47,338 bases of DNA, taken from the NCBI GenBank assembly GCA_947041165.1, contig CAMRCY010000017.1, positions 1 through 47,338 of the forward strand. Reading direction: 5' to 3'. A program made the translations under genes and the position numbers. Below the pieces are notes generated by a model. It worked only from the letters and a program-made list of their open reading frames with translations, was not told the origin of the DNA and did not search any database. Shown here piece after piece: positions 1 through 47,338 of the stretch (positions within the stretch are counted from its first letter, which is position 1; each line of letters starts with the position of its first letter). The DNA is from an uncultured Deferribacteraceae bacterium. Lineage in GTDB: Bacteria; Chrysiogenota; Deferribacteres; Deferribacterales; Mucispirillaceae.

Positions 1-1039
1 GAGCTCTAGAAAATGTAGCTTCACTCACTGTTAATTCTTTGATAGCATCACTTATAATTGCTTTACTATATGTTTCATAATCAACTGCTGTATCATCATT
101 TATATCAGTTTTATCGTGACTTATATTAGCTTTATCAACTCCTTTGATATCTTCTTTTATTGGATTAATCAAATCTTTAGAAAACTCTTTCTCCCATTTA
201 TCTTTTAGATCATCTTTAGTTAAATCATGAGTTTTATTATCTCTACTTTGGAGTGTCGCTCTATCTTTCAGCTCTTCCTCTGATAGATCTTTATGAGTTT
301 CTTTGAGTGTTGTTAATGTCTCTTGAATTTCTACTGATCGTTTAGAGAATGCTTTAATTGCTTCTTCATCAACTCCTGATATTTCGAACTTGTTATCATA
401 GTTATCAACTTTATATCCTAAATTTTGGATGTTTAAAGCGAGTTCATTTTGATAGATGTTATTGATTAATTTTTGATTTCTAAAGATTAGTTCATTTGAT
501 ATAGCTTTAAAATCTTTGTTTTTAGTTTGAGTAATATTTAGGATTACAGAATGAGTATGTAGTTGAGGATCATTACTTCTACTTGTGGAATGAACGAATG
601 TTCCAACAACCATATTATCTGATTTCACTTTGAATAATGATTTAGTTTTGCGATCGAACTCTCTATATTGGATTAAATTTTTCTCAACATAATCTAGAGC
701 TTTTATAACTGCTTGATTGTGTGCATCGATTACGGCTTCATCACCTAGATGCAGAGCTACTATTGATACTGATTTAGGAGCAGAGAACACGAGATCAATG
801 CCTGCACGATGTTCTTTATTCACTCCTGCTTGTACGAGTATTTTATCGGACTTAGTATCATGCCCTGCTAGTAGTGCTTTAAAATCTTCGGCTTTAACAG
901 CCCCTGATAAGTTGAGTTCTTGAGCGAGCGATCCTTGCCATAGAGAGTTCTCACTTTCATCATTAGGAGAGGTTATCGGATCACTCTCATAGTAGTATGA
1001 ACTTGCTTGCGACGCTGACACTAACCTTGCTAAAGCCAT
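1..1039 (-). CDS. MobF/TrwC-type conjugative relaxase, N-terminal part (cut by window edge)
   Basis: Read on the minus strand from ATG at 1039, an open frame of 346 codons runs off the left edge. A tyrosine cluster at residues 15-17 (SSYYYESDP) sits where MobF enzymes carry their nicking tyrosines. RAGIDLVFSAPKSVSI at 78-93 is the typical relaxase core. FVHSTSRSNDPQLHTH follows, with H150, H161 and H163 as the metal-binding histidines. MobF relaxases nick the transferred strand at oriT and stay covalently bound to it; many carry a helicase in the C-terminal half, which is out of view here. The start is supported by TTTTGGAGA eight bases upstream. With the primase-like and integrase genes to its right it marks an integrative, transferable element. 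The residues listed are seen; the role is by family. Confidence 0.9.
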   Translation of the reverse strand, partial: MALARLVSASQASSYYYESDPITSPNDESENSLWQGSLAQELNLSGAVKAEDFKALLAGHDTKSDKILVQAGVNKEHRAGIDLVFSAPKSVSIVALHLGDEAVIDAHNQAVIKALDYVEKNLIQYREFDRKTKSLFKVKSDNMVVGTFVHSTSRSNDPQLHTHSVILNITQTKNKDFKAISNELIFRNQKLINNIYQNELALNIQNLGYKVDNYDNKFEISGVDEEAIKAFSKRSVEIQETLTTLKETHKDLSEEELKDRATLQSRDNKTHDLTKDDLKDKWEKEFSKDLINPIKEDIKGVDKANISHDKTDINDDTAVDYETYSKAIISDAIKELTVSEATFSRA

Positions 1040-1111
1040 ATATGTTTCTCCAAAATAAAAAATTGTAAAAAGTCAGAACTAACTTTTTCAAGCTGTACTA
1101 ACTAATTATAT

Positions 1112-1134
1112 TAATTACTACGAGAGGTGTAACA
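1112..1134. repeat. 23-bp element, inverted partner of 6056-6078
   Basis: The reverse complement of 1112-1134 equals 6056-6078 with a single C/T difference (TGTTACACCTCT then YGTAGTAATTA). One copy lies upstream of the relaxase, the other just upstream of the Toprim gene, and each is oriented the same way relative to the gene it precedes. It contains TTAC and GTAA ten bases apart. A shared operator of the element backbone is the simplest reading. Confidence 0.75.
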
Positions 1135-1194
1135 TTTTGGTATTTATAGGATTTTATGAATATATATGATTGTTTGATTGGATGTGAAAAGACT

Positions 1195-1225
1195 TTGAAG
1201 GATTAATGAAATATAGTAATATAAT
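1195..1225 (+). promoter_or_regulatory. Putative promoter for the pentapeptide-like cargo gene
   Basis: TTGAAG (1195-1200) and TATAAT (1220-1225) are separated by 19 bases. TATAAT recurs at the equivalent place, 2991-2996, in the copy ahead of the reverse transcriptase. The long spacer and the AT-rich context make this tentative. Confidence 0.45.
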
Positions 1226-1297
1226 AATATGTAGGTTTTATAGTATGAGGTTCTATCTCTTCAGATATTAATCTTACAACTACTGGAGGAGAAAAAC

Positions 1298-2713
1298 ATG
1301 TCTAAAGATAGTAAGGTTTCTAATCAATTAGGGAATGTCACCAGTATAGACCCTACTAAAACAAAAGCAGTTTTCGACAGTCGGTATAGTTCATATGAAA
1401 TAATTATAGGTAAAGATGACACTAGTACAATAAACGAACCCATTACTTATAATTCCTTAGTTGTATTTAGTGACCCCGTTTCGATATCTGTGAAAAGCAA
1501 TGACAATAAGTTGGTTTTCAATAATAAAGTAATCATTAAAAATATTGTTTTCGAAAAAGAAGTGACATTTGAAGATATAATTTTTGAACACGAAGTATTG
1601 TTTGAAAATATAACTTTTAATATGAAAGTAACTTTTAAAAAAGTTGTGTTTAAAAAAGGTGTAGATTTTAAAAGCACTATATTCAAGAATGCTGATTTTG
1701 ATTTTGTTGTATTTAATGGTGAAGCAGATTTTAAAAAAGCAACGTTTAATAATGATATCTCTTTTAAATACACTACGTTTAAAGAAAGAGGAGCTTTTGC
1801 AGAAATAACATTAATTGAAAATATATCATTTGAGTGTCTTGTACTAAATGACAAATCACACATATATTTTAGAAATACTACAGAAAAAATAGATACTGGA
1901 CTGTATAAAAACAAGAAAATATCAATTCGTGATACAGTTATCAATGGTCGTATTGACTTTAACAATAACAAGATTGGAATAATTGACCTAAGAGGGTCTG
2001 TTGTTATTGGATCTGGAACTATCAATATGATTGATTTTAATCCCAAGTGTGAAAACCATCAAACAGCAACAGTGCTCAAAAATGAAGCAATTAAAAGAAA
2101 TGATATTATAAAAGCTCTTGAATATAAAGCTGAAGAAAAAAATCTCTATGCTAAAGCATTAAAACATCATGCTAAAGAAAAGATTAAATCTATTTTTAAA
2201 AAAACAAATCAACTAGCTGATAAAAACACATCTAATTTCAAGGGAGTTCAATGGATATCTGAAATACTATCTATTTTGTTAAGCAGAGTATCAAATAATC
2301 ATGGTCAGAATTGGGGACAAGCACTTATTGTTACATTTTTTGTTGGGCTCATTTTTTTCTTATTATTTTATTTAGTATATATTACTAGCATGCCAATTAA
2401 TCCTCAAGAAACTATTGCATCACTTAATATCTCTTTACCTCTATACTTCAAAAATTTCTTCCATATATTTTCAGATCCTACAGTAACAGCTACTAAAGCG
2501 ATAAACATTAAACTGAATATGTTTTTTCCTGAATTCTTTAAATACCTTATACCAACAGATTACAAGCTCTTAGTTAAATTTATGGATAACTCACAAGTAC
2601 ATTCAGGGTTAAAGTCTCTAGGAGCATCTATTTATATTGCAGGTAAAGTTTGGATTGCTTATGGCGTATTTGAAATAATTGAAGCATTTAGAAAGTTTAA
2701 TAAGATAAGTTAA
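1298..2713 (+). CDS. Pentapeptide-like beta-helix protein with C-terminal membrane segments
   Basis: The 471-residue protein has degenerate five-residue repeats at about residues 75-185, with an aromatic or branched residue every fifth position (for example FKNADFDFVVFNGEADFKKATF). This resembles pentapeptide-repeat proteins, which fold as a right-handed beta-helix. A charged helical stretch follows at about 255-300. A strong membrane helix lies near 342-364 (ALIVTFFVGLIFFLLFYLVYI), and a more weakly hydrophobic stretch at about 434-460. No enzymatic motif is visible. The start has an excellent ribosome site (TGGAGGAG). It lies between relaxase and reverse transcriptase, flanked by the duplicated control region, and a strong terminator follows, so it is an independent cargo unit. 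A sensor with a membrane effector in phage defence is a guess from context only. Confidence 0.75.
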   Translation: MSKDSKVSNQLGNVTSIDPTKTKAVFDSRYSSYEIIIGKDDTSTINEPITYNSLVVFSDPVSISVKSNDNKLVFNNKVIIKNIVFEKEVTFEDIIFEHEVLFENITFNMKVTFKKVVFKKGVDFKSTIFKNADFDFVVFNGEADFKKATFNNDISFKYTTFKERGAFAEITLIENISFECLVLNDKSHIYFRNTTEKIDTGLYKNKKISIRDTVINGRIDFNNNKIGIIDLRGSVVIGSGTINMIDFNPKCENHQTATVLKNEAIKRNDIIKALEYKAEEKNLYAKALKHHAKEKIKSIFKKTNQLADKNTSNFKGVQWISEILSILLSRVSNNHGQNWGQALIVTFFVGLIFFLLFYLVYITSMPINPQETIASLNISLPLYFKNFFHIFSDPTVTATKAINIKLNMFFPEFFKYLIPTDYKLLVKFMDNSQVHSGLKSLGASIYIAGKVWIAYGVFEIIEAFRKFNKIS

Positions 2714-2746
2714 ATTTTATATTTTTGATATTTACATACAATTTTC

Positions 2747-2779
2747 AAAGGATAGATTAACCTCTATCCTTTTTATTTT
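2747..2779 (+). terminator. Intrinsic terminator after the pentapeptide-like gene
   Basis: A perfect 10-bp stem (AAAGGATAGA at 2747-2756, TCTATCCTTT at 2763-2772) with a 6-base loop runs into a T-rich tail. It isolates this gene from the reverse transcriptase. Confidence 0.85.
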
Positions 2780-2804
2780 GGAGAAAAATGAATCTTAATA
2801 TCAT

Positions 2805-3022
2805 CTTTTCGTTACTCCAATATGAAAAATTGTAAAAAGTCAGAACTAACTTTTTGAAAAAACTAACCTAATTACATTAATGATTATATAAGATAACTAT
2901 TAAAGGAGTCTCTTAAATAACCACTTATCAATATATATGGGTATCACAAAGTGATACAAAAGGCTTTAAACTGATAATATTATATAGTAATATAATTATA
3001 TGTAAGTTCTATACTATAAGGT
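2805..3022. repeat. Control region, copy B, upstream of the reverse transcriptase
   Basis: This is the diverged partner of 1045-1255, including 31 identical bases at 2825-2855. It carries TATAAT at 2991-2996 and, unlike copy A, a perfect palindrome at 2941-2957. Read on the minus strand its left end keeps a GGAG site followed by ATG and only about 14 codons, as expected if a relaxase leader had been duplicated and then decayed. The 2714-3046 gap holds this region plus the terminator and no other gene. A small RNA partner of the reverse transcriptase could lie here, but no structure proves it. Confidence 0.8.
2941..2957. promoter_or_regulatory. Palindromic operator candidate GTATCAC-AAA-GTGATAC
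   Basis: A perfect 7-bp dyad around a 3-base centre lies about 35 bases upstream of TATAAT, in the leader of the reverse transcriptase. The equivalent place in copy A (about 1168-1185) lacks it, so it is specific to this cargo gene. It has no T-tail and is short, so a protein-binding site is likelier than a terminator. Confidence 0.55.
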
Positions 3023-3046
3023 TATCCATATAAAGGCAGGTAAAAA

Positions 3047-6037
3047 TTGAATAACAATTTGTTTTCTAATCTTAAGAATACTCTAAAAATGGTGGAAGGA
3101 GCATATAAAAAACTTAAATCTGATTTTCACTATGACAGGAGGATGTTATTTGTAAAGAAGAGAATAGCTGTTTTAGAAAGTGATCGAGAATTATTTAGTA
3201 CAACGCTTACTAAAATAGCTGAAAATCTAACAAACCAAAACTCTGAATATTTTAAAGATTTGATATCGCAAATAGATTTTAAAATACTGCCTAAAAAATT
3301 TATATCAATAAGTCCTCAGAAAACAACGCCAAAATATAATAAAAAATCAAAGGTAATACAAAGCTCTACTGACAACAAACAAACAATATCTAAAGTTATT
3401 TTTTTTATAGATATGCCAATTGAATTATTTATCATTGATTATTTATGGACTATTTTACTCGGGAAAATAGCTAATGAAACAGCAAATACTTTTAAATATG
3501 CAGCAGCCCCAAAACTAAGAAGATCTCTTTATAATTCAAAAAGCGACCTTTACCATGGAACTGATTTTGAGTCCAATAGAGCTTTTGAACATTACTTTCC
3601 ATTATATAAACAATGGCGAAAAGGTGCTTTTGATAAAATAAAAAAAGCAGAAACAGATACTCTTTTAATATGCTTAGATTTGAAAAACTTTTATAATTCT
3701 GTTGAATTCAATTTCACAATGATAGATAATTATCTTGACAATGATAATCGACTACCTTCAGTTGCCTTTTTAAAAAAAATTATTGAAAAAATCTACTTAA
3801 AATACACAAAAACAATTTCAAAACAAAAAAGGTGGGTTATGGACAATAAAAACACTTGTCTTTTCCCTATTGGAATACGTAGTGCAAATTTATTAAGGGA
3901 ATTATACTTACAAGACTTTGACAAAATGATTGTTAATAAGTTACAACCAATACACTATAGTCGTTATGTGGATGATATCTTTATTTTAGTTAGCTCAAAA
4001 GAAGAGGATGTACAATATAACGAATATATTATCCACAAATATCTAGTTAGCACAAGTATTCTAGAAAAAAAGAACAATAAAACGTTGTGCTTTACAGACT
4101 ACAATAATCTTCATATTCAAGAAGAAAAGATAAACTGTATTTTATTTCTTAAGAATAAAAAACATGACTTTCTAGCTATTTATGAGAGTGTAATTAAAAA
4201 AAATAGCAGTGAGTGGAACTTATTACCAGATATAGATATATTAAATTCTTCATTTACGACAAATGCCTATAACATTAAAAATCTTGAACTTAGTGACAAA
4301 ATAAGAGATTTAGGTTTTTTACAGAATGATAATGCTAGGGCAATGAAATTCATGTCAGAATTGCGACAACTAATAAAAAACATCACTATTAATTCTAAGG
4401 AGATGAGTAAATACTTAGACCAAATTGAAGAATTTTACTCTGGAAGTAAAAGTGTAGAATTTTCTCATAGCTGGAGCTCAATATTTGAGTTATTCCTATT
4501 ATGCAAAGATAAAGACAGAGCAAATAAATTCTACAGAAGTATTAAGAACGAAATCAATAATTTAAGTTTTCTACAACTAGAAACTGGCGAAGTGTTAAAT
4601 AGAAATAAAAAATATTTATTAAAACACCTAGAAAACGATCTGTATGACAATTTAAATACTACTATGGCTCTGGTTGCTTCGCTTAACTATAACTTTACTA
4701 CAAAAGATGAAATTATACCATTAGCAAAACAAATTAGAGAAAGCAATCTTTTAAATCATAACATGGTGTCGTATCCTCTGCTTAATTATTCTTCTGTAAA
4801 CAATATCATATTAACTGAGACAAATATCTCTACTCTCTTTAAAAATGAAAAAGAAAATAAAATTTTTGAATTAGATAAATTCAAACTAAACTGGTCTCCT
4901 CGTTTTATACATCCCATTGAATTTTGTATGGCTAATTTTATATATTTTTTTCATGATAATAAAAAAATCTTCTCAAACCCTAACTCAATGTTAAAAAAAC
5001 ATAATACCTATAATCACTTAAATAACTTTGATAACAACTTAATTTCTTTCGGTGAGATGGGTACAAAAAATGAAGTAGTGCATCGCTCCATTTACATAAA
5101 AAACAGTTCTGGTAGTGACCCCAAAATTGCATTAGTAAATACAAAGATAGAGGAGAAAGATGTTCTTGAAAATCTGTACTCACCGGAAAAGTATTTAACA
5201 CATGAAAATAAATTAAAATTATTTAAGATATTAAACACTGCAAAAACAGAAAAGGTAGGTATTTTGGTTTTTCCAGAATTTTACTTTCCGATTGCATGGC
5301 TTATGGATATCGCTAAGTTTGCAATAAAAAATAATATTACTATTATTACAGGACTCCAATATTTAACATTCAAAAAAAGAGCCTTTAACTATGTTTGTAC
5401 AGTACACCCTGCGCGAAGTGGCAAATCATTTATGACTGGTTTTTTACAATTTAGAGAAAAGAATTTCTATGCTCCAAAAGAAAAAATTGAGTTAAGTAAA
5501 AATAAATATAGTTGTCTTGATTCAAAAATACCAATTTATGATATTATTGAAAATTGGAGATATCGATATAGTATAATATTATGTTATGAATTTGTTGATA
5601 TTACATCTAGAGCCAGCATGAAGTCAAGAATTGATATTTTATTTGTACCTCAATTAAATAGAGATACAAATTATTTTTCTGCGATAGTTGAATCATCATC
5701 ACGTGACCTATATTGTTTTGTCGTACAGGCAAATACTTCGTCGTATGGAGACTCTAGAATCACAGCACCATATCGCTCTATAGATAAAAACATCGTACAA
5801 ATTAAAGGTGGAGATACTGATGTTGTTATGATATCCCAGTTAGAAATGAATGACCTTATAACTAGCCGTGACGACTATACAGATAAGTTAAAGAGGAATA
5901 TTACAGCCTGTATTGAGTGTACAAAGACGGATATAGATAAGTGTAAGGGATGTGGCTTTGCTATAGAGAATGGAAAACTCAAAGGAACTCCACCAAATCT
6001 TGTTCTTAGTCCATTTACCATTGAACGAATAAATTGA
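3047..6037 (+). CDS. Reverse transcriptase-nitrilase fusion, candidate UG/DRT anti-phage protein
   Basis: The 996-residue protein has a reverse transcriptase domain with CLDLKNFYNSV (motif A, D211), FPIGIRSANLLRELYLQDFD, and the catalytic box YSRYVDDIFIL (Y307-D310). The C-terminal third is a carbon-nitrogen hydrolase: LVFPEFYFP (E744), FREKNFYAP (K805) and IILCYEFVD (C846) give the Glu-Lys-Cys triad of nitrilases. A CxxC pair-of-pairs follows (C955, C958, C966, C969). Known UG-class reverse transcriptases joined to nitrilase include defence-associated DRT type 1 (UG1) and UG5; such proteins block phage infection. The subgroup cannot be assigned here. The start is TTG at 3047 behind AAAGGCAGG. 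No group II intron or retron features are seen. Placement as cargo of an integrative element supports defence, but its activity is inferred. Confidence 0.88.
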   Translation: MNNNLFSNLKNTLKMVEGAYKKLKSDFHYDRRMLFVKKRIAVLESDRELFSTTLTKIAENLTNQNSEYFKDLISQIDFKILPKKFISISPQKTTPKYNKKSKVIQSSTDNKQTISKVIFFIDMPIELFIIDYLWTILLGKIANETANTFKYAAAPKLRRSLYNSKSDLYHGTDFESNRAFEHYFPLYKQWRKGAFDKIKKAETDTLLICLDLKNFYNSVEFNFTMIDNYLDNDNRLPSVAFLKKIIEKIYLKYTKTISKQKRWVMDNKNTCLFPIGIRSANLLRELYLQDFDKMIVNKLQPIHYSRYVDDIFILVSSKEEDVQYNEYIIHKYLVSTSILEKKNNKTLCFTDYNNLHIQEEKINCILFLKNKKHDFLAIYESVIKKNSSEWNLLPDIDILNSSFTTNAYNIKNLELSDKIRDLGFLQNDNARAMKFMSELRQLIKNITINSKEMSKYLDQIEEFYSGSKSVEFSHSWSSIFELFLLCKDKDRANKFYRSIKNEINNLSFLQLETGEVLNRNKKYLLKHLENDLYDNLNTTMALVASLNYNFTTKDEIIPLAKQIRESNLLNHNMVSYPLLNYSSVNNIILTETNISTLFKNEKENKIFELDKFKLNWSPRFIHPIEFCMANFIYFFHDNKKIFSNPNSMLKKHNTYNHLNNFDNNLISFGEMGTKNEVVHRSIYIKNSSGSDPKIALVNTKIEEKDVLENLYSPEKYLTHENKLKLFKILNTAKTEKVGILVFPEFYFPIAWLMDIAKFAIKNNITIITGLQYLTFKKRAFNYVCTVHPARSGKSFMTGFLQFREKNFYAPKEKIELSKNKYSCLDSKIPIYDIIENWRYRYSIILCYEFVDITSRASMKSRIDILFVPQLNRDTNYFSAIVESSSRDLYCFVVQANTSSYGDSRITAPYRSIDKNIVQIKGGDTDVVMISQLEMNDLITSRDDYTDKLKRNITACIECTKTDIDKCKGCGFAIENGKLKGTPPNLVLSPFTIERIN

Positions 6038-6055
6038 CAAGTGATTAAACATATT

Positions 6056-6078
6056 TGTTACACCTCTTGTAGTAATTA
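6056..6078. repeat. 23-bp element, inverted partner of 1112-1134
   Basis: This copy matches the reverse complement of 1112-1134 at 22 of 23 positions and ends about 38 bases before the Toprim gene start. With its partner it brackets both cargo genes, as expected for boundaries of a cargo slot or a regulon site of the backbone. Confidence 0.75.
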
Positions 6079-6115
6079 TTAGAAGCAATTAATAATTATT
6101 ATGGGAGGTTTTATT

Positions 6116-7423
6116 ATGTCAGAATTTAAAGCTATGGCAGATATTAAATTAGACGCAAAATACGAACAGAGAGAACAAGCATCTGAACTAGGTGCTAGAT
6201 GGAACAAAGAGCATAAAACGTGGTACGCTCCAAAAGGTAGCAATCTATCCGATTTCAAAGATTTTATGAAAGAAGATAAAATCACAATCATGAACTCAAC
6301 CTACTTAAACGTTCCATTCAGTGAGAAAAATCAAGCTAAAGAACTTGGTGCTTATTTTGATGGCGAACGTAAAGAATGGTACGCACCAGCATTCAACAAT
6401 ATCAAAGACTATCCTTCAAAATGGTTTGAAGATAAAGAAAAATCACTCGCAATCGATACCGATAAAGTTACCTTCAAAGAGTTTGCAACCAACAAAGGTT
6501 TAATCATCGATGACTTAGTTGCTGATGGTGCATTTCATCGTGTATCAGTAGTCGGTGGTAAACCGAACGCTAAAGATGGATCATACGTTTGTTACGATGA
6601 TTCAAACGGTAAAGCAGGTTTTATCCAAAATTGGAAGACTGGTGAAAAAGCAACTTACGGTGAAATGTCAGGAGAGAAATATACAGCATTCAAAGCCGAT
6701 ATCGATACGCATAAACAAGAACGTAAAATCGAACAACAAGAACTATACGACAAGAAAGCTAAAGTTGCACAAGGTTTAATATCATCTAAATTTAAAGTCG
6801 CTGGTAACGATCATCCATACCTACAGAACAAAGATGTTAGAGCTCATCAAAAAGTTAAAGTTGATGACAAAGGTGCATTAATTATTCCTCTAGTCAACTC
6901 TGAAGGTAAAATTCGTACATTCCAACGCATCGATAATGAAGGTAACAAAAGCTTTATATCTGGTGGAGAAAAGAAAGGGAATTTTTACTCATTCAACGAT
7001 CGTATCAAAGATCAAGTCATTATAGCTGAAGGTTACTCAACTGCAGCAACCGTATATGAGTCAACTAAAATACCCACAGTTGCAGCGATGGATGCAGGTA
7101 ATCTTCCAGCTGTTGCTGAAAATCTTCGTGCTAAATACGGCGATGATCTGAAGATAACTATAGCTGCAGATAACGATCATAATCGTGCTGATAATCCAGG
7201 AGTAACATTTGCACAAAAAGCAGCCGATCTTGTTGGTGGAAAAGTTGTTGTACCAAACTTCACCCAAGAAGAGAAAGATAAAGGCTTAACCGATTTTAAC
7301 GATATGGCAAAATCTAGAGGTAAAGAAGCTGTGAAAGACGAAATGGTTAAGCAAAACAAAGATCTAGATAACGTAATACAAAATGTATCTAAATCTAAAG
7401 AAGAGAATGAAATTGAAAAATAA
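6116..7423 (+). CDS. DUF5710 x2 - Toprim primase-like protein of the mobile element
   Basis: Two DUF5710-like modules open the protein: EQASELGARWNKEHKTWYAP and KNQAKELGAYFDGERKEWYAP, within residues 1-110. A primase-helicase-like middle follows (HPYLQNKDV at about 248, then IPLVNSEGKIRTFQRI). A Toprim fold comes next: VIIAEGYSTAATVYES with the conserved glutamate, then TIAADNDHN as the metal-binding acidic motif. Proteins of this make are carried by conjugative plasmids and integrative elements and are thought to prime the transferred strand. An upstream in-frame ATG at 6101 overlaps GGGAGG; that ribosome site sits seven bases ahead of ATG 6116, so 6116 is preferred (435 residues). The relaxase and integrase share the element. 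Confidence 0.8.
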   Translation: MSEFKAMADIKLDAKYEQREQASELGARWNKEHKTWYAPKGSNLSDFKDFMKEDKITIMNSTYLNVPFSEKNQAKELGAYFDGERKEWYAPAFNNIKDYPSKWFEDKEKSLAIDTDKVTFKEFATNKGLIIDDLVADGAFHRVSVVGGKPNAKDGSYVCYDDSNGKAGFIQNWKTGEKATYGEMSGEKYTAFKADIDTHKQERKIEQQELYDKKAKVAQGLISSKFKVAGNDHPYLQNKDVRAHQKVKVDDKGALIIPLVNSEGKIRTFQRIDNEGNKSFISGGEKKGNFYSFNDRIKDQVIIAEGYSTAATVYESTKIPTVAAMDAGNLPAVAENLRAKYGDDLKITIAADNDHNRADNPGVTFAQKAADLVGGKVVVPNFTQEEKDKGLTDFNDMAKSRGKEAVKDEMVKQNKDLDNVIQNVSKSKEENEIEK

Positions 7424-7501
7424 CTAACAGCCAATACACAATAAGCCGATAATATCAATATATAGATAACAAAATATTACATCTATATATTGGGGGTTGC
7501 A

Positions 7502-8350
7502 GTGACATTAACGGATTATATTGATACATTTTATAAAGATTATTTAGCATTAAAACGTACTAAAGCACAAAATCTTAAACATGATATAGGGACATTAAAT
7601 ACTATTAAATCTTATCCTATATCAAATATGGAGTTAGATAAAATCAAGAAGATCGATGGAGAGAAATTTCTTTTAAAAATTCAGAAAGATAGAGATGTAT
7701 CCTACACTACAGTGAATAGATACAGATCAACATTAGTTGCGATAATGAACAATGCTATCGATGAGGAGGTTATAACTGTCAACACGCTTAGAGGTATTAG
7801 AAAACATAAAGAAACTCCAAGGGCTGAAGTATTAACAAACGAGGAAATACAACGTTTACTACAAAGCTGTATGCTAAGTGCAAATAAAGAGTTATATACA
7901 GTTGTGGCTCTTGCCTTATATACTGGGATGAGATATTCAGAGATAGTTTTTATGATGAAATCACGACTGGGTAAAAATATTTATACCCTTACAGCTCATG
8001 AAACTAAATCTAGAAAAGGGAGAGATGTTGCTCTACCTACTCTTACTGTAGATATTTTAAATGAGTTTATGGATGCAAATCATACCGATACTGATCGAGT
8101 TTTTACTTTTACTCATTTTAAAAATCCATTTCATAAAGCTAGGTTAGATGCTGGTTTAGAACATATAAGATTTCATGATTTAAGACGTACATTTGCGACT
8201 CATTTAGCACAGGCTAAAACACCTGCATCGATCATACAAAATCAACTAGGACACTGTTCTCTAAAAATGACAGAGGCATATTTATCAGTGAGTTTAGAAA
8301 AAAGAGTTGAAGAGATTAAAAGCTGTGTTATAAATAATACAGCAAGATAA
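7502..8350 (+). CDS. Tyrosine recombinase / integrase of the mobile element
   Basis: An N-terminal SAM-like DNA-binding part (about residues 1-90) precedes the catalytic domain. Seen are LYTGMRYSEI with the first arginine, FHDLRRTFATHL (HxxR), LGHCSL and the nucleophile region MTEAYLSVS. The protein has about 282 residues, normal for a compact integrase. GTG at 7502 lies five bases after GGGGG and is the likely start; TTG at 7490 in the same frame is possible but would bury that ribosome site. The gene points at the tRNA-Asn fragment 70 bases downstream, the classic arrangement of integrase beside its attachment site. Confidence 0.92.
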   Translation: MTLTDYIDTFYKDYLALKRTKAQNLKHDIGTLNTIKSYPISNMELDKIKKIDGEKFLLKIQKDRDVSYTTVNRYRSTLVAIMNNAIDEEVITVNTLRGIRKHKETPRAEVLTNEEIQRLLQSCMLSANKELYTVVALALYTGMRYSEIVFMMKSRLGKNIYTLTAHETKSRKGRDVALPTLTVDILNEFMDANHTDTDRVFTFTHFKNPFHKARLDAGLEHIRFHDLRRTFATHLAQAKTPASIIQNQLGHCSLKMTEAYLSVSLEKRVEEIKSCVINNTAR

Positions 8351-8419
8351 AATGATAGGAGAATGTTATGAAAATCTTAAACCTCTAACCTAATACCATT
8401 GACTAATAGTGCAAAGCTC

Positions 8420-8465
8420 ATGGCTGTTAATCATTGGGTCGGCGGTTCGAACCCGTCCCGGGGAG
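8420..8465 (+). other. Attachment site: 3' part of tRNA-Asn(GTT)
   Basis: From 8420 the sequence is the 3' 46 bases of a tRNA: most of the anticodon arm with GTT at 8426-8428 in loop CTGTTAA, the T arm GGCGG-TTCGAAC-CCGTC, and acceptor strand CCGGGGA plus discriminator G at 8465. Left of 8420 pairing breaks (C8419 faces T8435) and no D arm or 5' acceptor exists. This is a direct-repeat remnant from integration into the 3' end of a tRNA-Asn gene. The intact tRNA should lie at the other element end, left of the window. Confidence 0.9.
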
Positions 8466-8733
8466 CTTAGACGCCCTTACAAATTATCTTTACTATCCTA
8501 ACAAAAACAACCAATAAAATCTATTTTAAACCTAATTGCAAAAAACTATAACACAATATAAATTTATTTTCACTCACCTTTTTCCACCATAAAAAAACTT
8601 GAAATCTTTACACTTAACATAACAACTATTAAATTAATCACATTAAAGCGTAAGTGATCTTCTGCGACCGATTTAGATATCTATATAAATTCGATACAAA
8701 CACTCTTAGAATAAAATCAAATCATTTAGCTGA

Positions 8734-8964
8734 CTTTTTATACATATTATAGTAATCTTTAATATACTCAATTCTAACGGTTGCAACAATCTTGCAGTTA
8801 TGTATTCTGAGGGACAAGGTGCAAATATTCTTTACGATAAATCACTCGGTTTATATAAGCAAACTTGTGATCTTGGAAAAGATATAGGATGTAAGAATTT
8901 CAAAATTCTTTACGATAAATTATGTATAACTGACCCTAAAAAATATTGTTCAAAGTATGAATAA
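8734..8964 (+). pseudogene. 3' remnant of a Sel1-repeat protein gene
   Basis: The frame ending at TAA 8962-8964 reads NGCNNLAVMYSEGQGANILYD, then KSLGLYKQTCDLGKDIGCKNF, which is a Sel1 repeat with the paired cysteines seen in the intact gene at 15344. Upstream the frame stops at 8731 and no start or earlier repeats exist. It lies 270 bases from the integration point, so the 5' part may have been lost in an insertion or deletion. The rest of 8466-9012 (8466-8733, 8965-9012) is AT-rich with nothing recognisable. Confidence 0.75.
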
Positions 8965-9012
8965 TTTTATACGTCTTTTTTATAAAATTATTATATTTAA
9001 CAAAAGGTAGCC

Positions 9013-10194
9013 ATGAATAAAAATAATATATTTGTTGAACTAACCCACTCTACTGATGCTGAAATTACAGGCAACGCAACCGACTGTACTCAAGTAGAAC
9101 TCTATACGGATAACGCTAAATATTTCTATAACTTAAAAGAACAGAAAGAGTTTATCAAGCATATAGAAAATATTAACAATCTTGATAATATTCCGTATAC
9201 ATATAAATTAACTGAACTTATATTCTACACAGTTAAAAAGAGAATTAAGCAGACCGATATCGTTAATTTTAATATTTTTAATGATAATTATACTTTCTCA
9301 AACAGTTTACTTATATCAAAAAAAGTCTTAGATATTTTCAATCAATTTACATTACCTGAACACTCAATAACACCATGCAGAATAATTTCTATTAAAGACA
9401 AGTCAGAGTGGGGAGAGTATTATTTACTTAAATTTAATACAGTTTCAGACTCGTTAATAAACTACTCTAAAAGTGCATTTTGGAGATTTGTGATGGATGG
9501 GCAATATCCCCAAATTAAAAACCGTGAAGAGTATAACACTATCTGTTTATTTCACGCATGGTGCACCATCTGTTTATCAGAAACCCTCACCTACGATATA
9601 ATATCTTTAAAAACAAGTATATTTATTAATGAAAAATTATATAATGCGTTAAAGCTAGCAAATATAATCGGTTTATCTGCTAGTAAAAGCGAGCTGTTTT
9701 TTGAAGAAAATGAAGATACTAAATTTAATTTCACATACCCTTATATATTTTCAATTGATGATTATAAAGAAGCTAATACCGTTCAAGTATCGCTCGGTGT
9801 TGGATATAATAATAGTAGCAAAAAGTTTTCGTTCGGTGATCAATCTAGGTTTCCTAATAACAGCATGTTTGAAATTTATGATGCAGGGATAGGTATAGAT
9901 CGCATCGGCTATATAGATAACAAATTAGCGTATATAGATATTTTTGAGTCTGATGATTATAAAACAATACTCTCAAAATTTGAGATGGAACTGTTTATTG
10001 ATACTACCTTTTTATATCTACAAAAAAATTATAAATCTATTCAAACGAAAAATAAAGTACATATATATTTTCCTGAACTCTGCATGATATTTAGTTGTTT
10101 TTCAAAAGTAAAAGATAGTCGTTGTAAAAGAGTTACTATATTTGATAAGAGTGTTACAACTTTTATAGAAACTAAAAAATTGAAATTAATTTAA
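9013..10194 (+). CDS. Unrecognised 393-residue protein
   Basis: I do not recognise this protein with confidence. It has no signal peptide or membrane helix and is rich in aromatic, Asn, Asp and Ile residues. A central segment, SNSLLISKKVLDIFNQFTLP followed by GEYYLLKFNTVSDSLINYSKS, loosely resembles Imm11/DUF1629 immunity-like proteins, in which a defined Leu/Tyr pattern precedes a conserved D-x-S; that resemblance is weak. AAAAGGTAGCC precedes the ATG as ribosome site. The next ORF starts 17 bases later and is broken by a stop, so the two may once have been a pair. It lies in the accessory stretch next to the integration site. Confidence 0.7.
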   Translation: MNKNNIFVELTHSTDAEITGNATDCTQVELYTDNAKYFYNLKEQKEFIKHIENINNLDNIPYTYKLTELIFYTVKKRIKQTDIVNFNIFNDNYTFSNSLLISKKVLDIFNQFTLPEHSITPCRIISIKDKSEWGEYYLLKFNTVSDSLINYSKSAFWRFVMDGQYPQIKNREEYNTICLFHAWCTICLSETLTYDIISLKTSIFINEKLYNALKLANIIGLSASKSELFFEENEDTKFNFTYPYIFSIDDYKEANTVQVSLGVGYNNSSKKFSFGDQSRFPNNSMFEIYDAGIGIDRIGYIDNKLAYIDIFESDDYKTILSKFEMELFIDTTFLYLQKNYKSIQTKNKVHIYFPELCMIFSCFSKVKDSRCKRVTIFDKSVTTFIETKKLKLI

Positions 10195-10211
10195 ATATAA
10201 TAAGGGTAGAA

Positions 10212-10544
10212 ATGACATCTCTTGCGATCTTCTTTTTAAAAGATCTATCATATATACCGTCTGATGTAGTTGACACAATTTGTAAGTTTGAAGATAAGTG
10301 TGAAATGGATTAACACGATGATATTGTTGATGAAATTTATTCAGAACATAACATCAATGGTTACGCTACATACTGTCAAAGTGGAATAAGTATACATGAT
10401 GATATGGATGAATTTGTTATGCAAATATCATCAGATGATAAAGCTAAATTTAATATTGTAGATTCTGGACTTTTCTTTCTCTACTATAATAAAGACAAAA
10501 CCGATGGAAAGTATATTGTGATTTCTATTGATTATTACGAGTAG
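10212..10544 (+). pseudogene. Unknown 110-codon gene interrupted by one in-frame TAA
   Basis: From ATG 10212 the frame reads 33 codons (MTSLAIFFLKDLSYIPSDVV...), meets TAA at 10311-10313, then stays open for 76 more codons to TAG at 10542. The continuation is acidic and composed like a real protein (DEFVMQISSDDKAKFNIVD...). No start with a ribosome site follows the stop. AAGGG precedes the first ATG. A single nonsense change is the simplest cause; sequencing error or readthrough cannot be excluded. The product is not recognised. Confidence 0.6.
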
Positions 10545-10570
10545 ATACTTTATAAATATATCTACTTTAC
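10541..10570 (+). terminator. Weak terminator-like hairpin after the broken gene
   Basis: GTAGATA (10541-10547) and TATCTAC (10559-10565) form a 7-bp stem overlapping the stop codon, followed by only three T. It is weak as an intrinsic terminator. Confidence 0.3.
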
Positions 10571-10658
10571 TTGATATAAAAAACAAAAATCATGTAACAA
10601 CAATTTAATCGTCACATGACAAAGCATATAAATAAATGTCAAAATTATTGGAGAGATA

Positions 10659-11222
10659 ATGGATACGAAATTAATGAAAGAATCGATAGATACAAATGTA
10701 TACCATATTCCAACAGGTGTAACAGTTCCTCTACATGGACACCAGGCACATGATGAAGTGTTTTACTGTATAGAAGGCTCAGGCTACGGCTTACTACAGG
10801 GATCTGAAGTAAAGCTAACAGTTGGAGATGTGTTTGTTGCACACGCTGGAGATCTGCACGGGCTTAGATCGGATGATAATTTACATGTTGTAGCAGTTAT
10901 GATTCCTGTTGATAGAGTGATTTGTAAATGTAAAAACGTTAGTTACGGCGATATTAGAAACGCTATGATGAATGGTGCTAGAACGATTGATGAGATAAAA
11001 GATATTACGAACACAGGCACGGGATGTGGTAGTTGTATTGCAGATATAGAGGAGATATTAATTATGGTTTGTGGATGTAAAGGTGTATCAAAAGATACAG
11101 TATTAAAAGCTATTAAAGGTGGAGCAGATACAGTTGAAAAAGTTTCTGAAGTAACAGAAGCTGGAACTGGATGTGGAAAATGTAAAGTAGAAGTTCAAGC
11201 TCTTATCGATACAAATAAATAG
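10659..11222 (+). CDS. Cupin fused to two BFD-type [2Fe-2S] domains
   Basis: Residues 1-85 are a cupin: H26-x-H28-x4-E33-x6-G40 (HGHQAHDEVFYCIEG) and G56...H62-x-G64-x2-H67 give the metal-binding pattern, with His in place of the usual proline of motif 2. Two bacterioferritin-associated-ferredoxin domains follow with identical spacing: C89-x-C91-x31-C123-x2-C126 and C138-x-C140-x31-C172-x2-C175. BFD domains bind a [2Fe-2S] cluster and pass electrons or sense iron and redox state. No signal peptide, so cytoplasmic. TTGGAGAGATA precedes the ATG. The domains are clear; the function of the fusion is not known to me. A redox or iron-sensing role, or electron donor to a cupin enzyme, is inference. 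Confidence 0.85.
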   Translation: MDTKLMKESIDTNVYHIPTGVTVPLHGHQAHDEVFYCIEGSGYGLLQGSEVKLTVGDVFVAHAGDLHGLRSDDNLHVVAVMIPVDRVICKCKNVSYGDIRNAMMNGARTIDEIKDITNTGTGCGSCIADIEEILIMVCGCKGVSKDTVLKAIKGGADTVEKVSEVTEAGTGCGKCKVEVQALIDTNK

Positions 11223-11866
11223 TTTTCATAAATAGTTAGAGGGTTTTAATCAAACCTGTTTCAAGCATAGAAAAGTTAAAACTCTCTAATTACCTTACAA
11301 TCTAAAAAATCATATGAAGGCAATTTTAAATATTAATAACAATACAAGAAATTTGATTTTCAAAAATTAAAAATCATGATCTTACATAATCCAACTTACA
11401 AAGAACAATTAAACTATCTTAAACAAAACTATCAAACAAATAATATTACAGTTATGATTTCGATAGTTTATAAATAAGTTTTAAGTAAAGGGTAGAAATT
11501 TTTAGTCCTCCATTTTTTATTAAAAGAGTAGTGACTATTTTTTTTAATATTAACACCCTAAAACCTTTGTACACCCACCCACAATTAATTCCTAATATAC
11601 AAAAAAACTGTATACACATATATTTGAATATGCTACGCTGTTTTCTTGTATTTACTATATATACACATATAGCGATATACATTTATAGCTTCATCATTAA
11701 GTGTATATATTAAATGTTTGATATCAATAATGTTTCTTCTTTAATATAGCTCAATCTTTTAAAGTATTTATTTAATGTTTAATATTTCAGGTTTTATATC
11801 GAAGGTATAAAACTTTGTATTGTAGCATATACAAAATAAAATATTTTAATTTATTGGGGAGATGTT
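11223..11866. other. Gene-free stretch with one long imperfect inverted repeat
   Basis: An inverted repeat of about 14 bp (11235-11249 with 11275-11290, one mismatch) follows the cupin-BFD gene; it lacks a T-tail, so it may be a weak terminator or RNA-stability hairpin. The remainder is very AT-rich. Short overlapping frames on both strands at 11452-11713 have no ribosome sites and low-complexity products. I see nothing else. Confidence 0.5.
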
Positions 11867-12424
11867 ATGAAGTTTTTAAGATTTTATTTATTTGTTTTTG
11901 TCACTGTTCTTGCATTCAACAGTGTAGTTTTAGCACAGAGTAGCGGTGAGGATTTTGAAGGACAAGTTGAAGATCTTGTAACAAACAAGAGCACTAGTTT
12001 TTATTACTTACTAGGTAATATAGGGTATAATGGTTTTATCTCAGAAGGTATCAGTGCTTCAGGTTTAGATATATCTATACTTGGAGGTTTACAACAAAGT
12101 AGATTTTTTGCGATGGATGTAGCAGTTGGTTATTCTAACTTAGGTTTTTCACGTATTAATCTAAAATATGCATTATTATTTCAAACAAGTATCAAGTTAA
12201 GTCCATCATGGAGTATTTTACCAAAAGTTGGTTTAGGAGCATCTGGTTCTTCTATAATGGTTGACGAAGGTGGAAGTTTGTTTGATGCAGGTGTTTATGG
12301 TACATTAGGCGTGAGATCAACTTATAAAAACATTATTGTTGGGTTATCATATGAACACACAATAGCAAGCCGTTTCTCATTCAATGATTTTAGAATATTA
12401 GTCGAAGCTGGCATAAGGTTCTAA
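11867..12424 (+). CDS. Small outer-membrane beta-barrel-like protein
   Basis: A signal peptide with cleavage after VVLAQ is evident (MKFLRFYLFVFVTVLAFNSV). The mature part alternates polar and hydrophobic residues with glycines and aromatics (YYLLGNIGYNGF, VGYSNLGFSRINLKYALLF, IVGLSYEHTIASRFSF) and ends in aromatic F (EAGIRF), as outer-membrane barrels do. The size, 185 residues, suits an eight-stranded barrel, but no family is recognised. ATTGGGGAGATGTT is a strong ribosome site. A clear terminator follows, so it is a single-gene unit. Confidence 0.75.
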   Translation: MKFLRFYLFVFVTVLAFNSVVLAQSSGEDFEGQVEDLVTNKSTSFYYLLGNIGYNGFISEGISASGLDISILGGLQQSRFFAMDVAVGYSNLGFSRINLKYALLFQTSIKLSPSWSILPKVGLGASGSSIMVDEGGSLFDAGVYGTLGVRSTYKNIIVGLSYEHTIASRFSFNDFRILVEAGIRF

Positions 12425-12514
12425 ATATTAGTAGAGCAATAATATATTGAATTCATTTAAAAGCTTCAACATTTAATTAATTTTAATTAAATGAAAATTT
12501 AATAATAATATAAG

Positions 12515-12549
12515 TAGAGGGTAATTAATTTTATCCTCTATTTTTTTTT
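12515..12549 (+). terminator. Intrinsic terminator after the beta-barrel gene
   Basis: TAGAGG (12515-12520) pairs with CCTCTA (12535-12540) and is followed by nine T (12541-12549). Confidence 0.75.
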
Positions 12550-12689
12550 GAGTGAGAATGAGAGATAGGTATGTATAACTTAAAAATAAAACTGCTATCC
12601 TTCTTGCTCCAATAGATGTAAGTGTTTATGACTAAACAACTATATTTAAATTAATATAGTTATATAGTTATATAGTTGATGTTGTGATT

Positions 12690-12704
12690 AAAGACATTGT
12701 CTTT
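12690..12704. promoter_or_regulatory. Palindrome AAAGACA-T-TGTCTTT upstream of the AAA_13 gene
   Basis: A perfect 7-bp dyad with one central base lies about 60 bases before the chosen start of the ATPase gene. Just upstream ATATAGTT is repeated in tandem (12651-12676). There is no T-tail, so an operator is more likely than a terminator. It may hold the gene silent until a repressor is released. Confidence 0.5.
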
Positions 12705-12762
12705 GTCTTAGAATATGTTAACATATACTGTTTCTATAAAAATTCAATATGGATGTATAAGC

Positions 12763-15099
12763 ATGGAAGAAAAACAAGAACAACTAGACTTTACTATTAA
12801 AACAGATTTTTTAGATATAAAGCCAATAAATTTAGATATAGAATTTATTAAAAAAGTAATACACAATGAGAAGGATAAAAACAAGGAAACTATATTACCT
12901 CAGCATTATCTCATCTATGGTAACAATGGAGTAGGGAAGACTACTATTTCTGAAATATTAAGAAAAAAAGATGAATGTAATTATCAATTAAATTATCTAG
13001 ACTTAGGAAAATATGAGGGATTGAATTTCGAGGTTTATAATAGACATTTTGTAGCTGAAAACGTCCATGACATGAACAAACTAAACAATACGGGAAAACT
13101 TATAAATATAGTTATCGGAAAAAACAATATAAATAAATTGGACAAATTGAATGCAGAGAGCGAAAAAATAAAAGATATTCATTCTAAAATAAAAACCATA
13201 GATAGTGTGATCGCTACTGATAAAAGCACATTTTCTAAAAATGAAAACTTCTTAAAAGAAGAACTGGGAGATAATTTCACAGAACTTTTAGCTAAATCAA
13301 ATGATGAGCTTGACCTACAAATAAAAGAAATGACTAAGCAACTACCTAAACAAGAAAATGATATTCAAGAGAGCCTAAAACTATTAAAAGAATTAGTGCT
13401 AACTAAAGAAATACTTGAACTCAATTCAAACGAGTTACTTAATGATGTTCCACAAGCCTTGACACAAAAAAGAGAAGATGAAATATTTAAATTTTGCAAA
13501 TACATCTCTACTAAAAAACAATGGTATGAGATTGGGATAGAAAGCTTACAAAACACAACTCATCAATGTCCTTTTTGTCATCAGTTAATAAATGACGATA
13601 CTACCAAAAAAATTATAAGTGACTATAAAATATCATTATCTAACATAGAATCAAAAACATTACAATTAAAGATTAAATCAGCAATAAGCACAATATCAAA
13701 CTTACAGCAAGAATATTCATCAACGATAACTGAAAACAATAATAACCATCTTGAACATTTATCCAATCTAAATAATTTAGAAAGTGAAAGTATGTTAAAG
13801 TCAATTTCAGCCTTATCACAGTTATTTACAAAGAAACTCGAGAACCTATCTATTCCACTTAACGATAATCACAGTAATATTACAGTACAAGTGAATAATT
13901 ATAATGCAGTAATAAAAAAGAACAACATACTTATTAATGCATACAATGATGAACAAAAAAGAAACAAAACACTAAGAGATACAGCGCTAGAAAATAAAAA
14001 CAAAAATGATGCATTAATAGAGAAATATCAGAAAACTAAATTAAAAAAAAGCGAATACACTAAAAAACATATAGAACTACAGAACTTATTACAAACTATT
14101 AAAAGTAACCAATCTCAATATGATAGCCTGGTAGCTGAAAAAGATAAGTGTAAATCATTTTTTTCAAAACTCACAAAAGAGTATGAAGAGTCTGCATCAG
14201 AAGAGGTACTTAAGTACACTGATAGTATCAACAACATACTTGAAAAATTTAATTTCAAGTTAGAAATAGTCGCTACCATTAAAGTGAAAAATGATGATAG
14301 AAGTAAACAAACTATAGGGGATATAGAGTCTCAATACACGGTTAACAGAAAGGATACTAAATTTATAATTAACAATTCTCAATTAAGGTACTCCCTGAGT
14401 GAAGGAGAAATGAATGCAATTGGCTTATCCTTTTTCTTAGCACAGCTTCCTAATGATATGTCAAAGACTGTACTAGTTTTTGATGATCCTGTAACGAGCT
14501 TTGATACTCTACGTATAGCTAGCACATCTAAGTACATTCTAGATATTAACTCAAAAGATACTTTCATTCTCACCCATCATACCTCTTTTGCAAATAAAGT
14601 TTTCTTTGACTGTAAAGGTAATTTATTTTGTTTTGAATTAGAGAAACTAATTAAAACACAAATTAAAGCATCAAGAAGTTTTCTTGCTAAAGATGAGATT
14701 TTTTCACATTATGAAAACATCATAATCGCTAAGAGCAAAACAGAAATAAATAATTGGAAACACGCAACACGCGAATTGGTCGAACTAATTTTAACAAACG
14801 CATATTTATCAACAATTAATGATAGTTCAGACAATTTAACATCTGCTTATGAAAAAATAAGATTTGCTAAAAAAGAACATGGAAAAAATGTAAGTTTAGT
14901 AAGAAGTTTCGACAATAAAAACAAAGCTAATTTAAAAAAAACTATGCAACATTTTTTAACTAGTTATGATATTTTATCTAATGAAACGCATTCTTCAAAT
15001 TCTGATAAAGTTAAAATGGGAGATGAAGAGCTAAAAGCTGAACTTGAAAAAATATTTACAAGAATATCTAATTACCTATCTTACAACTTAAGTACCTAG
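12763..15099 (+). CDS. Zinc-hook AAA_13 ATPase, RloC/PrrC-like candidate
   Basis: A Walker A box lies at residues 53-61 (GNNGVGKTT). A long coiled coil holds a zinc-hook CPFC at 269-272 (HQCPFCHQLI). The second half of the ATPase has signature LSEGE, Walker B VLVFDDPVTSFD and a histidine switch FILTHH. This split-ATPase layout is AAA_13, shared by the anticodon nucleases PrrC and RloC. The C-terminal domain has R670-x3-E674 (TRELVELI) and H743 (SNETHSSN), an Arg/Glu/His set like the nuclease triad of those enzymes, although spacing to the His differs from PrrC. Start 12763 (MEEKQEQ) is preferred over ATG 12715, which lacks a ribosome site and sits against a palindrome. A tRNA-cleaving defence role is inferred; no restriction-modification genes adjoin it. 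Confidence 0.8.
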   Translation: MEEKQEQLDFTIKTDFLDIKPINLDIEFIKKVIHNEKDKNKETILPQHYLIYGNNGVGKTTISEILRKKDECNYQLNYLDLGKYEGLNFEVYNRHFVAENVHDMNKLNNTGKLINIVIGKNNINKLDKLNAESEKIKDIHSKIKTIDSVIATDKSTFSKNENFLKEELGDNFTELLAKSNDELDLQIKEMTKQLPKQENDIQESLKLLKELVLTKEILELNSNELLNDVPQALTQKREDEIFKFCKYISTKKQWYEIGIESLQNTTHQCPFCHQLINDDTTKKIISDYKISLSNIESKTLQLKIKSAISTISNLQQEYSSTITENNNNHLEHLSNLNNLESESMLKSISALSQLFTKKLENLSIPLNDNHSNITVQVNNYNAVIKKNNILINAYNDEQKRNKTLRDTALENKNKNDALIEKYQKTKLKKSEYTKKHIELQNLLQTIKSNQSQYDSLVAEKDKCKSFFSKLTKEYEESASEEVLKYTDSINNILEKFNFKLEIVATIKVKNDDRSKQTIGDIESQYTVNRKDTKFIINNSQLRYSLSEGEMNAIGLSFFLAQLPNDMSKTVLVFDDPVTSFDTLRIASTSKYILDINSKDTFILTHHTSFANKVFFDCKGNLFCFELEKLIKTQIKASRSFLAKDEIFSHYENIIIAKSKTEINNWKHATRELVELILTNAYLSTINDSSDNLTSAYEKIRFAKKEHGKNVSLVRSFDNKNKANLKKTMQHFLTSYDILSNETHSSNSDKVKMGDEELKAELEKIFTRISNYLSYNLST

Positions 15100-15343
15100 C
15101 CTTAATATTTTCCATTTTCTACACAGCACCATTAATTTATTGAATTATCTAACTCTAAACTATATAATACATCGTGCTGAAAAATATACATAATTATCTA
15201 TCGCACTTTTTTATGGTTTTGATATCTATGATACATATAGATTATAATTAAAAAAATCTGTCTTATAACATAAGCTTGAAAACAGTACACCAATAATCAC
15301 TGTGTAACACAGAAATAAACAGAATATTATCAAGGAGTCTCTT

Positions 15344-16006
15344 GTGAAAAAAACTCTCGCAATCGTTGTGCTTTTAGCCGTAGCACTTATCGTTATTTTT
15401 AACATCACTGTATCTGAAAGTTATGTTGAAGAAATCCAAAACCTATCAGCTGAAGAAAAATTTAATCAAAATACTAAACAGTGTGATGAAAATAATTACG
15501 AAGCCTGCTATCAATTAGCTTTACAATATAATCTAGGCGAATTTGTGCAGATAGATGAAGGCAAAGCATTGACATATTATGAGATCGCTTGCAACGATGG
15601 AAGTGTTACATTAGCTTGTATCAACGCTGGAGCAATGTATCTAAACGGCACAAATACAACTATTCAAAATATGAATGTAGCCTTAGATTATTTTACTAAA
15701 AGTTGTACCGATAATACAGATAATGGAATAGGATGTGCAAACCTTGGACTAATGTATTATCACGGTAGAGGCACTGGAATAAATTATGAAAAAGCAGCCG
15801 AACTACTTAAAAAATCTTGCGATCTTGGTATATCTCTAGGGTGTCATAATCTTGCAATATTATACAGTAACGGGAAAGGCGTTGAAAAGGATTTAGGTAA
15901 ATCATTAGAGCTTGTAGAAAAAGCCTGTTCTATGGGTGATGAAACAGCATGCCTATCTGCTCAATCATTAAAAGAACAATTACAGATAAAACAAACTGCA
16001 CCGTAA
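15344..16006 (+). CDS. Cysteine-rich Sel1-repeat protein (HcpA-like)
   Basis: The N-terminus is a membrane anchor or uncleaved signal (KKTLAIVVLLAVALIVIF). About four Sel1 repeats follow (LALQYNLG..., GAMYLNG, LGLMYYHGRGTGINYEKAAE, LAILYSNGKGVEKDLGKSLE), with paired cysteines in each (CDENNYEAC, CNDGSVTLAC, CDLGISLGC, CSMGDETAC). That pattern matches the disulfide-linked Helicobacter cysteine-rich proteins, so an extracytoplasmic location is likely. GTG at 15344 follows AAGGAGTCTCTT. The fragment at 8734-8964 is a paralogue remnant. Exact partner or role is unknown. Confidence 0.85.
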   Translation: MKKTLAIVVLLAVALIVIFNITVSESYVEEIQNLSAEEKFNQNTKQCDENNYEACYQLALQYNLGEFVQIDEGKALTYYEIACNDGSVTLACINAGAMYLNGTNTTIQNMNVALDYFTKSCTDNTDNGIGCANLGLMYYHGRGTGINYEKAAELLKKSCDLGISLGCHNLAILYSNGKGVEKDLGKSLELVEKACSMGDETACLSAQSLKEQLQIKQTAP

Positions 16007-16030
16007 TATTATCAATTGAAATACAAAAAA

Positions 16031-16822
16031 CTATTTAATTGTTTTATTAAATTTTGACTCTAAACATACACTCACATCTGTAGTCAAAAATTTACCGTTA
16101 TAAAATAAACTGAAAATACTCGACGGTGCAGGAGAGTTTTGTGCATCTTTCACCGTCTTTAAATGAACACTCTTTATAGGTATATCTCGCTTAATAGCCG
16201 ACTCTTTTAAAACTGTCTTCACATAGTAATCTGTATACGGACATCTATCAGAAGAATACACCGTTAAACCTTTCTTATTATCGCACTCACCTGTATATAT
16301 CTGTTCCTTAAACCTCGGTGTGTTTTGTGTTTGTGTTTGTGTTTGAGCATCTTTTAAATCTTCATCAATCTTATAAGAGAGTAGTGTAAAACCTAAATCA
16401 GTTTTATCTATCTCCTTAAAACCATTTTTTAACAACCAACTTCCATCAGCTAAAAAGTGCATCTTTTTCTTACCTGTTATTATCAATAATCCATCTTTCT
16501 TTTGAGCCTTAGCCGTATCCACTGCATGAGATATCAATGCCTTACCATATCCTTTACCTTTATACGAACCAGCGACCCAAAAACACTGTATAAATAGATA
16601 GTTTTTAGCATCAATCGGTGCCCATGCTTTTTCGCTATCACCATACTCGATAAATACTTTTGCTCGTTCATCTAATCTTTGAAAAATATAGCCATTTTTG
16701 AACTCTGATTTAAGCCACTCTTTCTTTAAACGATAACCGTCAACACTCTTTTTATCTGATATTGCACAACAGATATGTTCGCTATCAATATTCTCATTAG
16801 TTAATTTTATTATCGTACTCAT
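16031..16822 (-). CDS. GNAT acetyltransferase with YoaP-like C-terminal domain
   Basis: Residues 1-150 are a GNAT fold with acetyl-CoA loop VAGSYKGKGYGKALI (Q/RxxGxG/A-like). The C-terminal part is YoaP-like, with a thioredoxin-fold segment KGLTVYSSDRCPYTDYYV holding a CPYT motif. The two halves are joined by a linker QTQTQTQN encoded by hexamer repeats of TTGTGT (about 16325-16345), which could vary in length without breaking frame. ACGAGGAGC precedes the ATG. Family members are uncharacterised acetyltransferases; the substrate is unknown. Confidence 0.85.
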   Translation of the reverse strand: MSTIIKLTNENIDSEHICCAISDKKSVDGYRLKKEWLKSEFKNGYIFQRLDERAKVFIEYGDSEKAWAPIDAKNYLFIQCFWVAGSYKGKGYGKALISHAVDTAKAQKKDGLLIITGKKKMHFLADGSWLLKNGFKEIDKTDLGFTLLSYKIDEDLKDAQTQTQTQNTPRFKEQIYTGECDNKKGLTVYSSDRCPYTDYYVKTVLKESAIKRDIPIKSVHLKTVKDAQNSPAPSSIFSLFYNGKFLTTDVSVCLESKFNKTIK

Positions 16823-17034
16823 AGGTGTTAAGCTCCTCGTAAAATCCTTAAAACTACTATATCATGTTTTAAAATTTTTCCATATTTTATAGTATACGTT
16901 CACAATAATCATAGCATGAGTTATAAATTTATTGAATAATCTCATCTAAAAGAATAGATTAAACTATTTCTCTTGCAATGATCTGAGTTCATATTATAGT
17001 AAAGGTCTATCTAATAATTCGGAGTATGTTTTTG

Positions 17035-17937
17035 ATGAAAAATAAAGATATTATATTTATCGTAGGTGGAACAGGTTTTGTCGGTACAGAAATATTAAAA
17101 GAGTTATTAAGCCTAAATTATAGTGTAAAACTGTTAGCAAGAAATATAGAGAAAATTGAGCCAACCAATAACTTAGAAATTATTCAAGGCGATATCTTTA
17201 ACTATAAACAGTGGGAAGATAGAATTGATGGATCGTTAGCGATCATAAATCTTATTGGAATTATTCGTGAAGATAAAAACAACAATATCACATTCAATAA
17301 ACTCCATGTTGAAGCGACTGAAATAATAACTAATTTAGCCATCAAATATAATATTAAACGATACATTCACATGTCTGCAAACTCTGCTTCATCTACTGAA
17401 ATAAGTAGTTATTTTGAAACAAAATATAGAGCTGAAAATATCGTTAAAAGTAAAGATCTAGTTTGGACTATTTTTCAACCATCATTAATTTTTGGAAGAG
17501 ATGATAAGTCTATAAATCTATTTATAAAAAATATTAAGAAAATCAGAATTTTTCCTATATTCGGTGACGGTAAGTACAAACTCCAACCTATATCTGTGAG
17601 TGATGTTGCAAAAGCATTTACAAAATCTATCACTAATATCGATTGCCTAAACTGTTCATTTGAACTTGGTGGAACAGTTGTTTATACATATAATGATCTG
17701 ATTGAAAGCATATCAAATAATTTAAAAATAAGTAATGTACTGATACATATTCCTCTTGATATTGCAAAACCTGTAATAAAAATATTTGAACGATTTAATT
17801 CCTTCCCGATAACAACCGAACAGCTTAATATGCTTCTGTCTGACAATATTTGTGATGATGATGAGATATTCAATATATTGAATATAGAGCAACAACCATT
17901 CGATAACTACGTAAAAAACATATCAAAACACATATAA
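17035..17937 (+). CDS. NAD(P)-dependent epimerase-like protein, complex I NDUFA9-like atypical SDR
   Basis: The Rossmann motif VGGTGFVGTEIL lies near the N-terminus and ARNIEK follows beta-2. NLIGIIRE and a YxxxK (YFETKYRAENIV) occupy the usual places. FQPSLIFG matches atypical SDRs related to NDUFA9 and sugar-nucleotide epimerases. These bind NAD(P)H; some are structural subunits with no clear reaction. ATG 17026 lies one base after GGAG, so the in-frame ATG 17035, ten bases after it, is the better start (300 residues). Neighbours give no pathway. Confidence 0.8.
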   Translation: MKNKDIIFIVGGTGFVGTEILKELLSLNYSVKLLARNIEKIEPTNNLEIIQGDIFNYKQWEDRIDGSLAIINLIGIIREDKNNNITFNKLHVEATEIITNLAIKYNIKRYIHMSANSASSTEISSYFETKYRAENIVKSKDLVWTIFQPSLIFGRDDKSINLFIKNIKKIRIFPIFGDGKYKLQPISVSDVAKAFTKSITNIDCLNCSFELGGTVVYTYNDLIESISNNLKISNVLIHIPLDIAKPVIKIFERFNSFPITTEQLNMLLSDNICDDDEIFNILNIEQQPFDNYVKNISKHI

Positions 17938-18055
17938 TTTATTTCAATAATTCTAAATATAATTAATAATTTTAAAAATATTTTTAAAGATGTTTTTACA
18001 TCAAAAAAACAGTAAATAACGTATGTAGAATATATCAAAACAGATATAATTTATT
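17920..18055. repeat. Direct repeat of the epimerase gene 3' end
   Basis: Positions 17920-17943, covering the last codons and stop, recur at 18032-18055 with one mismatch in 24. This may be a short duplication or remains of a paralogue 3' end. Otherwise 17938-18118 is AT-rich and empty. Confidence 0.6.
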
Positions 18056-18118
18056 ATAATGAAAATGGGTGTATTTTTTAAATTAGATAGTAATTCAAAA
18101 AACTTATTTATAAATTAG

Positions 18119-18147
18119 TTGACAAAGGTGCTGTCTTGTGATAACTT
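18119..18147 (+). promoter_or_regulatory. Putative promoter of the tRNA cluster
   Basis: A perfect TTGACA (18119-18124) is followed 15-17 bases later by the AT-rich GATAAC/TAACTT with TG just upstream, ending about 25 bases before tRNA-Lys. The -10 is weak. Confidence 0.5.
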
Positions 18148-18171
18148 CCTAGTTCATTTGTTAATGCAGAT

Positions 18172-18244
18172 GAGCCGTTAGCTCAGTTGGTAGAGCATTT
18201 GACTTTTAATCAAAGGGTCACTGGTTCGACCCCAGTACGGCTCA
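18172..18244 (+). tRNA. tRNA-Lys(TTT)
   Basis: Acceptor GAGCCGT pairs with ACGGCTC; D arm AGCTCAGTTGGTAGAGC, anticodon loop CTTTTAA with TTT at 18205-18207, T loop TTCGACC. Discriminator A; CCA is not encoded. First of a four-tRNA cluster. Confidence 0.97.
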
Positions 18245-18280
18245 CTTAGTTAGATACGATTTTTGTATCTACTGTTTTTA

Positions 18281-18355
18281 GACCCGTTCGTCTAGCTTGG
18301 CCTAGGACACCTGCCTTTCACGTAGGCAACAGGGGTTCAAATCCCCTACGGGTCG
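18281..18355 (+). tRNA. tRNA-Glu(TTC)
   Basis: Acceptor GACCCGT pairs with ACGGGTC, discriminator G. Anticodon loop CTTTCAC with TTC at 18317-18319; T arm AGGGG-TTCAAAT-CCCCT. CCA is not encoded. Confidence 0.96.
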
Positions 18356-18403
18356 TTAATAAAATATAGATTATTTTTGTAAGATACTCTATAATATGTT
18401 TTT

Positions 18404-18476
18404 GGACGCTTAGCTCAGCTGGGAGAGCAACGGCCTTACAAGCCGTGGGTCGCAGGTTCAATCCCTGCAGCGTTCA
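18404..18476 (+). tRNA. tRNA-Val(TAC)
   Basis: Acceptor GGACGCT pairs with AGCGTTC (one G-U), discriminator A. Anticodon loop CTTACAA with TAC at 18437-18439. Nine T follow directly (18477-18485), so the T arm plus T-run could act as a partial terminator before tRNA-Asp. Confidence 0.97.
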
Positions 18477-18501
18477 TTTTTTTTTGTTTGTTAGATTACT
18501 A

Positions 18502-18575
18502 GGGGGCGTAGTTCAGTTGGTTAGAACGCTGGCCTGTCACGTCAGAGGTCGCGAGTTCGAGTCTCGTCGTCCCCG
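18502..18575 (+). tRNA. tRNA-Asp(GTC)
   Basis: Acceptor GGGGGCG pairs with CGTCCCC (one G-U), discriminator G. Anticodon loop CTGTCAC with GTC at 18536-18538; T arm GCGAG-TTCGAGT-CTCGT. Last of the cluster. Confidence 0.97.
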
Positions 18576-18662
18576 TATAGTAATACACTCAATAGTTGGT
18601 GTCTGTCATGCTATTAGCGTATATCCAGTTTGGTATACAATATTTAATTAATGAGGTCTACT

Positions 18663-18755
18663 GTGAAAAATCTTAAAAAAACTTTCCGTAATTTATTAAA
18701 AAAAATGTATGTATTTAAAAAATCAGCTGTTAAGTATCGTGTATACAAAGTATAA
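18663..18755 (+). CDS. 30-residue cationic small ORF coupled to the next gene
   Basis: GTG at 18663 follows ATGAGGTCTACT, a good ribosome site. The product (MKNLKKTFRNLLKKMYVFKK then SAVKYRVYKV) has eleven Lys/Arg and no acidic residue. Its stop TAA (18753-18755) overlaps the ATG of the following gene (TAATG), which has no ribosome site of its own. That is the arrangement of a translated leader or coupled small protein. It could be a membrane-active or nucleic-acid-binding peptide, or only a device for coupling. Confidence 0.6.
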   Translation: MKNLKKTFRNLLKKMYVFKKSAVKYRVYKV

Positions 18756-19309
18756 TGTCTGACGATTCTGATTACAAAAAAATTACTAACCCCGTAACAG
18801 GGGAAGTAAGAAAAGTCGATCTAAGCGACTACAATCTATCTAAAATATTAAAAAATATCAGGAATGCTGCTGAAGCAATTAACGACCCCAAATCTCCACA
18901 CGATAAGATCGTTAGAGCATTTGATTATATCGAAAATGCTATACTTGATACTGCTCGATATTCTTCTAAGTTAAACAATCTAACTCTAAAAATAATGAAT
19001 AAACCTGTTGAACCTGTAAGAAATTTAGAGTCATTTCTCGATCTTAAACATAACTATATCAGAAACACATATATAACAAGAGCCAATCAACTTATAGATA
19101 AACCTTATAAAAATATGGATGATGCAAAAGACAACTTATGTGAAGGGTTAGAAATTATTTGCAAAGCAATAAATAGAATCAAAACTGATGCATTGCTTAT
19201 TGCTTATAAAAATTTGATTGAAAATAATATTGAAAATCTTGAAGATGAATTGGCAATCATCGATAAAATAAGACAGAAAGAGAAAACTTGTAGCCCCTAT
19301 TTCTATTAG
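18755..19309 (+). CDS. Unrecognised helical 184-residue protein
   Basis: The protein is soluble, predicted mainly helical and charged (for example KILKNIRNAAEAINDPKSPH, NLIENNIENLEDELAIIDKI), with no signal, membrane segment or known motif. It starts by overlap with the small upstream ORF and depends on it for ribosomes. It is the only protein gene between the tRNA cluster and the 50-bp repeat array. Its family is unknown to me and may be lineage-specific. Confidence 0.7.
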   Translation: MSDDSDYKKITNPVTGEVRKVDLSDYNLSKILKNIRNAAEAINDPKSPHDKIVRAFDYIENAILDTARYSSKLNNLTLKIMNKPVEPVRNLESFLDLKHNYIRNTYITRANQLIDKPYKNMDDAKDNLCEGLEIICKAINRIKTDALLIAYKNLIENNIENLEDELAIIDKIRQKEKTCSPYFY

Positions 19310-19317
19310 TTTTATTT

Positions 19318-19815
19318 GATATCTAATAGTTAATCTAATTAACATCTATCATATTTTAACGCTAATCAATACGCAATATCTAATCTGATTAACAGCTATC
19401 ATATTTTCACACATCAATCAACACACAGTATCTAACCTAATTAATAGCTATCATATTTTAACGCTAATCAATACGCAATATCTAATCTAATTAACAGCTA
19501 TCATATTTTAACATCAATCAACACATAATATCTAATCTGATTAACAGCTATCATATTTTAACGCTAATCAATACGCAATATCTAATCTAATTAACAGCGA
19601 TTATATTTTAACGCTAATCAACACACAGTATCTAACCTAATTAACAGCTATTATATTTTAACGCTAATCAACACATAATATCTAATCTAATTAACAGCTA
19701 TCATATTTTAACGCTAATCAATACATAATATCTAATCTGATTAACAGCTATCATATTTTCACACATAATCAATATATAATATCTAATCTAATTAATAGCG
19801 ATTATACGTTCATAT
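19318..19815. repeat. Tandem array of about ten 50-bp units
   Basis: TCATATTT-type anchors recur at 19349, 19399, 19451, 19501, 19551, 19601, 19651, 19701, 19751 and about 19801, a period of 50 (one 52). Each unit reads roughly TATCTAATCTRATTAACAGC, then TATCATATTTTAACGCTAAT, then CAATACGCAA. Units are diverged by a few bases and there are no unique spacers, so this is a minisatellite and not CRISPR. It lies between convergent genes. Confidence 0.95.
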
Positions 19816-20205
19816 ATAAACAATACAAAATTATGTGTGCTAACTCTTAAATGCTATTTAAGATCTATTAAAATACATACATATTTCTATCAATACATAT
19901 CAGATCGCATAACCTTATGCTTAACCATAAATACTTAATAAACATACATATCAAATAATATTCATAACTGATAGATATGGTTACACAATAGACCTAAACA
20001 AATATGTGAAATCTATCTGCATTGAACTCATATCTTGCAAACTTGTAAAATTATAAACACTCAACATCTATTCGCTATTACACACTTGATAAAACATCAA
20101 TATATTTCTGTGAAAAGTAATACTGATAAACCACACCGTAAAACAATCTATAGTCAACCTAGGAGATCTGTCCCATAATAATGCGTAATATCTGTTCTAT
20201 AAACC
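19816..20205. other. Gene-free stretch after the 50-bp array
   Basis: AT-rich sequence with no frame, RNA fold or repeat that I can support, between the tandem array and the end of the Maf gene. Confidence 0.5.
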
Positions 20206-22089
20206 TTACTGAATTTCTTTAGAGTACTCATCCATTCTTGTTAATGACTCTTTAAACTCAATATTTATCTTGCTTATTAGTGCAGCAATAACAGAGTAAA
20301 ATTCTTTAAATTTAACAACTAAAATTTTGTTTAGATCTGTTGATGGTTTAATCTTATATTTATAATGGTTAATATCCATACTTGCTTTAATATAATACGA
20401 CTGTACGTAGTGCATGAAAATTAGATAAAACTGAGTCGAAGTAAATGCTTCTTGTGAGCTCTCTATCTTCTTTATCAATACATTACATTTAGCAAGATTA
20501 TCGGGATTTTCAAGTTCTGGATCTGTTTTCACAATCTCTTCAAATGCTAAACAATGTTCAACACCTATATTTAATTTTTCAACTAATTTATCAGAAAAGC
20601 TAATAGCGTCATGTAATTTTTTCAATAACTCTTTAACTTCACGTTTTTTAACTTTACTAGTTGGTATTTTAAGGTTCTGTTTAATTACATCAAGTGTATC
20701 TATATCATCTTTCACATATTTTTCAATAGCTTCTTGAAAGGTCATTAATTTAGTTCCTTCAATCTTTGCCCCACCTTCAGTAGCATTGATAACCTCACCT
20801 TTATATGAAGACACATCTCGTTCATAGTGGCGAAGAAATTGAGAAAAATCAGGTGATGTCTTAACTGTATCTTGATAGTTACCAGGAACAGGTATCGTAC
20901 CTGCTGCTAAATAGCCTAGCGATTTTTCACCGTAATGAGCTCCTTCAGCATGCGTTTTCTCATCATCCGTAAATGCTAAATCTTGTCCTATAAGAATAAT
21001 TGGATCACACCCTAGCCACTCTAAAACTTTAAACGCCATGTTACCAGCAGATGGCCCTATATCTAGGATACCTTTAGGAATATCTATCCACTTGAATGTA
21101 GCAAAATTTCTATAAACAATAATCTTCTCACCAGGAAAATTAGCATAAGTTTCTGGCATAACAACTGGACAAGCAGATAAATATGAATCTTTAACATCCT
21201 CTTCAGTTAAGCCTTCAAACAGTTTTGATGTTGCCAAAACACGCTCAAGAGATGTTACCATGTGAGCAGCCTTAATCCCTCTCTTTAATAAAACCTTAAC
21301 CGTTGCATCAGGAGCTACTATCACTGCTTTATTATCTAAACCTTTCAGAAGTTCAACATTCTTATTAAGCGATGGACCTGTTGATACAACTATACCTGGC
21401 TTACCTTTAAACTTATCTTTTAATTCATTTATACCTGGATTATCTACTATTGTTGCTAGATTTCTGAGTGTCATCTGAATACCTATTAATGAGTCATGTG
21501 GATCATTTCCATATAACGCTAAAACATTCGTAACCGCTTCTTTTAACATTCTTAACACACGAATATAAAACTCTTTACTTCCACTCACAGATATAGAATT
21601 TTGAACCATGTTGATCGATGATAGAAATTGTAGTAAAGGAGATTGATTGAAGAAGTTGAATAAATGAGGATACATTTGAACAGGCGTTAAACCCGACACA
21701 ATATGAAATTGATTATAACTAAGAACTTTAGTAAGGTTGTTAATTGAAAATACTATTTTTAATATCTCCAAATCCTCTTCAATAACCAGCACAGTTGCAA
21801 ACGGATATTTAGTTAGATATTCATTCACATGGTAACCTAATCCAAATCCAAAAAACACAGCTAAATTCGGAAGAAGTATACCCATCTTTTCAATATCCAT
21901 CTTAACGCCGATATATGGATCATACTGATTATATTGATAAAGATTTGTCTTCAAATCAATAATATTATACATCTGATCTGAGCGTTGTGATTTCAGAATT
22001 TTATACCTTCCCGTTATCGGAGTTACCCCTATTCTATATGCTAAATTAGGGTCACGTTTTGCTAATATTGCTAGATTCTTTTTTAACAT
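20206..22089 (-). CDS. Maf-family (DUF115) motility accessory glycosyltransferase
   Basis: The central DUF115 domain is clear: FKGKPGIVVSTGPSLNKNVE, then VIVAPDATVKVLLKRGI, HMVTSLER and DPIILIGQDLAFTDDEKTHA. The N-terminal part (about 1-190) has the Maf pattern LAVFFGFGLGYHVNEYL and VLVIEEDLEILK. Maf proteins transfer nonulosonic acids such as pseudaminic acid to flagellin in the cytoplasm. About 627 residues is normal for the family. ATG 22089 directly follows a TTG; the ATG is preferred. PseC and PseB lie just upstream on the same strand, a sensible pathway cluster. Confidence 0.92.
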   Translation of the reverse strand: MLKKNLAILAKRDPNLAYRIGVTPITGRYKILKSQRSDQMYNIIDLKTNLYQYNQYDPYIGVKMDIEKMGILLPNLAVFFGFGLGYHVNEYLTKYPFATVLVIEEDLEILKIVFSINNLTKVLSYNQFHIVSGLTPVQMYPHLFNFFNQSPLLQFLSSINMVQNSISVSGSKEFYIRVLRMLKEAVTNVLALYGNDPHDSLIGIQMTLRNLATIVDNPGINELKDKFKGKPGIVVSTGPSLNKNVELLKGLDNKAVIVAPDATVKVLLKRGIKAAHMVTSLERVLATSKLFEGLTEEDVKDSYLSACPVVMPETYANFPGEKIIVYRNFATFKWIDIPKGILDIGPSAGNMAFKVLEWLGCDPIILIGQDLAFTDDEKTHAEGAHYGEKSLGYLAAGTIPVPGNYQDTVKTSPDFSQFLRHYERDVSSYKGEVINATEGGAKIEGTKLMTFQEAIEKYVKDDIDTLDVIKQNLKIPTSKVKKREVKELLKKLHDAISFSDKLVEKLNIGVEHCLAFEEIVKTDPELENPDNLAKCNVLIKKIESSQEAFTSTQFYLIFMHYVQSYYIKASMDINHYKYKIKPSTDLNKILVVKFKEFYSVIAALISKINIEFKESLTRMDEYSKEIQ

Positions 22090-22198
22090 CAATCCATATC
22101 CTTTTATCTTTTTATCTTCTCTATTTTTCTATTTTATCTCTTAAACTCTTTTATATGTTTAGATCTTTCTATCTATTTCATATCCATAATTATTATTA

Positions 22199-23347
22199 TT
22201 AAAAACCTATAAACTCATTAATATAATCCATAACCAGTTTAGCCTCACTATCATCCATCGCAGGATAGATAGGTAGCGATATACATCTCTTATAATAATC
22301 TTCTGCATTAGGAAGAAAATCTGTATAACCTTGATCAATATAGTAAGGATGTTTATAAACAGGCATATAATGTATCTGTGTAGATATTTTTTTGCTCTCT
22401 AAAAATGATATCAATTTATTACGTTTATCAATATCTTCTAAAAGTATCACAAATAAATGATACGAATTATATCTTCCATCAAGGTTCTCAAGAGCATTCA
22501 CTTTACTGTTTTCTAAAAAATTAATACGGTAAAAATTTGATATAAGGTTTCTTCTTTTAACAAATTTATCTAACCGTTTAAGTTGAGAAATACCGAGTGC
22601 TGCTTGTATATCTGTCATTCTATAGTTATACCCTAAATACTGCATTTCATGATAATATGGTACAGTTGATTTATATTTATGATCTGCACTATCTCTTACA
22701 ATTCCATGTGATCTTAATATCTTTAATTTATCATAAAGCTCTTTACTGTTTGTGGTGATAATACCACCCTCACCTGTTGTTATAGATTTTACAGGATGAA
22801 ATGAAAACACCGTCATATCTGAATAATCCGAGCAACCAACTTTCTTCCCGTTATAATATCTTGAACCTAAAGCATGTGCTGCATCTTCTACAACTCTCAA
22901 ATTATGCTTAGTTGCAATATCAGAAATCGCTACCATATCAGATGCTAATCCTGCAAAATGAACAGGGACAATGATTTTTGTTTTACTACTTATACTATCT
23001 TCAATCTTATCGTTATCCATAAGAACAGTGCTACTTACTATATCAACAAATTTAACCTTAGCACCAAGGTATAAAGCAGCATTTGTTGTGGCTGCAAACG
23101 TGATAGGAGAAGTGATAATTTCATCACCTGTTGTAAGTCCTAAAACTTGATATGCTAAGTGTAGAGCTGATGTTCCTGATGAAACAGCGACTGCATATTT
23201 TGCACCACAATAGTTTGCGATCGCTTCTTCAAACTCATCTACTTTAGATCCTTGAGTTAATCTATCTGATTTAAGCACATCAATAACTGCATCAATATCT
23301 GTATCATCAATAGATTGTTTACCGTACGATATATTATTTGTTAGCAT
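22199..23347 (-). CDS. pseC: PseC, UDP-4-amino-4,6-dideoxy-N-acetyl-beta-L-altrosamine transaminase
   Basis: This is a DegT/DnrJ/EryC1 aminotransferase with AVSSGTSALHLAYQVLGL at the cofactor pocket, VEDAAHALGSRYYNGKKVG, and the PLP lysine in TVFSFHPVKSITTGEGG. Length 382 is standard. PseC carries out the second step of CMP-pseudaminic acid synthesis, amination at C4. Its start overlaps the end of pseB by 14 bases, so the two are translationally coupled. Identification rests on the pair with pseB and the Maf gene; a related perosamine-type aminotransferase is the alternative. Confidence 0.92.
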   Translation of the reverse strand: MLTNNISYGKQSIDDTDIDAVIDVLKSDRLTQGSKVDEFEEAIANYCGAKYAVAVSSGTSALHLAYQVLGLTTGDEIITSPITFAATTNAALYLGAKVKFVDIVSSTVLMDNDKIEDSISSKTKIIVPVHFAGLASDMVAISDIATKHNLRVVEDAAHALGSRYYNGKKVGCSDYSDMTVFSFHPVKSITTGEGGIITTNSKELYDKLKILRSHGIVRDSADHKYKSTVPYYHEMQYLGYNYRMTDIQAALGISQLKRLDKFVKRRNLISNFYRINFLENSKVNALENLDGRYNSYHLFVILLEDIDKRNKLISFLESKKISTQIHYMPVYKHPYYIDQGYTDFLPNAEDYYKRCISLPIYPAMDDSEAKLVMDYINEFIGF

Positions 23348-24332
23348 TAACTAAACTCTCTTCATACTCTTTTACAAGTTTTGTTAAATATTGTTTATCA
23401 AGTTTTTGAGGATTATTATCTGATGAGTAATAAAAATTATCAGGAAGTTTTTTCCCATCATCAATATCAAGTGGTTTAAAAGATAAGAACTCAGGCATAA
23501 TTTTGTAATGATCTTTAAACTCTAAAGTGTGTCTTGCATCATCTGATGAGATCATAACTTCATGCAGTTTTTCGCCAGGACGAATACCGATAATATCAAT
23601 ATCAACACCTGGACATATAATATCAACAAACTCACCCATAGATATAGATGGTATTTTAGGAACATAAATCTCGCCACCAGACATAGTAGCAAATGATGAT
23701 ACAACAAATCTTACAGCTTCATCTAACGTGATCCAAAATCTTGTCATGTCAGGATGAGTAATCGTAACCTTGCCCTTCTTTTTCTGATCTATAAATAATG
23801 GAAGAACTGATCCTCTACTGCCTAAAACATTTCCATATCTTACAACTGAAAATACAGACGACCTACCAGAAGCATAAGAGTTGCCTGCTACGAAAAGTTT
23901 ATCTGAACATAATTTTGTTGCACCATAAAGATTTAACGGATTTGCAGCTTTATCAGTTGATAACGCAATAACCTTAGAAACATTAGAATCTATTGATGCT
24001 TCAATCACATTTTGTGCACCTAAAATATTAGTTTTAATAGCCTCAAATGGATTGTACTCAGATACAACAACTTGTTTTAATGCAGCCGCATGAACAATAT
24101 AATCTACATCGTAAAATGCTCGCATCAATCTATCTTTATCTCTAATATCACCGATAAAAAATCTTATCTTATTAGAAAACTCAAAATCCCTCTGCATTTC
24201 ATACTGCTTAAACTCATCTCTTGAAAAAATTATCACCCTTCTAGGATCGTAATTATCTAAAAGATACCTAGTGAAATGTCTACCAAATGAGCCCGTTCCA
24301 CCAGTAATTAATATCGATTTGTTATTAAACAT
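23334..24332 (-). CDS. pseB: PseB, UDP-N-acetylglucosamine 4,6-dehydratase (inverting)
   Basis: SILITGGTGSFGRHFTRYLL is the NADP-binding motif and FSRDEFKQYEMQRDF is the family hallmark. ALKQVVVSEYNPFEAIKTNI and ALSTDKAANPLNLYGATK follow. Length 332 is standard. PseB converts UDP-GlcNAc to the 4-keto-6-deoxy-altrose intermediate, the first step of pseudaminic acid synthesis. The next gene, pseC, overlaps it. Later pathway genes (pseH, pseG, pseI, pseF) are not in the window. Confidence 0.94.
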   Translation of the reverse strand: MFNNKSILITGGTGSFGRHFTRYLLDNYDPRRVIIFSRDEFKQYEMQRDFEFSNKIRFFIGDIRDKDRLMRAFYDVDYIVHAAALKQVVVSEYNPFEAIKTNILGAQNVIEASIDSNVSKVIALSTDKAANPLNLYGATKLCSDKLFVAGNSYASGRSSVFSVVRYGNVLGSRGSVLPLFIDQKKKGKVTITHPDMTRFWITLDEAVRFVVSSFATMSGGEIYVPKIPSISMGEFVDIICPGVDIDIIGIRPGEKLHEVMISSDDARHTLEFKDHYKIMPEFLSFKPLDIDDGKKLPDNFYYSSDNNPQKLDKQYLTKLVKEYEESLVNANK

Positions 24333-24614
24333 TTATCATTCCATCTTATAAAATATTATCTAATATATCACTACACTACTCTACTTAAAAATATTATTAA
24401 ATATAACTTAATTATGCAATTAATGTGCCAGTAGATTGAATTTATTGATCGTAAATTAAAATATTAGATATAAAATTGAAATGATAAGTTAAAATATTGA
24501 ATATTAGATTGAAACTAGTTGAGAATAGATTAAAAGCATTAGATTTAATAGGTATGTTGTATGTTCAAACTATAGATTAAAATTGTAGATTGTAGATCGT
24601 CACTCTAAATTAAG

Positions 24615-26780
24615 TTAATGAATTTCTACTGAACGTATCCCTTTAGATGAAAGAAGTTTATTAGTTAAAGATACCGACTGCTCTTTACTATTAACAAGCA
24701 CTGTGAAATTTATCTCAGATAAACCATTTCCATCAGATTTGATACTCATCTCATAAATATTAAGTGACATATCTTTTAACACTGTAGTTATATTAATTAT
24801 CACACTCGGATTATCATCACACAATGCATGATATGTTAATGGTGCTTTATAGTTACTGCTTGAGCTGTTCCACGCAACATCAATAGTTCTATCGCTATGT
24901 TGTGAAAGTGATTGCATGTTAGCACAATCTGCCTTGTGGACAATCACACCTCTACCTAATGATATGTATCCTTTGATATCATCACCTGGTAACGGATTAC
25001 AACATCCAGCTATCTTCATCATCATCGAATCAATTCCATCAATAATAAATGGAGTATTGCCACTATCACTATCTTTGCCGACGTTTGATGGCAGAGGAGT
25101 TTGCTCGTCGTTTTTAATAAGTTCAGGCTCTAAAACATGTAAAACTTTTCTAGGCGATATTGTGCCAAAACCGATAGTGACTAATAGATCATCAATCGTT
25201 TTTAATCCCATTTTATCTAAAAGTTTTTTAACTCGTGCATCATCTTCATTACTTAAATAATCATCATAATTTAAATTATTATTTGCGAACTCTTTAAGTA
25301 TTAACTCTTTACCAGTTAACAATGCTTTTTCACTATCTTTCTTACGAAGGTATGAACCTATTCGTGTTCTTGCTCTATTTGTTACAACAAAATTTAACCA
25401 ATCTTTTCTAGGCTCTTGGCTCTGAGATGTTATAATCTCAACTTTATCACCAGACAACAATGTATGTTTAAGTGGAACTATTCTTCCGTTAGCTTTAGCA
25501 CCTATACAGTGATTACCAACAGCTGAGTGAATAGCGTATGCAAAATCTATAGGCGTTGAATCCTCAGGCAGTTCTACAACATCACCATCAGGAGTAAATA
25601 TATATATCTGTTTCTGAAAAACATCACTCTTTAATCTTTCAACAATATTAGTTGCAGAAACACCTTTCTGATCCTCTTCTAATATTTTACGCAACCATAT
25701 AAATCGCTTATCTTCCTTCTGATCTAATATACCACCCTCTTTATAACGCCAATGAGCCGCAACTCCTTCTTCCGCTACTCGGTGCATCTCGATAGTTCTT
25801 ATCTGAAACTCTATCATCATTCCACCTGGACCCATTACTGTCGTGTGGATAGACTGATACATATTAACTTTTGGAGTAGCAATATAATCTTTTATTCTAT
25901 GTGGAATAGGTGTCCATTTTGAATGAATTATTCCTAGTGTTGAATAACACTCTGCATTATCTTTAACGATAACTCGTATCGCTAACAGATCAAAAATCTC
26001 TTCAAAACTTGTCTGTTTTTTTACCATTTTAGAGTAGATACTATAAAAATGTTTAGGACGTCCAGAAACATCAGCTTCGATATGAGCGTTTGAAAGTAGC
26101 TCTGTAGTTGTAGCTGTAATCTCATTTACATACTGTTCACGTTCAGTTCTTTTAAACTTAACTTTCTGATGGATTTCATAATACATATCAGGAATTAATA
26201 CTCTAAATGACAGATCTTCAAGCTCCCATTTAAGCCATGCGATACCTAACCTATTAGCAATAGGTGCATAAATATCCATAGTTTCTTGAGCTATACGGTT
26301 CTGTTTTTCATCACTTAAACTTTGTATGGTTCGCATGTTATGAAGTCTATCTGCGAGTTTGATTATGATAACACGGATGTCATCACTCATTGACACAAGC
26401 ATCTTACGAAAAGATGCAGCTTGTTTCTCTTCCTTTGATTGAAATGGGATCTTAGATATCTTGCTTACAGCTTCAACTAAGAATGCAACATCTTTGCCAA
26501 ATCGCTCAGCTATTACTTCATAAGTTGCAACGGTGTCTTCTATTGTATCATGCAGTATTCCTGCTACAATAGTATCAACATCCATATTCATTTCAGCTAA
26601 TATATATGCAACATTTAAAGGATGAGAGAAGTATGCTTCGCCTGATTGACGCATCTGTCCCATATGCATAGATGCAGCGTAAACGTAAGCTAAATGTAAT
26701 TTATCAAGATCACTATCTGGATTGTGCTTCAAGACTGTATCTTGAATATCCATCAGACGGATCGTTCTTAATTTACTCAT
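24615..26780 (-). CDS. RelA/SpoT family (p)ppGpp synthetase/hydrolase
   Basis: The N-terminal HD hydrolase has FSHPLNVAYILAEM and GILHDTIEDT. The synthetase has KHFYSIYSKM, MYQSIHTTVMGPGG and EIQIRTIEMHRVAEEGVAAHW. TGS domain IYIFTPDGDVVELPEDSTPI follows, then a zinc-finger-like IAGCCNPLPGDDIKGYIS and a C-terminal ACT domain. At 721 residues it is the usual bifunctional Rel type. It makes and degrades the starvation alarmone. ATG 26780 sits behind AAAGGT; a TTG lies just before it. The 282-base gap to pseB is low-complexity ATTAGAT-like sequence. Confidence 0.96.
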   Translation of the reverse strand: MSKLRTIRLMDIQDTVLKHNPDSDLDKLHLAYVYAASMHMGQMRQSGEAYFSHPLNVAYILAEMNMDVDTIVAGILHDTIEDTVATYEVIAERFGKDVAFLVEAVSKISKIPFQSKEEKQAASFRKMLVSMSDDIRVIIIKLADRLHNMRTIQSLSDEKQNRIAQETMDIYAPIANRLGIAWLKWELEDLSFRVLIPDMYYEIHQKVKFKRTEREQYVNEITATTTELLSNAHIEADVSGRPKHFYSIYSKMVKKQTSFEEIFDLLAIRVIVKDNAECYSTLGIIHSKWTPIPHRIKDYIATPKVNMYQSIHTTVMGPGGMMIEFQIRTIEMHRVAEEGVAAHWRYKEGGILDQKEDKRFIWLRKILEEDQKGVSATNIVERLKSDVFQKQIYIFTPDGDVVELPEDSTPIDFAYAIHSAVGNHCIGAKANGRIVPLKHTLLSGDKVEIITSQSQEPRKDWLNFVVTNRARTRIGSYLRKKDSEKALLTGKELILKEFANNNLNYDDYLSNEDDARVKKLLDKMGLKTIDDLLVTIGFGTISPRKVLHVLEPELIKNDEQTPLPSNVGKDSDSGNTPFIIDGIDSMMMKIAGCCNPLPGDDIKGYISLGRGVIVHKADCANMQSLSQHSDRTIDVAWNSSSSNYKAPLTYHALCDDNPSVIINITTVLKDMSLNIYEMSIKSDGNGLSEINFTVLVNSKEQSVSLTNKLLSSKGIRSVEIH

Positions 26781-26959
26781 CAAAAATACCTTTATTCAAT
26801 TAAAATATACCTACAACATACTATATAAATACAATCCAAATATCTAGATATTTATTCAGATTAATTAATCGTAATAAATATTTTACATATAAGATCATAT
26901 TAAAATGTCTATCAATTTTCGTTAACTACTACTAATTAATATTAAAAAATATTAGACTT

Positions 26960-28756
26960 TTAGCTTGTTGCTAATCTTATATCTTTTAAGTTTAATTGAG
27001 GTTTTACGCTTCCTTTATACTCATTCAATGATAACGTAAACGCTATATCATATTTTTTGCCTGCAAATAATAGATCTTTATATTTTAACATATTGAAACC
27101 TATACAAGCGATAGAGTCTGTGTTCTTATTAAACACTGCTCTTAAATGGTTTAAATCTTTTCCAACATATTTTGTATCTGTTGTTAAAGTTATATCATAC
27201 ATTACAAAAACAGGTTCTTTATTACCAACACCAAACGGTTCTAGAAGCATGATTTCTTCTATCATTTTCACCGTGATATCTGATGGTTCTAAAATCGTAT
27301 CGATCACATACTCTGGTAACATATTCTCTTCTGTTAAATCCTTGCTTGCTATCTCTTCAAATTTTGTAGTAAGTGTGTCGATATTATCTTTCATCAACTT
27401 TAATCCAGCAGCATACTTATGCCCACCAAATGAAGTTAATAAATGATTTATCTCGCTCAAACTATCATATAGATGAAACGCAGGAATTGATCTTGCCGAT
27501 CCTTTCGCAGTATCTCCATCTAATGATAAAACAATAGTTGGTTTATAATATCTTTCAACTATTCGTGAGGCAACAATACCTATCACACCTATGTGCCAAT
27601 TCTCACTACAAACAACAATACTTTTTCTATCTTTATACGCTGGATTAGAATCTATTATCTCAAATGCTTCTTTGATAATATCTCTCTCAACAGCACGTCT
27701 TTCACTATTTTCATTATCAAGTTCAATAGCTAATGATTTAGCTTCTTCATCATCTTCAGTTAATAATATAAGTAGACTTTTATTAGAACTACCCATTCTA
27801 CCAACAGCGTTTAATCGTGGCACTAAACCGAATGATATATCAGATAGCTTTACCCTACCCTTATATAAATCTGCAATATTTCTAAGCTCTTTAATACCCT
27901 TTCTATTCTTAGCCTCGTTAATCATCTGTAAACCATGACGAACAAGTATCCTATTTTCATCTATCAATGGAACGATATCTGCTATTGTTCCAAGACATAC
28001 GATATCTAGATATTTTTTAATATTTGGTTGATTTTCTAATGTGTAAACTGATTGTCTTCTAAGATAAGTGCGAAGTGCCATGATAACTTTAAATGTTACA
28101 CCAACACCTGCTAAACCTTTAAATGGATATTTGTCACCTGTGATCATAGGATTGATAATCGCTGTCGCTGCATCAGGTAGGTTTTCTGATTGTTGATGAT
28201 GATCTGTGATAATAATATCTATACCGATTGATTTACTGTATGCCACTTCATCAATAGCCGATATACCGCAATCAACAGTTATAATTAATTTAGCATCTCT
28301 TGTAGCAATTTCGTCTATTGCAGATGTGTTAAGTCCATAACCCTCTTCAAGACGGTTTGGTATATAATAAACTACATCTGCACCAACTTCTTGTAAAAAC
28401 ATATATAATATAGATGTGGAAGTTACTCCATCTACATCGTAATCACCATATATACATATACGTTCGCCACCTTTAATAGCTTGGTATATACGTTCTACCG
28501 CTTTATCCATATTAAGGATATCAAACGGATCTCTTAACTCAGATAATGGCGATTTTAGAAATTTATCTATATCCGCACTTGTTCGCAAGTTTCTTTTATA
28601 AAGCACTTCAGCCAATATATAAGATATCTTTAACTCATCTGAAATCTCTTTTAAACTTGCTCTACTAACACTCTCATAACGCCAAAACGCATAACCGCCT
28701 TTTGATATAACGACTACCGCTTCTGTTATCTCTTCTTCTTCTTTAATATTAATCAT
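26960..28756 (-). CDS. recJ: RecJ single-strand DNA 5'-3' exonuclease
   Basis: DHH motifs are intact: ICIYGDYDVDGVTSTSIL, LIITVDCGISA, IITDHHQQSE. The DHHA1 motif FGGHKYAAGL and a C-terminal OB-like part follow. About 598 residues matches RecJ. The enzyme degrades single-stranded DNA in RecF-type repair and mismatch repair. It starts 52 bases from the end of the upstream DUF4105 gene and may be cotranscribed. Confidence 0.95.
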   Translation of the reverse strand: MINIKEEEEITEAVVVISKGGYAFWRYESVSRASLKEISDELKISYILAEVLYKRNLRTSADIDKFLKSPLSELRDPFDILNMDKAVERIYQAIKGGERICIYGDYDVDGVTSTSILYMFLQEVGADVVYYIPNRLEEGYGLNTSAIDEIATRDAKLIITVDCGISAIDEVAYSKSIGIDIIITDHHQQSENLPDAATAIINPMITGDKYPFKGLAGVGVTFKVIMALRTYLRRQSVYTLENQPNIKKYLDIVCLGTIADIVPLIDENRILVRHGLQMINEAKNRKGIKELRNIADLYKGRVKLSDISFGLVPRLNAVGRMGSSNKSLLILLTEDDEEAKSLAIELDNENSERRAVERDIIKEAFEIIDSNPAYKDRKSIVVCSENWHIGVIGIVASRIVERYYKPTIVLSLDGDTAKGSARSIPAFHLYDSLSEINHLLTSFGGHKYAAGLKLMKDNIDTLTTKFEEIASKDLTEENMLPEYVIDTILEPSDITVKMIEEIMLLEPFGVGNKEPVFVMYDITLTTDTKYVGKDLNHLRAVFNKNTDSIACIGFNMLKYKDLLFAGKKYDIAFTLSLNEYKGSVKPQLNLKDIRLATS

Positions 28757-28808
28757 AGTAAATAGTACTATACCTCTTTTTACATATAATTAATAGATTT
28801 ATTTATCA

Positions 28809-31118
28809 CTAAAAGAAAAATGACCACTGCAACTCTAAGTCAGAGTTCCTTTTGCCGAATTCATATGCATATTTATACGACAACATTAACGAGTTATTTC
28901 TAGTTATTGCACCCGTTAATGAAATTGTTCCAGATGTTCGTTGAGCGTATCCATTAGATGCGATCGGATCATTAAACGGATATATTAGATACTCACCTAT
29001 AATTAATAATTTAATAAAATCATATGTGAACGATATTCCAACATTCGCTCCCAAACCTAAACCTACATAATATTCATACGGAGAGCCGAACGATAAATCA
29101 CTGTCTGATACAATAAAAAGATAAATATTTTCAGCTAGTAAAAATGTTACCCCAGCTCCACCTGATACATAAGGAGTGAAATAATCGTTATAATTGCTAT
29201 ACGATCTCTGCTCCCCTCCTATATCAAACTTGAACGATACTCCTTTTCTAAAACTGTTTATAGGTGAGTATGATCCAAATGATAAAAATGTAGCATCTTT
29301 AACATTAAAGTAATTATTACTTATATTATACCTAAGGTTTAGATCAAAAAAAGCAACCCTTGAATTTGGTATAAAACCGATATCTATATCTTCTAATGAA
29401 TGAAACCCTAATCTGAAACCTAACTCGGTATACACACTATCATTATATAAACCAGCACCTGCTGTTAATCTAATTAAACTATGTCCCTGATCTGGCCTTG
29501 TGCCTTTATCAATACTGTAATCATTTTTTAATTTATATTTACTTCGCTCACCTAATAAATAAAGCGTTCTATCTTTATACTCGTATGGATTAACATCGCT
29601 ATCCTTATCAATTATTTTATATCTGTAAATCTCATAAGTTAAATCAAGCATAGAGGTCTTCTCTAAATCTGTATAATCACCCTCTGTAATCGCCTTAATA
29701 TCAGTTTTATTATCAGCTACACTTTCAGCAAGTTTCACAGATTTTGATGGAAGTTTCGATGCAATAGCGTAAACAACCTTCTGATGTGATGGTCTGAAAT
29801 TCATATCATCAATAAGGTTATTATCCTTTATAACTCGGATAGTATCTGATGGAATTTCTATCACTACAGAGTTTGCTAACCTTAACTCTGGTCTTCCTGA
29901 CTCTAATAAAAGTAGTAAATGATACGAACAATTTTCATCTAAAAAGAAGTAATCAATATTAATATTTTGCATCTCCCATAAATGATCTGCAATTTTACGA
30001 CTCTCTTCTTTTGTAAAGTTTAAATCATATTCCCATATATCTCGTTTCTCCACACTGCTATATTTAAAGGTTGAAACATAGAATTTATTAACCGAAAAAT
30101 AACCCTCATAATAACCTGTAAACCCACCAAAAAACTGCATAAAGACATTTGCATTCTCAGCTTCAAGTGCAGTATATGATACTCCATATCCAAGCAGAGG
30201 CACATTCTCTTTTCCATTTATCCTGAGCAATACATGTCCGAAAATTGATGCAGGATTTTCTAAATAAAGAAACGGAAACACAGCAGTTATAGATGTTGGA
30301 TCAAGTTTCTCCATATAATCATCGTACGATGCACAACTAACTTCTGGAAGTAAAGACTTATCCACTCCTAAATTTTCAACTATAAATTTTGTTCGTGATG
30401 GAAAACGACAGATCGGATGATTGTCATCAGCCATACTTTTTAATCCATAACTGTTATCACGACTATCATCATTTACTATATTGTTTTGAGTGTGATTATC
30501 ATTATTGATATCATTTTGGGAATAATTATCATTATTTATATTATTTTGAACGTAATTGTCATTGTTTGCATTGTTTTGAGTGTGATTATCAATATTTACT
30601 ATATCGTTTTGAGTGTAATTATTAATATTTACGTTATTTTGAGTATGATTGTCTGTATTTATACTGTTTTTTGAATATTTACTATTACTGAAATTATCTG
30701 ATTTTTTGGTAGCAGTAAAAAGTGCTCGTATCGTTGCGTTAAGTTCTGCCTTAGAATTTTTTTTACCATTTTCAGCAAAAAAGAATTTATCATCATCTAC
30801 AAGAGATCTTTTTTTCATAAAAGCATTCTCTTTATAAAGCATTAAAACGTCCCACTCTCGTGCATTATACAGCTCTTCACTATTTGCAAGATCAACAATA
30901 TAATCAATATATTCATCAATATCAAACTGCTTCATATTTGATTGTGAAAAATCACACTGCTTCACAGGTTTGAAAATATTTATATTATTAAACATTTCTT
31001 GTGGTTGAATATCTTTAGAATTATCAAAAAGATTGTTATACGAATATGATGGAACAACTAATAAAACTAGCAGAATGATAGGCACGTAGATTAGTTGATT
31101 GATATGGTGTTTATTCAT
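28809..31118 (-). CDS. DUF4105 envelope protein with Asn-rich repeats and C-terminal barrel
   Basis: A signal peptide (MNKHHINQLIYVPIILLVLL) is followed by a helical part and a repetitive Asn-rich segment (about 153-216). The DUF4105 (Lnb N-terminal periplasmic) domain then shows FLYLENPASIFGHVLLRING, SYTALEAENANVFMQFFGG, GYYEGYF and the conserved DYFFLDENCSYHLLLLLE. The last ~200 residues alternate as an outer-membrane barrel and end in aromatic residues (WSFFF). Family members are envelope proteins with a papain-like cysteine/histidine pair. The substrate is unknown. Confidence 0.85.
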   Translation of the reverse strand: MNKHHINQLIYVPIILLVLLVVPSYSYNNLFDNSKDIQPQEMFNNINIFKPVKQCDFSQSNMKQFDIDEYIDYIVDLANSEELYNAREWDVLMLYKENAFMKKRSLVDDDKFFFAENGKKNSKAELNATIRALFTATKKSDNFSNSKYSKNSINTDNHTQNNVNINNYTQNDIVNIDNHTQNNANNDNYVQNNINNDNYSQNDINNDNHTQNNIVNDDSRDNSYGLKSMADDNHPICRFPSRTKFIVENLGVDKSLLPEVSCASYDDYMEKLDPTSITAVFPFLYLENPASIFGHVLLRINGKENVPLLGYGVSYTALEAENANVFMQFFGGFTGYYEGYFSVNKFYVSTFKYSSVEKRDIWEYDLNFTKEESRKIADHLWEMQNINIDYFFLDENCSYHLLLLLESGRPELRLANSVVIEIPSDTIRVIKDNNLIDDMNFRPSHQKVVYAIASKLPSKSVKLAESVADNKTDIKAITEGDYTDLEKTSMLDLTYEIYRYKIIDKDSDVNPYEYKDRTLYLLGERSKYKLKNDYSIDKGTRPDQGHSLIRLTAGAGLYNDSVYTELGFRLGFHSLEDIDIGFIPNSRVAFFDLNLRYNISNNYFNVKDATFLSFGSYSPINSFRKGVSFKFDIGGEQRSYSNYNDYFTPYVSGGAGVTFLLAENIYLFIVSDSDLSFGSPYEYYVGLGLGANVGISFTYDFIKLLIIGEYLIYPFNDPIASNGYAQRTSGTISLTGAITRNNSLMLSYKYAYEFGKRNSDLELQWSFFF
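30477..30660 (-). repeat. Coding tandem repeat in the DUF4105 gene
   Basis: About six imperfect 30-36-bp units encode N-x-D/N-N-x-x-Q-N-x-I/V (DNHTQNNV, NNYTQNDIV, DNHTQNNAN, DNYVQNNIN, DNYSQNDIN, DNHTQNNIV). All are in frame, so copy number could change without loss of the protein. Confidence 0.85.
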
Positions 31119-31151
31119 TTATATACTGCTTTACTCTTGAGTTAAAATAAT

Positions 31152-31185
31152 AAAGATGCATTGTTCAATTAAACAACACATCTTT
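31152..31185 (-). terminator. Terminator of the DUF3015 gene
   Basis: AAAGATG and CATCTTT plus TTGTT/AACAA form a stem of 7 and 5 bp with two mismatches between; on the minus strand a T-rich run follows. It lies just after the DUF3015 stop. Confidence 0.65.
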
Positions 31186-31211
31186 AAACTATCTAAAATT
31201 AATAATTAAAT

Positions 31212-31679
31212 CTAGCTGTTAAGCTCAACGATCTTAACTATAACTTGATCAGCTGTTACATTACCGTTAGGGAAAATAACAACAAAATTTTCTTGCAATA
31301 AAGAAGCAAATTTTGAAGTATCCGTAACTTGTAATAAAGCAGCAACAGAATTAAGTGTTTCGCCTTGTCCCATTGCAACATCTTTAGCGAAATCATCCAT
31401 GTTCTCAGCGATAAATATTTCTACTTCTTCGTATTTAACTACTGAATTTATTGCACCTTGACAACCTACAGTACCTGTTGTCATAGAAAATGGAGAGTAA
31501 AATGTACCATTAGTACTTGATGCAAACACTTGTAACAACCAACCACCGTTAGTTTGTCCAACTGATTCAAATAATAAAGTTCCAAGACCACAACCAACGT
31601 TGTTTTTCAGTTTTCCAGCTTGCGCCAATGTAGGAATACAAATAACAGTAAATAAAACTAAAACTAGTAACTTTTTCAT
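31212..31679 (-). CDS. DUF3015 family periplasmic protein
   Basis: A signal peptide (MKKLLVLVLFTVICIPTLAQ) precedes the family signature: NNVGCGLGTLLFE, QVFASSTNGTFYSPFSMTTG and VGCQG, with two conserved cysteines. The length of 155 residues is typical. The function is unknown for the family. AGGGG is seven to eight bases before ATG 31679. A terminator follows, and 31680-31933 upstream holds only AT-rich sequence. Confidence 0.9.
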   Translation of the reverse strand: MKKLLVLVLFTVICIPTLAQAGKLKNNVGCGLGTLLFESVGQTNGGWLLQVFASSTNGTFYSPFSMTTGTVGCQGAINSVVKYEEVEIFIAENMDDFAKDVAMGQGETLNSVAALLQVTDTSKFASLLQENFVVIFPNGNVTADQVIVKIVELNS

Positions 31680-31933
31680 ATAAAACCCCTATTAAAATAA
31701 AACGAATGTTAGTTTATAAAATTTTAAAACATAATGCAACATATATATTAAATCTAAATTAGTTTATATATACACTCGGTTATTTAATCATAATACAACA
31801 TATATATCTCTCTATTAAAACAGAATAAATTCATTTTTTAATAACTGTTTGAATATAAATATACTACAATTTAAATCATAAACATTAGATTTTAATTATA
31901 GTTTTATTTAGAAAAATAATGTTTTTAGAAAAA

Positions 31934-32761
31934 TTATTTTAAAAAATTAATAATACTCATCTTATTATGAATATTAACAATTATGTTCGCATGACTATCT
32001 TTTTCATACATATGTATATCTTTGCTATAATTATCTGGGATGCTATTAAACAAAATTACTGCATTATTATAATTAATAAATTTATCTCCCCTGCTATGGA
32101 TCACAATATTTTCAGCAGCTTTGCTTTGTGGTACAAATTCTATAGCTGAATTATTATCAGGAAAACTCCACTTAACTGGATATTGAAAAAGATATGTTAA
32201 AAATGATGATGCAGCAACTTCTTTTCCGATACTGCTCCAACTTGTGAATGTGCTATCGAGAACTAATTTAGAGATATTATCTGCAAATTTTGAGTTCGCA
32301 GCAACAGCTGCTGCTGCTTGTCCACCTAGACTTTGTCCCCACACGATTATATTTTCATCACCCTCGTATAGCTCCATAAAAGCATCCATAATATCTAGAC
32401 TATCTTTCATGAATAACTCAATTGATGGTTTACCTTGTGATATTCCATACCCTCGATAATCAGGGATAAATAAATCATAGCCATGATCTGCTAACCAGAA
32501 AAGCTGTAAACTTTCTGTAGATATATTTCTCGCATTACCATGAAAAAATAGTATCACTCCTTTTCTATCAGGGGTTTTAGATTTCACATTCCACGCATGA
32601 AGAGTTATATTATCAGTCGTTTCTATAGAGTAATCTTCAACAGCATATTTAACCTGCATAGGATTATAATATAACGTCTTGTTCGGATGAAAAAACAAAC
32701 TCTGACAAGCAGTAAATAAAAATACCGATACCACCATTATCAGAAAATAAATCTTTCTCAT
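31934..32761 (-). CDS. Alpha/beta hydrolase lipoprotein
   Basis: Lipobox VFLFTAC near residue 19 predicts a lipoprotein. Hydrolase motifs are FFHGNARN (oxyanion loop), RGYGISQGKPS, the nucleophile elbow WGQSLGG, and a late histidine KDSHANI. This is the BEM46/YfhR-like group of serine hydrolases; the substrate is unknown. AGAGTGG precedes the ATG. It follows hemG on the same strand with a 135-base gap. Confidence 0.88.
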   Translation of the reverse strand: MRKIYFLIMVVSVFLFTACQSLFFHPNKTLYYNPMQVKYAVEDYSIETTDNITLHAWNVKSKTPDRKGVILFFHGNARNISTESLQLFWLADHGYDLFIPDYRGYGISQGKPSIELFMKDSLDIMDAFMELYEGDENIIVWGQSLGGQAAAAVAANSKFADNISKLVLDSTFTSWSSIGKEVAASSFLTYLFQYPVKWSFPDNNSAIEFVPQSKAAENIVIHSRGDKFINYNNAVILFNSIPDNYSKDIHMYEKDSHANIIVNIHNKMSIINFLK

Positions 32762-32896
32762 CTATACCACTCTTTAAAAATACAAAAATTACTTTATCAC
32801 AATCTATACATTGAACACGATCAAAATAATAACTGAAATTATATCATTATAAAAATCACACAAAAAATAAATCTAAAATTCTATAACCTTAAAATT

Positions 32897-34270
32897 CTAT
32901 AACTCTGCTTCGATTTTTTCAGCGATTAGAGTACTCTGTTTTGTGCAATCATTTAAACCGATACCGTAAAGAACATTTCCACCGATATATATTCCACCTA
33001 TCTCGCTACAAGCTGATTCAATTTTTGCAACCTTCTCACCATGTCCAACATAGTATTGAGGGATAGCTTTATCGTATCTAAATGTATATGTGAAATATGG
33101 ATCGGTATGTACACCTAAAATATCTTTTATAGATTTTATAGATATAGCCAATAACTCATCATCAGTCTTATTCATTAACTCTTTTTTTGTATCTCCACCT
33201 GTTAACACACGTAGAAACTTTTTACCTTTTGGTGCTTGTGCAGGGAACATAGATGATGTGAATAATGCTCCTAAAATATCTCTACCCTCTTTAGTTGGGA
33301 TAAGATAACCGAAACCGTTAAGCGAGTCATCCATATCTGAATTGTTGTAACCAAGTCCCGATACAAATATCGGTGAGTATGGAATTGATAACAACGTTTC
33401 TGATAACTCTTTATCTAGTTTATCTAAAAATACAGATGAACAGTATGCAGGAGATGTTACAATAACTTTATCAAATTGGTGTTTCTCTTTGCCTACTTTA
33501 ATAATAAATTTACCATCTTTCTTACTGACTTCATCAACGCTTGACGACAATTTAATATCAACACCGTTTGCTACACAAACTTTTGCAAGATCTTTAACAG
33601 CCTCACCCATACCACCTTCATAAGATAAAAGTATTCCACCAGGACCACCAGGACCTGCTTTTTTATTTCCTTTCTTTCTTCTTTTTAAAGATAACAACGA
33701 TTTAATTAAACCACCGTACTCTTGCTCAAGATTTTTGATAACTGGGAATGATGAATTAATACTCATCTTCTCAGGGTTACCAGCAAATATACCTGAAACC
33801 ATCGGAGAGATAAGATAATCTAAAGCTTCAACACCTAATCTACGTTTTATAAAATCAGCTAGACTTTCATCATCTGAACTGCCTTTTTTAACAAAAAATT
33901 CAATAGCTAAACGTATCTTACCTTTGAAAGATATTAATGGAGATTTTAGAAATGCTAGACCCGTTTCAGGTAGGCGAACCAATTTATTATTTCGCTGTAT
34001 AAATCGTTTTCTTGCTGAGTCTTCACTCCTAACAAGTTTATCCGATAACCCAGCTTCAGTAAATATATCTAATGTGAATGGCTTGCTATTCAAGAAACCG
34101 TTAGTTCCAGCTTCAACATCGTAGCCATCTTTATGAACAGTTTCTATCGTTCCACCAAGTCTTGATGATGATTCAAACAATGTAGTTTCAACACCCTTAT
34201 CTTTTAATTTAGATAACTTAAACGCAACAGATACTCCAGATATTCCACCACCGATAATAGCAACTTTCAT
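32897..34270 (-). CDS. hemG: HemG/HemY-type FAD protoporphyrinogen or coproporphyrinogen oxidase
   Basis: The FAD motif VAIIGGGISGVSVAFKLS is followed by FESSSRLGGTIET and DVEAGTNGFL. FADFIKRRLG-type features and SPMVSGIFAGNPEKMS are hallmarks of the oxygen-dependent HemY family. GGNVLYGIGLNDC ends the FAD site. At 457 residues it is full length. A basic glycine insert KKGNKKAGPGGPGG lies before the conserved YEGGMGE. The enzyme oxidises a porphyrinogen late in heme synthesis; which one (protoporphyrinogen IX or coproporphyrinogen III) cannot be told here. AGGTGGG is a strong ribosome site. Confidence 0.9.
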   Translation of the reverse strand: MKVAIIGGGISGVSVAFKLSKLKDKGVETTLFESSSRLGGTIETVHKDGYDVEAGTNGFLNSKPFTLDIFTEAGLSDKLVRSEDSARKRFIQRNNKLVRLPETGLAFLKSPLISFKGKIRLAIEFFVKKGSSDDESLADFIKRRLGVEALDYLISPMVSGIFAGNPEKMSINSSFPVIKNLEQEYGGLIKSLLSLKRRKKGNKKAGPGGPGGILLSYEGGMGEAVKDLAKVCVANGVDIKLSSSVDEVSKKDGKFIIKVGKEKHQFDKVIVTSPAYCSSVFLDKLDKELSETLLSIPYSPIFVSGLGYNNSDMDDSLNGFGYLIPTKEGRDILGALFTSSMFPAQAPKGKKFLRVLTGGDTKKELMNKTDDELLAISIKSIKDILGVHTDPYFTYTFRYDKAIPQYYVGHGEKVAKIESACSEIGGIYIGGNVLYGIGLNDCTKQSTLIAEKIEAEL

Positions 34271-34344
34271 AGATACCCACCTTTTATATATTTCTATACA
34301 ACTTACGTATTACATATTTCTATACAGTAAAAATTAGATAAAAA

Positions 34345-34455
34345 CCAATTAAATCTCTCAACTTAATCAATAGTAAAACGATCAATTAAATCTCTCAACT
34401 TAATCAATAGTAAAACAATCAATTAAATCTCTCAACTTAATTAATAGTAAAATAT
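34345..34455. repeat. Three tandem 37-bp units upstream of hemG
   Basis: AATTAAATCTCTCAACTTAA starts at 34347, 34384 and 34421, a period of 37, with only a few base changes among units. No spacers, so not CRISPR. It lies between hemG and the glycoside hydrolase gene. Confidence 0.9.
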
Positions 34456-34484
34456 TTGAAAATAGTTAATTTAAGTAATACGAA

Positions 34485-35633
34485 CTAATTTGTTTCAAAA
34501 CAACTTGGTATTACATCTGTTGGGTTATTGATAGGAAGAAGTACAATGCTACCATTATAACTATTCTTCAACATTTTACATATCTCTATATTATACTTAT
34601 TATCAATATAATCAATACCTTTTCTAAATGGCTTGACTTGTAACTTCATAATAACTCTATTTGAAAACGGTATCTGATCGATACTCGTCTTTGCGATATC
34701 TAAAATATATGTCACTGTTTCTTCGTAACTCATTTCAAGTTCATTTGATATTTGATCTATATATCCCATCACTGCAACATAATCTACAGGGACAGAAAGC
34801 AATCCTGAAATTGTTTGGCTATACCATGCTAACCCTTTCTCTCTATAAAGTGGAGTTTCATAATAAATGTTTACAGCGAGTTTTATATCCTTGTTCTCTT
34901 TACGAACAGCAACCTTTAAATCACGCAACAAATTTATAAGATATTCATTCTTCCAGAGCGACCATATATAAAAAATATCGTTGTAGCCTGAGAAAACTTT
35001 CTTCCCATTATACTCTTTTATTTTATCAAAAAATATTGATGTTGCTGGACTAAAACCAGTATCAGCTTTGAAAAGATCTAAGGTGTGATTATCTGCACCT
35101 TCATTGTATTTTACGATAAAATCATCTTGAACAAGAATTCCATCTATATTATATTTTGCGAGATCTTTGAAAATCTTTATCAAACTATCTCTAATATCTT
35201 TCTTGAAAATATTAGCACCATAACCTTCAACTGTGCCACCATCAGGTGAAAATGATAGAGATCTATCTCGCTCTTTTAACTCAGTTATTGATCTAGTTGC
35301 CATCCACGCATATAAACTTATATCATTTTTATGTGCAGCTTTAACAATATCACCTAAGATATCTGCAACTGTACAAATCTCTTTTGTTTTAAAATATACA
35401 CCTGAATCACATTTGATATCTAAACCGAGATGAGGTCTATCGCCTCTATTATGAAAAACTCTAAAGAAAGCGGTATTGACACCTTGCTCTTTTAACTCTT
35501 TAAAGAATTTGTTGTAATCTGAAAGATAGGCTGTATCCATTACAAAAACTTGAACACCGTTTATCTCTAAAAACTTTCCACCACCATCATTAGATGCTAA
35601 TAGGTTATCAGAGATAAACAGTATCACAAGCAA
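34485..35633 (-). CDS. PgaB C-terminal-like glycoside hydrolase (GHL13-like)
   Basis: A TIM-barrel-like protein with NTAFFRVFHNRGD, LYAWMATRSI, IDGILVQDDFIVKYNEGAD, KLAVNIYYETPLYREKGLAW and DYVAVMGY. The DD in ILVQDDF matches the catalytic region of the PgaB C-terminal hydrolase, which acts on poly-N-acetylglucosamine. No deacetylase domain is present. The only near start is TTG 35633. The frame continues upstream as YKVKLISI into a hydrophobic signal-like stretch, so the true start may be non-standard or damaged. It follows the SPOR gene by 42 bases. Confidence 0.75.
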   Translation of the reverse strand: MLVILFISDNLLASNDGGGKFLEINGVQVFVMDTAYLSDYNKFFKELKEQGVNTAFFRVFHNRGDRPHLGLDIKCDSGVYFKTKEICTVADILGDIVKAAHKNDISLYAWMATRSITELKERDRSLSFSPDGGTVEGYGANIFKKDIRDSLIKIFKDLAKYNIDGILVQDDFIVKYNEGADNHTLDLFKADTGFSPATSIFFDKIKEYNGKKVFSGYNDIFYIWSLWKNEYLINLLRDLKVAVRKENKDIKLAVNIYYETPLYREKGLAWYSQTISGLLSVPVDYVAVMGYIDQISNELEMSYEETVTYILDIAKTSIDQIPFSNRVIMKLQVKPFRKGIDYIDNKYNIEICKMLKNSYNGSIVLLPINNPTDVIPSCFETN

Positions 35634-35675
35634 TATTGAAATTAATTTAACTTTATAACTTAGAATAATATAAAA

Positions 35676-36422
35676 CTACTGGTTTTTAATTAAATCAGCA
35701 TAGATCTTATAATCAGTTGCTAACTTCTGTTTTAATGCAACCGCCTCATCCATTGAGTTTGTTATTCCACATCTAACTCTATACCATGTTCCACTATTTT
35801 TAAGATCTATCTTCATAACAAATATATCTGGACATGCTACTTTATATTTTTTTACTGCATTATTTGCATCTATTTCAGATTGTAATGCCATAAGTTGTAA
35901 TACAAATTTGCCCTCTGTTGGACTGCCTGGCTCAACTTTTTCACTGTATGTAGTCGATTTAGGCTCGGCTTTTACAACAGGTTTAGCATCAGCTTTTGGC
36001 TCAGCTTTAGGTTCTGCTTTTTTAGGCACAACTTTCTTGGCAGGAGTTTTTGAAACATCTCTAACAGGTTTTGGTTTCGCAGTAGGTTCTTTTTTTGTAA
36101 CAACCTTCTCTCTAGCCTCAACAGGAGGAGTTGCAACAACTGTATCATTACGCATCTCTTCTTTATTATTGTTATCTATAGAAATCGTATCGCCTTTATT
36201 TGGGTCAGTTATAACTCTTGGAGTTACTACATCTGAAGTAATCTTATTACCATCCGAATCGCCATCTATCAGATCTCCACTAGACATTGATGATAGAAGA
36301 ACCGATATCGCAAATATCGTTAATCCAAAACAAACAAGAACAACAAATACTATTAAAACTGTATCCCTAAACGAGTTCTTCTTTTTGTTATCAAGATTAT
36401 TGTCCGTATTCATATCACTCAT
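35676..36422 (-). CDS. SPOR-domain membrane protein
   Basis: A cytoplasmic N-terminus and one membrane helix (about 21-46, VLIVFVVLVCFGLTIFAISV) are followed by a long Pro/Lys/Glu-rich linker with repeated EPKAEPKAD. The C-terminal SPOR domain reads FVLQLMALQSEIDANNAVKK and WYRVRCGITNSMDEAVALKQ. SPOR domains bind denuded peptidoglycan at the division septum. Its ribosome site AAAGGATG lies in the end of argS and starts three bases after it, so it is coupled to argS. Confidence 0.92.
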   Translation of the reverse strand: MSDMNTDNNLDNKKKNSFRDTVLIVFVVLVCFGLTIFAISVLLSSMSSGDLIDGDSDGNKITSDVVTPRVITDPNKGDTISIDNNNKEEMRNDTVVATPPVEAREKVVTKKEPTAKPKPVRDVSKTPAKKVVPKKAEPKAEPKADAKPVVKAEPKSTTYSEKVEPGSPTEGKFVLQLMALQSEIDANNAVKKYKVACPDIFVMKIDLKNSGTWYRVRCGITNSMDEAVALKQKLATDYKIYADLIKNQ

Positions 36423-36425
36423 TTT

Positions 36426-38084
36426 TCACATCCTTTCTGGTGAGTTAACACCTAATATTTCTAAACCAGTCTTTATATTCTTAGCAACTGCCATCGCTAA
36501 AGTTAACCTTGCATCAGTTAAATCTTTATCATCATCCACTATCACCCTATTTGCATAGTAGTAACTATGAAATAACGAAGCAAGCTCTTGGAGATAATAA
36601 GCTATTCTATGCGGTTCATAATTTTCTGCTGACTGCTTTAATATATCTTTAAACTTCATTATAAATTTAATGATCTGTATCTCTGAGTCAAGAGTTAATC
36701 TATCTAAACCGTTACATAAAAGAAACTTATGCCCTCTTTCTTCAGCGTTAGATAACAAACTGTATGCCCTTGCATGCCCATACTGAACATAGTATACAGG
36801 GTTATCTGATGACTTAGACTTTGCTAAATCTAAATCAAAATCAAATTGTGAATCGAAACTACGCATATTATAAAAATAACGTGCTGCATCAACTCCTACC
36901 TCATCTATCAAATAAGATAATGGAATAAATTCACCAGATCTAGTCGACATACTTACTCGATTTCCATCTTTAATAAGTGACACCATCTGTATTAACTGCA
37001 CCTTGAAGTTATCATTATTATATCCTAATGCTCCAATCGCAGAACGCATACGGCTCACATATCCATGGTGATCTGCACCCCAAATATCAATTAACAAATC
37101 GTAGCCTCTATCATACTTATCATCATGATACGCTATATCAGGTGATAAATAAGTGTACTCGCCTGATGATTTTTTTAATACTCTATCCTTATCATCAGAA
37201 TATTTAGAAGATGAGAACCATAACGCTCCATCTTTTTCATATAAATTGCCAAGCTTATCCAATTTGTCTAACACTTTATCGACCAATCCACGATTATATA
37301 AAGTTTTTTCTGAATAATAATTACCGATACCTACTCTAAAATCTTTTAACGACCCTTCTATTTCTGCTAAAATTATATCAATTGCTTTTGATGTTGATAT
37401 CTCAATCGCTTCTTTTTCATCTATATCTAAAATATCTGCTCGCTCTTTTTCAAGCAGATCTGCTATCCCATTTATATAATCACCGTGATATCCGTTCTCT
37501 GGAAAAGGGTACGATTTATCAACCTTCTGTTTAAGTCTTGCATAAACAGATAACCCTAAATTGTTCATCTGATTTCCAGCATCATTTATATAATATTCTG
37601 TATCAACATTATATCCAACATATGATAATAAACGTGCAAGCGAGTCGCCATACGCAGCCCCTCTACCATGCCCAATATGCAATGGACCTGTTGGATTTGC
37701 TGAAACATACTCTATCAACACTCGTTTATTGCCACCAATACCGATTTTAAAATAATCATCATTCGTTACGATATCTTTTAAAACTTCTGAGTAGTAACTT
37801 TTATCAACATATAAATTTATAAACCCAGCACCCGCAACCTCTATCTTAGAAACAATTGTGGTTAATGATTTTTCTAATTTTGATACGATATCCTCTGCTA
37901 CATCTTTAGGTGATTTTTTTAAAAATCTTGCCAACTTCATCGCCATATTTACAGAGTAATCACCATGATCTTTATTATCTGGAATGATAATGCTGTAATC
38001 AATCTCTGAAACCTTGATAGCATCATTCTCTTTAGACAACTCTTCTAATAATATGCTTAACGCATCTGTGATTTTATCCTTCAT
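36426..38084 (-). CDS. argS: Arginyl-tRNA synthetase
   Basis: The class I HIGH motif is ANPTGPLHIGHGRGAAYGDS; the KMSKS-equivalent is NRVSMSTRSGEF, as in bacterial ArgS. An N-terminal Add-1 domain and a C-terminal DALR domain are present; total 552 residues is normal. It charges tRNA-Arg. It starts two bases after the stop of the response-regulator gene, so this essential gene sits inside an operon with regulatory genes. Confidence 0.97.
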   Translation of the reverse strand: MKDKITDALSILLEELSKENDAIKVSEIDYSIIIPDNKDHGDYSVNMAMKLARFLKKSPKDVAEDIVSKLEKSLTTIVSKIEVAGAGFINLYVDKSYYSEVLKDIVTNDDYFKIGIGGNKRVLIEYVSANPTGPLHIGHGRGAAYGDSLARLLSYVGYNVDTEYYINDAGNQMNNLGLSVYARLKQKVDKSYPFPENGYHGDYINGIADLLEKERADILDIDEKEAIEISTSKAIDIILAEIEGSLKDFRVGIGNYYSEKTLYNRGLVDKVLDKLDKLGNLYEKDGALWFSSSKYSDDKDRVLKKSSGEYTYLSPDIAYHDDKYDRGYDLLIDIWGADHHGYVSRMRSAIGALGYNNDNFKVQLIQMVSLIKDGNRVSMSTRSGEFIPLSYLIDEVGVDAARYFYNMRSFDSQFDFDLDLAKSKSSDNPVYYVQYGHARAYSLLSNAEERGHKFLLCNGLDRLTLDSEIQIIKFIMKFKDILKQSAENYEPHRIAYYLQELASLFHSYYYANRVIVDDDKDLTDARLTLAMAVAKNIKTGLEILGVNSPERM

Positions 38085-38086
38085 AT

Positions 38087-39520
38087 TTACTTCTCATCAA
38101 TTATTATTCCTTGCTCTTTATACTCATTTAATTTGTTTCTAAGTGTTCTAACAGTTATACCTAAAACTTCTGCCGCTTTAGTTTTATTACTCTCATTATC
38201 TTTTAGAGTTTTCAGTATCAACTCTCTCTCAACATCAGCTATCGTCTTGCCTACTGCCTCATCATTTAAAATAGATGTATCGTTACTGCTTGTAACCTTA
38301 GTTGTGCTACCCGTTTTATTAAATGATAATTTATCCAGGTTGAAAGACTCAACAGTTATACCATGCAGAAACAGATCTGATGCTTCAATATTTTCACCTT
38401 TAGATAATACTACAGCTCTCTCTATTGTATGTTCTAATTCTCGGACATTTCCAGGAAAATCATAACCTTTAAGAGTTTGTAAAACTCCATCAGATAACTT
38501 TTTCTCAGCTTTATTATTTATTGCTGCATATTTTTTAACAAAAAATCTAGCAAGATCAGCTATATCTTCAACCCTTTGTCTAAGCGATGGAAGCTCCATA
38601 GATATCACATTTAATCTATAAAACAGATCCTCTCTAAAAGTGCCATCATCTACCATAGCTTTTAGGCTTCTGTTAGTTGTTGCAAGTATCCTTGCAGTAA
38701 GTTTAATTGGCTTAACACCACCTAATCTTTCAACCTCTTTCTCTTGCAGAACCCTTAATAATTTTGCTTGAAGATTGATCGGTATCTCACCTATCTCATC
38801 TAATAACAATGTTCCGTTATTTGCTAATTCAAACTTTCCAGCTTTAGGTTTATCAGCACCTGTGAACGCTCCTTTCTCAAATCCGAAAAGCTCACTCTCT
38901 AAAAGATTATCAGGAATAGCTGCACAATTGACTGCAATAAACTGTCCTGATGAGTGGTTAGAATTATCATGTATATATCTTGCTAAAACCTCTTTACCAG
39001 TTCCAGACTCGCCAGTTATTAAAACTGTAGATTCCGATTTCGCAACATCTTTAGCAAGTGCAAAAAGATGTGCCATATATGCACTCTTATACACTAAACC
39101 AACACTGCCCTCTTCATTAACATTCATACCTAGTGGTGCTTTAGAAAGTGTAGATAATTCAAATGTTCTTCTAATTAACTCTTCAATCACATTAGGTGAA
39201 AAAGGTTTTAATATATAATCATATGCACCTAATTTTAAAGCATCCACCGCTCCTGTAACTGTGCCATATCCTGTTACAAAACATACTGGAGTTTTTATAC
39301 CAGAACCTTTTAACATCTCAAACATCGCAAGTCCATCAATATTAGGCATACGCATATCTGAAATTATTAGATCGTATAATCTATTTGTTGCTTTCTCAAA
39401 ACCATCCATACCGTTCACTGCTGTGTCAACTATTATACCCATTCGTTTAATAGTTTCATAGATAGCCTCACGCATATTATCATCATCATCAACAACCAAT
39501 ATTCTCTTCTCATTATCCAT
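38087..39520 (-). CDS. Sigma-54-dependent response regulator, FlgR/NtrC-like
   Basis: Receiver domain: ILVVDDDDNMRE, phosphoacceptor in ISDMRMPNIDG, VTGYGTV and DYILKPF. AAA+ domain: GESGTGKE (Walker A), ELFGFEKGAFTGAD (sigma-54 contact loop) and GTLLLDEIGEIP. C-terminal Fis-type helix-turn-helix: NKTKAAEVLGITVRTLRNKL. It activates sigma-54 promoters when phosphorylated. The kinase gene lies 47 bases upstream. A flagellar role (FlgR) is suggested by kinase resemblance and the flagellar genes of the window, not proven. AGAGGA precedes the ATG. Confidence 0.92.
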   Translation of the reverse strand: MDNEKRILVVDDDDNMREAIYETIKRMGIIVDTAVNGMDGFEKATNRLYDLIISDMRMPNIDGLAMFEMLKGSGIKTPVCFVTGYGTVTGAVDALKLGAYDYILKPFSPNVIEELIRRTFELSTLSKAPLGMNVNEEGSVGLVYKSAYMAHLFALAKDVAKSESTVLITGESGTGKEVLARYIHDNSNHSSGQFIAVNCAAIPDNLLESELFGFEKGAFTGADKPKAGKFELANNGTLLLDEIGEIPINLQAKLLRVLQEKEVERLGGVKPIKLTARILATTNRSLKAMVDDGTFREDLFYRLNVISMELPSLRQRVEDIADLARFFVKKYAAINNKAEKKLSDGVLQTLKGYDFPGNVRELEHTIERAVVLSKGENIEASDLFLHGITVESFNLDKLSFNKTGSTTKVTSSNDTSILNDEAVGKTIADVERELILKTLKDNESNKTKAAEVLGITVRTLRNKLNEYKEQGIIIDEK

Positions 39521-39566
39521 TAATTAATCCTCTGAAGTTATATTAAAAATCGAAAATCATGACTTG

Positions 39567-40676
39567 CTAAGAGTCACTATTATGAACCTTGTGAACCTTG
39601 CTAGGAGTCACTATTGTGAACTTAGTTACAGAACCAGAACTGCCTTTTGAAGAAACTAATATATCTCCATCATGCGCCTTTATAATCTTATATGCTATAG
39701 ACAATCCAAGCCCTGTCCCTTTTGCCTTCGTTGTTTGAAATGGCATAAATAAACGTGGCAACATATCTTCTGATATACCACTACCATTATCCACTATTGA
39801 AAAATATAATTTATTATCTTTTATCTCAGAACTCGCAGTGATCGTACCATTCTTTGAAACTGCATCACAAGCATTAGATATAACATTCATCACAACTTGT
39901 TTATACATATCTGCATCGCAATATATTTTATGATCATCATTTAACTTATTTATAAAATGTACAGACCTATCTTTTATTATATGCTGAAGATATAAAACAA
40001 CCTCATCAACTATATCTGAAAGGATATACTCGTTTTTACTTACTGTAACTTCTTTTGTAAATAAAAGTGTATTTGATATAAGTGCATTAATATTTCTAAC
40101 ACCTTTAATTATCGACGATACTAATCTTTTTTTCTCAGGATCACTCTCTAAATCTCTTGCTAGTAGCGATGCAAAAAGTTCTATCGATCCGAGTGGATTA
40201 CGAACTTCATGAGTAATGTTTGCAACCATCTCACCCATTAATTGTAACTTCTCATTTCTTGATTTTTCATTCTCTAAAATCTTCATCTTAGTTATGTTCT
40301 CAATTATATAAACGTAACCAAAATTATCCTCTGATCTTATCGAACTTATACTTAAATGAAAGTATGCCTCTTCTATCTTAAAATCATAAATTCCCTCTGT
40401 GCTAAACTCTCTTAACATATCGAAAATTCTTTCTTCAGAATATTTATTTATCAACTCTTTAGCGGCTTTGTTTCTTAGAAAAACACCCTGCTTGATAGTC
40501 GTTGCAATTATAGCGCCTTCAATATTGTTTATAACAGAATCTAAAAGCTCATACACTTCTTGATACTTCTTATTAGATAACGCATAAAGCTCTTGGAATT
40601 TAGAATCTTGTTCCTTCAACGCTTTAATTAGTTCATCTTTCTCTTCTAACGCTTTTAATAACTCTTTCTCTGTCAT
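39567..40676 (-). CDS. Histidine kinase, FlgS/NtrB-like
   Basis: An N-terminal coiled coil (about 1-45) and a PAS-like domain precede the dimerisation helix with the phosphorylated His in NITHEVRNPLGSIELFASLL. The ATPase has N box QVVMNVISNACDAVS, G1 DNGSGISEDMLPRLF and G2 TKAKGTGLGLSIAYKI. There is no membrane segment, so it is cytoplasmic like FlgS. It should phosphorylate the adjacent regulator. Confidence 0.9.
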   Translation of the reverse strand: MTEKELLKALEEKDELIKALKEQDSKFQELYALSNKKYQEVYELLDSVINNIEGAIIATTIKQGVFLRNKAAKELINKYSEERIFDMLREFSTEGIYDFKIEEAYFHLSISSIRSEDNFGYVYIIENITKMKILENEKSRNEKLQLMGEMVANITHEVRNPLGSIELFASLLARDLESDPEKKRLVSSIIKGVRNINALISNTLLFTKEVTVSKNEYILSDIVDEVVLYLQHIIKDRSVHFINKLNDDHKIYCDADMYKQVVMNVISNACDAVSKNGTITASSEIKDNKLYFSIVDNGSGISEDMLPRLFMPFQTTKAKGTGLGLSIAYKIIKAHDGDILVSSKGSSGSVTKFTIVTPSKVHKVHNSDS

Positions 40677-40820
40677 TTTATTTAACTATTCCCACCTAAA
40701 TACTATAAATATAAAACCATCACAATGATCAAAACTAAAGCTAATAACAATACTTAAATAAAACGTCAAACCCTCTTACAACTTTATCATAAAAATTGTA
40801 AGCTATCTTAAAATATTATC

Positions 40821-43448
40821 CTACTTAAGAGTATCTTTCCAGTTATCTTCTTCCATTTCACCCTTTGCTATACCTGCATAAATCGAGTCTGGTATGTCCT
40901 TAACAAGTGTTCTGTAATATCTGTAACCCCTATCTTGATCATTCATATTGATAAAAGATTTACCTAAATAATATAACGCTTCTGCTTTCTTCTCATCATT
41001 CTCTTCTCGTGCGATAACATAACTGTTAAGCGGTTCAACTGCTGCTGTGAAATTGTTTCGTCTATAATTTATAAGTCCAACATCAAGAAGGATATCATTA
41101 CTGCCTTCAAATTTAGCCTCTGAATTCGCTTTCAACACATTATATATATCAAGAAGAATAGCCTCTCGTTTATCATCATTTAATACGTTCTTAGATAACT
41201 TATATTTGATCCTTGTAGCTTCACTAATATCTGATGTATATAGATCTAAAATTTCCTCTGCCTTATCAAACTGAGAAGGATCTATTCGTGATGTGACATA
41301 CTCTAAGTTCATAGCATTTAACAGATTAATATTAAAATTATTAGGGTTCTTATTTAGCAACAATCCTAACATTACATAATTTTCTGTAGCAACAGGAGTA
41401 AGCTCGTTATACATATTCTCTGCAACATCAACTGCACCAATATTGTATGCTGATCTTGCAACATCAATTAAAATTTTATTTAACTCAGTCTTATCTTTTA
41501 AAGTGCCAACAAGCTCTTTACTATCATTATACAACTCTAAAACATAATCATATTTATCATCGCTATACGCATTTTTTATCTCAGTAACTATCGTATCAAC
41601 CAATAGGTTTTCAACCTTGCCGTATGATTTACCATTAGGGAAAATGTTCTTATACTCTTTTGCTAAAGACACACTACTGCTAAAATTTTCCACCGCTATA
41701 TTCATAGATAATTTTTTGTAATATGAGTCATCAAGAAGTTTAAGCAGTCTATCTAATTTCGCCTCACTAATATTATCCTCTTGAATTAATTTCTCTACAA
41801 CAGCTATTGTTTCATCAAGTTTGTTATCAGTATATAAAGCTATTATATCTCTATAATAGAGTTCATCTGCCATATCATCAATTCTATCTTGGTACTTGGT
41901 ATCTGGATATAAAGCTAGAAAATTATTAACCATACCCTCAAGGTTTTCATAATCTTTATCTATAAATACTTTCGTTAAATTCATAATCATTATCTCTTCT
42001 CTAATATCCATTACTTCTTGAATATTTGGAGAGAAAGCATAACTGTCAATAAACTCATTCGCAGCAATTAACGCCTCAGGATATCTCTTCTCATTATACA
42101 ACGCTTTAAGAAGAAGGTATTTTACATCCATGCTAAACATACCTGTATCGCCTGTTGCTAAAAGAGGTTTAAAAAACTCATTCCAATAATCGTGATCCTT
42201 AGATGTGAAATATTTATTAGCATACTCAAGTAAAGCTTTCTGACCTACCTCTTGATCAAGATATAACTCTCCCATTTTAAGAAGAAGTTGATCTGCTTCC
42301 TCTTCCCTGCCTAACTTAGTTAAAATCTTAGAGGTAGACTTGATCGCATTTATAGTTTGAGTGCTTTCAGGATAATTTGTATATATTCTCTCATATAAAT
42401 TTAAAGCATCTGCATACTTTCTCTTCTTCTCAAATGTGTCTGCCATTCGAAACAGCTCTTCACTGCCTGTGCTTGGATTATCCATAAACTCTGCAATATC
42501 TAAATTAATATATGCTTCGTAAGCTGAATCATAATCATCCATACTATGATGAAGTTTGCCAAGCTCTGAATATATAAACTCTCTATTATCAATATACTGT
42601 TCTGCATGATCATTATATACATCAATCGCTTTATCAAATTGATACAATCTAACATATAACTCTGCCATCTTTATCATAGCAACTTTCTGCGACTCAACAT
42701 CAGGAAGTGAATTGTATACTTTCTCATATGTGAAAATAGCTTCATACAACTGTCCTATATGCTCCTTCGCCTCAGCAGATCTAAATAGAGCATCAGCTAC
42801 CCTTACATTATCTGGATAGAGTTTAACAAAATTATCAAATGTTTCGTACGCATCAATATAATAATCTTGATCGCTCTCACCTAGCAACATATATACCTTG
42901 CCTAATTTATATAACGCCTCTTGTCGATAAAATTCGTTTTTAGATTTTTTCAAAACATCATTTAATATATTAGCAGCTCGTGCATACCTTTTTTCAGTTA
43001 CATATACATCAGCATCAGCTATCTTATCCTCTAAATCTCTATCCTCAACAATAGATGTGCTTTCAGTTAGTAACGGCTTGCCTACTCCATACGACATTAA
43101 TATATCTGCATCACCTAATTTTTTAGTAGCTACAATTTTTAATCCATCAACATCGTTTATAACAGAAAAATCTGCATCCTTTGATACATAAAATGTAAAT
43201 TGATTGTCACGTGCAACAACAGAATCAATAAACCTGTTATCTAAGTTTTGAACAAAAGGTTCTTTGATTTTTTGATGGAAAACAATAACAACCGAGCTAG
43301 GACCTTTCTGTATAGACTTAACTAATGCCGAGTTCACTTTTATATACGCCTCGACTGAAAAATCGTTCGAACGCAGAAGCAACTCTTGAGCATAAGAGGT
43401 TATTGATACAAGAAATATTAATTTAAGTGTAAAGATAATTTTCAACAT
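40821..43448 (-). CDS. Large periplasmic TPR-repeat protein
   Basis: A signal peptide (MLKIIFTLKLIFLVSITSYA) is followed by an AMIN- or secretin-like N-terminal part with beta character (VEAYIKVNSALVKSIQ...). Many tetratricopeptide repeats follow from about residue 155 (RYARAANILNDVLKKSKNEF, DNYVKLYPDN-like, YEAIFTYEKVYNSLPDVES). 875 residues; no catalytic motif. TPR scaffolds of this type support envelope or motility complexes. It is upstream of the kinase gene with a 144-base gap, and divergent from cheV. Confidence 0.8.
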   Translation of the reverse strand: MLKIIFTLKLIFLVSITSYAQELLLRSNDFSVEAYIKVNSALVKSIQKGPSSVVIVFHQKIKEPFVQNLDNRFIDSVVARDNQFTFYVSKDADFSVINDVDGLKIVATKKLGDADILMSYGVGKPLLTESTSIVEDRDLEDKIADADVYVTEKRYARAANILNDVLKKSKNEFYRQEALYKLGKVYMLLGESDQDYYIDAYETFDNFVKLYPDNVRVADALFRSAEAKEHIGQLYEAIFTYEKVYNSLPDVESQKVAMIKMAELYVRLYQFDKAIDVYNDHAEQYIDNREFIYSELGKLHHSMDDYDSAYEAYINLDIAEFMDNPSTGSEELFRMADTFEKKRKYADALNLYERIYTNYPESTQTINAIKSTSKILTKLGREEEADQLLLKMGELYLDQEVGQKALLEYANKYFTSKDHDYWNEFFKPLLATGDTGMFSMDVKYLLLKALYNEKRYPEALIAANEFIDSYAFSPNIQEVMDIREEIMIMNLTKVFIDKDYENLEGMVNNFLALYPDTKYQDRIDDMADELYYRDIIALYTDNKLDETIAVVEKLIQEDNISEAKLDRLLKLLDDSYYKKLSMNIAVENFSSSVSLAKEYKNIFPNGKSYGKVENLLVDTIVTEIKNAYSDDKYDYVLELYNDSKELVGTLKDKTELNKILIDVARSAYNIGAVDVAENMYNELTPVATENYVMLGLLLNKNPNNFNINLLNAMNLEYVTSRIDPSQFDKAEEILDLYTSDISEATRIKYKLSKNVLNDDKREAILLDIYNVLKANSEAKFEGSNDILLDVGLINYRRNNFTAAVEPLNSYVIAREENDEKKAEALYYLGKSFINMNDQDRGYRYYRTLVKDIPDSIYAGIAKGEMEEDNWKDTLK

Positions 43449-43523
43449 ATTCCAATTATTTTATTTATTATACAGATAATTGCAAGATAAACTTATCAAT
43501 AAGCAATATTAGTTCATATTATA

Positions 43524-43550
43524 TTGTTGCAAAAATGTTAAAAATATAAT
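43524..43550 (+). promoter_or_regulatory. Putative cheV promoter
   Basis: TATAAT (43545-43550) lies 48 bases before the cheV start. TTGTTG (43524-43529) is a possible -35 with a short 15-base spacer. Only the -10 is convincing. Confidence 0.4.
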
Positions 43551-43597
43551 ACTATTAGGGTCATAATGGATTAAAATATCCTCCGGAGATTGATTAA

Positions 43598-44500
43598 GTG
43601 GCTTTAGATCATAATATTCTACTTGAAACTGGAACTAACGAATTTGAAGTAGTCGAATTCATAATATCTGATGGAGAGACTAAATATCACTTCTGTATTA
43701 ACGTCGCAAAAGTGATAGAAGTTATAAACTTTCCCAATGTTAGACACCTGCCTGATCTCGATGAAGTAATCATCGGTACGGCAAATATACGTAAAAAAGT
43801 TGTACCAATAGTCGATTTATCAAAATGGCTTAAGGCAACAAGTACCGAACCTAATGAAAATAAAAAAGTTATTGTAACTTATTTTAACAAAATATTTAAT
43901 GGGTTTCTTGTAGACGAAGTTGTTCGTATTCATAGAATAACTTGGAAAGATATTAAAGATTATTCGTCAATGGCCGATCTAAAGCTAGTAGACAGTGTCT
44001 TGGGTGTCGTTAATATTGACGGGAAATTAATTCAGTTATTAGACTTTGAAAGAATAATTGCAGAAATAAGCCCTACCACAATGACATCTCAAATTGCAAA
44101 TATTGATCTAAGTCTTTTTGATGCAAGACAAGGTAAAGTGATTTATCTTGCGGAAGATTCAGCAGTTATAAGGAAAGTTCTTGAAGCAAATTTTAAAAGA
44201 GCAGGCTACATCGTAAAAGTTTTTGAAAACGGTGGAACTCTATTAAATGCATTTTCTGAACGTATTCCTGATGTTGTTGTAACTGATCTTGAAATGCCCG
44301 GAACATCAGGAGATTTTGTTGTGAGAACGATAAGAAAGAATAAAGATTTCAACTATATTCCTATTATCATTTTTTCGTCAATGGCATCTGTTGAAAATGA
44401 AAGGAAGCTTATAAGTATTGGAGCTAACCTTGTGTTAGGCAAACCTGAACTTGATCAACTTATTAGAAAAGTTGATGAGCTGACTCTGAATAATGAATAA
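43598..44500 (+). CDS. cheV: CheV chemotaxis adaptor (CheW-receiver fusion)
   Basis: Residues ~15-165 are a CheW domain (FEVVEFIISDGETKYHFCIN, PNVRHLPD, VVPIVDLSKWL, DSVLGVVNIDGKLIQLLDF). Residues ~183-298 are a receiver with VIYLAEDSAVIRKVL, phosphoacceptor VVTDLEMPG, IIIFSSM and LGKPE. The adaptor joins receptors to the CheA kinase, tuned by phosphorylation. GTG start at 43598 with GGAG ten bases upstream. Confidence 0.95.
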   Translation: MALDHNILLETGTNEFEVVEFIISDGETKYHFCINVAKVIEVINFPNVRHLPDLDEVIIGTANIRKKVVPIVDLSKWLKATSTEPNENKKVIVTYFNKIFNGFLVDEVVRIHRITWKDIKDYSSMADLKLVDSVLGVVNIDGKLIQLLDFERIIAEISPTTMTSQIANIDLSLFDARQGKVIYLAEDSAVIRKVLEANFKRAGYIVKVFENGGTLLNAFSERIPDVVVTDLEMPGTSGDFVVRTIRKNKDFNYIPIIIFSSMASVENERKLISIGANLVLGKPELDQLIRKVDELTLNNE

Positions 44501-44512
44501 AGAGGTTCTTCT

Positions 44513-45331
44513 ATGAAGGTAATATTATTGATCGTCACCCTATTCACAACTCTAGGTTGTGCTACTGAAGAAGCTGTACGAAGAAGTTTAACGAATATTA
44601 ATGAAGAGTTAGTTGTGATGCAAAAATCAATAACTGACAATCAAATAGCGTTAGAAGAAACAAATGCTATAACTGTGGCTACTCAAGCTGAAATCGCTGC
44701 GAATACAGACGCAATTGCAGAACTTAGAGCAGAAATAGCCTATGTTAATAACGAACTAATACTTCTAAAAAACACTGGTGGCAGTAAAAAATCTGGTAGA
44801 TCAATGATTAACTCTAACGCTAATCAAAATGCTCTTAAAGGCACTGACAGATCTGCTCCTATTATCATTGAAGAAACTGATGTTGAAGGAATGATTATTG
44901 ATTTAAATAAAAACAGTAAAACTCCTGATATCGTTATAATAGATGATGCTGTTGCTACAAAAAGTTCTACTTACTCATTTGCAATGGAACTTCTTAAATC
45001 AAAAAAATATACAGACTCTAGAGCAAAATTTCAAGAGTATATTGATAAATACCCTGGAGATGCATTAGCTAGTAATGCTCAATATTGGATAGGTGAAACA
45101 TACTACTCTCTAAACAGCATGAACGAAGCACTTAATGCATTTGAAATGGTTGTAGCTAACTATCCTAGATCTTCAAAAGTGCCTGATGCACATTTGAAAA
45201 TAGCTTTTATTAAAGATGTTACTGGAAAAAGACCTGAAGCTGTTGAAATTTTAAATACAGTTATCACTTCATATCCTAAATCTACATCTGCTAAACTTGC
45301 TAAACAAAAATTACGTGCTTGGGGAAGATAG
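44513..45331 (+). CDS. CpoB/YbgF-like Tol-Pal lipoprotein
   Basis: A lipobox (LFTTLGC, residue 17) predicts a lipoprotein. A coiled coil lies at about residues 20-95. Then come TPR motifs: YSFAMELLKSKKYTDSRAKF, NAQYWIGETYYSLNSMNEAL and DAHLKIAFIKDVTGKRPEAV, ending TSAKLAKQKLRAWGR. This is the YbgF/CpoB layout, which coordinates peptidoglycan synthesis with outer-membrane constriction. It begins 12 bases after cheV with AAAGAGG as ribosome site, and ends in a terminator. The family usually adjoins tolB/pal, absent here. Confidence 0.88.
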   Translation: MKVILLIVTLFTTLGCATEEAVRRSLTNINEELVVMQKSITDNQIALEETNAITVATQAEIAANTDAIAELRAEIAYVNNELILLKNTGGSKKSGRSMINSNANQNALKGTDRSAPIIIEETDVEGMIIDLNKNSKTPDIVIIDDAVATKSSTYSFAMELLKSKKYTDSRAKFQEYIDKYPGDALASNAQYWIGETYYSLNSMNEALNAFEMVVANYPRSSKVPDAHLKIAFIKDVTGKRPEAVEILNTVITSYPKSTSAKLAKQKLRAWGR

Positions 45332-45368
45332 TCCCTATATAATTGTATATTAATAATAGTAAATATAT

Positions 45369-45405
45369 TTATCCACATCTTAATCGGTGTGGATAATTTT
45401 TATTT
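45369..45405 (+). terminator. Terminator made of two inverted DnaA-box sequences
   Basis: TTATCCACA (45369-45377) and TGTGGATAA (45388-45396) form a 9-bp stem with a 10-base loop, followed by ATTTTTATTT-like tail. Both arms are exact DnaA-box consensus, one on each strand. Terminator of the CpoB-like gene is the plain reading. Confidence 0.75.
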
Positions 45406-45601
45406 ATAGATACAAATATCAGAACTTTATATCTACGTAACTATTTAACTACCTCAAATTTATTAAATAAAATAATCTCTATAATTTCATCAATGATTAC
45501 TATTACAAAAGTAATCATATTTTAAACTTGATAGATATTATGATTTCAGCTATAGTTACAAGATAATGCTAGAAGAAAAAAAAAGAGTGGGAACAGAAAT
45601 A

Positions 45602-46186
45602 ATGAACAACAAATTCTATAATCAGTTAAATGATTGTACAAATCAAGCAGCTATTAAATTTAACGATAATCAAGATTATAGTGTCAACTTAAAAGAGGCA
45701 TGTGCACATATTGAAGATGCTATGAAAACATCATCTAATATCGCAAAAGATGCATGGAAAATTGAACGTATCTGTCTTGGCTTTGATAGAAATATTAGTG
45801 CTAATAAAGCATCAATAAAAATCAGTTCTAGAGTTTCTGGATGCGACTATGCTTTAAAAGATCTATCTAGCTTGCAAATGAACTCGACAAAATATGTTTC
45901 AGATTGTGTTGCTCATAACCCTAACGATCCTAATGAAAAAACAGCGTACCCTAAAGAAGTTGCCGCTAGTTTAAGATATCTTCTAAATATAAAAAACTCA
46001 TCTTTTGTTACTAATGAAACTTATGAATTTTATAAAATGAGAGGAGAGTTGCTTAAACACTCATTCCAACACTTTATAAAAGAGAAACAAGAAGCTTTTA
46101 ATAAACATAAAATTCCACCAACTGCACGTCCAAAAAGCAGAATTTTCCCAAAAAGAAAACATAGAAAAGCTGATAAAAGATATTAA
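45602..46186 (+). CDS. Unrecognised basic protein, 194 residues
   Basis: It has no signal peptide or membrane segment and no motif I recognise. The N-terminal part is helical with several Cys; the C-terminus is very basic (PTARPKSRIFPKRKHRKADK), as in nucleic-acid-binding proteins. ATG 45602 follows GAGTGGGA at a long distance; ATG 45566 in the same frame (206 residues) has no ribosome site. Function unknown. It stands alone between a terminator and a minisatellite, like the other unknown gene at 18755. Confidence 0.65.
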   Translation: MNNKFYNQLNDCTNQAAIKFNDNQDYSVNLKEACAHIEDAMKTSSNIAKDAWKIERICLGFDRNISANKASIKISSRVSGCDYALKDLSSLQMNSTKYVSDCVAHNPNDPNEKTAYPKEVAASLRYLLNIKNSSFVTNETYEFYKMRGELLKHSFQHFIKEKQEAFNKHKIPPTARPKSRIFPKRKHRKADKRY

Positions 46187-46270
46187 TATTTTTTATACTT
46201 AAAAACTTTATTAGATGAAATTTTGCACATTTTAAAGTTGATATAAATTAACTTAGAAGATTTTATCTAG

Positions 46271-46490
46271 TAAAAATATCTAACTGCAAGTTCAAGGTAA
46301 TCAATAATTACAACACTTCACATAGTAAATAATACCTAACTGTAAGTTCAAGGTGATCAATAATTACAACACTCCACATAGTAAATAATATCTAACTGCA
46401 AGTTCAAGGTGATCAATAATTACAACATTTCACATAGTGAAAAATATCTAAATGCAAGTTCAGAGCGATCAACCATTACAAAATTTTAAA
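46271..46490. repeat. Four tandem 56-bp units
   Basis: CTAACTG-type anchors lie at 46280, 46336, 46392 and 46448 (period 56); each unit contains GCAAGTTCAAGGTGATCAAT and ATTACAACA. The last unit is most diverged. No spacers. It fills most of the 46187-46612 gap; the rest holds the promoter below. Confidence 0.93.
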
Positions 46491-46552
46491 TCACTTTAAC
46501 ATACAATTTCAGTATCAAACTTATCAATAAACAACCTACCATAATATAAATA

Positions 46553-46595
46553 TTGACTTCAATACCATATTAGCATATTATAATATCATAATATG
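46553..46595 (+). promoter_or_regulatory. Promoter with palindromic operator for the permease
   Basis: TTGACT (46553-46558) and TATTAT (46576-46581) have a 17-base spacer. A perfect dyad, CATATTAT (46574-46581), six bases, then ATAATATG (46588-46595), overlaps the -10. A repressor bound there would block the polymerase. ArsR-type metal repressors bind AT-rich dyads like this, which fits a metal permease, but the regulator is not in view. Confidence 0.6.
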
Positions 46596-46612
46596 ATTAC
46601 AGGGAGAGAATT

Positions 46613-47338
46613 ATGGGTTTTGGAGAATTATTTATTAATGTATTTATTAAAATGACTTGGTTATCGGATATAATATATTATATGTTTGGGGTTTTGAATT
46701 TAGATTTAAATCAAAAGATAGTTATATCTTTACACTTTTTTTTATATGAAGTTGTGAAAATTTTTATATTAATTTCAGTTATTATTTTTATGATCTCGTA
46801 TATCCAGTCTTATTTTTCATCAAACAAGATTGAAAAGATGTTGATAAAATATAAAGGTATTCGTGCAAACTTAATCGGTGCAGGGCTTGGAATTATATCT
46901 CCATTCTGTTCGTGTTCGTCTATCCCGATCTTTATCGGTATTGCAAGAACTGGCGTTCCGATCGGTGTATCGTTCTCATTTCTGATCGCATCACCATTAA
47001 TAGATTTAGCATCACTAATCTTTTTAATTACAATTTTTGGAGTGAAAATCGGTATAATTTACACAGTGATAGGTGTTATTTTAGCCGTTACTGCAGGTGC
47101 GATTATCGAAAAACTGGATCTCAAAAAAGAACTATTATTAGATAAAGAAAGTAGTAGTTGTGGAACTGGTGGCAATACGGTTACTAGTAATTGTGGAACT
47201 GGCGACAATGCTGTTACTAGTAATTGTGGAACTGGCGACAATGCAGTTACTAGCAGTTGTGGAACTGGCGACAATGCTGTTACTAGTAGTTGTGGAACTG
47301 GTGGCAATACGGTTACTAGTAATTGTGGAACTGGCGAC
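46613..47338 (+). CDS. ArsP/DUF318-like permease, N-terminal part (cut by window edge)
   Basis: The N-terminal half has hydrophobic helices (VVKIFILISVIIFMISYIQS) and the family signature GIISPFCSCSSIPIFIG, then RTGVPIGVSFSFLIASPLID and ITIFGVKIGIIYTVIGVILA. ArsP/YraQ-type permeases (PF03773) export organoarsenicals or related compounds; the cysteines of the CSCSS motif bind the substrate. After about residue 180 the frame becomes an 11-residue cysteine repeat, S-x-C-G-T-G-x-N-x-V-T, where other members have a hydrophilic loop. AGGGAGAGA precedes ATG 46613. The C-terminal part lies off the window. Confidence 0.85.
   Translation, partial: MGFGELFINVFIKMTWLSDIIYYMFGVLNLDLNQKIVISLHFFLYEVVKIFILISVIIFMISYIQSYFSSNKIEKMLIKYKGIRANLIGAGLGIISPFCSCSSIPIFIGIARTGVPIGVSFSFLIASPLIDLASLIFLITIFGVKIGIIYTVIGVILAVTAGAIIEKLDLKKELLLDKESSSCGTGGNTVTSNCGTGDNAVTSNCGTGDNAVTSSCGTGDNAVTSSCGTGGNTVTSNCGTGD
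47153..47338 (+). repeat. Coding 33-bp tandem repeat in the permease
   Basis: Units begin at 47153, 47186, 47219, 47252, 47285 and 47318, exactly 33 bp apart, each encoding one Cys (SSCGTGGNTVT, SNCGTGDNAVT). Units are almost identical, so the array is young or kept uniform. It continues past the edge. Confidence 0.97.

What the first reader, a model, noticed from the sequence alone, without database searches (positions are those of the whole stretch)
3047..6037. Reverse transcriptase fused to a nitrilase as cargo of an integrative element
The RT catalytic box YVDD (307-310) and a complete nitrilase Glu744-Lys805-Cys846 triad are both intact in one 996-residue protein. Nitrilase-bearing UG-class RTs (DRT type 1/UG1, and UG5) are known anti-phage proteins. 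Here it sits in a mobile element with its own duplicated control region. What is not known: its UG subgroup, any RNA partner, and what the nitrilase does.
Basis: partly seen in the sequence, partly recalled or inferred. Interest (0 to 1): 0.85.

Follow-up and report, generated by a model that had tools for sequence, protein, structure and literature searches.

The report
Phage-defence reverse transcriptase on conjugative element
A jumping conjugative DNA element in a gut-type bacterium carries a one-protein system, a reverse transcriptase joined to a nitrilase enzyme, of a known family thought to kill phage-infected cells; the same slot in sister elements holds other defence genes, so this is a new, slightly unusual member of a known kind.

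Summary
In detail: 3047-6037 encodes an intact 996-aa reverse transcriptase-nitrilase. Nothing places it with retrons or group II introns. Its nearest relatives are Lachnospiraceae proteins (~40% identity); the full profile was met in none of 50 related genomes, which suggests horizontal acquisition.

[quoted passage not shown] Supporting this, Ser388 is invariant in all intact relatives and sits like DRT1's priming Ser402. The C-terminal lid motif K-x-x-P, essential in DRT1, is conserved at K979. No RNA partner was found. This protein and its nearest full-length relatives add a four-cysteine knuckle before the lid.

The host is an ICE integrated at tRNA-Asn (attR 8421-8472). The "duplicated control region" is not the RT's own: it is a cassette spacer (terminator plus palindromic operator). 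In sister copies the same slot holds restriction-modification plus a KAP ATPase, or an ABC-ATPase set. The co-carried pentapeptide protein is probably not an RT partner.

New member of a known kind; Ser388, the knuckle and the cassette slot are testable additions. Antiphage activity is untested.

The parts
3047..6037 (+). UG5-nitrilase (class 3 defence-associated reverse transcriptase), 996 aa, TTG start
   Evidence: PADLOC PDLC03780 E=3e-180; 83-row alignment and tree; AF2 pTM 0.88
3620..4174 (+). Reverse transcriptase palm/fingers (residues 192-376)
   Evidence: Pfam RVT_1 34.7 bits; D211, D309, D310 invariant
3965..3976 (+). RT catalytic box YVDD (residues 307-310)
   Evidence: invariant or nearly so in 83 relatives
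4208..4210 (+). Ser388, candidate DNA-priming serine (motif SSExxxLP) in a flexible loop
   Evidence: Ser in 82 of 83 rows, the exception being a frameshifted gene; 78 residues after the second Asp of YVDD, versus 77 for DRT1 Ser402; loop pLDDT 59
5123..5857 (+). Nitrilase (C-N hydrolase) domain, about residues 693-937
   Evidence: PADLOC RTasNitrilase; Foldseek to 2w1v and amidases
5276..5584 (+). Nitrilase catalytic tetrad Glu744, Lys805, Glu812, Cys846
   Evidence: E744, K805, E812 100%, C846 99% conserved
5909..5953 (+). Four-cysteine knuckle C955-x2-C958-x7-C966-x2-C969
   Evidence: among 83 UG5 rows found only in this protein, L015, L016 and L017
5981..6001 (+). C-terminal lid motif K979-x-x-P982-P-x-L
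   Evidence: Lys979 in 74 of 77 rows; DRT1 equivalent K1219TQPAGF, K1219 essential (PMC13275509)
1..1039 (-). MOBF (TrwC-type) relaxase, N-terminal 346 aa, cut by contig end
   Evidence: 89% identical to G037 relaxase with Pfam TrwC 240 bits
1298..2713 (+). Pentapeptide-repeat protein with C-terminal hydrophobic stretches, first cargo cassette
   Evidence: Pfam Pentapeptide_3; relatives in G036 and G037 without an RT
2736..2872 (+). Cassette spacer: terminator, second hairpin and palindromic operator, upstream of the RT gene
   Evidence: 92-97% identical copies before other cargo genes in G037:C39 and G000:C48; RNA fold z=-4.06
2748..2776 (+). Intrinsic terminator of the pentapeptide cassette (AAGGATAGA...TCTATCCTTTTT)
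   Evidence: sequence; the same hairpin ends cargo in G036, G037 and C48
2834..2855 (.). Palindromic operator AAAAAGTCAGAACTAACTTTTT, copy 2
   Evidence: exact core at 9 sites in the genome (plus 3 sites with 1-2 mismatches), only on contigs C4, C17, C26, C48; expected 0.002 by base composition
1067..1088 (.). Palindromic operator, copy 1, beside the relaxase gene
1112..1133 (+). Motif B at left edge of cargo slot (TAATTACTACGAGAGGTGTAAC)
6057..6078 (-). Motif B, inverted copy, at right edge of cargo slot, upstream of the Toprim gene
   Evidence: right core boundary shared with G036, G037 and C48
2958..3023 (+). Leader repeat (79% identical to 1187-1252)
6101..7423 (+). DUF5710-Toprim protein, element core gene
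   Evidence: Pfam; 94% identical in G037
7490..8350 (+). Tyrosine integrase of the element
   Evidence: Pfam Phage_integrase 90 bits; 92% identical in G037
8421..8472 (+). attR: 3' part of tRNA-Asn, right end of the ICE
   Evidence: 96% over 52 bp to the tRNA-Asn gene at G000:C26:26890-26963

Best explanation
The protein is a UG5-nitrilase, that is a class 3 defence-associated reverse transcriptase, carried as a defence cassette on an integrative and conjugative element. Mechanism, inferred from DRT1: (1) without phage, the RT adds a short untemplated DNA chain to its own Ser388; (2) these DNA adducts make the nitrilase domains assemble, while the C-terminal lid around Lys979 keeps the nitrilase shut; (3) phage replication enzymes disturb the DNA-held assembly; (4) the opened nitrilase (Glu744-Lys805-Glu812-Cys846) attacks an essential small molecule and the infected cell dies or stops growing before phage release. 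In this branch a four-cysteine, probably zinc-binding, knuckle lies between the last nitrilase helix and the lid and probably positions the lid. Shown here: family, intact catalytic residues, conservation of Ser388 and Lys979, the knuckle, the ICE and its variable cargo slot. Inferred: all steps of activity and the anti-phage role.
For: Family: PDLC03780 600 bits, against 76 for Drt1a. All RT and nitrilase catalytic residues are conserved. The profile of 52 relatives finds DRT1 (PDB 9YFD) at E=3e-31 across both domains. Ser388 is the only serine at least 90% conserved in the whole protein (98.8%), in a flexible loop after a helix, spaced like DRT1 Ser402. The lid motif K-x-x-P is shared with DRT1. 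PMC13275509 shows that purified DRT1, DRT5S and DRT5L make protein-linked DNA without a template, and that DRT1 needs RT, nitrilase, Ser402 and Lys1219 for defence. Context: the same ICE slot holds an RM-like pair (C5-methylase plus GHKL/Shedu-C nuclease) and a KAP NTPase in G037, and an ABC-ATPase set in G000:C48. Clade relatives lie beside type I restriction genes (L016, L019, L021, L041), and L016 also beside AbiD and an NB-ARC/TPR NTPase.
Against: No activity was tested. The sequence-only profile alignment does not itself place Ser388 on Ser402 (gap placement is ambiguous), and PMC13275509 states that Ser402 is not conserved in other class 3 DRTs. The RT carries unusual residues at usually conserved places (N285E, S280A, G305S, Y303H). 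The naming DRT5S/L = UG5 is my inference. The neighbourhood evidence has no matched control set.
Confidence: 0.72

Rival explanations
1. It needs a templating noncoding RNA from the repeated upstream region, like class 2 DRTs (DRT2, DRT9) or retrons; the repeat would be the RNA gene.
For: The upstream spacer 2740-2872 folds better than shuffles (z=-4.06) and is strongly conserved between elements.
Against: The same spacer precedes methylase, KAP-ATPase and ABC-ATPase cargo that have no RT, so it belongs to the element. Its folding includes an ordinary terminator. No upstream similarity between this gene and its nearest relatives; Rfam finds only tRNAs. Class 3 DRTs make DNA without template RNA (PMC13275509).
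Confidence: 0.06
2. The pentapeptide-repeat membrane protein is a second component, acting like the transmembrane Drt1b next to some DRT1 genes.
For: Adjacent, same strand, same leader repeat; about 18% of drt1 genes neighbour drt1b (PMC13275509).
Against: Separate cassette with its own terminator; present in G036 and G037 elements without an RT; no relative of it beside any of 80 other UG5 loci.
Confidence: 0.1
3. The gene protects the element itself, for example against incoming rival plasmids or as an addiction system, rather than against phage.
For: It lies between conjugation genes, next to operators shared with relaxase and transfer operons; the RT gene has lost the terminator that separates cargo from the core in three sister copies.
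Against: Cargo in the same slot of sister elements consists of known or candidate anti-phage types; UG5 relatives are spread over many phyla; DRT1 shows phage-triggered abortive infection (PMC13275509).
Confidence: 0.1
4. A catalytically degenerate or decaying copy without function.
For: Unusual substitutions in conserved RT positions such as N285E and G305S; single copy, absent from sister genomes.
Against: 996-codon intact frame; all catalytic residues, Ser388 and the lid kept; relatives L015/L016 also change N285 (to D) in otherwise intact proteins.
Confidence: 0.08

Closest known systems
UG5-nitrilase RTs (PADLOC RT_UG5-nitrilase PDLC03780 / PDLC02995; class 3 UG/Abi)
   Same: Domain order, length, catalytic residues; 600 and 311 bits
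   Different: Only 17-41% identical to fetched members; own small clade with L015, L016, L017, L029; four-cysteine knuckle before the lid; deviant RT motif around 280-305
DRT1 (UG1 RT-nitrilase, PDB 9YFD, PMC13275509)
   Same: RT plus helical region plus nitrilase in one chain; Ser in a disordered loop 77-78 residues after YVDD; lid motif K-x-x-P; profile match E=3e-31
   Different: About 230 residues shorter; Drt1a model scores only 76 bits; no knuckle in DRT1
UG5_small plus separate RT-associated nitrilase (PADLOC PDLC03781 + PDLC03804)
   Same: Same two parts, RT part scores 239 bits; split pairs nest inside the fused family tree in at least two places
   Different: Here the two parts are one polypeptide
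Defence cargo slots of ICEs and phage satellites (e.g. P2/P4 hotspots, PMC9122126)
   Same: Conserved mobile core with a variable defence slot
   Different: Here each cargo gene is a unit with shared operator leader and terminator; seen in three genomes of one genus

Membership tests
UG5-nitrilase / class 3 DRT | Best profile match to UG5-nitrilase over full length | tested here: met
   PDLC03780 E=3e-180, residues 11-938
UG5-nitrilase / class 3 DRT | Intact RT active site (D211, YVDD) | tested here: met
UG5-nitrilase / class 3 DRT | Nitrilase fold with Glu-Lys-Glu-Cys tetrad in the same chain | tested here: met
UG5-nitrilase / class 3 DRT | Falls inside a UG5 phylogeny | tested here: met
   100% supported clade with L015, L016, L017, L029; no outgroup RTs such as retron or group II were in the tree, that point rests on profile scores
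[quoted passage not shown]
   shown for DRT1, DRT5S, DRT5L in PMC13275509
UG5-nitrilase / class 3 DRT | Anti-phage activity | not testable with these tools
   no plaque data
DRT1 (UG1) | Best match to Drt1a profile | tested here: not met
   76 bits versus 600 for UG5-nitrilase
DRT1 (UG1) | Priming serine equivalent to Ser402 | tested here: inconclusive
   Ser388 invariant and equally spaced, but profile alignment leaves the gap ambiguous
DRT1 (UG1) | C-terminal lid with essential Lys1219 in K-x-x-P-A | tested here: met
   K979-x-x-P982; Lys in 74 of 77 UG5 rows
Class 2 DRT or retron | Associated structured noncoding RNA | tested here: not met
   none conserved with relatives, none in Rfam; upstream repeat is an element spacer
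Group II intron RT | Passes group II RT/maturase cut-off | tested here: not met
   19.7 bits against cut-off 300
Integrative and conjugative element | Integrase, tRNA attachment site duplication, relaxase | tested here: met
Integrative and conjugative element | Type IV secretion system and coupling protein on the same element | tested here: inconclusive
   coupling protein beside the relaxase in sister G037; F-type TraC/U/H/G with the same operators on G000:C4, but contigs are not joined

The most novel reading that the evidence does not exclude
The element stores defence genes as exchangeable operator-gene-terminator units whose shared palindromic operator also lies beside the relaxase gene and at T4SS genes, so that defence cargo is switched with conjugation; and in this UG5 branch a four-cysteine knuckle beside the lid adds a metal- or redox-dependent lock to the nitrilase.
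Probability: 0.25. Interest if true: 0.62.

Novelty: new member of a known kind. Interest (0 to 1): 0.45.

Why it matters
UG5 is the less studied nitrilase-bearing defence RT. The invariant Ser388 gives a direct test of whether DRT1's self-priming mechanism, whose serine was reported as not conserved outside DRT1, is in fact general to class 3. The shared lid motif predicts which single change should silence UG5. The cassette slot offers a way to find further defence genes in this bacterial group, and links defence cargo to a conjugation-type operator. The nitrilase substrate remains the open question.

Tried and rejected
An RNA partner from the repeated upstream region was rejected. The pentapeptide protein as obligatory partner was rejected by its absence from the other UG5 loci and its independent presence in sister elements. 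'Duplicated control region of the RT' was replaced by 'cassette spacer'. Rare start codons looked like a trend in the clade but were not pursued: in L015 and L016 an ATG lies four bases further on. tblastn found no relatives in phage records, and one viral contig only distantly related (L095). Foldseek against PDB did not return DRT1, whose entry appears not to be in that copy; only the nitrilase domain matched strongly. Profile-profile alignment did not by itself settle Ser388 = Ser402. An integron-like reading of the spacers was considered; I saw no attC core-site pair by eye and did not test it further. The Mestre 2022 UG/Abi paper is not held.

Full report
Observation. The window is one whole contig (G000:C17) of a 2.14-Mb genome with about 30% G+C. 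The ORF 3047-6037 is intact (996 codons, TTG start). It carries an RT domain (RVT_1, residues 192-376) with YVDD at 307-310, and a C-terminal nitrilase whose Glu744, Lys805, Glu812 and Cys846 are conserved in practically all relatives. AlphaFold2 with 47 sequences gives pLDDT 85.6 and pTM 0.88. Foldseek places the C-terminal part on solved amidases and nitrilases.

Identity. PADLOC assigns RT_UG5-nitrilase at E=3e-180 (600 bits). The second UG5-nitrilase model gives 311 bits, UG5_small 239, and DRT1 only 76. Group II RT scores 19.7 bits against a cut-off of 300. A genome scan gave 80 relatives from Bacillota, Bacteroidota, Pseudomonadota, archaea and others. In an 83-row tree the protein forms a fully supported clade with Lachnospiraceae proteins L015, L016 and L029 and the unnamed bacterium L017, inside a wider, mostly Bacillota group. 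The full UG5-nitrilase profile was met nowhere else in 50 related genomes; weak hits there cover only RT regions. This fits horizontal acquisition. In at least two other branches the RT and nitrilase are separate neighbouring genes, so fusion is not fixed in the family.

Mechanism. The only solved relative covering both domains is DRT1 (9YFD), matched by the UG5 profile at E=3e-31 across RT and nitrilase. According to PMC13275509, DRT1 primes untemplated DNA on Ser402, which lies in a disordered stretch; DNA adducts drive tetramers and filaments; a swapped C-terminal lid (Lys1219, Ala1223 essential) covers the nitrilase site; and RT, nitrilase and Ser402 are all needed for abortive infection. 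That paper reports template-free protein-linked synthesis also for DRT5S and DRT5L, which I take, without proof, to be UG5 proteins.

Two links to that mechanism were found here. First, Ser388 (motif SSExxxLP) is the only serine at least 90% conserved in the whole UG5 alignment (98.8%; the sole exception is a frameshifted gene). It lies in a low-confidence loop after a helix, 78 residues after the second Asp of YVDD, against 77 for Ser402 in 9YFD and 67-76 in other DRT1 proteins; the spacing across UG5 is 75-194 with median 85. By hand it falls five residues after the helix isoleucine, as in the shorter DRT1 proteins. Automatic profile alignment leaves the gap ambiguous, and the paper says Ser402 is not conserved outside DRT1. 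I therefore hold Ser388 as the priming residue at about 0.6. Second, the DRT1 lid reads K1219-T-Q-P-A-G-F and the UG5 C terminus reads K-x-x-P-x-x-F: Lys979 here, Lys in 74 of 77 rows.

Special features. Between the last nitrilase helix and the lid, this protein and L015, L016 and L017 carry CxxC...CxxC (here C955, C958, C966, C969). No other row has it; L029 is cut by its contig end. A zinc knuckle that positions the lid is the natural reading, untested. The RT also departs from family consensus at S280A, N285E, Y303H and G305S. N285 is likewise changed to Asp in L015 and L016.

The element. Left of the cargo lies a MOBF relaxase (cut by the contig end); right of it lie a DUF5710-Toprim gene, a tyrosine integrase and attR, a 52-bp tRNA-Asn 3' end at 8421-8472. 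The matching tRNA-Asn gene is at G000:C26:26890-26963, followed by element genes including ArdC. In the sister genome G036 the flanks of both contigs lie on one contig around a shortened element. This fixes the right end at about 8472; everything after it is chromosome. F-type T4SS genes on C4 carry the same operators and probably form the middle of the element, but the contigs are not joined and the genome holds a second copy (C48).

The cargo slot. In G000:C48, whose sequence left of the slot is 95% identical to window 1-1231, the slot holds an ABC-type ATPase set (557, 87 and 184 aa; PDC-M68B and LmuB-like). In G037 it holds a longer pentapeptide protein, a C5-methylase with a GHKL/Shedu-C nuclease, and a KAP NTPase. 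The full spacer precedes the later cassettes at 92-97% identity; the left edge of the slot carries the palindrome portion only. The exact palindrome core occurs at nine genomic sites, plus three with one or two mismatches, all on contigs C4, C17, C26 and C48, against 0.002 expected by base composition. Cargo ends with TTTTATTTTGGA, joined to the core TTAAACATATTTG, in G036, G037 and C48. Here the RT gene has lost that terminator and abuts the core, so transcripts may run into the Toprim gene. C48 also shows a nearly deleted cassette.

Context. Relatives in the wider clade sit beside type I restriction genes (L016, L019, L021, L041); L016 also has AbiD and an NB-ARC/TPR NTPase. The pentapeptide gene is found beside none of the 80 other UG5 loci. 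I did not run a matched control for neighbourhood enrichment.

Verdict. A new member of a known kind, correctly spotted, with subgroup, likely priming residue, lid motif, branch-specific knuckle and a defence cassette slot added. The host looks like a Deferribacterota/Mucispirillaceae member from genome sizes and the family pattern, which is inference only.

Noticed in passing
window 12715-15099: AAA_13 ATPase of 794 aa matching PADLOC candidate PDC-S06 (E=1e-23), in the chromosomal part just past the element: possibly a second defence gene.
   Followed up: partly
L117 (G037:C39) 9242-17379: Sister element's slot with pentapeptide protein, C5-methylase plus GHKL ATPase with Shedu-like C terminus, and KAP NTPase; the second and third cassettes follow the same full spacer.
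   Followed up: yes
L129 (G000:C48) 8905-12360: Second copy of the element in the same genome with an ABC-ATPase cassette and an almost fully deleted cassette stub of about 45 bp.
   Followed up: partly
window 2740-2872: Spacer has a second conserved hairpin (TGGAG...CTCCA) after the terminator, spanning the unit boundary; its role (recombination site, attenuator) is unknown.
   Followed up: partly
window 6037-6101: RT gene lacks the terminator that separates cargo from the Toprim core gene in three other copies.
   Followed up: partly
window 19331-19806: 9.5 copies of a 50-bp tandem repeat in an intergenic stretch after a tRNA cluster (Lys, Glu, Val, Asp).
   Followed up: no
window 46268-46481 and 47152-47338: 56-bp and 33-bp tandem repeat arrays near the contig end; the latter may explain the assembly break.
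   Followed up: no
L137, L138, L140: DRT1 homologues on plasmids lie beside CRISPR type I-F, viperin and Qat defence genes.
   Followed up: no
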